Shown here one piece after another: positions 1 through 64,000 of a stretch of 64,000 nt of DNA. The number at the start of each line of letters is the position of its first letter. The stretch's first letter is position 1. The translations under genes and the position numbers were made by a program. Source of the stretch: Bryoerythrophyllum caledonicum (Eukaryota > Streptophyta > Bryopsida > Pottiales > Pottiaceae); contig OZ020515.1 in assembly GCA_963971425.1 (NCBI GenBank), positions 11,982,291 to 12,046,290 of the forward strand. The letters run 5' to 3'. The notes under the pieces are model-generated. The model did no database searches and was not told the DNA's origin. It was given only the letters and a program-made list of their open reading frames with translations.

Positions 1-6
1 TCGGAG

Positions 7-3000
7 ATGCACCGCCACGGCACTTCTGCCACACTGCTGCTGCCCAGGGGCGTGGCCTCGCCGGTCAAGTCCCGCCGTGGCTTTCTCAAGCTCTGCGGGG
101 CGTGCACCACGTGCAAGACCCGCAATGTGAGCAGGATGGTGGTGTGCAAGTGCGAACCCCAGTGCAGCGACTCCAGGTGAGGATCCGCGCCAATTGGATG
201 ATGAGCTTCCATATGTATGAGATTATTATGTTTACGGGCGTTATGATAGGATTGGTGTCGAAGTATGTGATGTCTCCATGCCATAGTTGTGGTGTGCAGT
301 AGGTTGAGTTCCTACACCATTGATTGATTTTCGAGATTATTCTAGGCACCTCAGAAATTGCCAATTGGATGGCATCGGTCTATGGTACTGATGTTGCAAG
401 CTTGTGGCGCTGTTTCTGATGGGTTTGGGATTGAAAGAGAGTGAGTGGCATCGCCTAAACCCTAGAATTTCCATTGAGGCTGCTGAGGGATTGCCAATTG
501 GATGGTGTGTCTGTGTTCTACCCGATTCTTCCATGGGTAGCACATTGGTCTCTGTTCAATATGAGTTTCAGCAATTTCTGATAGGTGGAGTGTTGGAGAG
601 AGTGGGTGGGACGCCCTAGCCCTAGGAATACTAAAGTTATGATGATATCTAGGGTGAGGATACAAGGTTCTCTTTTGAAACCCTGAGTGTTGCATTGTGC
701 TTATGGATTTATTGTTTGGCAAGTCAAGCGTGTCTGAGCAAACGGAAATGAACATCATGGAGGGAGGACAAATGCGGCGGCGAACCTTTGGGGCCAGCAT
801 TGTGGGCGGTGGCTTCACCTTGCCATCTCTCCTGGAGCTTCAGGGTAAGATCCATCATATAAAGTACCTGCAATCACTGAAGTTACTTTACAATCTAACT
901 TTGTAAAGTGAGCGAAAGTCACCATGAGTTTCGACCTCTTCTCGTTTCAAATAGCTCTAAACTTCTGTAATCCACGCTTTAAGAGGAAAAAGGTGGCTAC
1001 TACAACATGACCTCTCCTTCTTCCTTCTCTAGTTCTAACTTGAGTTTAAATATCACCAATCTGTACCATCAACTGAATAAGGATTTTGAACGACACACCA
1101 CCGAGCTAAAGTAAGAGTGAGGAAAGACCAGTAATATAAACGAAAAGAGGGGTTATATTATTGACTTTACAACACCGAATTCATGATGTTTATACTTGTG
1201 TACACGTTTTGGGGTTTAGAGCTGATTAACCTGACCTCATGTTTGGATTGTTTGTAGCAAGGGCTCTTGGTGATCCAACTGTGACCATTGATGAAGTGAC
1301 CCCATCTGTCACGGATGTCGGACCTCTCCCCCCTGCCGAGGTGAGATTAAAAAAAACTAAAAGTCTACCACAACCTGGGTTGTTCGCGTTCAACTTGAAT
1401 GGGATATTCTTGAGCTTGTGGTGTTAAGATGAGAAAGAGGGGCTGTGGGAACCAGGAACGAACCGTGGAGCTTTTTGAACGCAACACCTACTCTGTTGTA
1501 AACATCTTCGATGTCACGCTGCGCCCTCAAGTCAACATGACTGGCTCTGTCGAGGTGATTTTCCTCATAATTTTCAGTCTCATCTTTTATAGACTAACTC
1601 GAAGCACGACTATGATCTAACTTTCCTCATATTTCTAGATTGTGTAAGAGTGCCTCAAACATATTCAAATTGTAGTTAGTTGATTCCATTTTTGCATGTA
1701 GAGAAATTTTGTGTGATCTGTTCAAAGCTTTGGGCCCTTGTAAGGTAGGGTGAAATTATGAGTTTCCTGTTAATGACTTCAAATGTGAGCAGGTTCCTGA
1801 AGGGAATGGATCGGGCTTTATTTGGGACGAGGAAGGTCACATCGTCACAAATTATCACGGTTAGTCAGTCTGTCATTTGCCACTGGTAAAACGCCTCCTA
1901 AAATTATGGATTTAACGGTTTTTGTGCATATTCTTTTGCTGTAGTTATTGGGAGCTCATTAGCACGCAACCCGCCTTTGGGAACAGTTGTTGCTCGTGTT
2001 ACCCTTCTTGGTGCTGATGGGTAAGCGCTTCCTCATTGACGCTCTCATTCGCATTTTAGCTAGTTGTGGAACTGAATAATATAACTGATGATGAAATAGT
2101 TCTTGCTAGTTAACTATCTTGGTATGTGAATTAGCATGGAATGTTCACCTATTCTTGATGACCTTGGCTTTCTTTGGTGGTGGTTTCTGGGCAGGGTAGA
2201 TATCAGAAGAATTTTGAGGCAAAACTAGTCGGTGCTGACAAGACCAAAGACCTTGCAGTGCTTGATGTACGTTTTTCCTCTTACGTTTGCATCCACATGT
2301 CTAGATGAACGCCATAGATTCCTTTTTTTAGCAGCGAAATCATCTTCTGACTGTTAGTGAAAATTATGTGTGTGCATTGCAGGTGGACGCTCCAGTTGAG
2401 CTCCTGCGACCTGTCAACCTTGGCGAGTCTTCCAAGCTCAGAGTTGGGCAAAGATGCTTAGCCATTGGGAACCCTTTCGGCTTTGACCACACTTTGACGG
2501 TTGGGGTTGTCAGTGGGTTGAACCGCGACATTTTCAGCCAGACTGGGGTGGTTATTGGCGGGGGCATTCAGACTGACGCTGCCATTAATCCTGGAAACAG
2601 GTGAAGCACTCTCCATACCTCTAGATTACTTCATTTCATTTGTATTCTGTAACCAGGAAGAGCAACCAAAGCTAGGAACGTTATATTTGAAGCTAATCTT
2701 CTGACTTAAAAACTAGCAGCTATTAGATCAATGGAAGGGCTTGGTGGTCTTACACTACAACTAGTTTTAGTCGCCTTTGAGAATGTGGAGGAGAGGTCAT
2801 GTTCTATTATGAATCTTTTTCCTCCTTGAGATGATTATAGAATTTTAGTGTTATTTAGGGTTGATTCTAATATTCTTTTTAAAAAGGCCATAACTGATGG
2901 TATATTTGCTTAGCTTTACAATCAACTCCACTGTTGAACATTATTTTGTTTTGATTCATGTCTACTTCTCATTAAAACATCCAAGAAATGCTTCATTCAG

Positions 3001-4744
3001 ATCTCTCTCTCAACTCGTATGTATATTCTGATCTGCTATATTTTGTGTATTCAGTGGAGGTGTGCTCTTGGATTCAAGAGGCAACCTTATCGGTATCAAC
3101 ACGGCGATCTTCACACGCACAGGTGCGATAATCTCACTTCAAGAATAGCCGTTCTCTCTGTTTTTTTGTTTTTTTAGAATATAACCAACCATTGCTCATT
3201 TTTGTGTATTTTTTTCTTTGTGTAGGCACATCAGCAGGAGTTGGATTTGCAATTCCTGTCGACACTGTGGCCAAACTTGTCCCTCAGCTCATTGCATATG
3301 GAAAGGTTAGGTTGAAGTCCAAATTTTATCCTCTTTTTTTTTCATACTTATTTTGATATTATTTTGTGACTGAGGATTCATAACGTTGCAGGTTATGCGA
3401 CCAGGGCTGAATGTGCAGCTCGCACCTGAACCGGTGGCCAAGCAACTCAACGTCCGAAGCGGCGCACTAGTAATATCAGTAAGTTGGAGAATCCAACCTT
3501 CCAAAATTACCACAAGCTTAGAATCTTTAGTATATTCAAGTTATTTGTAATGACCTCTTTTCTCATGTTTTATTATCCACATCAGCCTTGTATCAGTTTA
3601 AAGAGTTAAAAAACGGCTAAATTTTTTGGTACAACATGACTTTTTCCTTCTCAAAGATAGCTAAAACTGAGCTGAGAGACCACCAAGCTCTTCCATCGAT
3701 CTAATAGCTGTTGAGAGTGAGGATAGAGTAATGTAATAAAGTTATTTGTAAAGTGGAGGAAAGACACCAAGAGTTTTGAAACTTTGGGTGACTTACAAAT
3801 AACTCAATTTGAATTTGCCAAACCCTCCCTTGTAACCCTGTCTTCTACACATGAGTCCAGAAATTAACCATGCTTTTTTTTTGCCAAATTTGCAGGTTCC
3901 AGACCGAAGTGCAGCTGCGAAAGCAGGGCTTATTGCAACGAGGAGAGGTTTGGCTGGAAACATTCTCCTTGGTGACATAATTGTGGGCGTTGGCGACACT
4001 TCTGTAAGTTCACAGTCACTTCCATCTCGTCCACGCTATTCCTGCTAACCAGCACCTTCTTTCTAACATCACCCAAAGTTTGAATAGGATACCCCCTCTT
4101 TTCAATTCTAGTGAAAAAAATCACCTCTAAATAGTTCTCAATTGATTGAGAGCAAGAAACCTAATAGAGTTCTTTGTAAAATCACTCAAAGTTTCCAATA
4201 AGATACCAATCTTTTTGTTTACAATTAATTAATATGGAAGAGCTTGGTGGTGGATTCTTATTAAGGATGAAAGAGATTGGTAGTTGCCTTTAAGTTAGTA
4301 GCTTTAGCTGCCTTGAAGAAGCAAGGTTAGCTACCATGAATCTTAGCTGCCTTTTCCCTCTTTGAGCTGATCATAGAAATTTAGAGCTTTCTTGGGATGG
4401 TTTCAATGATTTGAAATGAGAAAAGTCATAATATCTTTGCCTCACTCTACAAGAAATTCAATATTCATGCAAGCTCTTTCAGAAACAGCTAGAACTACTT
4501 AAGCTTTTCTATTGTGCTCTATTAACTATTTAGAGGTGGTCTTATAGAAAGTACAAATTGAACTCTACTCCTTTTACTACAAATTGAAACTGCCTTTTTG
4601 TTTTTCCTTTGACAGGTCAAGAACCCTCAAGAACTTGCCAAAGCATTGGATAGCTTCCAAGTGGGAGACAAAATATTGCTCAAGGTACAGAGAAATGATC
4701 AGATTCAGGAGCTACCTTTGACACTAGAAGAGAGCACTCGGTGA
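7..4744 (+). CDS. DEG8: DEG8-like thylakoid lumen serine protease (13 exons)
   Basis: ATP-independent trypsin-like protease of the HtrA/Deg family. Plant DEG8 works with DEG5 in the thylakoid lumen on photodamaged photosystem II D1 protein (family knowledge). Exons that keep frame across GT-AG introns: 7-176, 729-844, 1258-1340, 1456-1554, 1793-1859, 1945-2020, 2200-2266, 2383-2600, 3055-3122, 3226-3305, 3392-3478, 3896-4003, 4616-4744, giving 455 residues, close to the roughly 448 of Arabidopsis DEG8. The first ~90 residues are a basic, acid-poor transit region followed by a twin-arginine type signal ([14 protein letters not shown]) and an ARA cleavage-like site. The triad is His178 (TNYHV), Asp221 (KDLAVL) and Ser299 (NPGNSGG, codon split between exons 8 and 9). 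One PDZ domain spans about 345-450. The usual Lys after LAVL is Asp226. The ATG at 7 may not be the first, because the frame is open to the window edge. Exons 1 and 2 are the least certain. Confidence 0.93.
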
Positions 4745-5648
4745 ATGCAATTTTTAATCATAAAATGTCTTTTGTTGATTGCTCCTAATTTCACCTGATT
4801 TCTATGAAGTGTCTACCGCTCACACTAGTTTAGATCACACACTAAAGTTCATAGTGTGAATGGTACAACTTTGTGTTTAGGGAGGAAATGTAGCCTGTCT
4901 TTACATGACTTATGTATTGACCAAGGAATTTATAAGTGATGTGCTGACCGGCTACATTTCTTCCCTGAAATCTAGGAAGGGTATGGAAAGGAGTGGTATT
5001 GGGTTGCTAGTTGGTTTTGGGTTGTCCTCCCTTATTGGAATTGGTTTGTGATATTTTATTCTTGTGTCCTTTTTTATGGAGAAGGAATTTTTCAGTAGAT
5101 TCCAGCCAAACTGCAAAATCCAACACTTGGGTTTATGATTTTTTTAGGGTCCACCCAAGTGACCCACTTGTCGCGCATTTGGAAAATCTTTTTTTTAAGG
5201 TGGACATTAGTCTTTAATGCCAAATTTGTCCCACTTGCCACTTGTGCATAGCTTGCAAAAGGAGGAAAACTTTTGGGATGTTAGCATGTGCTTGGCTTGA
5301 CCTTTTCATAACCAATGCTTTGAATTTGCGTAGGGTATTGAGTATGTTATGATTAGATTCCTGATGTTAGTATTCCTACCAGTACATGGTGTACATGGCA
5401 TTGATATGTTGATGGTTTTTTTTAATGGTGACCCATTGCTTTGGGCCAATTGGATAACAATGAAGTTTCGTGTTTCTTGGGTTGAAAAGCCAATGTGATG
5501 AGTGGTGTTTGTCTTCTCTTTGAACAAATTTGATCAAATTCTTCGTGTACCTTATAATCAACATCTTTTGTACGTCAATAAAAACAAACCTGCTCCAAGA
5601 GAGCAAATTGGATGAGTATGGGCCAATGAGCGCCACTTTTTACATTAG
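4745..5648. other. 3' flank of DEG8, no gene seen
   Basis: AT-rich sequence after the DEG8 stop. I see no recognisable coding domain. It presumably holds the DEG8 3' UTR, but no canonical AATAAA lies close to the stop; the nearest, at about 5577, is over 800 bases downstream. Confidence 0.5.
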
Positions 5649-5757
5649 CTCTTTAAGGCCGGGCTGGCTGTGAGTGTAGTAGATGGCATTCTTCATTGAA
5701 GAATCTATAATGTTCATAGATTTGACCATCATCCATAGCCAGCCTGGCCTTAAAGGG
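5649..5757 (+). repeat. Long hairpin with 24-bp uninterrupted stem
   Basis: The arms 5649-5672 and 5734-5757 pair over all 24 positions, with three G:U wobbles and no mismatch when read as + strand RNA. The loop holds two smaller perfect hairpins, 5688-5694 with 5698-5704 and 5702-5708 with 5716-5722, which overlap and so are mutually exclusive. It could be a miRNA-like precursor, a tiny MITE or a structured 3' element downstream of DEG8. No coding potential. Confidence 0.75.
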
Positions 5758-6054
5758 TGAATAGAATTGCCAAAAGAAACATAGAAGTCGATGTGGTGTT
5801 CCTTCCTTTATTTTCTACACATGAAGTTTTCTTGTCGGATGTACCGTACTATGGAGGCACTTGATGTCAAAATAATTTACCCTTCACTCTATTGAACAGT
5901 TCAACACCCAACAAAGGATTTATGAGATTATGAACTATCCACCAGTTTTTTTACAGGCAAATCAAATCATATCATTGGGGCACCGCGGGTTGTAATTTAC
6001 ATATCCAGCTATGGATGTGAAGAATGTAAGGTAACCAAAAAAAACGTCAACCTC

Positions 6055-6919
6055 TTAACCCTTGAAGGACAATGCCTATGTTTCACCAAAATTGCCTCTT
6101 TCAAATGAGAGATTATTAGATTGATTTGTGTAACTTTTCCTACTTTTATCTGTAGAATCTTGAAGTTTAGTACTACAAGAAGACACTCAAAACGTCTAGT
6201 AAACTTTGACTATGCAGATTGTAAGATACATGCATCTGGAGGATGCAATATAGTTTTTTTCTTCTTTTGCAGATAGAGCCAGCTTACTTCGACTTGAAAT
6301 AAACTACAGGTACTTCCACTACACATTGCATAAATTTTATGAACTATGTTCTACCTTATGTTGAGTCTGTGCATGCCAAAAATCACAAGTAATAGAGTAT
6401 GACTAGGTCTTGCAATGACTAGGAGAATAGAATGCGGCCGTTTCTTTAGCAAGGCAAATTTATGGTTTATTTAAATAATTTTTTGTTAGATTAAATTATC
6501 CAAACACTATACAACATTTTCATGCCTTCCTCTATCAATGGGGGATTTTTTTTCTTAAACTTCAATTCTTGATTTCTATGCCTTTTTATGTAAAATCAAT
6601 GAAGATTACCAAGAACTTCTTTCACTATTGCCCACCTCAAAAAATTAGCTCAAAATAGAACTATGTAGCTCTACCATACAACTATTCAACTTTAAAGTAC
6701 CCTACTCAACTACCCCAAACTCGAGCTTTTGATGTTTGAAACACCATCATAATTTCCCTTTATGTCCCAAAAAAGAACACAAAAAGAAAAAACACAAAGA
6801 TCACATGTATTCCTCTTCTCAGTGAAATTTTCAAAAAGTTAACTTCAAAATTAGATTCTTAGAAACTTTTCCAAACTTGATTTGTACCTAGTAGGTACAA
6901 ATTGTCTTTTAGGGGTTAA
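6055..6919. mobile_element. Family A TTAA-bounded MITE, copy A1
   Basis: Begins TTAACCCTTGAAGGACAA and ends with the inverse of TTAACCCCTAAAAGACAA, so TTAA stands at both edges followed by inverted termini beginning CCC. AT-rich, no long ORF. The TTAA duplication and CCC-starting ends are the hallmark of piggyBac-type elements; no transposase is present. Confidence 0.6.
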
Positions 6920-7155
6920 TAGATTTTTACAAGTGCTTCCATCAACTTGGAAATATACTATTGGTTTTTAAAGTATTTAATCTCTACATGAAAACAGCCC
7001 CAAGGTGGGCTTTTGCAAATCTTGGGCATGTTCTAGTGGTTGCAATTTATATTTGCAATTCTTGAAATTTTGTACAAAAATGCAATAAGACAAGAGGTAC
7101 ATGGGAGTATAATTTTTATTCTCATTGGACTAATAGAAAAAAAAAATATGCCATC

Positions 7156-8085
7156 TTAACCCCTAAAGGACCACAACCACTTTCGCTCTAAAACCAGTCC
7201 AAAACTGCCACTGCCAAAACGAGACATTAAAATCACATTTTAAAGTGAAGTTCGGATTTTCAACCGTAAGATCTTAAAAAAGACTTTTATGTAAACATGC
7301 CACATAATTTTGGTTGCAATCCACCGCACAGATTAATAAATTTTAGTGTTTGAAGTCAAAACAATGGTTCATTTTCTCCCAGCGTTGAGTAGATCAACAG
7401 ACTTTGACTTCACTTTGTATCAAATTTTTGCATTGTACAAGGTCTAAATCTTTTACCATTATCTTAAGCATGGTGTTATTTCCCAACACACCAATTTTTA
7501 GAGGTAAAAAAGGGGTGTAGCATATCCAAAACAAGTGTGCAAGGAGTGGAGGTTCAAAAATTGCCATTTCACGTTTTATTTTTTTGTGAACTACGTATGT
7601 ATTCAATTGATAATCCAAACAGTCAATTAGAAGGTTTTCACCACATATTGTTGTTGAAAAAATAAAAAGTGAAAAATATGAAGATCTCTAGGTTTTATGT
7701 AGAAAAGATGAAGTTTTTTTCCCTCGTTGCCCGACAATGTGTGAAAATGTTTGACTTGGAATAAAATGCCTTTTTACACTAAAGACAAGATTTTTTTTCG
7801 AAAATTTCCTAAAAAGGAAATATTCTTTATGTGTGTGAAAAATCTCAATGTCAATAGAAACTTTTGTCAAAAAATTTGGAGGTGCCTGGTGTCCCAACTT
7901 TTGGCTTTAAGTGGTACTAACTTTCAAATCACAAATCCAAAAAATAAGATAAAATATCTCCACGAAGCTCTTATTGGAGGCAATCTAAAATTAAAAAATT
8001 AGAGAATTTTATTTTTTTCCGAATTTTAGGAACCTGCCCAAAATCATAAATCCCCCCGAAGGAGATTTGGTCCTTTAGGGGTTAA
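7156..8085. mobile_element. Family A TTAA-bounded MITE, copy A2
   Basis: The clearest member. The left end is TTAACCCCTAAAGGACCA and the right end is its exact reverse complement, giving an 18-bp perfect inverted repeat including TTAA (930 bp). The interior carries the family core (a diverged form of the inverse of GACCGCACRGATTGAAAG near 7325-7345) and stretches shared with A3-A6. No intact ORF. Confidence 0.75.
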
Positions 8086-8856
8086 AAAGAAAATTGTCAA
8101 GTGCAGGCACATTGGGCAACTCCAAAAACTATTGCTCGGACACTCTAGTGAAATTGAGATTTTCAGTACTAGCAAGTCATATTGTTTCCTTTCATATTGT
8201 CCAAAAACATTTCTTGACTTTAGTGGAAAAAATGCATTTTATCCCAAGTCAAAGATTTTCACACATTGCCACACATTGTTGGGCAAGGAATCAAAAGAAC
8301 TTCTTCTTTTCCACACTAAAATTTGAGATCTTCATATTTTTCATTTTTCATTTTTTCTATTACAAGATGTGGTGTAAACCTTCTAATCGACCGTTTAAAT
8401 TATCATTCTAAAACATATTTTGTTCTCAAAAAAATAAAACGTGAATTGGCACTTTTTGAACCTCCACTCCTTGCACAATTTTTCCGAATATGCTACACCC
8501 CTCCTCTACCTTTAAAAATTGGTGTGCAAAGAACTAATATCATGATTGACATGACGGTAATGAATTTAGACCTTGTATAGTGCAAAAATTTGACACCAAG
8601 TGAAGTCAAAGTCTGTTGATCCACTCAAGCAAGAGAGATAAATGAACCATTTTCTCTACTTCAAACACTATGATCTTCAATTCGTGCGGTCAAAGTTGAT
8701 GAAATTTTGTGAGTATGTTATTTATTAAGTATTGAATGAGATCCTACGCTTAAAACTTGAAATACGAATTTTTGTTTTGTTCCTTACTCATTGCACTAGA
8801 ATTAATATTTTTGAAGTGTTTTTGGTGTGAAATTGTCAAGGGAATCTAGGGGTTAA
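8086..8856. mobile_element. Family A element A3, inverted, left end missing
   Basis: Reads as the reverse of A2 (blocks around 8340-8360, 8450-8580 and 8620-8800 match A2 blocks in opposite orientation) and ends with AGGGGTTAA at 8848-8856. It directly abuts A2 and lacks the outermost ~120 bp of the other terminus. A2 and A3 together form a large imperfect inverted repeat. Confidence 0.6.
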
Positions 8857-9582
8857 GAGTATTTCTTCAATAAATTGAACTACTTCGTCTTGTGTTTGAA
8901 TCAGAAGTCTTGAGTGAAGTGAAACCTCCATAACTAAATTGAGTTCAAACAAAGCTCTTACAAAGAATATACGTCCACATATCCAAAGTTTGTAATCCAA
9001 TGTTAAACTATTATAAAAAATGCTCAAGTCCTCATTATCTGAAAGTTAATTAATATCAAGATTACAGAACCTTAAATTTATTAATAAATTATATGGTAAA
9101 AATCCAAAAATACTCCAAGAACTTCGGTGACACAAAATCATTGCCAAAAAATTGAAGCCACTTTTGCAAGCAGTCCTAGGCACGGTGAGCAATTGGTAGT
9201 GTGTCCATGCAAAGAGAAGTCCTGACAAGCATCGAAAAGGATAATATGGTAAAGCAGTTGGCGCCTGCCAATCCATTTGACATGAATTTTGACATACATG
9301 GGCCATTGCAATTCGACTAAAGTTGTAACAATGTGGGGACTTGCTATCGACAGCCCATGTGTCATTCCATACATCATTGCTGCAATTTTCATCTCGGTTC
9401 TTGCAACAGAGCAACGGTCAAAAAGGGACGATGTTCGCCGTGGAAGAAAGTATATCAGTAGATATGTCAACAAGAAAGTGACCACGTTAGATACACAGCA
9501 ACCTTCAACTTGAAAAAAAACAAGTTGCCATTAGACACTAAAACCATTTACTTGTTCTTCAAAAACAAATTGAATATAACCC
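8857..9582. other. Unassigned spacer between family A copies
   Basis: Higher complexity than the flanking elements. Several short open frames on both strands around 9138-9513 show no domain I recognise. Possibly a decayed transposon segment. Confidence 0.3.
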
Positions 9583-10494
9583 TTCAACCCCTATAGGACC
9601 AAATCCCCTTTGCAGGGGTGTTTTAGATTTTGGGCAGGAAAAAAATATTTTTCTGTTGAGATTTTAGAACTAGATTGTCCGTGACGAGAGCTTTGTAAAG
9701 GTATTTCCATTATTTTTTTTGGATTCATGGTTTGAAAGTTAGTACCACTTGGAGTTCGAAATGCGGACTCCGGGCAGCTCCAAAATTTTACTAGAAGTCC
9801 TATTGACATTGAGATTTTTCTTACATAATAGAGAATATTACCTTCTTTGAAAATGTCAAAAAAAATTCTTGTCTTTAGTGTAAAAAAACATCTTAACTCA
9901 AGTAAAAAACATTTACACGTTTCAGGCAAGCAAGGAAAAAACTTCATCTTTTCTACATAAAACCTAGAGATCTTCACACTTTTTATTTTTTATTTTTTCA
10001 ACAACAATATTTGGTGCAAACCTTCCTATTGACATTATCATTCTAAAACATATTGAGTTCACAAAAAAATAAAACGTGAATTGGCAGTTTTTGAACCTCC
10101 ACTCCTTGCACACTTGTTTTGAATACACTACACCCCTTCCCTACCTCTAAAAATTGATGTGTAGGGAACCAACATCATGCTTAACCCAATGGTAAAAGAT
10201 TTAGAACTTGTGTAGTGCAAAAATTTGATACCGAAGTGAAGTCAAAGTCTGCTCATCCACTCATCGCAGGGAAGAAAATGAACCATTTGCTTGACTTTGA
10301 ACACTACAATCTTTCAATCTGTGTGATCAAAATTTTTGAAATTTTGTGAGTATACTACTTAGGAAGTCTGAACTGAGATCCTATGGTCAAAACTATAAAT
10401 AAAAGGTTTTGTTTTCTTCCTTACTCATTTGCACTAGAATCAGTAATTTTGAAGTGTTTTTGGTGTGAAATTGTCATGGTCCTTTAGGAATTAA
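9583..10494. mobile_element. Family A MITE, copy A4 (inverted)
   Basis: Left end TTCAACCCCTATAGGACCA, right end inverse of TTAATTCCTAAAGGACCA; 912 bp, same orientation as A3. The left TTAA has decayed to TTCA. Internal blocks match A2-A6. Confidence 0.65.
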
Positions 10495-10609
10495 GGACTA
10501 GCGATCATAAAAGCAAAGTAAAGTATACCCAGTGCGTTGATGATGTTCAACTTAATCTATCAAATTCTTAGATTCTTGTGTTGTCTAGATTTTGCTTGTC
10601 TTTTAATGG

Positions 10610-11816
10610 TTAAACCTCTAAAGTCCCAAGGCAGTATGACACCAAAAACACTTCAAAACTGCTCATTCTAGTGCTATAAGTAAGGAAGGAAACCAAAAAA
10701 CCTTTCTTTCTATTTTTAATCGTAGGATCTCAATTAGGACTTTTAAAGTAACATACAAACAACATTTTATAACTTTGACCGCACGGATTAAAAGAAAAAG
10801 TGTTCGAAGTAGAGAAAACAATTCATTTTCTCAACGGAGATTGGTAGACTTTGACTTCACTTCATGTCAAATTGTTGCACTACACAACGTCTAAATTCAT
10901 TACCATCATGTTAAGCATGGTATTACTTCTTTGTAGAACAATTTTTAGAGGTAGAGAAGGGGTGTAGCGTATTCAAAACAATTGTGCAAGGAGTGGAGGT
11001 TCAAAAATTGCCAATTCACGTTTTATTTCTTTGTGAATCAAATATGGTCCAGAATGATAATCCAAATGGTCAATAAGAAGGTTTACACCACATATTGTTG
11101 TAGGGAAAATAAAAAGTTATGAATATGAAGATCTCTAAAGTTTATATGGAAAAGAAAAAGTTTTTTTGTACCTTGCTTGACAATGTGTGACAATAGAGTT
11201 TTCTTGAAAGTCTGAGTTTTAAAGGGTGGCTACCTTGTGTCAGCCAAAAAGACCCGGTGCAGCACCCTTTAAGGACCTTGTGTCTTTCTCTATTCACCAA
11301 AACAAGGTGAGATTTAAATACGGCAATATTTGCAGGGGTGAAAGTTCTCACCCTCCATATTTTATAGACCATGCGCATGGAACAAGCTAATGTAACTAAA
11401 TTTGGAGTCACCAATGCCACCTTGCATCTATGTTTGGACGGTGACTGTGCCTAGATGATTAACTCTGTAGCATGTTGGTTGGCTAACAAAGGACCATAAT
11501 TTATGGAATAAATCCCAAAGTTAACCAAACCACCATGTTTCTCAAAAACAAGTGGACTTTCAAGTGTACAACCCCTATCAACGTTTTGGGATGACAGTCA
11601 CGGTTTAAACCCTTAGTACTTTCAGGAAAACTCTAATGTGTGCAAATGTTTGACTTGAGTTAATATGTTATTTTTCACCAAAGACAATAATTTTTTTTTG
11701 ACTGTATAAAATGAAATATTATTACTTGCTAGTATTGAAAAGCTCACACTGTAATAGAGTGTCATAGTAAGAGTTTTTGAAGTTGCCCAAAGTGCCTGCT
11801 CTTGGGGCGTTTCTCT
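10610..11816. mobile_element. Family A element A5, interrupted by a smaller MITE
   Basis: Starts TTAAACCTCTAAAGTCCC and carries family blocks (GACCGCACGGATTAAAAG near 10780). A 440-bp element sits at 11195-11634; family A sequence resumes at 11635 and runs towards A6. The right terminus is not recognisable, so it is probably truncated. Confidence 0.55.
11195..11634. mobile_element. MITE with 17-bp TIRs and AAT duplication, nested in A5
   Basis: Termini AGAGTTTTCTTGAAAGT (11195-11211) and the inverse of AGAGTTTTCCTGAAAGT (11618-11634), one mismatch in 17. AAT is duplicated at 11192-11194 and 11635-11637. The uninterrupted A6 copy around 12450-12480 shows the empty site. The 3-bp duplication suggests a PIF/Harbinger or CACTA-type mover. 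Confidence 0.65.
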
Positions 11817-12826
11817 TTAATCCCTAAGGTACCGTGATAGTTTTACACCAAAAACACTTCAAAATTGTTGGATTCTAGTGCAATGAATAGAGAAGGAACC
11901 CAAAACTTCAATTTCTAGTTTTGATCGTACGACCTCAATTAAGACTTACTAATTAATATATTTACAAAATTTCATAAACTTTGACCGCATAGATTGAAAG
12001 ATTATAGTGTTTGAAGTCAAGCAAATGGTTCATTTTCTTCCTTGCGTTCAGTGGATCAGCAGACTTTGACTTCATTTGGTATCAAATTTTTGCACTATAC
12101 AAGGTCTAAATCCATTATCATCATAAATTGTGTTGAACTAACATCATGATAATGGATTTAGACCTTGTGGATCAACACAAGGTCTAAATCCATTATCATC
12201 CTTACACACCAATTTTAAGAGGTAGAGGACAAGTGTAGCATATTCAAAACAATTGTGCAAGGAGTGGAGGTTCGAAATTTGCCAATTCACACTTTTATTT
12301 TTTGATAACTTAACATGTTTTAGACTGATAATCCGAATGGTCAATAAGAAGATTTACACCACATATTGTTGTGGGAAAAATAAAAAGTGAAATATACAAA
12401 GATATCTAGGTTTTATGTGGAAAAGAATAAGTTTTTTTGGTACCTTGCCCGACAATGAGTGACAATGTGTGAAAATGTTTGACTTGGGTTGGTATGTTGT
12501 TTTGCACTAAAGACAAGAACTTTTTTTTGACAATATGAAGGGAAATAATATTACTTGGGAGTATTGAAAATCTCACATTCAATAAAGTGTCCTATCAAAA
12601 GTTTTTGGAGGTGCCTGAGGTGCCCGCTCTCCCCATTTGAAATTCAAAACCCTATAACTTTTTCATTAAATGTCAAATTTATGAAAAAGATTGGTTTCCC
12701 ACTAAGGTCGTGGTAATGCCTTTCTATAGTAAAAATTTAAAAGATGAATGTTGTAAATTGACACCATAAGAACCTGACCAAACTTTCAAAAAGCCCATTT
12801 TTGACACTTGGTCCTTTAGGGGTTAA
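11817..12826. mobile_element. Family A MITE, copy A6
   Basis: Left end TTAATCCCTAAGGTACC, right end inverse of TTAACCCCTAAAGGACCA with TTAA at 12823-12826; about 1010 bp. At 12120-12200 it contains a local duplication of a short block (GGTCTAAATCCATTATCAT repeated in direct and inverted form). Confidence 0.65.
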
Positions 12827-13265
12827 GATGGCATAACTTTTTCATTAAATGCCAAATTTAGGGGGAAAATTTGTACTTACAGGAAGCTTCTAGTAATGTC
12901 CATCTACTGGATTTTTTTGAAGAGGAATGTTATAAATAGACACAACAGGAACCTGTCCAAAGCTTCCGATTTGACAGGAAACCCCCCACGCTCAGACTTA
13001 CCAGGTGGGGGAGGAGGTGGTGGGACCAAAACATGGCCCCTATTTTGTTTTTGGATGTGGCCCTAAATTTAGCCAAAGGGGGACATGTAGATTAAATAGG
13101 AGCCGTAGGCCCAAATTTTGTAAAAAAAAAAGCCAAAAAAAGCCTTTGACCCCCCCAAAATGGGAGGGCCAGAAAAATGAGCCCATGCAATTAAGACGGG
13201 CCCCACCTCGGGTAAGCCCGAGCTTGGGGGGTTTCCTGTCCGCGCCCAAAGCTTCAAGGGGTTAA
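12827..13265. mobile_element. Truncated family A copy A7 carrying a Mutator-like MITE
   Basis: The segment 12832-12966 repeats the right-hand part of A6 (from about 12650), is interrupted by a 279-bp Mutator-like MITE, then ends AAGGGGTTAA at 13256-13265. A partial tandem duplication of the A6 end is likely. Confidence 0.55.
12967..13245 (-). mobile_element. Mutator-like MITE family M, copy M1
   Basis: 10-bp duplication CCAAAGCTTC at 12957-12966 and 13246-13255. Inner termini GACAGGAAACCCCCCACGC and the inverse of GACAGGAAACCCCCCAAGC. The interior matches the M2-M6 copies in inverse orientation, including the CCTATTTTGTTTTTGG block. Short open frames inside are by-products of this repeat. 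Confidence 0.75.
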
Positions 13266-13869
13266 GAAGGTTGAGAACTTGTTCATTTAAAAAATAACCT
13301 ATGGATAAAAATTAAAATGGTACAAAACGATCGCAAAACTATACGTGTTGTCACGGTTTGGCTTGGATACTGACGAGTTTGTTAGTGTGCTCGTGCTCCA
13401 TTTTGGTGGTGATTATTATTGACGAGAGGTAGGGACCATGTACGTCGCAATTGTACAAGGGAGTCAGAACAAAAATTAGGACTGATGAGTACCGTAGCCA
13501 TGGAAAGCAGTGCCTTACATTTTGCATTGGGCAAAATGAACCCTTTATTTCATTGTCAGGCTGTACAGTAGTAGTAACCCTTTCAATGCAGTTCATGCAA
13601 CTGACTCATGCTGTGAATAGTAGTGATGCCCCCCCCCCCACCCACAAATTCCATTTTTGTGTCCTGGGTGTTGCGCAATGCAACTCTTTTTTTCTTCCTC
13701 TTGTTTCCTCTCATGACATTGATTGTCGTGTAACACAAGTCCTTGTGGGGAGAAAGCTAGAAGAAGAAAAAAAAAGAAAAAAAGAAGAAGGAGAAGTACG
13801 AGGAGGGTCGTTCTAGAGACCAAAAAAAATTGTGAAAGTCTTCATCAAATGAGCCCTTTGTTTTGTGTT
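13266..13869. other. Intergenic, nothing identified
   Basis: No domain-bearing ORF. Contains a C-run near 13630 and a purine-rich tract of AAG repeats near 13755-13800. Confidence 0.5.
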
Positions 13870-14127
13870 TTAACCCCTAGACCTCAGAGCAAGCCTCAGG
13901 AGCCTTAGAAGAAGCCCGGGTGGCCCAGTATTCTACTTGTACAGTGTCGTATTTGAACATGATAAGGTTTAGATATTGAAATGACCTCCAATTGAAAGAT
14001 TTTAGTTGAAGAATCTTCAATCTGTAGGTGTAATTCTTGCCAAACTTCATTAAAAAGAGGAAATTGTACTTTACAAAGTAAAACATGTGCATGTGTATAC
14101 GGTTCCCGACGAACGTATAAGCCTTAA
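13870..14127 (+). repeat. Family B repeat, copy B1
   Basis: Starts TTAACCCCTAG and ends at TTAA. The core GTATTTGAACATGATAAGG, then GATATTGAAATGACCTCC and GAAGAATCTTCAATC, is shared with copies at 14131, 40210 (inverse) and 49011. TTAA edges suggest the same mobiliser as family A. Confidence 0.55.
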
Positions 14128-14130
14128 CCC

Positions 14131-14730
14131 TTAAACGTTAGAAGGTGCCACCAATGGCCACAATGTTCTACAGGTATGGTGTTGTATTTGAACATGATAA
14201 GGTTTAGATATTGAAATGACCTCCAAATGCAAGATGTTAGTTGAAGAATCTTCAATCCAAAGGTGTAAGTCTCGATGAAATCATCAATAATCATGTATAA
14301 ATGTTTTCTTCACATATGATATGTCAATGCAAAGCTATAAACCTAGTGCACATGTGAACCTCTTTTATTCAAAGTACAATAATTCTTGCAAGAATCTATG
14401 GATACAATGGTATACCCTCCAAAGTCCACAATTTTCATTACCAATATACGGTAACTTTAAACACTATAATCTATTCCACGAACCGTTGGATGCTGTGCAA
14501 ATTTTCCCCAAAGTCTAGGTCATGGTTTGAGTTCAATTTTGTAAGGTTGGATACTAATTAGGCATATTTTCATCGAAGTTGGTTCAAATTTTGCACATTG
14601 GAAAAAAAAATCAGCACATTTCTTGGTTTTGGAGTAACACTTATAACTCATCATGTCCATAATCCTTGAATGTTGAGGGGAGCCATACAAAGTGAGTTTA
14701 CTCCCCACAAAAATTTCCAAGGAGTGGGTC
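14131..14730 (+). repeat. Family B repeat, copy B2
   Basis: Starts TTAAACGTTAGAAGGTGCC immediately after B1 and repeats the B core at 14180-14270. The right end is not clear; sequence to about 14730 is AT-rich without a gene. Confidence 0.45.
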
Positions 14731-15249
14731 AACCCATTTCATCCCCCCCCCTTGCGATGGTCAAGTCTCGGGTTATGGTGTGTCAGCTGTTGGTCGAGGT
14801 AGTGTACGTTACACTGCAAGTGCTGCAGTAATTACAGGGGCCCTCCACGTGACACATCAGTAGCTCTGCCCTTGAACTGAAGAGCCTGGGCGCTACTGAA
14901 GAGCTCCAAACTCCAAGAGAGGGGGCACAAGAGAGAGAGAACAAAAACAACAACAAGAACAACGCACAACGTTCGAGGGGCCAGGTTGATGAAGTGGGGC
15001 ATAATGTAAGGACGAGAGACTTGGCGAATGTGTCTGCCACTGACTCGCTTTGCCAGCCTTCTAGGTTCAAAACACGATGTATGGACATCACCTACTTGGA
15101 TATTTCACATAACACATACTCGCACTTTCTATACCCCATTGTTGTTGATGTTCTTTTTTTTCCCTTCTAAATAATTGATTTATTTTAGCTCACTCTGAGT
15201 TTTTCTTTTTCATTAAAAGTTGGAAAGATAACTTCCATTTACCATACCA
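14731..15249. other. Intergenic, nothing identified
   Basis: Mixed-composition sequence with a C-run near 14745. Frames such as that on the minus strand at 14783-15091 show no recognisable domain. Confidence 0.4.
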
Positions 15250-15339
15250 TACGCATTGGCCAGTTTCCAACCAAATTATTTAATTTTCCAAATCATAGTG
15301 GTTCCGGCATTTTGGCATTGCAAAAACTTGCAACATTTC

Positions 15340-17302
15340 AACAAAATGTTTGCACTAAATTGCATCACCAACCAAAAGAACAATATCTTAACTAGCCGTA
15401 AAGACATTGCAAATGAAATTTATAACAAGCAAACAAAAAACAATAGACCTACCATACCTACATGCAATAACTTACCAAACCACCCAGTTACATGTACATG
15501 TGCAGTAAGACCATACCCATGGCATGACCTTGACGGCTTCACTATAGATAAACGTGGTGAATCGCAAATCCTGCTACACACTTACTTCAACCATACCACA
15601 TATGATGCATGCCTCAAAAATCTAGGAAGCAATAAAGCCCCAGGGCCAGACCGCATCCAAAACTCCATATTCAAACTAATGCCCCTAAGATTCCATGAAC
15701 TTCACTCACTATTCTTCTCTCGCTGCTACAAACCAAAAAAATCCCCACCTCATGGAAAACCAGTTTTATAGTACTACTATATAAAAAAGGCAACCCATCA
15801 ATACTTCCTAACCAAAGACCAATTGCCTTAGCCAACACTCTCTATAAACTCTTCACAAGCACGTTTACATCCATACTATCCTCATACAAAGAAAAATACC
15901 GAATCTTACACGATAGCCAAAAAGGCTTCTGTGCGAAAAGAAGTACCGCTAGACAACTCCAAACCATAATCGCCGCAGTAGAAGACCTACAATTTACAAA
16001 CCAATGTATATATATAAATTTTAAAAATGCATTTGGGTCTATTGACCATGCAAGGCTATTAGCAATAATGTCTAACCTTGGATACCCCACGAATGCAGTC
16101 GCATTAGTCGGAAACATCTACTCTCACTAGTCCACCTCATACATAGGAGAATATTTTGGAACAACCCGCCCCATCGCCATACAACGAGGAACTATACAAG
16201 GTGATACCTTAAGCCCATATTCATTCATTATTTTCTTGAAACCACTATTAACATGGATACAACGGGGACATCACGGATACTCCTTTGGAACATCACAAGT
16301 CACCATAAACTTGACCGCATATGCTAATGACCTTGCTACTATTGCCGGTAAACTCAAATCACTACAAATCCAACTAAATAAAATTGACAAATTTTGTGAC
16401 TGGTCCGGTATGGATGTTGGCACTCAAAAATGTGCCGTCATAGGTTGCCTAAACAAATCCAAAATGAACCCCACCGCATTCAAAGCACTCATGCAAGCCA
16501 CCAACATAAAATACCGTAACCAACCCATATATACTACATCAAAACTAACCATACGTGTATCTAGGCACACATTTTGTCCCCTCACTAAAATGGTAGATAC
16601 AAATTCACACTGCTACCACAAAACTTGCCAAACAATGCAAAGAACTAATAACATGCCCGGCCACTATGAAACAAAAAAATAACAATAGTAGACACAATAC
16701 TGACACCCGAAGTAACATATAATTCCTACGCAGTCCCATACTCTATGCCTACTATCCAAAAACTTGACAAAAAAATCATGGCCATACAAGAATCCATTTG
16801 TGGCTCCCCAAATGTATGTCAAATGCCATAACCCAACTCCCACAAAATTTATTTGGATTATAAGCTTTTTCTCTAAAAAAATGCTTACCTCAAATGTATA
16901 GCAGAACAACTTCAAAATGCACTCAATGACAAGGGTAAATTAGGAAAGATTTATAAAGGGCTTGCCCATTCTATCCTTTCCAAATACAGTGGTGCTAAAA
17001 ACATTCCTTGAATAAACAAAGCCAATTGCATTAGATCACTGATTACCCATACACTCTTTCTACTACAAAACGAAGCAAAAGTCTACCTTAACAACACACT
17101 CACGGACTTTCTTTTAGAACCCTCACCTCTTGAACAAATATGGCTACAAGAAACCCAAAATGACACAAGAATTAACCAACATCTTTCCCAAAAACTCTTA
17201 CAATAACTTCTCTTGGTAAATATTATTGACTTAAAACAAATCACGTTACCAAACGGAACACATGTCATGAGTCACAATAACTTCAAAATATTTCATGCTA
17301 CA
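15340..17302 (+). pseudogene. LINE-A reverse transcriptase (broken)
   Basis: Frames 15256-15771, then about 15770-16130, then 16130-16560 encode successive RT segments. The finger motif NKAPGPDRIQNSIFK lies near 15640, then a frame change. YINFKNAFGSIDHARLL near 16010 is motif A, with the first catalytic Asp replaced by Asn in NF. GTIQGDTLSPYSF near 16190 is motif B. The catalytic YxDD box reads YAND at 16320-16331. Several stops and frame changes make it inactive. Homologous throughout to LINE-B 25800-24650. Confidence 0.88.
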
Positions 17303-17639
17303 TGTGGGAGTCTAAAACTCCCACTTGGTCGCCCCTACAAAAAAAATTAGTTAAAATAGGGTTTTTAGTATTAGTTAACTAGAAAAATAGTTAGTATTGT
17401 GTGAAATTAGATTAGATAGCGAATAGAGAAAATAGGGAAATGCTTAAGTAGTTAATTAGGTTTATAGTGGTGATAAAACCAGGTCTGAAAATCACTAATT
17501 TAAGTCCCGGGAAACAATTTCAAAAGAGTCCCGGGACGTAAGTCTAAAATCACCACTTAAATCTAAATTAACTAGTTGAGTTTAGAAGGTAGTTAGAAGT
17601 AGTTGAGTTCTTCTAGATGCTAATTCTTGTTTGAATTAG

Positions 17640-17740
17640 TAGTAGTGGTAGAGAAAAGAAAAGAAAAGACAAAATAGAAAAAGAAAAAAGAAAAAGGAAA
17701 AGAAAAGAAAAAGATTCCAAAAAATAAAAAATAAAAAATA
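17640..17740. repeat. Polypurine (GAAAA)n-like tract in the LTR
   Basis: Repeated AAAAG/GAAAA units over about 100 bases, followed by a run of CCCGGGTA palindromic units at 17740-17810. Confidence 0.8.
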
Positions 17741-17990
17741 CATACCCGGGTATCAACCCGGGTATGGGGTGATACCCGGGTACCCGGGTATCGCCCGGGC
17801 AGCAGCCTGGGTATCTCCAGCCGTCATGGTCGGCCTCTCTTTCCCCGAAATTTCACCTGTCCTCTCCAGAAACTCTTTCCCCCCTCCAGAACTCTTCTCT
17901 CCTTCCCCTCCTTAACTCTTCTCTCCTCCCCATCCTTCTCTAAAAATCTCCCCCTCCCCTCAAATTTTCTCCTCTATCTGCCTATCTAGT

Positions 17991-18008
17991 TCTCTCTCTC
18001 TCTCATAG

Positions 18009-18052
<44 letters not shown>
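17991..18052. repeat. (CT)n microsatellite in the LTR
   Basis: About 60 bases of CT repeats with one ATAGGTT interruption. Confidence 0.95.
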
Positions 18053-18053
<1 letters not shown>

Positions 18054-18921
18054 TTTGTCTTTTTGGAGTTGGGGTTTGAAGAAGTAGTCAAAGGAGTGAA
18101 GAAGAAGTGGTGCAACAAGGAGGAAGAAGAAGAAGGAGAGGAGGCTTTTCAAGTGTCTTGGAGGTGCGCGGACTAGGATTTGGTGGAAGAGATGCGCGAG
18201 CTACGGTTTGGTGGAAGAGGTGCGCGAGCTAGGGTTTGGTGGAGATTTTAGGGTTTTGTGGAAGTGGAGGAGATTTGTGGCCGAAGCGAGAAGATAAAAG
18301 AGACAAAGGAAGGAGGTTGCGGGTGCAACAACAAAGGTGATTCTTGCCCATGTTGGGTTTCTTTTGTTTGTGAGAATTTCTTGTTTGTTAGTCTTTTCCT
18401 CTCTTGTCTACCGGGGTGACTCCCCGGTAACATCCTCCCCGGTCTAGAGAAAAAGTCCCCCGGGGGGGCTTCATCTAGACGTTATTGTGTTGTTTACATG
18501 TGTAGTTGTTGTCGATTATCCTAGCCTTGTGGCAAGTTGTTATTTTGAGTTGTCTCTCTCCTCTTATCATTTTAGATCTTGCCCACAATTTCTATCTTTT
18601 TCCTGGTCTTTCCGGTCAACCAGGAAGAACCTCTTTGTAAGTCCTTGTCTCCAAAGTCTTCTCCTCGTTGTCATTATATGTGACCTTGTGTTGTTAGTAT
18701 GTTACTAGATGTGTGAGACACCCATATCCACATACTTTAGTAAAGTGTTCCGGAGTTGTCTACCGGCTGACCGGTAGATTTGTGTTTCCGGGCCGAACCG
18801 GAGTTTGTGACAAGTTAATAAGGAGATTGGTGGAAGTACAGGCATTTTGAAGATTTTGTCTACCCAGAACAACATGGCTCTCCGGTGAGTTAGGTGGATT
18901 CTCCATCCTCTAAGGCTGGGC

Positions 18922-19254
18922 TTGAAGGTCTATGAGAGAAAAAGAAACCTCCCGGTAACTTCTACCGGGAAGGAACCGGTAGACCACCCTTCCTCAACCC
19001 CGGAGTTTTTGGTGGAGTCCTCTGCGGCCATACTAATCGAGCTTAAAGAGACACCGCATGTATCTATAGATACACCCAACCTTCCGGTGGATACCGCCAC
19101 TCCACCGGTAGACCTCCCGGTGGATATTCCCAATCCACCGGTAGACCTCCCGGTTGAGACATCCGACCTCCCGGGGGATACTCTTGACCCTGTTGGTACT
19201 TCCAGACGTGGTGACAATCTCTATACGTCTCAACCGGAAGAGTCTTCCGGTTGA
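18922..19254 (+). other. Pro/Val-rich open frame in the LTR, probably not a gene
   Basis: A 110-residue frame with repeated LPVD/PPVDLPV units produced by CCGGTGGAT-like DNA repeats. No known domain. It is explained by the CCGG-rich repeat structure and lies wholly inside the solo LTR, so I do not call it a gene. Confidence 0.5.
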
Positions 19255-19517
19255 GTCTTTGTTATATGTTATGTGTTGATTTACCTCACCGGTTGGTGAG
19301 AAGTCGTTTTAAGTTGCTAGAATTACACACTAGGGTGAGAGTAGTGATGTCGATGGGGCCCCATTGCGCACCCGGTCACTACCACTTGAGTGGTTTCTCC
19401 GGCTACTTATTTTTGTTAGGAAAAGGTTCACCGGTTCTGGGACCGCCGGACCGGGAGTCTTCCGGTCTACCGGTCTACCGATAATCCGCCGGTGACTAGG
19501 CTACCCTTGATTTTAGG

Positions 19518-19712
19518 ATCTAGATGCCGTTTTGTCTTTTAGTGGAGCTACTTTTGGAGGGTAGCTATTGACTTTAGTGCACCTCCTAGATGCCGTTTCG
19601 TCTTTTTGCGGTCTAGTTTTGGAGCGTAGCTATTGACTTTAGTGCACTCTTTAGATGCCATTTCCACCTTTTGGGGATCTAGTTTTGGAGGGTAGCTAGT
19701 GGCCTTTGTGTA
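19518..19712 (+). repeat. Three tandem ~75-bp repeats in the LTR
   Basis: Each unit begins TAGATGCC, passes through TTTTGGAG.GTAGCTA and ends CTTTAGTGCAC or a variant. The three imperfect copies start near 19520, 19588 and 19651. Confidence 0.8.
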
Positions 19713-20715
19713 CTTAAGGGCCTTGGGCTCTTGTGTTATGTACTCTTCTCTTTGTTGATCTCTTTGTGTCTTGCCTTCATTGCTTGTGTCTAGAGTCTTT
19801 GTTGAGCTTGTGTGAGTAGACCGGGAGAGGGTTGAGTCCTCCTAGTGTATCTTTGCTAGGTGTGCAAGGTTGTGACTTGTTGTGTGTTAAGTGATTGAGT
19901 GTGAGTAGAGACATCCCGAGGGGCTAGGATATCCGGGTTAGATAGGTAGAGTGAGGTCCGGGACTTGTGCTCTAGACTTTTCATCGGTGGGACCGGGAAG
20001 AGTTGCTTTACCGGATGGGATCCGGGAAGCCCGCGGCTATTTATGATAGCCTCCCTTAAGTGGGAAGTGTTCGGATTGGTGGGGAGTAGGGGGTGACATC
20101 CCCCTTCTCTCGGTACACCGGGAGACATCCCGGCTAAGCCTGAGTCCGGTGAATTCCGGGATTATTACCCTTGTAGTGGATGAGTTTCGACAATCCCCGT
20201 GGAAGGTTGTTTTGCTCATATGATTTGCTTAGTACTAACTTGTTGTGAGTCTTGTATCTTCTTGCTTTGATTCATTGGGTGTGGTTGTAGTTGGAACCCG
20301 GGCTTGCGTGACCGGTTTACCGGGACAAGTTCCCGGTAGATTGTGAAGACCGGTTAACCGGCTGCGATCTTTTTAACTCTTTGAAGGTGTAGGGTTAGAT
20401 TGTGGATATTGTGGCCTCTGGACTGCGAGAACGGAGGGCAGTGACTTTCCGGGCACTGTAAAAACTTACCGAAAATCTACTCTGACGCTCAATAGAGTTT
20501 AACTGAAACACATTTGGTTACTTGTTATCGGTGACTAAGGTACCGGGGAAGTCATCCTCCGGGATGTGCCGAGGTATTATGTGTGAATTATTGTTAAGAT
20601 TTAAAGAGTTTGATGCACGATAAAAATCCCTGGAAACGATCTGGTAAGGTGGGCTTGCTTAAGGTTAATTTTGGTTAATTTTGAGAATAACGAACCACTA
20701 GACTACGACACTACA

Positions 20716-21244
20716 CTATCCAAATTATTAAGAAGCGCTCTTCATATTGCCCAACAACTATTTTGTTACCCCTTATGCACTAATATATACATGCACCTCT
20801 CCATGTACCATACACCCAAACCCCTACACACTTAGAGACACATATGTCACCACCAACAATAACATGCATCCGAGAAACAATCCCCCACCAACTCACCTCC
20901 CACTGCATCCACTCCTCCCTCCTCCCCTTAACACACATCCTCAAAAACCCATCCACATATTCCATAAATTCCATTCTTAACCATAAACATAGAAAACATT
21001 TTGATTCAAATAAAACTATAAAAAATGACACCAAATATCTATGCCAATGGCAACACAACAACACTATCTACAACAAATGGTTACCCCAACAAAACCTCTC
21101 CCATGGCATGACCAAAACACCTCCACCCATAATTCCACACAATTAAAACAATACTATCGAAACATTCAAAACACATCCTACTTTGAAATCATCTAGACAC
21201 ACCACCTCCAAGAGCAATCTCGTGATTCAAGATATGTTATCCCA
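20716..21244 (+). pseudogene. LINE-A segment between RT and RNase H (broken)
   Basis: Encodes LSKLLRSALHIAQQLFCYP and, in a second frame, the HKHRKHF to YNKWLPQQNLSHGM block. These align with LINE-B at 24460-24030. It ends with RDSRYVIP at the LINE-B insertion point. Linker region, no catalytic motif. Confidence 0.75.
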
Positions 21245-21494
21245 ATAATAATAAGATCACCGGTCACGGAAGGTGGCATGCGTGAATAAAGTGTCTATTC
21301 GTACCACCATCACTCAAATGCCCACTCGACAAAGGAGTGGAAGCATGGAACTACTTCCCCTTTCGAGGGTAGACACTATAGAAACCATCAAAGCAATTAA
21401 AAGGGCCAATTTGTCAAACTAAATTTACAGCAGGATACAGTTCGATAATGTTTTTCTTTTAAATAAATAATGGCATGCATTGCCCCTGTTTTGT
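21245..21494 (-). other. LINE-B 3' UTR and tail
   Basis: Contains the family 3' signature: GTGTCTACCCTCGAAAGG (inverse at 21363-21380), GGAAGTAGTTCC, ACACTTTATTCAC and a CCGG close to the end. The same signature ends LINE-A, LINE-C and the two short tails at 29584 and 48795. The tail is (ATT)n rather than poly(A). Confidence 0.8.
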
Positions 21495-22235
21495 TTAAGT
21501 GGTATCCGGGTCAGGGAGAGGTTGGTTGTTTTCTATTCTACGTTTATGCAGAAGGATGGACATGGCATGTTGGATAGCTATAGTGTTGATGTCTCTAAAA
21601 GTGTTTCTGATGTGTGTCTCGGGTATTTTGAATTTTTCTGAGGTGGCGTTCATGGAGGGAATGTGCGTGGTTGCTCTAGCTCTGGTTGTAATTACTATGA
21701 GTGGATCAACCTTCCATCCGAGTGTTTGTATTTCTTGTATGAGTGGTAGGTATTTGTTTGTTTTTTGTGCAATCGTATCTGGCGAGAAGCGGTCGTTGCA
21801 ATATGTAAATTCTATAAATTGTATGGTAATACCTGGGTTGGGAAATTCTAGTGGGGGATTTTTGTATGGTATGCCACGAATACATAGCAAGTCTTGTTTG
21901 AGTCTGGCATTGCAGTGACATCATTGTGTGTTGCATGTGCATTGTAGGAGCCATGGGGGGACTAAGTTTTCTGGGGGATTGTTGTGAAAAGAACCAACGT
22001 TCATATATGTGAGGCATCTAGTCTGACTTTGTGAGACTAGTAGTTTTTCTGATTTCCCAGACTGCCTTGTTATGTCGTTTTATGCGTAATGAGTGTATAT
22101 GGATTTGTTTGCATTTAAGCAGTACGTGGAGCCATGTGTCATGGTCTGTGGAGTTGCATATGGGCAGGTTATGGAAGGAAATCTTTCTCTTCCAAAGAAT
22201 AGTTGTTTTCGGAAATTACCCATGTATTGTCTAAT
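21495..22235 (-). pseudogene. LINE-B ORF2 C-terminal region: zinc finger and conserved domain
   Basis: After RNase H comes a CX2C...H...C finger (region 22235-22090), then a Cys-rich CTC...CHC block (near 21950-21900), then the 131-residue frame 21495-21890 with GWKVDPLIVITTRARATTH, FKIPETHIRNTF and INTIAIQHAMSIL. LINE-A (36617-36990) and LINE-C (37620-38100) preserve the same blocks, so this is a real part of the protein family. Function unknown to me. Frames change at least once. Confidence 0.7.
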
Positions 22236-23465
22236 TCAGAATTTTATAATACATGTTTTTTGTGGATCTGTGATGCGAGGATTTTTCGAAAAGGCATTAG
22301 AAAATTGGTTGTCTACGTCCGGGTTATTTGTCCATTTATCTATGTTGGGGAAGTTTTCTGTCAGTTCTTTTAAGTTGTTGTATAGGTCATGTTTTTTAAG
22401 ATATTTTGATAGGAATCTAATGGGGCCTTTATTAGGGGTGACACCCATTGATGGCCATTCATTTCGTTGGAAGTAGTAGGGGGTTGTGTGCGCATGCTCA
22501 AATGGGTGTCGAGCATCTTTGTGATTTTCTTTGTCACGAACTGTTTTGGCTAGCTTATCGGCCTCTTCGTTTCCCATGATGTTGATGTGAGCTTGTACCT
22601 TGTGGAAGCTAATGGGGTGTGAGCGAGTTTGAAGCATTTGTACCATGGATTGGAGGGTGGCATTATCTGGGTGATTGTTGTGTGAGGTGGGGTGGTGTAT
22701 TTGTGTGTTTAGAAGATATAGAACGTTTTTGCAGTCCGTGAATATATGGGTTGGTTTGTTAGGGTATTCATTGTTTAGTATTTGTAGTGTTTTGTAAACA
22801 GCTATTAGTTCTGCTCTAAAAATGTTTTGTAGGCCATTATGCCGTTTGGACTTAGTGATTGCTTTCGGGCCATTATATATTTCATAGCTTACATTTTCTT
22901 GGGTTGAGTGTCCATTTACTTCCATGGGTTCTTTGAATGAACCATCGGTGTAGTAACAATATTGGGGGTTAAACTTAAGGGGAATTTCCGCGTTGTAGTC
23001 TGGAAGTGGTGGTGTGTGGGATAGGGGTGTGTTTTGGAGTTCTGGAATTTGGAGTTTTGACCAAGTTTTGTTGTGGTTGACAAGGGTGTCCTTGGGGGTT
23101 GGCGGGGCAATGCATGTATATATTTTTTGGATGTTGAGTTGTGTGGTTACTGTTTTGAGTTGGTCAAGGTTTGTTTGGTGACCTACATTGGTTTTTTGGT
23201 GGTGTATGCATAGGATTTGTAGGGTGGATTGTTCAGTTCTTGGTTTGTTGATTTCAGGGGGTATTGTTGGTTTTGTGTATGTAATGGTGTTAGCGTCAAA
23301 CAAACATATGATGTGGGAGTCTTGGAAAGGGCCTTTGTGGGGGTTTGTATTTTGATACCAGTCTTCATCTGGTAAAACAAGGTATGTTATGGTTGAAGGG
23401 TTTTCTTTAGAGGCGAGGCGGGCCTGTGAATAGCTTGGTGTGTTTCTTCTATATTGTGTGGCCAA
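22236..23465 (-). pseudogene. LINE-B ORF2 RNase H domain segment (409-codon open frame)
   Basis: Longest intact stretch of LINE-B. RNase H fold with all acidic residues present in this frame: Asp174 (YYTDGSF), Glu219 (FRAELIAVY), Asp244 (HIFTDCKN) and Asp303 (GNEEADKLAK), plus His288/His293. The domain would degrade the RNA of the RNA-DNA hybrid during reverse transcription. Upstream residues 1-160 are linker; downstream 340-409 lead into the zinc finger. LINE-A has TNG in place of TDG near 35220. The frame is intact, but the flanking ORF is broken. Confidence 0.85.
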
Positions 23466-24655
23466 TGCCTACCCATTTGAAGTCAATGGCTTTCCCTAGT
23501 GAACCAAAGATTTTATCTCTGGTAAATGGGGGGAAAAATTTGTTTAGTGTGGTGGAGCATGTAACTGGGGAGGAGAAGTAGGAGTGTTGTATGTTATGTG
23601 ATGTAGTGAAAGTGTCAAGTATGTCTGTTGGAAGTGTAAAATGTGCCCGTTTTAGGGGGTTTTCTTTTAGGATTCTATGTCTATATCTTTGATATATCCA
23701 CACGACTTCTATTTCAAATGGTTGTGTTGTGGGTTCAAGGTTATTTGGGATGTATAGTGCGTTTTGGTATTGTTTCCATAGCCATTTGAGTCGTTTTGTT
23801 TGTATGGTTATGAAGTGTTTGCCATTATATTCATATATGTGAGCATCATTTCCTTGGATTTGTATGGTAGGTATGTTTAAGTCAATATCTTTATGTGGGT
23901 TACATTCAGTGATGGAGATATGAGCTAGAGGTATTTGTGTGGGGGGGATACAAATCTTGTATCTCTGGTTTGTGTTTGGGGTTGGTGCGCATTGAATATA
24001 TTTTTCCAAACATTGTTGGATCATTCTCTATAGTATTTATTGAGGCATTTGAATTGATGTGAGGTGATGGTGTGGTTGTGCCAAGGAAATAAGTACCTTT
24101 GGGTTTGCCATTTGTTGTACGTTTGGTCTTGTATTTTCCATTGACAATGATATGTTGTTATTTCTATAGGTATGTCGTTGATATCGTTTTGTATTCTATG
24201 TTTGTGGCCTACGATTGCATATATCGGGTATGTGAGTGGTTTTTTTGTTATATATTTTGGAGGTGGAGGGTAGTGGGGTGTGTTGGGCGGTGGGGGTTGT
24301 GTGGATGGAGGGGTTATGTTTGGTGGTATATTGTTATTTTTGCAGGAGTATATGTTTTTAGTGTTACGGGGTTTGGATGGGTGTTGCAAGGTTGTGGGCA
24401 TGTCGGCTAACATTTTGGGTGGCAGAATAGTTGTTTTGCTAGGTTTAGAGCACTTTTAATTAGTCTTGTTGGTTTGGAATGGTAGCGGGTGAATTCTTCG
24501 ACATTCATGAGCTTGGAGCCACATGGTGTTGTAATTTGTCTTAGATTTGTGATGTTCCGGGTGAAGAGTTTTTGGAGTAGTTTTTGTGACGTTTGTTCTA
24601 TTAGTTGTGGTAATGCGGTGGCTTCTTGTAGCCATAATGTTTCGAGTGGTGTAGG
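23466..24655 (-). pseudogene. LINE-B ORF2 linker between RT and RNase H
   Basis: Open frames 23449-24024 and 24021-24413 overlap by four bases in different frames. They encode low-complexity, Asn/Thr/Pro/His-rich sequence with blocks conserved in LINE-A, such as ITECNPHKDI and PWHNHT. No catalytic motif. Confidence 0.7.
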
Positions 24656-26330
24656 TTAAGTTTGGAAGTTTTCTAGTGTGTTTTTTAGCTGTAATTTGCC
24701 TTCTGTTTTGAGGAGAAAAAAAGTTCTTGAGATTGGTGATCTCTGGCAGTCTGAGCTTTTGTTTCTGGATAGGTTTTCTGCCCCTCTATATTTGGCTAGG
24801 ATGTAATGTACTAGACCTTTGTAAATTCTGCCGAGTCTACCTTTATCATTTAGAGCATTTAATAATTGTTCGCCTATACATCTTAGATAGTCCGTTTTAA
24901 ATGAGAAGGCCTCTAGGCCAAACATGTCATGGGGGAGTTGTGTGACAACATTTGTTGTACATTTTGGGAGGCTACACATTGTTTTTTGTGTAGCTATTAT
25001 TCTTTTGTCTAGTTTTTTAATCGTGGGCATGGAGTATGGAATTGTGTAGAAGCTATAAGAAACTCCTGGTCGGATGACCATGTCTACCATGTTAATTTTT
25101 TGTGTCATTGTAGCTGGGCTTTGTAATAGGTCTTTACATTGTTTGTTTAGTTTTGCGAAGGTGACATGGGTTTGTATGTGCCATTTTAGTGATGGGACTA
25201 CATTGATTCCGAGATATATGTATGCCTCATTTTGATGTAGGATAGGGATAGGCTGGTTTCTATAGTTAATGTTTGCGTTTTGAATTTTTGTCTTGAATGA
25301 GTCTGGGTTAGTTTTTACTTTGTTTGGGCAACTTGTGATTGCACATTTTGGAACTCCAATGTCCATTCCTGACCATTTGCAGAATCTGTCGATCTTCTCA
25401 ATTTGTGTTTGGATAGTTGTTAGTTTCTCTGAGAAGATTGCCAGATCGCCGGCGTATGCGGCTGAATTTATTGTGATTTTGGAGGTTCCGAAAGTGTAAC
25501 CATTGTCTCCTCTTTGTAGCCATCTTAGTAGAGATTCTAGAAATATAATAAATAAGTAAGGGCTAAGTGTGTCTCCTTGTATTGTGCCTCTTTGGATTGG
25601 TATCGAGTGTGTTTTCCTAAAGTTTTTGCCTATGTACATGGTAGTTGACCGGGCGTATATGTTACCTACCAGTGTTACTGTGTCTTTGGGGTATCCAAGA
25701 TCACTCATGATGGCTAGTAGGCATGCGTGTCCGATAGAACCGAATGCATTTTTGAAATCTAGGTATAAGATGTAAATGTCTTGGTTGGTGAATTTCACGT
25801 CTTCCAATGCACTGATGAGAGTTTGTATCTATCTTGATGTACTGCGTTCTGCCCTAAAGCCTTCTTGGCTATCATGTAGGATGTTGTGCATTTCTCCATA
25901 CGATGATAGTATAGTAGTAAGGGTACTTGTATATAATTTATAGATGGTATTGGCTAGGGCAATGGATCTATGATGGTTAGTATGTAAGGATCACCTTTTT
26001 ATATAGAAGAATGGTTAAACTGGTTTACCAGAGTTCAGGAATTTGCTTTTGTTTGTAGCGTGTAAAAAGAAGAGGTGTAAAAGTTTGTGAAATTGTTCCG
26101 GCATATTTTTCAGAATTGAGTTTGGAATTCTATCTGGCCCTGGGGCTTTGTTGCTACTTAGATTTTTGAGACATTGTTCATATGTTTCTTTTTTGAAGTA
26201 TGTGTGTAGGGGTATGTCCGGGTTCCCTCTTTTTTCTATGACAAATCCGTCTAAGTCATGCCATGTGTATTGTTTAGCATTGCAAGTGCATGTTGGGGGA
26301 TGTTTGGTTTGGTAATTGCACGGAGGGGTG
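24656..26330 (-). pseudogene. LINE-B reverse transcriptase (active-site mutant)
   Basis: The upstream part 26330-25810 has NKAPGPDRIPNSIL near 26145 and frame changes. The 383-codon frame 25807-24656 carries motif A YLDFKNAFGS (Asp17), motif B GTIQGDTLSPYLF and the catalytic box as YAGD (25445-25456), where the first Asp of YxDD is Gly. The thumb and LINE-specific sequence follow. Loss of the metal-binding Asp predicts no polymerase activity. Confidence 0.9.
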
Positions 26331-26903
26331 GTGGGTTTGTTGATTTGTGACTGTTGGAGGTATATCTCATTTGCAATGTCTGTCAGGTTTGTCAGGATGT
26401 TGCCATGTTGATCTCAGATGTAGTCTAAGGTTTGCGGGTTGTTATTGCTTCTAAAAACTTTTTGATTTATCTTTTTGGGGCTTTTGTTGTAAAGTTGTCT
26501 GTATTTTGAGATGGCTTTTTTGATGCAACTGAGGTTGTATTTTGTGGTTATTTTTTGTGCCATCTTTTTTGCGGTTTTGGCCAGTTGGGCTTTTCTAGAG
26601 ATCCAATTGTCTAGGAGGTTGTCATCTATGGGTGGGTATGGGATGTCTGGGTCTTTGTAGTTTTGTATATTGTTTAGAATTGGGTGTGTTCGCCATACTG
26701 GGTTTGTTTTTTGAATGCGTATAAGTTTTCTGATGATGTGGTATGTCGTCAAGTGATGTTTCCAAGGTTTTGCTAGTTTCCTGGGTAGGTATCCTCCTTG
26801 TTGTGTTGTTTGTGGAGTTAGGTATGGTAGTGGTTGTGCCTAACATGTGAGTTCAATTGTGAGTGAGATTTCTTGAGTCAATTTGTCTAAGGTATCACAT
26901 GCG
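26331..26903 (-). pseudogene. LINE-B ORF2 segment between endonuclease and RT
   Basis: The 112-codon frame at 26414-26752 with KKAISKYRQLYNKSPKKINQK is a basic helical stretch typical of the EN-RT linker in LINEs. Flanking frames are shifted. Confidence 0.6.
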
Positions 26904-27810
26904 TCAGACCACTGGGTGTCGGAGAGGTTGTTGTTGTTTGCTAGGATTTGTGTGAGTTGGTCTATGGTGTTTGAGTTTTTTTTCAAAAAATGATGTGTGG
27001 AATGCTTCCATGTTTTCTGAGGGGATCGGATTGAGAATTATTTTTGTGGAGCTTGTTGGTTTCTTTGGGATTCTGCTAATTAGTGTGTTGTGTGGGATGT
27101 GGAGTTGGATGGGGAAGTGATCAAAGTTTAGATTATTTTCTATATCAATTGTGCATGTAAAGTGATGGTGTGGTTCGTTGGTGTAGAAATCATCAATTAA
27201 GTTTGTTTCTGTGTAGTTATGTCCACCTAGTCTAGAAAAGTTTGAGTTTGTTGGGATGTATGTGAGTTGTAGGCGGTTGGTAAAGTTTCTCCATTTGTAG
27301 TCTTCAGTCTGCAAGGGGTGAGGTTATTGTTTTTCCGTCTTCCAATTATGGCAATACCCCTATTGAAATCCCTTGTGAGGATTTGTGTATGGTTTGGGTG
27401 GTTTTATGTGAGGTTTGTAATATTGTTGTATATTTCTGGGATGAGAGCAAGGTCATCTTGGTGTGATGGCATGTATAGATGTATGATAAGCCAATGTTGG
27501 AGTGGGTTTGAAGGGGGTTGGAAGTTTTGTAATATTTCCTGGAAATGTGTATTTTTTGTTTATAAGAGTGAGGAGTCCTCCTCTGATGTTTAGGATTTTT
27601 CTTTGTTGCGCACACCTAGTGATGTTATGTGTATTGTTGAAGATTAATTTGTATTCTGGAAATAATTTTTCGATATATTTCCTGGATTTTGTAGCTGTTA
27701 TTTTTGTTTCTTGGATGCATATAATTCCATGTGCAGTTTGAAAGTTTTGTATTAAGTTTTGGATGCTAGGGAGTGTGGCATTTAGAGAGGCTGCATTCCA
27801 GGTGATAAGG
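26904..27810 (-). pseudogene. LINE-B AP-type endonuclease (broken by frameshifts)
   Basis: Pieces in three frames give the APE-like endonuclease motifs in order: NLITWNAASLN near 27810, GIICIQETKI (metal-binding Glu) near 27725, a degraded DFN motif as LTRDFNRG near 27370, and NLNFDHFPIQLH (the SDH-like motif) near 27115. In an active element this enzyme would nick target DNA. At least two frame changes and a stop break it. Confidence 0.75.
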
Positions 27811-28331
27811 TTTGTGTTGTTTTGATTTTTGTTTATTGGGCATGGTTGGAGGGGGATATAACTATTTTCTTGGGAGGGGTGTGTATTCTAGGATAGGGTC
27901 CAAGCATTTTAGTGATTGACTTGCAAGTTTGTCTGAGATGTAGGGGAATTTGTTTTTTATCATATTGATTGGTGGAGGTGTGTTATGTTTGTGTATATAG
28001 TTATATAGTGATTTATGTATGGATTTTTTAGGGTAGATTATGTGTTGTTTTAGACATTTCAATTTTGTGTATGCATGTTCTGTATGGATATGTCTTTCCA
28101 GGGGGTTCAATAGTGTTGTAAGTTTTGAGAGAATGGTGTGTGTCCAGCTATTTGTAGTGTTAAGTTGTGGCCATGCTGAGATTAAGGTATTGCATTTGTT
28201 TATGGAAGGGCTAATAGTGACTATGATAGCATATAGGATATCCGATGGGGGGTGATGCGATAGGGTTTGGAGGAATTGGGCGATGTGGGGGTATATATTG
28301 TTTTATTCAATGTGCTCAAGGTGTAGAGGTT

Positions 28332-29123
28332 TTAGTAATAGTGCAAATGTTTTGCTAGGTGTGTGTATTCTGGATATAGTTTGATGGTGCCGGATATGAA
28401 GTATAGTTTGGCTCGGTTTTTGTTTACTGAGGGGTGGTTTTGGAGGATTTTGGGCATGGGTCCTGGACTGGTTTCTATATCTCCACTAAGGAGGAGCAAC
28501 AATTTTTTGTAGTTTCTTTTTAGAGAAGGATTTTCTGAGTATGGCGGTGTTCGGTGGTCTGTTTGGTGATTATTAGATGTTGGTTTGGTGATGTGTTGTA
28601 GATTGGTAAAGTGGGTGATATTTTGAGGCAGGAATTGAGTGTATTGTGTAGTATAGTGTTGATAAGGTAATTGTATAGGAAGTTTATATATATTTTTGAG
28701 GGGGGTTTGTCTGGAATTTTTTGTGTGGGGTTGGCCACCAGATTGGGTGCGGGGTTGGGTGTGGGTGGTTGTAAAGGTTTTTAGTGATTTTTGGAGGAGT
28801 GTTAGTGTTGTGTGTTTTGTAAGGGGTTGTTTTGGATGCTTTGTGGATAGTTGTATGTGTGGTTCGGTAAGCCGTTTGTTGTAGTGGTAGAAGGTTTGTT
28901 GTTTAGGGATTTGTGTGATTATATCTTTTGGAGTTCGTGTGTTTGGTTTGGAGTTTTTTTTATTGAGGATTTGAATTTTGAAAAGAATAGATGTTTGGTT
29001 TTGAGGATATGTATAATAGTTGTATTGTGTTTGGAGTTGTTGTATTTCTTTTGTGTTGGTAGTATTTATAAATACTAGTCTTTTGTGGTTTTTTGTTTTG
29101 GGTTTAGAATTTATAAAATCCAA
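28332..29123 (-). pseudogene. LINE-B ORF2 N-terminus with 2A-like motif
   Basis: 263-codon frame starting 52 bases after the ORF1 stop. A Thr/Gln/Pro/Lys-rich region of unknown function leads to a basic-hydrophobic run and GDIETSPGP at residues 214-222 (28458-28484). This matches the 2A translational-recoding consensus D-(V/I)-E-x-N-P-G-P except Ser for Asn. 2A-like sequences near the N-terminus are known in some animal and trypanosome LINEs. The frame stops at 28332; ORF2 sequence continues beyond in other frames. Confidence 0.75.
28458..28484 (-). promoter_or_regulatory. 2A-like (StopGo) peptide coding site
   Basis: Encodes GDIETSPGP followed by Met, preceded by KKLLLLLS. The Asn of the consensus is Ser (AGT codon), which would be expected to weaken or abolish ribosome skipping in this copy. 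Confidence 0.7.
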
Positions 29124-29175
29124 TGTTTTTGGTGTTTTTTATGTTGTTTGTAGCATGATGTTTCATTTGTCAAAG

Positions 29176-31021
29176 TTAGTTTGACTGGTCCATAGAACCT
29201 TCACCTCCTTCAATCATCATCTTGTCAAGGATGTCTATTGTAAGTTTGAGTTGACCATAGAGTGCTCTCATCTCCTTGCGAACCGCATGAGCTGAAGCTT
29301 TGACAATCTGGTCTGCATAAGTGCGTGATTCCTCCACCATTGTGTCCTTGAAGGTAGCAAGTTCCTGCCTCACCTCAAATTTGGTGGCCTCTACACTTTT
29401 AGCCACTGCTAAGTCCACAAGCTTGTTAATGTCTTTTACATTTTGGTCATTGGTTTTGGTGATGTTTAGAGCCTCAACCGTGTCTACTATGGCAGTGTTA
29501 ATGTTGCCAAAACCTAACCTTAACAACTCCTTGTGACTTGGCTTGCTAGTGCCATCCATACTCTTAGGGTGTGGTGTAAAAGTAAGAAGAAGAACGTCGG
29601 TCTCCGAACGAGGCCGACATGAATAAAGTGTCTGTTCGTTCCACCACTAAGACCATGTCCACCGGACAGGGATTTAGTAAGCTGGAACTACTTCTCCCTT
29701 TCGAGGGTAGACACTATGTAACAAGTAGCCAAGAACCATAGAACCCACCAACCACAAAGAATGGTGTAAAAGTTACATAGTGGCCATGCATCTCCCCAAC
29801 CTTGTTCACGAATTTTTTATAGATTGCAACATTCTTGCATTCAATGTTATAAGACCCTTTACTCTTGCCACCTTCAGTTTTGAAGAAGAGTTCCACAATG
29901 TTTTCAGTTCCCATATGTTTTTGTATTGCCTCTTCAAGTTCTTTGAGTTTTTTCACCTTGTTAAGCCCTATGGCAATGAGGGATATGGCTTCTTTTTTAG
30001 CTTTGTCATTAGCCGACATTTTGCCTCTAGGGGCAAAAGTTGGGACAAACACTTCATTGTCCATAAAGATTTTTTCTTGTCTTATTTTTAAAGCTTGATT
30101 TGGTGTTGTTTCTCTCACCCATGCAAAGTCTTGTTCCAACATTTTAGTGACACTTACGACCTCATAGTTTGAGCCTTTGCAAAAACCTTCATCCACGATT
30201 TCAAGGAGAATCTCATGACGGTCCTTTCCTTTTAATGATGGACTGTTAATGCGTGTATTATGCATACTGAGTGGGGCAACAATATCATATGATCTGCATA
30301 CTTTAGCTCTGAGGGTTGTGTGATCAAACGCAAGAACAAATGGGCGAGGACCTGAGAGGAGATCACATCCATCAACCTCAGGTGTCAGAAGGTGGACTTG
30401 AAGGATTCCATTCCATTTTTCAGAGTTGTGTTGACACATAGCAATGATTAGTTGGGACTCAGCCATACTTTCACCCAACTTGATTCCGATGACTTCAAGC
30501 CTTGTTCTAGCCATATTAATGACTTGATCTTTTGTGAGTGTACATTCTTTTATTTCGAATGCAAGTGCAATTTGGTAGTTGAAGGAAAAACCATGTTCAT
30601 CCACCTCCAACTCACTAGGGAGTTGGGTGAGGTTGAAGTGGTTTCCTTCAACTCCATCCTAACGGACGTTGTTCCACTCTTCTTGTACTACATAAGGAAA
30701 TGAAGGAGTGGAATTGATGACATTATCAACTTCATTTGCATTCATTCCTAGCTATAGTAGTTCTGATTTGGTTAGGTTGGTTTCTTTAGATGCATTACGT
30801 CTTTGACCAAGTGCATTCAGAGTGGCAAATCCAAGCCAATAAGAGATAGGGGTATACACCTCACTGGTTGTCATGGTGGTGCCTTGGTCATGAACACCAG
30901 CATCCTCTCCAACTGCTGCATCCATATCCAGTTGACATGTAGGATTTATCTCCAACTCGTTGTTTGGTGTTTGAATGGGAGTGGAGGTGTCCTTTCCTGA
31001 TGTAGGAGTCGGTATCATCAT
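29176..31021 (-). pseudogene. LINE-B ORF1, ~551 codons, two TAG stops and one insertion
   Basis: Three open pieces (31021-30752, 30751-29774 and 29571-29176) are one reading frame. TAG stops fall at 30752-30754 and 30659-30661, and a 178-bp insertion plus a 12-bp duplication sits at 29584-29761. Removing insertion and duplicate joins YVTFTP to HPKSMDG in frame, and the whole span then divides exactly into 552 codons. The middle has a possible RNA-binding-like fold (ELFFKTEGG... KFVNKVGEMHGHYVTFTP). The last ~100 residues look like a coiled coil (KSVEATKFEVRQELATFKD). ORF1 proteins usually coat LINE RNA. No zinc knuckle seen. Confidence 0.75.
29584..29761 (-). mobile_element. 178-bp LINE 3' tail inserted in LINE-B ORF1
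   Basis: Perfect 12-bp duplication TGGTGTAAAAGT at 29572-29583 and 29762-29773. The content is the family 3' signature (CTACCCTCGAAAGGGAG, GGTGGAACGAACAGACAC, CTTTATTCA), ending in a TTCTTCTTCTT tail. It is a severely 5'-truncated LINE or a SINE using the LINE tail. Confidence 0.85.
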
Positions 31022-34000
31022 GTATATACAATAAAATGTGTGTAAGAATTCTTGTTTTCAAGTATTCTCTTTGCCCTCATGCCAACTCCCCTCCCACACA
31101 ATAAGGTGTGGGTTGTACGTGGATAGTGGGGGAGAGTAGTTTAGTTGCAATTTTGAGGTCTAGGGAAGATCCATTTGGATTCCACTTGATCTTGTATTGC
31201 TAGTGTGGGTATGCCCACTAGTGTGGTTGTTGTATTGAATACAACAATCCCTCGCTTGCATATTTTGAGGTAATACTAATGGTATCAATATTGTATATGT
31301 TTGTATGAGGATCAATTTGTTTGGTGTTGGCATGTTGATTACTTTGCTCCAATTACCCTCACCTTCCGACATAGTAAGGAATGGGTTGTGCAGGTGAGGA
31401 GTAATGGATATGGATACAAACATGTAATACCATAATGTGCTTGATTTATGCAATACATGGGGTAAGTGCACATCAATGTTGATGAAACTTTGCACCATAT
31501 TGCAATATACTAGGTATCGTATTACTATTGGTTCTTTTCTTATTACATTAGAGGGTACTACTTGTGAGCTATCCATTCTACCAATTTGTGTGACTTGTGG
31601 AATAGGATATTGCCACCATGTTTTACAGTGTAGGCTACACATTTTAGCAATTTGCAAGAACAATGTGGTTTGAAAGCGTTTTCTAGAGTTTTTAAGAGAC
31701 TTGAACCTCTTAGTGTATTGAGTGACACATGTGATTATGATTTTAGTATTAGCAACTCTATGGGACATAGATGTTTTTATGTAATAACTAATGTATATGA
31801 TAGAGTGGGGGTTCTTAGTGTTTTTTAAGGACCTTCTAGGAGTATAGATAGGTGACATATTATTCTTGTAACTTAGCCCAAATTCTGATGTACCAGAGTA
31901 GAGTTAATATTTCAAACCTGATGAGATCACTTGATGCTCTCTTGCTATGTTTTGATTTTTCGGTACTTGGTGCCATTTCTCCTTGTCTTGCTTGTCTTGG
32001 AGTCTTGGTTGGAGCCTTCCTTTTATTCTTGTTTGTTGTTGGGGCACTGTCTTCCACTTGTTATACACCTTGTTTCAATCGTCTAGCTTTGATTTGAGGA
32101 TGCTGCAAAGAGGGGTCATTTTGTCGAGTTGCTCTTGGTTTTTCCTCCGTCGGCGGCGTAACGATTGATGCTCTAGTTCTGTCCTAGCTACACCCACACA
32201 GTTCCAACAAAGCAAAGCAAGGGTGCTTTTTCTATGGTTTAATGTGGAGGAGGTAGGTAGCTTAGGTAGGTTAGAGTAATTACAGTCGAGCACACATATA
32301 GCGAGGCCACTCCATGTGTGTAGTACCCTGCCCTTGAGTGTACTAATGAATACACAAGCAAGGTAAGGGGACTAACTTGTTGTAGTTGGGTCCAGTGTTC
32401 GACTGCGAGCCTTGCTTTATCCCCTCCCGAGTACAGTCCACGTTGTTGTGATACTACCGTTCAGGGATGAGTTCGATTCGTCCTTTGGCCGCTTTCCTGA
32501 CTTACTTGATGGATCTTCTCAGCCTTTTGTGGAGTTTGGTCCAAGAGGCTGGGGCGCGGGGTGGCTTGGTTTTGTATAATGTGACCGGTTGCCTGGGTTC
32601 GTTGTGAGCTACAAACCGCTGCTGATTGGTGATGTCATTACAGGTTCTGCACGTTGAAACTAACAACACACATGCAACATTTCCGTTCTTTCTTACTTAT
32701 TTATTGAGTTCCATTTGTGTTAGGGTTAGTTTCAGTGCAAGGTGCAGGTCTTCAACTTGATAATACGTGATGTGAATTGACGCATAGCATGCAGTGTTGA
32801 ACGAATATATGAACTTGTGCAGAGTATGATTTGCCGTACCTTTGGTTGTTGTACAGACTTTCCTGAACTTGAGAGTGTAGGTGTGGTCCGTCAGGAGGTG
32901 TGGTTTTGTTCTTGTTCCTTGTATGCTCGGTGCGTGTATCTGAGTCTGGTTGCTGGCGTAGCAGGTATCTAAGTACCCTCTCTAGATTGTAGTCCACGGT
33001 ATTAGGGCACTAGTATTCGGGGGAGAGTTTGTTTGGTCTTTTGGTGACTTGCATGGTATGCATATTGATCTTCTTCGCCTATTCTTGATTGTAGTCAACG
33101 AGGTTGACGTGTAGGGCAGCTCGGCTTCACCTGTTGGGACCTTGCAGTCTTGTTGCAGGTTTGTGAACTTAGGTACGCGTAGCTCCTGTTGTTGGTGCGT
33201 GTCGTGATCTTCGAGCCGCTGTTGGTTGGTCATGTCGTTACTTGTTGTGTTCCTGCACATTAAGCCTAATAGAGCACATGCAACATTTTTTTTTTCTTTG
33301 ATTTCTGTGTGAACTTCGTTGATATTGGAGGTGCTCGTGTAGTCTGCCGGGAGGAGTGGCGCTTTTGCTTTCAGTATGCTTGGTATGTGTGTCTGGTTCT
33401 TGTTGCAGGGGAGTGTGCGTAGAGCAAGGATACTAAATTCTTCACAAGAGGCTGCAAGATTAACGTGGCTTGCTTGGTCAAGTTACAGACTCCGAGACAT
33501 GAGATCAACTCGGATCTTTTATCTACCCAAGTCTTACTCAGTCGGCTAGTACGTGAACCTACCGCCTTTGTAGATATAGTGCGGCAGTTGATCTAGACTT
33601 AGGGCTGAAGACTGTGACTCTTCTGTTACCTTGAAACCTCGATCCTATTGTGCAAGTAGATCACAGTGCTCCCTTCTCAACTAAGTGCAGACGTCTACAC
33701 GACCATGAATCTAGGGTTTCAAAGTAAGGACAGGGCAACGCCGACGCAGCCGCTTCGGCATTCTGTCCTCTCCCGACTTCAAATCTGTTACCACAAGATC
33801 AGGGAAGTGAGGGTCTCCTAGGCGTCTGTGCTCAGAGCACTTGTTTCCATTTGCAGTTTTCGGATCGGAGGAACCAACAACGGCCCAACTCTTCTGAAGA
33901 CTTCCTTTCCTCACGATCTACGGCCTTGCTGACTGGTGCACAATGAGAGGTGTGAGTAGCCGTGGTTCGCTTGCACTTGAACCCTACCAGCAGAAAGTTT

Positions 34001-34194
34001 TTCCCCTTGCCTCTCCTCAGTTCTATGCTTCTGTAGGATATCCACAAGAACTAGGGTTTGTGGAGAGGCCAACCCTCTCTACACTATTCTTGCAGATCTA
34101 TAGTTCCTTTCCCTTAACAACACTCACCAGATCCCACTTCTAACGTAGTTAGACATTGCTTCCATCACACATCAAAATTTCCTATCTCCTTTTT
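31022..34194 (-). other. LINE-B 5' region with diverged tandem monomers
   Basis: About 3.2 kb upstream of ORF1. Blocks near 32590-32690 and 33170-33290 match (CCGCTG.TG.TTGGT, ATGTC.TTAC, CTGCAC.TT, CACATGCAACATTT), as do 32870-32960 and 33310-33410. This gives two diverged monomers of roughly 500-600 bp. The minus-strand 232-codon frame 31160-31858 has no recognisable domain. The region presumably contains the internal promoter. Confidence 0.55.
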
Positions 34195-34206
34195 TATGTT
34201 ATCCCA

Positions 34207-36995
34207 CCTATAATCATTCCCATCCTCAACATAAACACAATTGAATGCAATCCCGAAAAAGACATCCTCACATCAAATAATACAATAAAATTAATAAAGA
34301 CTTGCACATGTGTACGAAGACAACAAGAAGCATCTAATCACTATTCTTGTTGCCAGACTCCAATGGCTTTGGAACCAGTACCAGAAAAAATTACAAACTC
34401 CCACAAAAATAGAACCAACAATCTAACCATTTGAAACTAAAGTAGCTTGGCTATACCAAAGATATAAATACCATATCTTAAAAAATGACCCCCTCAAACT
34501 CGCACAATACACATTATCCATGCCCATCCTAGACTCACTAATCTCATCCTTTAACATCCAACACTTGCACTTCTCATCTCATGTCACTAGCCCCATCCAA
34601 CTCAATAAATTCCATTCACCCTTCAAAAGAGACAATATCTTTGGCTCACTAGGTTATGCCTTTGACCACAAATGGATTGGAAATGATATTGCGCACCCCC
34701 ACAATGCAGAAGAAACGCAACAAGCTATACATTGGGCAAGACTTGCAGCCAAAAACGACCCAAAATACACCTCCACCTTTATAATCACACGTGATAAAAA
34801 TTGGTACCAAAACTTTAATCCACACTCAGACCCATTCCCAGATTCTCACATCATTGCATTATTTGAGGCATGCTCAATACCATATGAAGAACCCACTATC
34901 CCACTAGAACTAAAAAATAAACTTGGGTTTGAGTCATCCACCATACAAATACTATGCATACATCGCCAAAATATTAACATTGGTACCATGGAACAACTTA
35001 CTACACATACCACAATAACAAATGACCTCAACATATGTTGATTATACACAAAAATAGCCCCACCTACACCTTTCCAAACCCCAGTAAATCACAACAAAAA
35101 TTGGTCTCATCTTAAATATGCAAGCATGGCACGAACCCACCTCACTACACCACCCCCTCTTCCCACATGCTGCGACTATATCCCTTTAAAATTTGATCCT
35201 GCATACAGTTATTACACAAATGGCACCTTTAAAGAACCAACAGAAGTCATTCGGGGACACTAGCATAGAGAAAAAGCAAGATATGACATCTATTACCTCA
35301 CCAAAGAAATTAATATATCCAAAAATGATGGCACTCCATAAAACCCTCTAAATTATCACTACAGAATACACTAATGAACCCCCACACATCTTTACAGATT
35401 GTATAAATGTCTTGTGTCTATTAATTAGATAAATAACACACCCTATCCTCCACAATAGCCACCAAGACCAAGCCATACTAACATCTATGGTTCAATTGAT
35501 ACAAAGTCGCATGCTAACTACAACCCTCCATAAAGTCAGAGCACATGTCAATATAGAAGGAAATGAACAAGCGGATAAACTAGCAAAAGAAGGATTAGGT
35601 AATCCCGTAGAAATGCCAAACACTTGTATAAACACGCCGACGCTACCCCATATTACTTCCAAAGGGAAAGTTGGTCTTCCATGGAAGACATTCCGGACAA
35701 AGGCCCATTAGATTTTTGGATAAATATCTCAAAAACCAAGATTTAATTAACAACCTCGATCCAATCTTGGAAAGGTTCTCCAACATAGACAAATGAACCA
35801 GTAAAACAACATTGATAACAAACTCTCTACAAACTCTTGGAAAAATCCCACAATCACAAATCTGCAAAAAACATGTCTTATCAAATTTTGTATTGGACAA
35901 TATATAGGGAACGCCCGCAAACAACTTTTCATAGGAATAAAAAAATTCTCATCAATAACATGGCCAATATGCACCTCCACGGACCCGGACACATAGCTAC
36001 ACCTACTCTTCAAATGCCAAAACCATCACATATATTTTCTAATCGTCAAAAGCACAATAAAGCAACATGGAAAATCCCTAAACTAATAATATCCTTAATT
36101 AAATCAAGATGCTTTATACTCAATAAACCACAAGAAAACACAGTCCTTCCATGGCTACTTCCATGCACATGTGGAACCCAAAGATGTCATTGTAATGCCA
36201 GATTTAAACCAGACATACTATGTGTCAAAGAACTACCATATAAAGATCCCCCACCAAACCACATAGATATTAAGGGCCAGTTTACACTAAGGTGAAGAAG
36301 TGCACCGGTCGGTCAAGAATTTCAGCCCAAGACATGGTTATTTGAGGCAAGGGACGATGTGCCGGCCATGTTTCATGTCTGAGGCTTTGAGCTCGCCCAA
36401 GAAACTTGATCTCCAGAGAACCTCCCCTCCAAAAAGTGTTGCCACATTGGCAGCCATGTCATTTTTTCATCCATGCACAAAGTTCTCCACCGGAGGACTC
36501 TTGGCCATAGTGTAAACCTCCATCGGAAAAGAGCGTCACTCTTGGCCAATCAAATTTCAGAATTCCCCTAGAATTCATGACCGGTGGACTTTTCCACCAT
36601 AGTGTACTGGCCCTAACCTTACTATCCAATTTATCGAATTCAAATATTATACTGATAGATTTTTCCTGCAAACAATCAAAAACAAAATTAATAAGTATCA
36701 CCTGCTTATTGATGACATTGTCGCCTTGGGCTCGAAGGTTGACCCCCTTACTGTCATTGGTGTTGGAGCTAGAGTCACTACCTTTATTCCCTCTTTGAAT
36801 AGTCTAAAAAAACATTCAGTATTCCCATTAATCCAATTAGAAAGACATTCACAAAAATTAACACCATTGCTATTCAATATGCAATGTCCATACTTCTACA
36901 CAAAAAGAACCAACCTCTTCCAGAATTGTATGACACCATTTAAAGACCTCTCAAAATACACATCTTCTCATCAAGTCTTCTCTTTTTGAACTGGG
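34207..36995 (+). pseudogene. LINE-A RNase H and C-terminal region (broken)
   Basis: Continues LINE-A after LINE-B. The frame 34520-35041 aligns with LINE-B residues around FGSLGYAFDHKWIG and RDKNWYQNFNPH. RNase H follows with YYTNGTFKEP near 35215 (Asp to Asn), FTDC near 35393 and ATLHKVRAHVNIEGNEQADKLAKEG at 35525-35600. Then come CTCGTQRCHC near 36170 and SKVDPLTVIGVGARVTTFIPS near 36730. Multiple stops; interrupted by a MITE at 36274-36613. Confidence 0.8.
36274..36613. mobile_element. Tourist-like (PIF/Harbinger) MITE in LINE-A
   Basis: Termini GGGCCAGTTTACACTAAGG and the inverse of GGGCCAGTACACTATGG, with about 35 bp of imperfect inverted repeat, flanked by TAA at 36271-36273 and 36614-36616. 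Removing it restores the LINE frame (HIDINLTIQFIEFKYY) as in LINE-C (HIDPNLTI). The GGCCAGT start and TAA duplication are typical of Tourist/mPing-type MITEs. Confidence 0.85.
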
Positions 36996-37029
36996 CCTTG
37001 CGGCCTTGTTTTGTCCTTGGTTATTGGTC

Positions 37030-37166
37030 ACTAGTTATTGGCCACATAGTGTCTACCTCAAGAGGGGGGAATAGATCCATACTACTAAACCTATGTCCGG
37101 TGGACATGGATTTAGTGGTAGAACAAACAAACACTTTATTCACTCCGGCCTCTTTCGGGGACCGGA
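37030..37166 (+). other. LINE-A 3' UTR and tail
   Basis: GTGTCTACCTCAAGAGG, CCGGTGGACATGG, ACACTTTATTCACTCCGG and GGACCGGAGTTCTTC match the ends of LINE-B, LINE-C and the 29584 and 48795 tails. LINE-C begins within a few bases. Confidence 0.75.
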
Positions 37167-37171
37167 GTTCT

Positions 37172-38300
37172 TCTCTCTCTGGATAAATACCTCAAAAAAT
37201 GCGATGTCAAAAATAACTTGGAAAGACTTACAGAGAAATTCCCCAATATTGATAAATGGACCAATACTACAAACCTTGACAACAAATTTTCCACCAACTT
37301 TTGAAAAAACCCCATAATCATGGACTCACAAAAAACATACCTAATCAAATTTCGCACCAGACAATATTTGGGAAACGCCCGTAAACAACTCTTCTTTGGC
37401 ATAGAGAGATTCCCCTCCACAATATGTTCAATGTGCAACTCTATAGACCCGGACACATGGCTACACATTTTACTCAAATGGCAAAACCGCCATACACACT
37501 CCCTCATTGTCAAACGCCACAACAAAGTGGCATGGGCAATCTGTAAATTAACTGTGTCATTAAACAAATCCCGTTGCTTCATCCTCATGAATGCTAGAAC
37601 CTTTAATGACAACCGGCAAGAAAATACGGTTCCTCCATGGTTATTACCATGCACATGCGATACTCAAAGATGTCATTGTAATGCAAGATTTAAACCGGAC
37701 CTATTATGTATTAAAGGGCTACCATACAAAGACTCCCCACCAACCCACATAGACCCAAATCTTACTATCTAATTTCTTGAATTCAAATATTGTAATGATA
37801 GATTTTCACCGGAAGCCATTGCAAACAAAATAAATAAATACCAACCATTCCTCAATGATATTCAAGCACTTGGATGGAAAATAGACTCCGTCATTGTCAT
37901 CACCGCAGGTGCTAGAGCCACCACCTTTATCCCCTCAATGACAATCCTTGAAGAGACATTCTAAATCCCTTTAACCTCAATCAAGACCACCTTTAGAAAT
38001 ATTAGCACTATCACAATCCAACATGCTATGTCCATACTCCTACACAAAAGGAAACTTGAAAACAACCAACCCATCCCAAACACGCTAGGCCCCCCATGAA
38101 AACTTACTAAAACACTTTGTTGCATAAGCCTTCTTGGCGCCATTTGTTCTTTGCTCTTGGTTACTTGTTATGTGTCTATCCTCAAGAGGCGGAAGTAGTT
38201 CCATACTAATAACCCATGTCTAGTGAACATGGACTTAGTGGTGGAACAAACAAACACTTTATTCACGCCGGCGTCCTTCAAGGACCATAATTTTTTAATA
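37172..38300 (+). mobile_element. LINE-C: 5'-truncated LINE copy
   Basis: Starts at the coding position equivalent to LINE-B SKYLKKHDLYNNLKEL and runs to the family 3' tail ending near 38290. The 150-codon frame 37320-37772 has CSMCNSIDPDTWLHILLK, a CX2CX9H finger whose last Cys is Trp, and CTCDTQRCHC. GWKIDSVIVITAGARATTF follows near 37870-37925 with a frame change. Target duplication not found; it abuts LINE-A. Confidence 0.8.
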
Positions 38301-39031
38301 AAAAATTGGACTCATGATAGAAAGCATAGCATTCATCAGTTTTAAAAAAAAGGACATACACAATAAACAAAACAAAAAACTCAATGTGTATGGTGCACGA
38401 AGAGTAGACATCTAAAATCATTCATCGTTTTGAATACCTCAAATCACATAGTCACTTTCAATCATTCCCGAAAGTTGGTTTGGTTCGGTTAATATCATCC
38501 AATCACAGATTTTCCAAATGTGCAAAAGGTGGCTTTCCTGTGGGGAATGTTGCAGGTGCAAAGTCCAAGGGCCTCTCACGAAAAAAGTAATAAGAATTAT
38601 GAGAAAAAAAATTGATGCACTCGAAAGGGTTCGATGAGAATTTTGACCTCTAATGTCAGAATCTAGATTTATGCAGGCTTTCAAAGTCAGAATTAACATT
38701 AGATTGCACAGCCTTTCACAGAAAACTTGGGCAGAGGAGTTCATTCATGGGCCCGGAAAAAGTCCCAGGACAGATACCAGTACGTGATGGGATAATTTCA
38801 TCTGGCGTGTCAATCATGTACGTCAATGCTTTTATGATGAGCTGCAGAGACGAGCAATGTGACGCCTGAGCTCTGGCTCTGTGAGTGCAAGATTGGCCAG
38901 TTCTGAGCATTGGAGGTGGATGGGTGATCAAGTAATTGTACGTTCAGGAGATGCAAAAGGAACCCTTGTTTGTTTCTTTTTCTCCCTACGCTTATTATGT
39001 GAGTTGATGTGTCAAACAATTGACACTACAG
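38301..39031. other. Intergenic, nothing identified
   Basis: Minus-strand frames 38439-38744 and 38716-38931 lack recognisable domains and look like chance frames. Confidence 0.4.
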
Positions 39032-39242
39032 TGATTTTGGTATTTAGTGTTATGCACAGTAAATGACTTGTAAATACTACAAGTTTTTACCCTCGATAAA
39101 TATTTTTACCAACTATGTCTACAATGATCCCCTTCTTTGAGTAGTATAGATTGTTGTGCTCTTAGTAAACATCTTCATCAAAAGTAAAAACTTACAGCAT
39201 TTACAAGTCATTTATTGTGCATAACACTAAATACCAAAATCA
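39032..39242. mobile_element. Family C MITE, copy C1 (foldback)
   Basis: The 44-base arms 39032-39075 and 39199-39242 are inverted repeats with one mismatch, starting TGATTTTGGTATTTAGTGTT. Pairing continues imperfectly inwards, so the whole 211 bp can fold. The interior CTTTGAGTAGTATAGAT recurs at 46213, inside copy C2. No clear target duplication. Confidence 0.75.
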
Positions 39243-39399
39243 GATTACTTGAAAGATTGTGTGAAATGACCATCGAGTATACAAGTCTATACCAGAGCTA
39301 CTAATTGTTTTATATATTCATTGGTTGTCTTATACTCATCCCTTTGATAAATTATGCTTGTTTCTTACTTTAATCTCCATTGACTAATAACCTTAATCC

Positions 39400-40209
39400 T
39401 TAATCCCTATAGGCCCAAGGCATTTCCGCAGCCAAACTCACTGAAAACTGCCAGTTCCAACACATTCAACACAAAATGCAAATCAAGACAATTTTTACAT
39501 ATCTAACCGTAGGATCTTGTACTAGGATTGTACAAGTACATGTGGTAAAATATTTGTGTAGTTTGATTGCACGGATTGAAAGATATAAACCTTTGAAGTG
39601 AGAGATAAACTCTACTTGAGGTCAAACTAAACACCTTCATCAAACTTTGACCACCTTCAATGGCAACTTTTTGCACTACTTTCAATGATTTTCTAATTTT
39701 TACTTAAAAAGGATCATGTTAGGCACATGTGCACCAAATTTTAGAAGTAGAAGAGGGGTAGAATATGTCCTTAATAATCCTGCAATGCAAATATGTGCTA
39801 AGAATAAACAATACACTTCAATTTTTGCATATGTAATATCCTTCTCATAATTTTAAAATTAAAAAAATTGTACGGTAGATGCAAAGATTTCCATTTTCTT
39901 TTAAAGAGTTTTTTTTAGATGGAAAAAAACTCAAATTTATATTGAATTTAGAATTAATCAAAGTTTTGCTACACTATTTGTTATATGTCATACAAAATCA
40001 CTACACTATTTGTATATGTTACTAAAAAAATTGTACCTTTTGAACTGTAAGTTAGATTTCTACAAAAATCAAGTCTACGGGAAGCTAATCATAAAGCTGC
40101 CTTTTCAATAAAAAAAAAATCTCAGAAAATCATGCCTAAATTTGAGAACGTCGTACCCTATCCAAACTCAAAATGTACCCCCATGGGACATTGGGCTTTT
40201 AGGGGTTAA
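39400..40209. mobile_element. Family A MITE, copy A8
   Basis: Left TTAATCCCTATAGGCCCAA, right inverse of TTAACCCCTAAAAGCCCAA; TTAA at both edges, 810 bp. It carries GATTGCACGGATTGAAAG at 39565-39582. The interior is a subfamily shared with A9 but different from A2-A6. Confidence 0.7.
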
Positions 40210-40648
40210 AGGTATATAGGGGACCATGTATACAATCACGTACTTCAATCTTAGAAGACAAAAAAATGTAGCAAAACTTTATAGACTTTAGCAAGACATA
40301 CACCTTTGGATTGAAGATTCTTTGACCAACATCTTTTATTCAAAGGTCATTTCAATATCTGAACCTTATCATGTTCAAATACGACACCGTACATATAGAA
40401 TACATGACCATTTTGCAACTTCTCCAACATTGGAAAAAAAACAATCTTGCACTCTTCAAATGCATATATCTTTCAATGCGTACAATCAAAGTTTAAAAAA
40501 AGTTGAGGGTGTATTTTTGTAGTAGTTAGCTTGAAGATCCAATGGTTGAAAATAGTAAATAATTGTTTGCATGAGTCTAATAATATCTCATCCCAAGTGA
40601 CAGTTTTGGGGTGATTTTGGTGAAGCACAAGGCCCGAAATTTTAGGGA
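40210..40648 (-). repeat. Family B repeat, copy B3
   Basis: The inverse of the B core (GAAGATTCTT..., GGTCATTTCAATATCTGAACC, TTATCATGTTCAAATACGAC) fills the gap between A8 and A9. Confidence 0.6.
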
Positions 40649-41463
40649 TTAACCCCTAAAGGACCAAGGCAATTTTTCCTCAAAAACACTCCAAAACTGC
40701 CATTTTCAACACATTCAACACAAAATGATACAAAATATTTTTTTTGAAAATTTAACCATAGGATATTGTACTAGACTTGTATGAAAGTGTGTGGTGAAAA
40801 TTTTGGTAAGTTTGACCGCACAGATTGAAAGATACCGGCCTTTGAAGTGAGACATAATCTCTTTTTGAGGTCATACTAAACACCTTCAACAAACTTCGAC
40901 CACCTTCTATGGCAACTTTTTGCACTACAGGCCGTGATTATATTATGTTAACTTGAAATGGATCATGTTAGGCACATGTGCACCAAATTTTAGAAGTAGA
41001 AGAGGTGTAGAAGATGTCCTAAAAAATCTTGCAATGCAACTATGTGCTAAGCATCAACAATACACTTAATATTTTGCATATATCATATCCTTCTCAAATT
41101 TATGAAATTCGAAAATCCGTACGGTAGATGCAAAGATCTCAGTTTCCTTTCCAAGAGGACATTTTCTTTCTTTTGAATGGACAAAAACTCGAATTTCTAT
41201 CGAATTTTGAAGTTATTAAAGTTTGGTGACGGTATTTGTGATATGTCACACTAAATTGCTGCACTATTTGTATATGTAAGTGAAAATAAATTGTAACTTT
41301 TGAACCGTAAGTCGGAATTCTACGAAATTTGTGTCTACGCAAAGCTAATCAAAAGTTGTCCATTGAATAAAAAATCTCATAAAATAATGCCTAGAATTAT
41401 AACGTGGTACCTTACCCAATCTAGGGGTGTCCCCCGAGGGGACATCGGTCCTTTAGGGGTTAG
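40649..41463. mobile_element. Family A MITE, copy A9
   Basis: Left TTAACCCCTAAAGGACCAA, right inverse of CTAACCCCTAAAGGACCGA; 815 bp. GACCGCACAGATTGAAAG at 40815-40832. About 80 percent similar by eye to A8 throughout. Confidence 0.75.
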
Positions 41464-41575
41464 GGTTTAACTCACATGTAACATCCACTAGTGTATAACT
41501 TTTGCTAACTTGTAATCTTTGCTAGTTTAACCCCTATTAAGTTTTTTCACCTCCATTTACCAACGCCATATCCAA

Positions 41576-41851
41576 GCCCAAGGCGAATTGACCCCCTCGT
41601 TGGTACTTATCCGAGGTGGGCCCCATCTTAGTTGCATGGAGTCATTTTTCTGGCCCTCTTATTTTGGGGGGTCCACATGTTTTTTTTGGATTTTTTGGAC
41701 AAATTTGGGGCCTACGGCTATTGTTAATCCCGGAGGAGCCTCCTTGCTATAAATAAGGCCCCATCCAAAAACCAATTAGGAGCTAGGTTTGGGCCCACCA
41801 CCTCATGGCCCCCTCGGGGAAGTACCAACGAGGGGTCAATTCACCCTGGGC
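41576..41851 (+). mobile_element. Mutator-like MITE family M, copy M2
   Basis: Perfect 10-bp duplication CCATATCCAA at 41566-41575 and 41852-41861. Termini GCCCAAGGCGAATTGACCCC and the inverse of GCCCAGGGTGAATTGACCCC. Contains GCTATAAATAAGG. Confidence 0.9.
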
Positions 41852-42396
41852 CCATATCCAACTACAAATAACATGAGGGATGAGTGTACCATCTTTCTAG
41901 TAGCGTGATTTTGGTTGAGGTGTAGAGTGATGGTATGGATAGACTGATGAGTATACCAATTGCATAGATCATTGTGATGACTGTGATATTTTGAGTTCAT
42001 CGTGAATCGTGGGAGTAATTTATGTAACATACAGTGAAATCTACAACTTATCTTCATTAATATGACTTGCACTTTTATAGTTGAGTGTTTTTGATAATAC
42101 TAGTTCAATTCAACACAGTGATGTGTATAATGGTGGTTTACACTCAGCGTGGGGTTTAAACTACTGGAAACTGGTACATTTGTTGGCCTCCCAGACCATC
42201 TGCTCAAATTATTTGAACAATGAAACAATTTTCTAGGTTATGAAGTGTAGCCTAAGACCTTTGATTAAATGCATATATAGTATAATAATTTTCATCCTTT
42301 TGCAAAATATATCGGTATATCCACAAAGTATACTGCATGATAGAACATTTTCACCATTGTGGATAATGATTCCTAGATGAACTTAGAACATGCCCC

Positions 42397-42582
42397 CCAA
42401 GGGAATGGACGGAGATGAATGGAGGTCATCCCCTCCCCATTCCTGTAGAGATGAGGTTTTAGGGTTTAGAGTTCATGGATCAAACTTTAGTGTTTTCTAG
42501 GGTTTAGGGAACTGGGCTAGGGGAATGGTGAAGAAAATGGGGAGAGGGATGACCCCCTTGATCTCCGTCCATTCCCTCAAGG
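42397..42582. mobile_element. Family E MITE with telomere-like interior
   Basis: Inverted ends CAAGGGAATGGACGGAGAT and the inverse of TGAGGGAATGGACGGAGAT. Between them lie TTTTAGGGTTTAGAG and CTAGGGTTTAGGG, resembling plant telomere units. Related sequence lies at 43720-44270 and 44330-44430. Confidence 0.6.
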
Positions 42583-42653
42583 AACAACAAGGGGGGGGGG
42601 GGTCATTCCACCATGGTCAACAATCCAAAGCTATGCAAAGATGTATTCAACTA

Positions 42654-43167
42654 TTAACCCTTAAAGGACGGCCAGGGATAATTGACCCCCTCGCTTGTCC
42701 TTATCCAAGGTGGGCCCCGTCTTAAATGCATGGGGTCATTTTTTTGGCCCTCTTATTTTGGAGGGTCCAGAGGCTTTTTAGGGGAAAAAATTGGACAAAT
42801 TTGGGGCCTACGGCTATTGTTTACCACAGATGGCCCTATCTTGTTATAAATAGGGTACCATCCAAAAAAAAAATAGGGGCCAGGTTTGGCTCCACACCCT
42901 CGTGGCCCTCTCGGGTAAGAACGAGCGAGGGGTCAATTCTCCCTGGCCTTAATGGACCAAGTGTCCGTTTGGAAGACAATGTTTTTCACTTTGACTCTAG
43001 TCATCTTTCAACTCGTATGGTCAAAATTTACAAAAACTTTACCACATCAACTCAGATAAGTTCAAAATAAGATCCTATGGTTAGATCTTCAAAAAGTTAA
43101 TCTTAAAACTTCTAATCGATGGAGTAGAAGTTGAACCTCTAAAATGCCTTGGTCCTTTAGAGGTTAA
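42654..43167. mobile_element. Family A MITE, copy A10, carrying an M element
   Basis: TTAA at 42654-42657 and 43164-43167; right end inverse of TTAACCTCTAAAGGACCAAGG. The M3 element is inserted a few bases inside the left terminus. CAACTCGTATGGTCAAAAT is the family core. Confidence 0.7.
42670..42948 (+). mobile_element. Mutator-like MITE family M, copy M3
   Basis: 9-bp duplication TTAAAGGAC / TTAATGGAC (one mismatch) at 42661-42669 and 42949-42957. Termini GGCCAGGGATAATTGACCCC and the inverse of GGCCAGGGAGAATTGACCCC. Contains GTTATAAATAGGG. Confidence 0.85.
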
Positions 43168-43689
43168 AAATGAAAAGGTGGTCAAAACTCACAAAATCTT
43201 TGCCTCGCTTTACAAATGGCCTTCCCTTTTCTTTTCTTTTCCTTTTTCAATAATGGTGGAATTCCGGAGAACTTGGATGGAGGCAAGGTGGAGCCAAAGC
43301 CATATTTTGGAGTGGGGTGGGGCTGGAGTAATGCTGGTTTCCGCCCCCATAGGCACCGCCTTTTCATCAGGCATCCAACCAGATGTCATCCATGTCCTCT
43401 TGGCAGCCGCATTCTCTGGCCCATGCTCCAAATTCTGCCCTCCGCCAATTTAAAATAATATATCAGCCAAATCTATTTTATTTTCTATGTCAGAGTCCTT
43501 TCTACACTTCTACAAGCTACCTCTTCTTTGAATTTTTATATTTAGTCGTTGGAGTGAAAGAGCTTTTAGATCAATGGAAGAGCTTGGTGGTCCCTTGGAA
43601 ATTCACCTAATTCACTTTCATGAAAACTCTCATGTCTTTGAAAAGGCGAGGAAGAAATGACCCTGTTGTTGCATATCGAAAGGATGGAT
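43168..43689. other. Intergenic, nothing identified
   Basis: Several overlapping short frames around 43178-43610 on both strands without a domain; no support for a gene. Confidence 0.4.
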
Positions 43690-43699
43690 GCGGATCATC

Positions 43700-44289
43700 G
43701 GCCAGGGCAAATTGACCCCCTCATTGGAGGATCAGTGGATGGATGGAGGTGGACGAGGACCATTCCCCTGCCCAAGGCGAATTGACCCCCTCGTTGGTAC
43801 TTACCCGAGGTGGGCCCTGTCTTAATTGCATGGGGTCATTTTTCTGGCCCTCTTATTTTGGGGGGTCTAGAGGTTTTTTTGGATTTTTTTTTGACAAATT
43901 TGGGGCCTTCGTCAATTGTTTTCCATGGAGGACCTTCCCTTGCTATAAATAGGTCCCCATCCAAAAACAAAATAGGGGCCAGGTTTGGCCCCACCACCTT
44001 GTGGCCCCCTCGAGTAAGTCCCAATGAGGGGGTCAATTCGCCCTGGGCCATTCCCCTCCTTGTTCCACATATAGCCTAGTTTTAGGGTTTAGAGAACCCT
44101 CGGGAGGGTTTTAGGGTTTAGGAGTTAGGGTTCACCCTCTATAGTTTAGGGTTTATAGGTGGTGTTTAGAGTTTGAATGAAGCAAAGGGAACGGGTAGGA
44201 GAACGGGGCTGCGAGAATGGGAGGGGATGACCTTGTCCACCTTCGTCCATCCACTGACCCTCTAATGAGGAGGTCAATTCGCCCTGGCC
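43700..44289. mobile_element. Composite M-type element with nested M4
   Basis: 10-bp duplication GCGGATCATC at 43690-43699 and 44290-44299. Inverted ends of about 60 bp, GGCCAGGGCAAATTGACCCC leading to GTGGATGGATGGAGGTGGAC, and their inverse at 44230-44289. The middle contains telomere-like TTTAGGGTTTAG and the nested M4 copy. Confidence 0.8.
43770..44048 (+). mobile_element. Mutator-like MITE family M, copy M4
   Basis: 9-bp duplication CATTCCCCT at 43761-43769 and 44049-44057. Termini GCCCAAGGCGAATTGACCCC and the inverse of GCCCAGGGCGAATTGACCCC. Contains GCTATAAATAGG. Inserted within another M-ended element. Confidence 0.9.
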
Positions 44290-44299
44290 GCGGATCATC

Positions 44300-44855
44300 C
44301 CTCAGTGTTCCCCCAACAACCAAGGTTTAGGGTTTGAAGGGGGTTATGAAAACATGGCTTCAAAAACGCGCAAGGGAATGGTAAGGAGATGACCCCATCC
44401 ATCTGTGTCCATCCCATGGGGGACCTATAAAACTAAAGTAAATTTATAATTAGTGTAGTGGTACTTTATGATTTAAAAGTACTAATTTTCTTAATTTTTT
44501 ATGCAGGTTTTTTAGTAAGTGCACAAACTATTTGTACTACCCAAAGAGGGTGATCATTGATAACATGACTGGTGTAAAACATTCATTGATAGTAAAAACT
44601 TATAGCATTTATAAATCATGTACACTAAAATTTATGTTTAGTGTAGTATACACTAAATGTGAACCCATACACCAATTGCAAATGAGGCCTTTAGTGTAGT
44701 GACATAACCGTACACTAAATGCCAACTACTACACTATTTGTCAATTTTGGTAAAAATAATTAAATTATTTCTTTCACTTGTGCACATTTAGTGTATCAAT
44801 AGTAGAAGTGAAGTAAAAGGTCCAGAAGTCAAGGGCTGTCATAGTATCTCATCAT
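44300..44855. repeat. Decayed family E and family C-like sequence
   Basis: 44330-44430 resembles family E (GTTTAGGGTTTGAAGG, GGGAATGG). 44440-44760 holds many TTTAGTGTA/ACACTAAAT motifs of family C. No gene. Confidence 0.5.
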
Positions 44856-45006
44856 CAACTTTCAAATTGCCATAACTTGCTTAGTTTTTATCCTAATTGG
44901 GCATATGAGGTGTTTTTTGGCATCTGCAGAAAATGTAGATGCCAAAAAACATCTCATATGCCCAATTCGGACAAAATTTGAATGACTTATGGCCATTTGA
45001 AAGTTG
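44856..45006. repeat. Foldback with 70-base arms and 11-base loop
   Basis: Arms 44856-44925 and 44937-45006 pair at 59 of 70 positions. The loop-proximal 31 bases have one mismatch. A single transcript would make a miRNA- or siRNA-like hairpin. No coding potential. Confidence 0.8.
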
Positions 45007-45830
45007 CAAATGAGAAGAAGCATGGGCTGGAATGATTGGGGTTTTATTGGGATTTGAGCGAGGGTTACATTAATGACATTGGCAGTTGACACCAATTGTC
45101 AACTTCTTTACAAATAGTGTACTAGGGCAAGTACACTATTTGTCCCACTACACTAAACATACATTTTAGTGTAACACTTTAGGAAAAACAATCTCCGAAA
45201 CACCAACCGCCCTACAGGTGTGGATAAATGCTAGTCTGTTACACAAACGATGAACAATCCAGTTAAACTAAAAAAGCAACACCTCCATCCCCTGAAACCA
45301 AGGGCCCAGCTCTTGAAAAGGCCCCAAGGTCAGACAAGGGAGCAGGAGGACACCCCGGCCAAAAAGGCCCCCATGGCTTCAACTTAAGCCCACATGATTG
45401 AAGGACCTCGGAACCACTCCCATGCCTGGACACCCCCATGCTTTTTTAACTCCTACAAACCTAGGAATACACTTTTAGGGGGGTACAACCCACATGAACA
45501 ATACCCTTGTGCTCAACAACATCTTTTAAAAACTCGCAGTGGGCCTCGTACAATTGCAAACAAAAAGGGTGGGCTCCCCCCATCACATGGGCACCTCCTA
45601 ATCGTGGCGCTCTTGCAATGAGCGGCCAGGATGGTCTACATGATGGCATGGTTGGGAACCGGGAACCGGGAGCGTGTTCCCGGACTGCACAAACCCAAAT
45701 GTAAGTAACTTTTAACCTTTCATCCTGGCTTCTCACGGTATTGAAAGCCTGTTCAGGAATGTAGCATTTGGGACTCCTCCTTTTCGGAGGATCGCCTTTT
45801 AGTGTGCACGCTTACTTTTGCCACTCTAAA
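45007..45830. other. Intergenic with family C motifs
   Basis: ACACTAAACATACATTTTAGTGTA near 45160. Frames between 45394 and 45736 have no recognisable domain. Confidence 0.4.
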
Positions 45831-45834
45831 TTTG

Positions 45835-46300
45835 ATGTTTAGTGTAGGCACACTTTATGATTTATACATGCCATAAGTTTTACCCTCCATGAAGATATTT
45901 ACCACCCATGTTGACAATGCCCAGGGCGAATTGACACCCTTGACGGAATTTACCCGAGGAGGCGACGAGGTGGTGGGGCCAAACCTGGCCCCTATTTTGT
46001 TTTTGGACAATGTCCTATTTTTAGCAAGTAGCTCTTCTAGGGTAAACAATAGCCGTAGGTCCCAAATTTGTCCCAAAAAATCCAAAAAAGCCTCTAGACC
46101 CCCCAAAATAAGAGGGCCAGAAAAATGATCTATGCAATTAAGATGGGGCGCACCTCGGGTAAGTACCAACGAGGGAGTCAATTCGCCCTGGGCTGTTGAC
46201 AATGATTACCCTCTTTGAGTAGTATAGATAGTTGTACTCTCAGTAAAAATCTTTATCAAAAGTAAAAAGTTATAGCGTTTTCAAGTCATAAAGTACCTCT
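45835..46300. mobile_element. Family C element, copy C2, interrupted by M5
   Basis: 45835-45918 and 46204-46300 align with the two halves of C1 (TTTTACCCTC..., CTTTGAGTAGTATAGAT, AAAAGTAAAAA..TTA). Copy C1 shows the uninterrupted site at about 39115-39130. Confidence 0.7.
45919..46193 (-). mobile_element. Mutator-like MITE family M, copy M5
   Basis: Perfect 10-bp duplication TGTTGACAAT at 45909-45918 and 46194-46203. Termini GCCCAGGGCGAATTGAC and the inverse of GCCCAGGGCGAATTGACTCC. Inverse orientation to M2-M4; its TATA block has decayed to TAAAAATA. Confidence 0.9.
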
Positions 46301-46868
46301 AATTGATGGAAAGGTCCCATGAAAGACAACAAATAACCTCTACATCTAATTGTGGTAAGAGAAATAATTTGTGTGAAAGCAAAGTCAATCAAGTAATTAT
46401 GCGTGGATTTTTTTTTCCCAAGTCTACCATGTGGATGATTGGGCATTTAAGGGTTAAGGACTATTGAGTCCCACGTAACCTCTAGTAAGGCTCTTCCGTC
46501 TAGGAAGATTTAAGGTAATTCCGCCATAATCAACAAGTTAAGATTGTGCATATATGGAATAAACAAATATGGATAAACTTATTTTCCAATGACAGCCAAT
46601 AGAAATGACAATTTCAACTTAAGTGATTTCGTAGTATTCCAATGAGGTGTGAGTTAGTTATGAAATTTCAAACTGTGCTGCCATGTTTAGCTTGTTGCTG
46701 CTAATGGTAACCTCCAAAAGTGCAGACCTAAAGTAAGGGGCATGACAAATAGCATATCTCCATTTGGAGTTAAATGGGTGGTAATGTGATGGGAGTGGGT
46801 TGGATCTACCCCGATTTTATAAGTATCAGTTATGGGTTTTGGTTGGTTACGAGGGGGATTATCATAGG
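46301..46868. other. Intergenic, nothing identified
   Basis: AT-rich sequence without a coding domain. A family A-like end (AAGGGTTAAGG) occurs at about 46449-46459 without a partner I can find. Confidence 0.4.
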
Positions 46869-46877
46869 TTTTAGAAG

Positions 46878-47153
46878 GCCCAGGGCAAATTGACCCCCTC
46901 GTTGGTACTTACCCGAGGTGAGCCCCGTCTTAATTGGACGGGGTCATTTTTTTGGCCCTCTTATTTTGGGGGGTCCAGAGGCTTTTTGGATTTTTTTTGA
47001 TAGATTTGGGGCCTACGGCCATTGTTTACCCTATAGGACCCTCCCTTGCTATAAATAGATCCCCATCCAAAAACAAAATAGGGGCCACCTTTCGCCCGAC
47101 CACCTCGTGGCCCCCTCGGTAAGTACCAACGAGGGGGTCAATTCGCCCTGGGC
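46878..47153 (+). mobile_element. Mutator-like MITE family M, copy M6
   Basis: Perfect 9-bp duplication TTTTAGAAG at 46869-46877 and 47154-47162. Termini GCCCAGGGCAAATTGACCCC and the inverse of GCCCAGGGCGAATTGACCCC. Contains GCTATAAATAGATCC. Confidence 0.92.
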
Positions 47154-47162
47154 TTTTAGAAG

Positions 47163-48794
47163 GGGAGTGTTGTATACCAAATTTGGATTGTTGAGTCACA
47201 ATCTCTATAATGAGGAATTATAAAAGTTAATAGTGAAATAGTAGTTTCTTTTATGATTTTGCACTCTTTAAGGCGAATAATGTTGTGCGACCCGTACATA
47301 GTAAGGCTCAATGAGGGACATTGAACGTGACATGTTGGTCACGTTAAATGTGTGCTATTAAGATGAGACAAGGCCACTTATTTTTTGGCGAGTAACTATA
47401 GTAAGGAGCATTGGTGCCTAACGTGGATTCGGTGATAATTTGGAGGGAAGATGTGCTAAAGGCCACCTTAGAAACATAGCCAATGAAAAAAAGAAAGAAA
47501 AAAAAAAGCATAGAACAAGACCCCTCCGGTGGACACTTCCATCTTGCAAAACATGGGTCATGTCTTTTACGAAGGAGACATGTACCATGTCATTCTGCAA
47601 AGGTGATACGGGACTTATCTTTTTGCAAAGGAGGTGTCTAATATTATACTTTGATCGTACTATCCAAATTCGTAGAAAACACCATCGGGAAAAATTACTA
47701 CATAGTTTTGAAATAGTTTTCCAGGTTGCTTTTTTTGAATTATTGTCCTGGTTGTTTCGCATAGGAATGCAGCTCATGGCCATCTTATGAAGAATCAATG
47801 AGCTCATCTAACAATACATGCAAAATAGAGGACCTAACATAATTTGTTGATGCGAGGAGGCTGCATTATATTGAGAGAAAGTTTCTCCTTTTCCAAGCAT
47901 CGCTGAATATCACAGCACACATTCTCTGAATTTGGTGCACGGCACGAATTATTAAAAATACTGCTCTTGGCACAATGATTGAGAATGCCAGAACTTCTAT
48001 ATATCTGTTGTGGCATCTTTCCATGATTGACTGGTCTTGGAGTGTGCACTATGTGAGAAAAAATAGCATGGTTTATGATGAATGCCTTGGGAAACCAAAT
48101 TTTAATAAAGAAAATGATGAAAATTAAGGAATTAAAATTTTGTAAAAATGTTATTTTATGTGAAAGTAGAACTACCATAACCACAAGTCCACAAAGTTAA
48201 ATTTTTAGGTGATTAAAATAAATTCCATGTTGTCTTTGAAAGACAAGCTAAAATAAGTATAGGATGTTTCAGAAGCATTAATTTTATGGTCACTTAATCC
48301 TACATAGATTTTTCCCATACTTGGTGTTCACTATTGATGATTTTCTCAAATGTTTCCCTCTCTCTAAGTAAGTGCTCCTAGAAGTAACCAATTGCACTAC
48401 TTATTTCAACCATGTATATGACACATTGCAATTTATGTCCGAACTAGAGAATTGAAGGTAGGATGTGACTTTACAAAACTACTCAATTTGTTAATATTTA
48501 GTGGACTTTTCCATATTCATTGATTTGGTTTTTCATAACTCTTCGAATATTCAACTTGTGGCTTTTGAAGCTTGACACTATGATTGCCAAAATTCTCCAA
48601 TTGGTATATATACCTTTGTTTTTCAACCCATGAATATGGACCTTTGACTCATTTTAAGCAAGGTAGTCAACAACCTCTTTGTAAAGAAACAATATGTGTC
48701 GATATATTATGGTGGAAGCATCATGTAGACCATGTGAAACATTACGAGAGTTTTGAATGGCTGAAATTCAATTATTGATAAAGGCATAGTAGGA
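47163..48794. other. Intergenic, nothing identified
   Basis: Overlapping frames on both strands at 47418-47807 and a minus-strand frame at 47834-48184 have no recognisable domain. No repeat ends seen. Confidence 0.35.
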
Positions 48795-48926
48795 AAGTGT
48801 TTATCTTGGAAAGGGGAAGTAGTCCTATTGCACGACTTATGTCCAATGGTCATTAGCTTAGTGAAGAGAATGAACAAACACAATATTCAAGCCGGTCCTC
48901 TTCATAGACCGGAGTTCTTCTTCTTT
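48795..48926 (+). mobile_element. Short LINE 3' tail fragment
   Basis: GGAAAGGGGAAGTAGTCC, then GAACAAACACAATATTCA, then AGACCGGAGTTCTTCTTCTT matches the 3' signature of LINE-A/B/C. A severely 5'-truncated copy; target duplication not found. Confidence 0.7.
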
Positions 48927-48936
48927 GGAAGTAGGC

Positions 48937-49004
48937 AATTACAAACCACTCCTTTACCAACATTTGTAGTGGTCTCAACCACTAGGTAGGAGTGGTTTGT
49001 AATT
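48937..49004. repeat. 68-bp palindrome with perfect 17-bp arms
   Basis: AATTACAAACCACTCCT at 48937-48953 is exactly inverted at 48988-49004, with a second palindrome AGTGGT/ACCACT in the loop. It lies between the LINE tail and the family B copy at 49011. Confidence 0.75.
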
Positions 49005-49010
49005 AATCCT

Positions 49011-49234
49011 TTAACGTCAAAAGGTGCCAGTGGTGGTCACATATTTTACATGTATGGTGTCGTATCCGAACATGATAAAGTTCAAATACTGAAATGATTT
49101 CCAAGTGAAAGATGTTTGTTGAAGAATCTTCAATCTGAAAGTGTAAGTCTTGTTGAACTTCAATATTTTTTAAATATTCTATAGAGGAGAGTACGTGCAT
49201 GTACGTACAGTTCCGGACTGACGTTTAGGGTTAA
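49011..49234 (+). repeat. Family B repeat, copy B4 (TTAA-bounded)
   Basis: TTAA at 49011-49014 and 49231-49234. Ends TTAACGTCAAAAGG and the inverse of TTAACCCTAAACGTC. The B core GTATCCGAACATGATAAAG is inside. At 224 bp it is the most compact B copy. Confidence 0.65.
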
Positions 49235-51236
49235 GGTTGCCCCAACACCCTAGCTCAACTTGACATTTGTTGTTATATACAATTAACTCCCTCTACAACT
49301 ACCATGTTCATTTGACCAAGGTTTACAAACATCTACCAAGTCCACTCCTCGTATCTACCAAAAGAATAGATAATTGCTATCCCGACTGACTGCTATTATG
49401 AAATGGTTGTTGAAATGTATGCTTTTGTAAACGGACCTTACTTGTTTCTATTTAGAGTGAGGTAAGTAACGGTAAATGTCTAGCCACACCTAATACAATT
49501 GTTAGTGTAGCCATCACATGTGAGATGGTAGCAATGTTTTTCCCTTGTAGGTTTTAGACTTTCACATGGTAGGTCCAGTACAATGATGCAGTTGACATAT
49601 GTACAGCATGTTGGTCTTTTAGAGAAGATGTGTGAGATCTTCCAACTGGGTCTACCATTTGGAGCTCCATCCCACACGTAACCTTCCTTATTCTATTATA
49701 ATCTTTGGAAAGTATTTGTGCCGCACGGACCAAGAATTTGGCTGGTGGATTACAATTGGATGACTTTCAACATGTTGGACGAGTCACATTTCTATCATGC
49801 CCAAAGAGTTCTCTAATTGGCACCGTTAAATATGAAAAAGTGTCTCAATTACATCATGTTCCTGTGATATGATAAGCACGCCTCTAAGAGAATGAGAGAT
49901 TCTAAAGCCACGTCAATCATGCACTTAATGGCTGAGGTACTTTGGATTAAATAGTCCAATATATGTCTTCTTAGGATTGATGTATACAAATTTAATATTT
50001 CCAAAGATATGTTGTGGTGTTTTTTACTTTTTTATTTTTGGTAATTTAACATATACATTGTTTTCCATGGTAAGGAATTCTTACCTTAAACTTATAAACA
50101 CCCCAAAAAACATATTGCTCCTGTATTATTGTAGTGTAAGTGGTGCACCATGTTGTATATTTAAGAAATTTTGATTTGCCAAAAAAATGATTTTGGACTA
50201 TGAATATACACTTACATGCACGTGTAGTAGTCTTTCAATTTTCACATAGTCATATTTTACACTATATTCTATCTAGCGTACCCTATGGTTCATACATAAT
50301 TAATTCAAATAAAGACTGTCCAAATTTTTTGGAAACTACAAAGATTTCTCTAGCGTGAGACCCATGTTATGCCAATGCCATACCCATGTAACACCTATGC
50401 AATACTCATGTAATGCCTAGGTGATACTCGTTGTGTCCGAACTAAGGTAAAGGCACCTAATTCCGATTAGTAGAGTATGCATGGCATGGTGCATGAAAAT
50501 GGCAAATGCTTGAAATGGTGCATGAAGTGACCCAAAACCGATAACTCAAAATCTGAAAACACCAGTCATTATCGACATTGGATCATGATGTGTGCAATTT
50601 TTGGTTTATCCACCTCAATTAAGTGCTCATTGGTGGCATTGCCTCGAAAGTCGAACAAGACCGATCCGTATTGGGTACCCTCCATGAGTTGGTTATCCAT
50701 GGCATGTCTTCTCTCTTTTACTCACTCTCACTTATTGGCATTGGGTGAAGGAGGGCACCAAATCTCACCTACTCTAGAGTTTGATTACGGGCTCCGGTGG
50801 TTTTTGGGCTTATAAATTCTATATCAATTCCAAATCTTTGTGATTAAATTTGAAAAATATTGGTTGAGTTTGATTCCTAATTCCGCATCTTTCTACGTAA
50901 ATGTTTTTGACATACAATGTCATTTGAGTCCCGAACTGGCTTAAGTGATTGGAATTGGATGCCTCTTCCTTTCTGTGGATTGGGAAAAAAATTTAAAATG
51001 GACATGGAGTGTTCGAACCCAACCAATGCATACGATAGTAATACTATATGATTTGAAAGTGTTATTTACTCAAAAAGGGTGATTGTTGTCAACATTGTTA
51101 GTAAAAAATTCATCGAGAGTAAAAACTAACAACATTTGTAAATCATATATTGTTGCTAACTAAACATAAATTATAGTGTGGTAATACTCACACTCTCTGA
51201 CTACGACTACTATAGTTGATATAAATCTTGGCCATC
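49235..51236. other. Intergenic, nothing convincing
   Basis: AT-rich. Short frames only. Family C-like fragments at about 51040-51190 (CAAAAAGGGTGATTGTTGT, GAGAGTAAAAACTAACAAC). Confidence 0.35.
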
Positions 51237-51239
51237 TAA

Positions 51240-51622
51240 GAGCACCTCCACTCGGAGACGCCAACTTGGCCATGGTAGGCCAAGGACGTTTCAGTGAAGT
51301 TTCCGCATCGCCTTCTCTTGGGCCTTCTATCTCACGGCAAGATTGGCACGGTCATAAAAAACTTTGTACAATAGTCAAATCATCGTAAATACGTGACAAT
51401 CCATGGTCCCCCCGGGTCCCGTGAAAAACTAGAATACCTCCAACAAATGCAGTTGATTTCCCCTCTAAATGTTGAAAGACCGCCTTCTTGCATGATCAAG
51501 GCGCTAAGCTAGCCGACGCAGTGGGCCACCTTTCTGCACAAGGCATGGCACTCCGGGCATGAGGGGTGCCACCTCCCCTCCCATGCGTTTCTACTAGGTG
51601 GCGGACATCGGTGGAGATGCTC
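51240..51622. mobile_element. Possible PIF/Harbinger-type MITE
   Basis: Ends GAGCACCTCCACTCGGAGAC and the inverse of GAGCATCTCCACCGATGTC, flanked by TAA (51237-51239) and TAC (51623-51625), a near-match 3-bp duplication. More GC-rich than its surroundings. A similar terminus GAGCACCCACACCG starts at 63781. Confidence 0.55.
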
Positions 51623-51625
51623 TAC

Positions 51626-54452
51626 AAGCATGATCCCACCACTATAGTGTATGTATCATAGATAGCTCATAAATTTCATGGACAATTCGTAAATTCAATT
51701 CAATTAAGAAACAAGTAGATTTTACTTGAATTAAAGTACCCAATGGTCACTTTGAGCACCACTGTGTCAAAAGAATTATTTGTCTTTGACGCAATGATTC
51801 GGACACAGTGGATATCACCAAAGTATTACATGGATATCACATAGACATTCTACAAGTAGCACCTTAACATTACATGGGTAATCTCTTAGACAAAAAAATT
51901 GCATTTTCCAAAGTTTTCGACAACTCTCCATTTTGAATGAATTATGTAAAAAAGTGACCACGGCGAAGGGTACTCTAAATATTTGTGGTAATTGCAGGTG
52001 GTAGTGTAAATACAATAACCAGTGCCCTAATTTGACACAGCCTAGGATTGGTTCCAATCTCTCATGAGTCCACCCACCAAGTACATTTCACCAATAACTC
52101 CCATGTCTCCCCCAAAAGGGAGTCCTTCCCCCACGAGCACACCCCTCTAAATGGTCCCCAAAAGAAACAAAGAAACAAACAAAAAAATAAAAACAAAAAC
52201 ACCTTCCCAATGTAACTCCATCTTTCCCCAAATTCAATACGCTATTTTGACGCCCTCTCCCTAAATTTGGCCCTCCTGCCAGCTCCGCAGCTCCAGCTGA
52301 TTTTTGTCCTGAACCACTCCATCCCACTGGTTGCATCATCTCCCACCCAATCAAATATCTTCACCCAAATTAAACGACTTACCCCTTACTCCTTCCCCAA
52401 ACAATAAATCCCTTTCCAAAATTAAAAAATTAACTATCAAATAAAATCATTAATGGTCCCCATGCCCCCCCCCAAAAGAATTCACAAACAAAAACAGTGG
52501 CCCCCCCAAACTTGGAACACTTCATTATTTAATTTCTATTAAACATTACTCTAAATTTCTTAATCCTAAGATGCAAAGGGCAGTCCACTCTGACGTAGGG
52601 AATATTTTGTTAATTTGTTTTAACGTCTTTATTTATGTCAAAACAAAATTAACGTCGGGTATATCACATTTCCTGAAAAACAAAAACATTATTTTGGAGG
52701 ATATTGGAACCTTGTATTTTATAGCACTCGGCTTCCGTCAGTTTCTATTTATCTCATTTATTCTATTTATTCACATATAAATTTGGTGACTGAGTTGTGT
52801 TGGTGAGTGTGATTGATTGTCCATTGATTTTGGGGATGATTTGCTAAATATGTACAATGCCAGCCGATCAAGTACATGATTGTTTGCGAAATATATTGGC
52901 ACCAGTTAAAAAATAGGTTGCCAATGTCAACCTCTCTATTGCAATGCTCTCCCCCAATTTTGATTCTGACACTCCTCGTGCTGTGCCTTTTATTATACTC
53001 TACACAATTTAGAGAGTCTTATGTGGATAGGGAAGAATATGACTACTTTTTACGTATTTACCTCACAAGACCGTCCTGTTGGAGGGTCTTGTTATAAAGT
53101 TACGCTTGTGGGAAAAGTAACCAAAAGTTGTAAACGAGTGAAGAATGTGATAGAATGCATAATTAACATAAGTATTTAACTCGTTTTGATGTAGAGATAT
53201 GCATGGATTTGAGATTGTGCAAAACAACATATTTTATCTTTAATATGGAGTCCACTTTAGTTTTTGGAGGCCAAATCATCTCGTTGATTAAAGCTTATCT
53301 GTAGTGCATGTATTTCCATGTCCAACTTTAAACTCTCTGTATTCAACTTTTTTACTTCCATTTCATTTTGTGATTGCATATTTTGGAACATGTTAGTTTT
53401 AAATTAAAGAAATTGTCATTAGTTGCTTTAAATTCAATTGTGTACACCTAAGTAGATACCATATCTACCTAATTAACAATGTCCATGCTCCATATTAAAT
53501 GTGATACATTCTCTTCCTGTAGTTTTGTAGACAACCATAAATATAGTATCTCCATTTATAACAATAGGATAGATTTCCTCCCTTGGTAAAATACAATTTT
53601 TAACGTATACAAACATTGGACTATGTATAAATATCTAGATTGAAGACTAAAATAAATCTAAATTTCAATTTTGAAAATATAAAGGAACATGAGTAGAAAT
53701 TGCAAAATATGTGGACTACAATTTGTCAAACAATCACAACATGATTAATGTGCATGTCTATTAAAAAAATCAATATGGATTATTCATAAGGATCAAAATT
53801 TAAGATTAAAGAGATTCTTTTTGGACTCCCAATTTCGTACAAGCACTTATGGAGTGCGGCTATTAATCCTTGAGGTAAAATGGATATATGATTTTACTTA
53901 GCACTTCAAATCTGCCATCATAATGCTTCTAAATTCCATGCTTTGATAATTAGCCTAAAAAGACTCACTAGCCCTCAATGTCCAACTTAAAAGTCAACCC
54001 ACACATGGTTACATCAAAAATGAAAATATGCACTTTAAAAAACTTCAATTTGAACAGTAGTAAACTCTACTTAAGAATCAATCTATTGTCAAGCCCATTC
54101 ATTTGAACGATGATAACTGGGAAGAAAAATGCTGTTGAGTGGGACTCATGATTCTTCACACGATACTTCCCTCTTGAGTGAGACTCACAACTTCACACGC
54201 AAGTTATCTCGGACAAAGCTGATGTTGCAATGGGATAGGCCTGCCCGGAAACAAGTGGTCCTCCTCATCGAGCTAAGTTGCTACCCTTGTCGTCTTCGTT
54301 TCGGCCCCTGCAAACGGACCTCTCCCTGTACAAAACATCTAAACTGCCTCCATACGTAAGTTATAGTAAGATACAAAATCAAAGTTTCATTCATCGTCCG
54401 ATATGTGGATACTTGAACATGTAGGGGTGAAAAATCCAAGAAACATAAGATT
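51626..54452. other. Intergenic, nothing identified
   Basis: Mostly AT-rich, with several C-runs at 52460-52510. No ORF with a domain, no clear repeat boundaries. Confidence 0.35.
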
Positions 54453-54674
54453 TTAACCCCTCACCCCTAAAGGCCCAAGTGTACCTACAAGGTAGAAAAA
54501 TATTCACTGTGACTACAACTATCTTTCAATCCGTGTGGTCAAAATTCACAAAATTTTGACCACATTATCTCATATAACCCGAGAAGAAGATCCTTCGGTC
54601 ACATTCTTAAAAAACTTATCTTGCACTTTTTAAACCAAGGGAGTAGAGATTCATCTAAAATGCCCTAAGGTTAA
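54453..54674. mobile_element. Family A MITE, short copy A11
   Basis: TTAA at 54453-54456 and 54671-54674. Left end TTAACCCCTCACCCCTAAAGG; right end like that of A10. CAATCCGTGTGGTCAAAAT is the family core. 222 bp, next to the GRAS gene's upstream region. Confidence 0.6.
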
Positions 54675-55362
54675 TGTCCACAAGTGGCCGCTTCTCCCAT
54701 CGGTACAGCGCCGTACACCCCCTAATCCACCCAATCCCCCTTCCCTTAAAGCAGAAAAAAGAAGGGGCGGAAGGGAAGCAACACCCCACCCCACCAGAAG
54801 CGTAAAAAATTCCTTCCATTTACTGCAGACCACAACAAAAAGGAAGTCAGTAACAGTACGTCCCTGATCCAATTCGGTTAAAAATAAAAAAAATCCACCC
54901 CCCCCCAAAAGTACCCACCTCCAAACAAAGGACGAACCAAAACCGCCCCCACCCGCATGTACCCCACCCGAACATCCAGCGCGACCCCCGCCAACTCTGG
55001 CGGGGCCCAGCCCGCCCGCTAGATTTGGGGAATGTACCTCCGCGGTAATAAGCCACCATCCTCTTTAAGGCAGACATTCCACTGTAGAAGCTTTGTACAA
55101 AAGAGTTCACTCCTCACCAACTTTACTACAGTATCCGCTCCGGGCATCATCAATGTAGGAGTCACTCCAAAAGCAGAGAAGAAGAAGGCATCTCGTATTA
55201 GTGAGGGTGCCCCGAGATATTATACAACGACGAGGCGGTGTGTGTCGCGGCGAGCTCACCTTGAAAGCTCGGAATGTTTCGCATAACTATGGAGAGGGGA
55301 GAGGAGGAGGTGATGAATTGGTGAGGGAGTTGGGGAGAGGGAAGGTGAGTGTGGAGGAGGCG
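54675..55362 (+). promoter_or_regulatory. Upstream region and probable 5' leader of the GRAS gene
   Basis: C/A-rich sequence with a run of C near 54900. The coding frame stays open from 55201, but there is no ATG before 55363. A purine-rich GAGAGGGGAGAGGAGG stretch lies at 55293-55310 in the presumed leader. No TATA box I would defend. Confidence 0.35.
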
Positions 55363-57126
55363 ATGGCGCAGGCGGTGACGAACAAGAGGGGGAGCCCGGG
55401 AGTGGAGGGGGCGGGGGGGAAGAGATGGAAGGCGATGGAGGAGATGGAGATGCGGGTGAAGATCGTGGTGGAGCCGACGTCGGTGCTGGACTTGCAGACG
55501 AGTCCGGGGCGGTCGTGCTCGACGACGTCGACGAGCGGGAGCGGGACGACGAGCTCGTCGGGGGACGACTCGCCGCACAGCGCGATGAGTTTCGTGGAGG
55601 AGCCGCTGGGGACGTGGATGGAGTGCATGGCGCTTGGGGAATTCGAGGAATGCGGGCGAAACTTGGAGGAGATGCTGATCGGGGACCTGGATTTCGACTT
55701 CGAGCTCGCGGGGCTGGACGGCGCGCAGGAGGTGGCGCCTGTGCCGTGCAGCTTCTTCCCGTCGCTGCTGTCGGAGTTTCTGGACGAGGAGCCGCTCTTG
55801 TTGCCTGAGAGCTTCCACGACGCGCAGCGCCTGCAGGAGCTTGATGACTCGCTGTCGTCAATGCTGAGCGGCGAGCCCCCGGCGTCGCGATCGGAGGTGC
55901 CCACCACGGCGGAGCTCGTGAGGTTAGTGGAGTCGCAGAGCTGCGAGAGGAGTGGGAAACAGGGGAGTCAGAGCCACAGCCGGAGTGAGAGCTGGGGCTC
56001 CACGACGCCCGCGGTGGAGCCCGAGGAGAGCGGATTGCAGCTTGTGCATCTGCTGCTCGCGTGCGCGGAGGCCATCGAGAAGGCGGATTTTGGTACTGCG
56101 AAGCCGATCCTGACGCAGCTTCGGCGCGTCTCGGACCCGTACGGCGACCCGATGCAGCGCATAGCGCTCTACTTCGGGCAGGCGCTCAGCGACCGCCTCG
56201 CGAACGCCGCGCCGTCGTCGCTCCCGGCGTCCGACGCCAAGCTGGCCTACCAGGCGTTCTACAAGGTGCTCCCGTTTGCGAAATTCTCTCACGTCACGGC
56301 CAACCAGACCATCTACGAGGCCGTGGTGCACAGCGCGCGCGTGCACGTCGTGGACCTGGACATCCAGCAGGGGCTGCAATGGCCGTGCTTCATCCAGTCG
56401 CTGGCGATGCGGCCCGGTGGAGCGCCGCACCTGCGGATCTCCGCGGTGGGGACGAATGCCGTGGCGCTGCAGACCACGAAGCGACGGTTGACGGAATTCG
56501 CCGAGGCGCTCAACGTCCCGTTCGAGTTCATGCCTGTGATCTCCACGCTGGAGAGCCTCACCCCCGCTGCGCTCAAGCTCCGCCCGCAGGAGGATCTCGC
56601 CATAAACTGCAGCCAGGTGCTGCACACTCTCTCCCGCGACGACGACTCCGCGCTCCTCGCGAGCCTGCTCGCCATGTTCCGCGGCCTCAACCCTAATGTG
56701 GTGACGCTCCTGGAGGTGGAGGCGAACCACAACCAGGCGTCGTTCCTGACCAGGTTCGTGGAGGCGCTGCACTACTACTGCGCGCTCTTCGACTCGCTGG
56801 AGGGTGCGCTGGGGCGCGACAGCCCCGACCGCTTCCATATCGAGAGCACGGCGTTCGCAGCCGAGATCAAGGACATCGTGGCGCTCAAGGGCAACAATCG
56901 TCGCTCTCGCCACCTCAAGTCCGAGACCTGGCGCGCCCTGTTCCTCAACGCCGGCTTCCGCGCCTCCACCTTCAGCTCCTACACCGTGCAGCAGGCGCAG
57001 CTGCTCCTGGAGTTTCTCACCAAGCCCGCGCACCCCATGCCCTACAAGCTCTCGGAGGAGTCCGCCGCGCTCATTCTCGGCTGGCAGGACACGCCCGTCA
57101 TGGGCGTCTCGGCGTGGAGTTGCTAA
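55363..57126 (+). CDS. GRAS-family transcription regulator
   Basis: Single-exon gene of 587 residues using the first in-frame ATG (the frame is open upstream to 55201 without an ATG). Variable N-terminus with EPTSVLDLQ at 37-44 followed by a Ser/Thr-rich stretch, then an acidic region. GRAS domain about 224-587: LHRI with LVHLLLACAEAIEKADFG, VHIID motif as VHVVDLDIQQG (about 327-337), PFYRE region around LLEVEANHN and RFHIES, and a SAW end with GWQDTPVMGVSAWS. EPTSVLD is typical of HAM-type members, while the GRAS body reminds me of the SCL4/7 group, so the subfamily is unresolved. No miR171-like complementary site is visible. Nuclear regulator by family knowledge. Strongly GC-rich compared with its flanks. 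Convergent with the PP4R4-like gene. Confidence 0.93.
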   Translation: MAQAVTNKRGSPGVEGAGGKRWKAMEEMEMRVKIVVEPTSVLDLQTSPGRSCSTTSTSGSGTTSSSGDDSPHSAMSFVEEPLGTWMECMALGEFEECGRNLEEMLIGDLDFDFELAGLDGAQEVAPVPCSFFPSLLSEFLDEEPLLLPESFHDAQRLQELDDSLSSMLSGEPPASRSEVPTTAELVRLVESQSCERSGKQGSQSHSRSESWGSTTPAVEPEESGLQLVHLLLACAEAIEKADFGTAKPILTQLRRVSDPYGDPMQRIALYFGQALSDRLANAAPSSLPASDAKLAYQAFYKVLPFAKFSHVTANQTIYEAVVHSARVHVVDLDIQQGLQWPCFIQSLAMRPGGAPHLRISAVGTNAVALQTTKRRLTEFAEALNVPFEFMPVISTLESLTPAALKLRPQEDLAINCSQVLHTLSRDDDSALLASLLAMFRGLNPNVVTLLEVEANHNQASFLTRFVEALHYYCALFDSLEGALGRDSPDRFHIESTAFAAEIKDIVALKGNNRRSRHLKSETWRALFLNAGFRASTFSSYTVQQAQLLLEFLTKPAHPMPYKLSEESAALILGWQDTPVMGVSAWSC

Positions 57127-57956
57127 TCACGTCTGTAGCTAGGAATCATCTGTGCATAATTGTACCAGTATATGTGAATCCCCTCTTCGGCCAGCTTTTT
57201 AAGAATCTAGGATATGAGGTGAGAGTGGAAGCTCTGAGGTGCGCGCGCCGATGATGATCTTTCCATCTTAGTGTAGGCTTCGGTGACCGATCATGTACAT
57301 ATGCCATAAGAATCTGAGCCAGAGAATCTGGACTGGTGGAACCGTGATAGCGTTCCTCTTCTCTCGCAAAAGCTCTCTCTTTCTCGCAAAGTATGATGTG
57401 GGCTCAATCTAGTAATGGTTGCCGTCGTTTCCATGAGCTGCAGGAAAGAACGTGCAGCGGAGGAAACGATCCAAGGTCAGTCTTCCTTGCATGGAGAGTT
57501 TCAAGTCCATGTAATCAGTGCAATGGAAATTCAGACCACGATCTTGGATGTGATGGTTGCCTGTCTTTGCTATGAGCTGCAGAAAAGAACGTGAACATTC
57601 ATATCCAGGTCGCACACATAACACCTTCGAGAACAATGCGAGATTGCTCCAACAAGGTGAGTTTCAAGTGGACCTTTATGCATCATTTTCTGTAACATAA
57701 ACGTTTGCCTCGTGGATATGAGCACACCATGATGTTAGTTGCTTTTCTTTGCGGCAGAGCAAACATTCGTATCCAGTTCGCACACATAACAAGATCAAAC
57801 GCGAGAATGTGTGTAATTTCAAGTCCATGCAATCAGTGGACCTTGACCTTGACCTTGACCTCTGCTGCAACATAAACATTGACTCATGGATATGGGCAAC
57901 AATTGGTTGCAGAGAAGAGAATGATCTGTACTAGGGAGGTGCAACGAATCTCTAGT
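57127..57956. other. Spacer between two convergent genes, with imperfect repeats
   Basis: Contains the 3' ends of GRAS (+) and the PP4R4-like gene (-). ATGAGCTGCAG(G/A)AAAGAACGTG occurs at 57433 and 57572. CATTCATATCCAGGTCGCAC at 57597 is repeated as CATTCGTATCCAGTTCGCAC at 57764. TTTCAAGTCCATG recurs near 57500 and 57816. (GACCTT)n lies at 57839-57862. No coding evidence. Confidence 0.5.
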
Positions 57957-60900
57957 TCAGCGCTTGGCGCTGTTGCTGTTGCGTCTGGGCACTGTCTGGT
58001 CCTCGCTGGGTGCGCCATCGGCGACGGGGTTGTTTCTTGCTGGGCCAGCAGGGGAGGGAGACCTGAGCTTCTGGGAGGGAGGGAGGCTGCTGCGATGGGC
58101 AGAGTTGCTACTACCTGAAGCAGGCAGTGCTGCAGCAGGAGCAACGCCTGAACCTGGTGGAATAGGGGAGGAGGACAAGAGTTGTGACTTCGACCGGACT
58201 ACTACAGACCCCGACCTGGGGACGCCCTTGAGGGAGGCCCCGTTCACGGATCCTTTGCTTGTGGACCCCTTTTTGGAGGAGCTGGAATCCGAAGTGGACG
58301 TCGCGCCGATGGAGCTTCGACCCGTGATGTCTGCACTCGACTTCCGCAAGCTCTCAATCTTGAGCCGCTGTGAGCTCTCATCCAGCCTCCGCTTCTCCTC
58401 CTGTCAGATGCACATCTTGTGTCAACATCTGAATGGTGGTCACATACAAGCAGAGTCGTCCCCAGTAGATGTGCACCTGCTCGTCTTTGTTGAGCATGTT
58501 CCACTCCTCTTCCTTGCGGTGCCGATCCATTTTCTCATATTCGTCCTGTGTGCATGCAGGGATTTGGCAACCAATCAGTTTTAGACGAACTCGTGAGACC
58601 ACAGGTGGGAGACGAGATGCAGAATAGAACCATCATGTCGAGGATGAAGACTCGCTTTTGGTTGTCGGACGCAAGGTGGGCAGCCGCCGCGACGTCGGGG
58701 TTAGAGTCGTTCAACCTCTGGGTGGCCAGATAGTTGATTCTCTCAAGCAGCACTACATCCTCGGGTTTCCTGACGACCGTCCGTAGAGAATTTATGATTT
58801 GGCAAGCTCTCATTCGAATGCTTGGCACTGGGTCCTGACGTGTGAGCAAAGAAGGGGAAATGTCAGCATTGGAAGCAAATCACCTCAGGTTTTATGTGAC
58901 ATACAGGTGGGTAAATCAACCTGCAGCGCGTTGATGGCTGAGTCCAGGAAGCTTTCTTTGAACATACGAGAGCTCGCAACTCTGCAGCTCTACAATGAGA
59001 AGCTAAGTGAGTAACATATGAATCTGTTCTCGCTTTTCAGTTCATAGAATCTCATGCTGTTGTTAGAGTGGAGTCCTCTGTTGTTGGGCTGGTTTACCTG
59101 AGCAAGCTCTCACAGAAGTCAATGTACAGCAGACGAGACCAGTAGCTCTGCCCTTGCCCATACTCATTCACCACCCTCTGTGACATCTCATGACGCTGGT
59201 GAGTCCTGCAGTTATTCCTGAAGATTTGACAAATCAAACAATTTGGGGTCACCTTTGAAACTAGTGGAAAAACCTCCTTTGAACAGACACCCGGAAACAC
59301 AGGGCCTGTACCGGAGGAACACAGCAAGTGCTAGAGCCGCCGAAATCTTGACCGGCAGTACCCCATCGCTCATGTAACGGAAACAAATGGGCACAAAATT
59401 GTCATAAATCTGGTCACTGGTGAAGTACTCCTGCAAGAGTGACATGGAGAACAACAAACGATCAGAATTGAGGTAATCGCCCTGTTCTTGAGCGCATTTT
59501 GTCTTCAGTTTATATAGAGTTCTTTTTAGGAGCCATGTAGTTGAATCGAGGATACTATCTGATAGCAATCAATGCACATACTGGGAGAATTGTAAATGCT
59601 TGGAGGAAACATCGTTGCATCCGCCATTGAGTGGTGTTATTGACGCTCTCGTCAGCTTGCACCAATGCAGGGATCATGGCGGCGTAGGTTGCGGCTTTTT
59701 GCTGCGCATTCGACACACTGAAGTGACCTGGTGGAGTGCAACACAACACCAATTGTTTCTTAAGGAGAGTCCAGGTTCTGTTGGAGCTAGGTGAGTATCA
59801 AACCTATGATTGTGGGAAGGATGTGGAAGAGCTTCGACTGCACAACCAGAGAAGGATCCTTCAGCAAACTGTAGAAGCTCTCTTTCAGGTATTGAGCTGC
59901 GCGCTCTTTACCAAGGATCTTTGCCACCTGACATTGTAGAACGTAGATATAAGAGAGCTCCTTCAGCGATGAGAATAACGCATGTGGTTGTCAATATTAA
60001 CCTCGTGGAAGCAGGCCGCGGCGGTGCAGCGCACAGCTGGCGACGTATCTTGGACGTAGTGGATGTAAGTGCCATGTAACAATGTCGCGTATTTGCGTGA
60101 ACCAATTGTTTTCAGAACGGCAGGAAAGTTGTAAGCGCATAGCTGCATTGCAACCCCAATCCACCTGAGTAGAGTACTTCACTTGCAAATGGTAGTCATG
60201 TCAAACTCAAATAAAAAAAAAAACCGAGTATCACCTGACGGACTTCCTCATTGGGGTGTTGTGCTAGTTCTTTGTAGGCATCCAGCAAAAGCATGGTGTC
60301 GTCGTCTAGTAATTCTGGCACCATCTGCACACGTTCCCAACTTAGCTTCGATGGACTCGCAAGGTGCGTTATCACTCCTTGCAAATCAAAGTGCTTGGTA
60401 TCAATTTCTGGTTTTTCCGTGTACCTTGACAATAATATCCCCAATTAACCGAGCAAGCGTGACATGCATAGCAGCACTTTCCTCTTCACACAATCTGCAA
60501 TCACAAATCCCAAATCTCCCTGTCTTAGCGTACATTTGCTAGTGAGCCAAAGCCAACTGAGATATGCGTAAGGTTAGGGGTTAAGACGGCAAGAATTGGA
60601 AGTTTGATCAAACTGCTTTCACAATCGCTTCGAGTATAAAAAAAAGAGGCGTTGTTATCATGTAAAGGCAACACACAATTAGGTGCAGATGAGCACCAGG
60701 AGGTGATGTGGAATGAATGAGGAGCAAGTGTGACCACGAGGTTGAGGGAGGCTATATACTCAAGAGTTTGAAGGGGAGTTGAGGGGCGCACGAACGGAGG
60801 AAGGGCAGCACTTGCGCTTGGCGGATGTCCGGCGGCAAGAAATCCAGCAGCCGCACCAGACTTTCCACCGCCGCCGCTTGCACCACCGACTCCTCGTCTT

Positions 60901-62816
60901 TCAGCAACTCATTCAGCTCCGGAAACACAGAGATCTAGTCAACACAAAAGCCACATCAAAACACAAGCATGGAAGAGGACACTATTCCCATCTCCTCAAT
61001 CTAGTTACCTTGTACTCGATTATTTTAAGGATAAGGCTTGTGGTGGCAGTACCATGAAGGTGTTCAAACCAACAGAGCGAGAGATGGGGTCAAGGTTCTC
61101 GCACATGCAAGCCCGCACTTCAGTAGCCGTGTCCTGAAAAGATGAGAAACTCTCACTTGTTGGAAACGTGGGTGTTGGTTTGGTACAGAAAGAAAGCAAC
61201 AAGGGACAATTCAGTGACTGTACCAACCTGACAAAGAGCCATCGCCTTGTGCAAATACGTCTGCGTGATGAGTTTCCCATCCAGCAGAGGCGCAATGGCA
61301 CCGAATATGTTGCAGCTCACAGCGTGTGCCTGCTTGGTCTCTTCTTCCTGCGCCTTGGCCATGGCCAACTGTAACAGGTCCTCCGTGAGCATCTGTTGGT
61401 TGCGTGCACCAACACATTCAAAGTCTACTTTCCATGGCTGCAACAACTTTTCTTTTTGGTTCTCTGATCTAGGAGTATTGGTGTTCATGTGAAGGCATAA
61501 CAATTACCAGTTGTGGCACCAAGGGAACGAGAGCGCGCATAGTGCCAAGCCAGGCGTGCATGACATCCGGGCTGCGGTGGCTCTTGATCATGTGGAAGAC
61601 GGTTGGGAAAAACCAGTCTGGCGCCTATGCTCCCAATTCCTCCACGCGCCACGCCCACCAAGTCAGTCCATAACACTGATGACCCCTCGTCCAAGCTGCC
61701 ATCAGGAGTGAAGAAATGAGGAGCGCACTGGGATTGGTGCTCACCTCTTTGGCGAGGGACTCGTCGTGCAGCATGGCCGTGAGGGCGTCGGCGGCTTGGA
61801 TCTGGCACGCCTCGCTGTAGCCGTCCAGCGACGCCGTGAGGATGGGGAAGATGGTCTCATGCGCCTTGCCTCCATACTCCTTCAGATTCGTGTGCAGCTT
61901 CCCTATCGCACAGCTCTGCTGAAGCTGCAGGCAAACCAGCAAGCAAACCAACGTCGCATTCTAGAGCAACCGATCAAGGTTCTCTAACACTAGAGATATC
62001 CTCAAGGACCATCGCAAGCTACTATAGATGTTCACCAGGGATTCCGTAGTGCATTTCTTGACCAACACCTATGAGATACTAATCTGATACCTGGCCAAAA
62101 ATAACCAGTTTGTAAACGTGTGAAGGCTGCTTGTGGTTGATAGTGCCTTGAGTCGATTGTGTGATCTTACCATATGAGGATCAACAAGCCCCACTTTGCA
62201 TAACCACAGACAAAATCTCTGCTACGTAGATTTAGTTTCCAATCAACCTGGTGTTGCGATAAAGGGTTCCTATAATGGTATGAAGAGCTTCTGAAAAGCA
62301 AAGAATATCTTCTCCCTGGAATGGGGTGTGAGAGGCTTACTGGATGTGCGTTGGCAGCGAGGAAGAGGCAGGCTCTTTCTAGGTCTCCCAAATTCTCATT
62401 CACAGTCAGCCTCTCGACCTCTTCCCTGCTCCGCCCTGCATCTCTCCGATGCTGCAAACAACACAACAAATGAGAGGTAACAACTCACAAACCATGCTCC
62501 TTACTGGCCAACAATTAGTTCGTGGAGTTGTTCATGCAAGTCGTAGTTTTCAACCTCCTTGGTGCCATCAATAGGTACAAATCAGGCTATCGACACTTTT
62601 ACGCAACACACAAGTTTTCGACACATCTTCACCAAAGGTGTCGACTTTAGAGTGTCAGAAACAGACCTGTTTTTAAACACCCGTAGTGAGAAGAGTCAGT
62701 GAAAGGAAACCTCATTCACGAAAGCCTGCTCTTAATTGGCTGAGAAGAGTTGGGATTACCTCCTTGGTGCCATGTTCGAAGGAAGCCTCAAGCGCGTCAT
62801 CGACCTCGTGCCACAT
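57957..62816 (-). CDS. PP4R4-like HEAT-repeat regulatory subunit of protein phosphatase 4 (18 exons)
   Basis: Predicted 802-residue protein. PPP4R4 binds the PP4 catalytic subunit in animals (family knowledge). Exons on the minus strand: 62816-62760, 62451-62341, 61924-61745, 61624-61508, 61392-61228, 61133-61053, 60934-60792, 60494-60425, 60324-60235, 60142-60002, 59927-59804, 59727-59582, 59430-59312, 59205-59098, 58981-58921, 58834-58652, 58545-58477, 58400-57957. All phases agree. Recognition rests on EEVERLTVNENLGDLERA near the N-terminus, EVRACMCENL, LCAYNFPAVL, RYMSDGVLPVKISAALALA and RHEMSQRVVNEYGQGQSYW, in the order seen in PPP4R4. Then come a charged helical stretch and a Ser/Pro/Lys-rich tail ending NSNSAKR. 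The weakest junctions are the end of exon 7 and the end of exon 16. Human PPP4R4 is about 870 residues. Confidence 0.85.
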
Positions 62817-62924
62817 CACGACAGGTGAACGACCCTGAACTTGGTTGTTCTGCCAACTTGAAGAAGCCGGCTAACGCCAGCCCACCACGGTGTTGGCTTG
62901 CAGCTGGCTGATGGTTCAGAGGCC
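62817..62924. promoter_or_regulatory. Upstream region of the PP4R4-like gene, possibly bidirectional
   Basis: 108 bases separate the PP4R4-like ATG (minus) from a plus-strand ATG with a transit-peptide-like frame. No clear TATA box. Bidirectionality holds only if the plus-strand frame is real. Confidence 0.25.
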
Positions 62925-63137
62925 ATGGCCTCCATTGCCCTAACCTCACCCTGCCTCACCCGCCTCCACATTTCTCCACCGCCACCTACCTATCCATTAC
63001 TCACAGCCGCAAGGATCATGGCAACCAACACTCTTCCAGCTCCATGCTTAGGGTCGCACTTCTACTCAAAATGTGCACCTAGATTTCATGGTCTAACTCT
63101 CCCAACTCTCAGCGTAGCTAGGAAAAAGTGTCACTAA
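62925..63137 (+). CDS. Possible first exon with plastid transit-like peptide
   Basis: 70 codons from the ATG at 62925 with no Asp or Glu, rich in Ser/Thr/Pro/Leu/Arg and starting MASIALTSPCLTRLHISPP, as chloroplast transit peptides do. The frame ends at 63137; a GT donor could lie near 63112, but no downstream exon is recognisable before the window ends. It may be a gene fragment or chance. Confidence 0.25.
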   Translation: MASIALTSPCLTRLHISPPPPTYPLLTAARIMATNTLPAPCLGSHFYSKCAPRFHGLTLPTLSVARKKCH

Positions 63138-64000
63138 TTGATGCTTTTGTTCTGTCAAATGTTGAGAGAGGAGTGATGCGTATTTTCTTGAGAGAAAATA
63201 AGCAGCACATCCCTCCAGATCCATGGATTTGATGCTCCACTAACATTTCTCCTTTACCCCAAACAGCATTCTCCCTTTTCCACCAAGAACCAGCACACGT
63301 TCATTTGACGGTTGTGAAATAACTGCCACGCTGCCACATGAAGCGGAGCCTGTGACCGTGCTCGGAGACCAGCGAAGCGCGGGTCTTGGTCATGGGTCCA
63401 TCGTACACCTTCATGTGTCCCCGAAATATTTGGTGATAATGTCGGCATGGGTTCAAGGTTAGGGTTTAGGTTTCTAGGGTAGAAGAACCCATACCCTAAG
63501 ACCCTAACCTTAAACCCTAGATTCAAGAATCCATACCCAATGCCCAAGGTGTAGACTACTTACAAACAGAATTAATAAATGCCAACAAATGCCTAAAAAT
63601 AGATAACACTAAATGTGAATTTAACACTATTTATCAACTTCAGGAAATTTGTGGAGTAGAAAAAAAAGTGACACGTGTACATTTAGTGTAAGTCTTCCCA
63701 AACTCCTTAGCTAAATTTGACATTCAATGCTATTTACCTCACTCTATGGCAAACTCTAAATTTCAACTTGTTTCCATTTAGAGCACCCACACCGCTCCGG
63801 ACGATGCGGGGGGCTACTAAAATTTTTGGCCCCATGTAGTTTAGGGGGTTTTTCTTGCCACTACATGTCATTGCAGTGGGCAAGCAACAAGCAAGGTGAC
63901 AGTATATTTGGAGCAAGCGGGTGTCGTTGTAGAATTGGCCACCTTCAACCACCTTTGCACCTTGCACCTTCTCCACACTCCGACCACCTTCGCCTACCAT
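63138..64000. other. Intergenic with telomere-like and family C motifs
   Basis: GTTAGGGTTTAGGTTTCTAGGG and its inverted partner at 63458-63522. ACACTAAATGTGAATTTAACAC near 63606. From 63781 a GAGCACCCACACCG terminus like the element at 51240. The minus-strand frame at 63254-63547 has no domain I recognise. Confidence 0.4.

Follow-up and report, generated by a model that had tools for sequence, protein, structure and literature searches.

A 12.95-kb LINE of likely Dualen/RandI-like type with a PCIF1-like domain in Bryoerythrophyllum caledonicum

Most LINE insertions, those of L1 above all, are 5'-truncated fragments. In LINEs of the I- or Tad-like group, the domain order is APE (AP-like endonuclease), RT (reverse transcriptase), RNase H and zinc finger. 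Dualen/RandI LINEs of green algae have two endonucleases and an RNase H. For algal RandI, 3' tails of the (ATT)n type are listed in PMC3747384. Retrotransposons with captured cytosine methyltransferases, SymbioLINE-Dnmt and KnitGypsy-Dnmt3, are described in PMC5890265, and orchid Ty3/Gypsy elements carrying an m6A demethylase domain in PMC9289625. As to cap modification, PMC10544176 reports that PCIF1 binds the m7G cap and that changing both N and F of its N-P-P-F site inactivates it, whereas fly PCIF1 carries a single F-to-H change, offered in PMC9479742 as a possible reason why flies lack m6Am.

Here, we analyzed a stretch of 64,000 nucleotides from B. caledonicum (the window). We think it likely that the unit described below represents, at full length but no longer active, a giant autonomous LINE of Dualen/RandI-like type; less certainly, its PCIF1-like domain might serve as a cap binder.

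Boundaries, copies and ORF1

The LINE span is set by a 12-bp exact duplication, TATGTTATCCCA, with exactly two plus-strand occurrences in the window. The element and its surroundings comprise:

15355..21232, plus strand: host LINE-A 5' part, RT onward, interrupted by the element
21233..21244, no strand: target-site duplication TATGTTATCCCA, 3' side of the element (exact match)
21245..34194, minus strand: complete family A LINE of 12,950 bp with broken frames
21245..21256, minus strand: 3' tail, (ATT)n in element sense (read from the sequence)
29179..30841, minus strand: ORF1, conserved domain and C-terminal end, broken by a 178-bp insert
29584..29761, minus strand: 178-bp tail-only insertion in ORF1, with the 12-bp duplication ACTTTTACACCA
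30842..34194, minus strand: 5' region, perhaps including an N-terminal extension of ORF1; open in several copies, with no clear signature of codon use
34195..34206, no strand: target-site duplication TATGTTATCCCA, 5' side of the element (exact match)
34207..36934, plus strand: host LINE-A 3' part (PCIF1-like domain, RNase H, zinc finger, endonuclease candidate)

Joining the flanks without the element yields an unbroken frame, ...SRDSRYVIPPIIIPILNINTIECNPEKDI..., in agreement with ...PDSRSVTPPIIIPLLKIHTSECNPENDI... in relatives; with the duplication found exactly twice and the flanks rejoining into one frame, the boundaries proposed in the original prediction hold. The LINE thus sits inside another, related LINE (host LINE-A), the 5' part of which gave no LINE match from about 17.3 to 20.7 kb. 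The window also contains a GRAS gene, and rbcL occurs at three places in the genome, one of which scores 702 bits to its best PDB match and 665 to 1gk8 of Chlamydomonas; both point to a host of the land-plant lineage. The element combines a reverse transcriptase, a target-site duplication and a short-repeat 3' tail, and has no LTRs, as a scan for repeats of at least 60 bases found no direct repeat at its two ends. These features confirm that it is a LINE, and its boundaries give a length of 12.95 kb. With its frames broken, the window copy is dead.

A genome search with window positions 30001-31000, in which 40 of 220 candidates were scored, revealed at least 20 places (window included) matching at least 80% of the query at 90-100% identity. 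Ten further copies were compared with the window, and six of them (C11, C14a, C2b, C3, C7a and C9a) have the 5' start predicted for the family, their alignments beginning at most 40 bp from window position 34194. C2b is bounded by its own 12-bp duplication (length 12,161 bp), as is C11 (10 bp printed, 12 by eye; about 12,920 bp). Other 5' ends were found in C14b, aligned from element position 891, C1a (from 1334) and C1b (from 2078), and C6 shows just 39-47% identity across the first ~0.9 kb. A consistent start near 31 or 29 kb was looked for among the ten copies and not found, C1b alone first aligning near 32.1 kb. Over 31-34.2 kb, identity to C14a, C2b, C11 and C9a ranges from 64 to 95% in window-by-window comparison. 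Because six of ten copies share the 5' start, two of them with their own duplications at 12.2 and 12.9 kb, we assign 31-34.2 kb to the element. It is highly improbable that an unrelated insertion, or chance proximity to a shorter LINE, accounts for this segment and perhaps for ORF1. Such a reading could point to the youngest relative, which at 9.9 kb has no ORF1 whatever, to locus L039, where ORF1 is part of an older LINE hosting the young one, and to the differing 5' ends of four of the ten copies; against it stand the shared start and duplications of the A and B copies, and the conservation of ORF1 across families (31% identity to the ORF1 of another family, E=2e-45). For families A and B, an unrelated origin of ORF1 and the 5' part is ruled out by the duplications lying outside the entire 12-13 kb unit.

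ORF1 displays third-position bias and has no Pfam match. The 178-bp insert that breaks it resembles the tails found in two families, B and the young one; truncated events do occur, as this tail-only insert illustrates. The giant size that had been predicted stands, but is attributable to an extra ORF1 module rather than to a longer ORF2, because the youngest family measures 9.9 kb without ORF1. A comparison of five copies and the window put the identity of family A to family B at 90-95% across window ~30.9-29.2 kb and at 57-73% over ORF2; 5' leaders are also unlike among B copies. Quite probably, the two families are recombinants, sister LINEs that swapped an ORF1-bearing 5' module, a reading that is compatible with the main one and not exclusive of it. 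Selection on ORF1 might cause part of the contrast, but perhaps no more than part, since the high identity extends beyond the ORF1 end to ~28.9 kb.

ORF2 domains and class membership

In relatives, ORF2 is ordered 2A-like, APE, RT, weak chromodomain-like, PCIF1-family, RNase H, zinc finger and candidate PD-(D/E)XK-like C-terminus. The corresponding features of the window copy, all on the minus strand, are:

28458..28484, minus strand: degenerate 2A-like motif, GDIETSPGP
27066..27830, minus strand: APE (tblastn; motifs and ExoIII match in an intact relative)
24740..26299, minus strand: reverse transcriptase (PF00078, E=5.8e-19)
24024..24230, minus strand: weak chromodomain-like stretch (alignment to relatives; Pfam and PDB)
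23076..23748, minus strand: PCIF1-like domain (PF12237), divided between two frames (Pfam, E=5.8e-7)
22509..22976, minus strand: RNase H domain (Pfam PF00075, E=6.2e-15)
22045..22268, minus strand: CCHC-type zinc finger region (tblastn; cysteine/histidine pattern of relatives)
21510..22043, minus strand: candidate PD-(D/E)XK-like C-terminal restriction-like endonuclease (tblastn with the region of a young copy; alignments; by motif only)

The original prediction had listed ORF1, endonuclease, RT, RNase H, zinc finger and a conserved C-terminal domain, all of which were recovered, and a 2A-like motif, which is degenerate in the window: GDIETSPGP departs from the consensus D-x-E-x-N-P-G-P, whereas the young relative has the canonical GDIETNPGP. 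The PCIF1-like domain, the chromodomain-like stretch and the nuclease motif of the C-terminal domain had not been named.

The APE of the intact relative carries TWN, QETK, GDFN and SDH, which we take to be APE motifs, and matches ExoIII (E=0.0022 over 41 aa); a match to Exo_endo_phos (E=0.018) lies below the cut-off. RNase H (PF00075) scores above the cut-off in the window and in relatives. For the chromodomain-like stretch, matches to Pfam Chromo at E up to 1 were obtained with five of nine sequences, the best having E 1.8e-4; the scores shown, 11.8-16.8 bits, lie under the cut-off of 25.1. Against the PDB, all four matches of a four-row profile are chromodomains, each of them weak, and a nine-row profile gave weak matches led by the interleukin-6 receptor, with Polycomb second.

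At the C-terminus, the candidate motif reads D..EFT..K..KY. The D, E and K-Y positions, which resemble those of the R2-type nuclease motif, are kept in copies where readable, and both the window copy and C2b have another residue in place of the P preceding D. No PDB match was obtained for the profile of this domain, and the protein gave only unrelated weak ones; an AF2 model (four rows) reached pLDDT 34, with no fold support. Having an N-terminal APE and an RNase H, the element is best read as a Dualen/RandI-like, dual-endonuclease LINE, the second endonuclease being a candidate recognized by motifs only. An ordinary APE/RNase H LINE (I- or Tad-like group) that lacks a second endonuclease and ends in an odd zinc-finger domain would also show the order APE, RT, RNase H and zinc finger and would account for a nuclease candidate that lacks profile support. 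We regard this as unlikely: the R2-like positions are retained, the RT has five PDB matches at E up to 1, all of them R2 or 'reverse transcriptase-like' proteins and none named L1, and the tail belongs to the (ATT)n type, which PMC3747384 lists for algal RandI.

The PCIF1-like domain

The window copy scores 29.7 bits against PF12237, just under the cut-off of 31.1. In a relative, one uninterrupted 1,009-aa frame matches both RVT_1 (2.3e-23) and PCIF1 (4.4e-12; 46.4 bits vs the same cut-off), and RT, PCIF1 and RNase H occur together in a 1,467-aa stretch of a 3,087-codon frame. All nine domain sequences match PF12237 at E up to 0.01. Searched against the PDB, the domain profile matched two PCIF1 sequences weakly (0.062 and 0.45) and nothing else at E up to 10; the second aligns A-N-P-P-F on the A-H-P-H-N site of the element. 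For the window's own piece and for a five-row profile, the PDB yielded nothing relevant, and an AF2 model (two rows; pLDDT 36) gave no usable fold. Pfam scans of open frames found no WW family that would indicate an N-terminal WW domain. Among the literature matches listed, no LINE with a PCIF1 domain was found in print.

The domain is under purifying selection, with dN/dS of 0.10-0.25 (18 of 21 pairs, where computable). Nevertheless, the catalytic N-P-P-F site is absent from all 16 readable copies: 13 have HPH and three HPY, DPH or PPH, the replacement being mostly H-P-H-[NTS]. The domain therefore may no longer methylate by the known chemistry. An active methyltransferase with an altered active-site loop, marking the element's RNA (or DNA), would fit the strong selection and has a precedent in the cytosine methyltransferases of retrotransposons described in PMC5890265. 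It is distinctly unlikely, as N and F are both replaced, the same two residues whose change inactivates PCIF1 according to PMC10544176, and as the fly F-to-H change alone is a possible cause of m6Am absence in PMC9479742.

A young family, possible mechanism and known systems

The very young relative has intact frames, the 3,087-codon frame within 9.9 kb and no ORF1, and forms a family whose near-identical copies number in the dozens and are mostly of full length. They have ~12-bp duplications and, where the 5' end joins the flank, extra Gs. In a census by a 57-base probe, which truncated copies without the probe sequence escape, 54 of 66 3'-end matches have a same-strand 5' end at most 45 kb away (one 5' end serves two) and 12 have no 5' partner; 45 of the distances are no greater than 10.3 kb, and 33 are exactly 9,741 bp. 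A 14.7-kb version of this element with ORF1 was rejected, since the upstream ORF1 at L039 belongs to the LINE into which it inserted: the match of 39 other copies begins at ~4718-4772, and a duplication, TGGACACGGATA, is present. A repeat upstream at L041 was likewise excluded. Among 24 resolved 5' junctions, ten have a short extra stretch, always starting with G, five none, eight an overlap and one a longer odd extra. A fixed stagger of ~12 bp would suit the shared flank strings, of which 26 of 32 distinct ones measure 11-13 bp and six 5-10 bp; in mismatched flank pairs, at least 9 bp were shared in 12 of 1,112.

The element would spread by target-primed reverse transcription. APE and/or the candidate C-terminal endonuclease may make two nicks, fixed at ~12 bp apart, from which both DNA strands start, with the short-repeat 3' tail priming first-strand synthesis. 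Less certainly, the PCIF1-like domain might bind the RNA of the element itself at its capped 5' end and, so bound, help the RT complex to finish all 10-13 kb and join the 5' end. The extra Gs and the m7G cap binding of PCIF1 speak for this cap clamp; against it, full-length L1 also carries cap-derived Gs and, to our knowledge, has no PCIF1 domain. More tentatively, and with considerable doubt, a captured cap methyltransferase turned non-catalytic clamp could, together with a chromodomain that reads chromatin and two endonucleases whose cuts have a fixed 12-bp stagger, give mostly full-length integration of 10-13 kb and so overcome the truncation by which other LINEs are limited. The element could offer a lead to compact machinery that inserts full-length copies, and a young, mostly full-length LINE with a relative of a cap-binding enzyme makes recognition of the RNA 5' end by a LINE protein directly testable.

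With the Dualen/RandI LINEs, the element shares APE, RT, RNase H, a candidate PD-(D/E)XK-like C-terminus and a 3' tail of short repeats, which in the window family are (ATT)n, as well as a tail-only short insertion. It differs in the PCIF1-like and chromodomain-like stretches between RT and RNase H, in its length of 10-13 kb and in its host of the land-plant lineage; the likeness is one of features. R2 LINEs offer the nearest solved RT and a C-terminal nuclease of similar motif type to the candidate, but the element has APE, RNase H and ORF1, and duplications at many unlike sites vs one rDNA target. To PCIF1/CAPAM, the cap-specific m6Am methyltransferase, the domain is linked by PF12237 similarity, an F-G-S-x-G motif and flanking sequence; in contrast, it lies inside a retrotransposon protein, with N-P-P-F replaced and no WW found. 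To the few modification enzymes that retroelements have captured, the element adds a relative of an RNA-cap enzyme. Like SymbioLINE-Dnmt and KnitGypsy-Dnmt3 as described, the element keeps a nucleic-acid-modification enzyme domain under selection, but theirs are DNA cytosine methyltransferases, whereas here an RNA-cap enzyme relative, probably non-catalytic, lies within ORF2. The orchid Ty3/Gypsy elements, in their published description, are likewise plant retroelements with an RNA-modification domain, in their case an eraser in an LTR element, whereas the LINE of the window has a relative of a writer.

Boundaries of the insertion and its sister lineages

The original prediction of a LINE bounded by a 12-bp target duplication was confirmed, as TATGTTATCCCA occurs exactly twice on the plus strand of the window, at 21233-21244 and 34195-34206, enclosing a unit of 12,950 bp that is read on the minus strand. 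The predicted rejoining of an interrupted reading frame was likewise borne out: joined flanks yield one frame across the site, matching relatives elsewhere. Because of this restored frame, the element is identified as an insertion into a related LINE, LINE-A:

21245-34194, minus strand, the inserted element
~15.4-21.2 and 34.2-36.9 kb, plus strand, LINE-A, the interrupted host LINE

Three head-to-tail repeats of ~65 bp (window 19521-19713) lie within the part of the host, ~17.3-20.7 kb, that has no LINE match and separates two LINE-A matches. A second LINE tail, reaching from the end of an RNase H region to a nuclease candidate and containing three in-frame stops, adjoins LINE-A at 37164-38096, and a GRAS-family gene occupies 55159-57126 in one open frame (E=5.5e-115), which suggests that the host is a plant.

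The 437-Mb genome (894 contigs) was searched for further copies. Among the best 40 of 220 candidates scored, at least 20 places, including the window, match at least 80% of window positions 30001-31000 with 90-100% identity. A common 5' start of full-length copies, as anticipated, was recovered in part: of ten further copies compared with the window element, six align from its 5' start and four differ at the 5' end. Copies C2b (12,161 bp) and C11 (~12,920 bp) are flanked by their own duplications, that of C11 measuring 10 bp computed and 12 bp by eye; a search for one around copy C6 found none. Two sister lineages were distinguished, A (window, C14a, C2b, C14b) and B (C11, C6, C1a and others), which are 90-95% identical around the ORF1 end and 57-73% identical in ORF2, with a break near window 28.9 kb, a contrast indicative of module exchange. 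Copy C1b (loci L027/L028, ~1490-6829 of the joined stretch) appears by eye to contain an LTR retrotransposon, nested and Ty3/Gypsy-like, that has a C5 cytosine methyltransferase-like region among its ORFs and resembles retro-DNMT elements reported in a charophyte.

Coding anatomy and the PCIF1-like domain

The frames of the window copy are disrupted by stops and frameshifts, and the anatomy was pieced together from parts of different copies. ORF1 gave no Pfam match for its conserved domain; it shares 31% identity over ~300 aa with the ORF1 of another family (E=2e-45). Third-position-biased change is confined to its C-terminal part; several copies have an open N-terminal extension, which lacks a codon signature. 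ORF2 spans ~7.6 kb. It opens with a 2A-like motif, followed by an AP-like endonuclease (APE) and reverse transcriptase (RT), then by a chromodomain-like stretch and a PCIF1-like domain; after these come RNase H, a zinc finger and a C-terminus bearing D, E and K-Y motifs similar to those of R2-type nucleases.

In copy C1a, RVT_1 (2.3e-23) and PCIF1_WW (PF12237; 4.4e-12, 46.4 bits, cut-off 31.1 bits) fall within one uninterrupted 1,009-aa frame; the domain of the window copy scores 29.7 bits, slightly below the cut-off. PF12237 is matched by all nine aligned domain sequences (E<=0.01), and in the genome-wide search by all 150 places scored out of 2,614 candidates, each above the cut-off. The PF12237-bearing family is absent from all 14 control genomes. 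Searched against 177,635 PDB sequences (E<=10), a nine-sequence profile matched two PCIF1 entries only, weakly (0.062 and 0.45); an earlier five-row profile matched no PCIF1 entries. The alignment to the second entry (E=0.45) sets A-N-P-P-F of PCIF1 opposite A-H-P-H-N. Of the 16 copies readable at this site, 13 have H-P-H, three have H-P-Y, D-P-H or P-P-H, and none has N-P-P-F.

Excerpts of PMC10544176 report that replacing N and F inactivates PCIF1 and that its helical domain binds the m7G cap, and an excerpt of PMC9479742 describes an F-to-H change in fly PCIF1, proposed as a possible cause of m6Am absence in flies. Pairwise comparison of seven intact domains gave NG86 dN/dS values of 0.10-0.25 for 18 of the 21 pairs; the other three pairs are saturated, and dS is high in some of the 18. 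The low dN/dS, the replaced N-P-P-F and the PCIF1 literature together indicate that the domain is maintained by selection and is probably not an m6Am methyltransferase. Capture of cytosine methyltransferases by retrotransposons is known (PMC5890265, in part); among the literature matches listed, with many journals outside coverage, none describes a LINE with a PCIF1 domain or chromodomain.

A young relative and its junctions

In the genome-wide PF12237 search, score and E-value are the same at 42 places, of which 33 lie in an open frame that is exactly 3,087 codons long. One such copy, C8 (9,934 bp), is flanked by TGGACACGGATA and has no ORF1. Among the best 40 of 604 candidates scored, at least 39 other places are 99-100% identical across its 5' start, with starts at most 54 bp apart. 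A 57-base 3' probe (up to three mismatches) detected 66 places; with a 5' probe, 59 were detected. A same-strand 5' partner lies within 45 kb of 54 of the 66 3' ends, one 5' end serving two; the spacing is at most 10.3 kb in 45 cases and exactly 9,741 bp in 33. Twelve 3' ends, three on high-numbered contigs, and six 5' ends lack partners. This family is young, and within the limits of the probes its copies are mostly full-length. The first 476 codons of the frame (L039:5142-6569) contain no Met, one following immediately after the 2A-like GDIETNPGP. C8 is hosted by a different, ORF1-bearing LINE family (L039:289-4008; open ORF1 of 1,240 codons) with its own 2A-like variant, GGDMETNPRS, downstream. 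A repeat upstream of this host (L041:410-1926) recurs at dozens of other places, parts apparently in tandem.

Flanks were examined in 39 young copies, five of which had their 3' end not at the expected place. The remaining 34 yielded 32 distinct shared strings, 26 of 11-13 bp and six of 5-10 bp, not all independent, as some places have common flanks. Mismatched flank pairs shared at least 9 bp in 12 of 1,112 cases, some of these long matches arising because duplicated loci share flanks. All but one of the 26 longer strings start with T, which could be part of the (TTC)n tail. Among the 5' junctions, 24 were resolved: ten carry short extra bases, all G-initial, five none, eight an overlap and one a longer odd extra.

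Proposed mechanism and comparison with Dualen/RandI

Starting from the insertion, its duplication and its anatomy, the element would have integrated by target-primed reverse transcription with two nicks ~12 bp apart. Its RNA may have been capped when copied, consistent with the extra G at 5' junctions of the young family, and the PCIF1-like domain could act as a clamp for the capped RNA end. Two points count against this picture: cap-derived Gs are also known from LINEs that lack such a domain, and a 178-bp tail-only insert in the window demonstrates that truncated events happen.

PDB matches to the RT (E<=1) comprise five sequences, R2 or 'reverse transcriptase-like' proteins. Dualen/RandI elements, in excerpts of PMC4640811 and PMC3636483, have two endonucleases, an APE and one of restriction-like type, alongside RNase H. 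The LINE described here shares APE and RNase H, whereas the restriction-like endonuclease is a candidate only, recognized by the C-terminal D, E and K-Y motifs. It probably works like, and is, a Dualen-like LINE, membership being short of proof. In algal RandI the tails consist of (ATT)n or (CTATTT)n and are common to SINEs as well (PMC3747384, in part); the tail of the window family is likewise (ATT)n, and that of other families here is (ATTT)n or (TTC)n.
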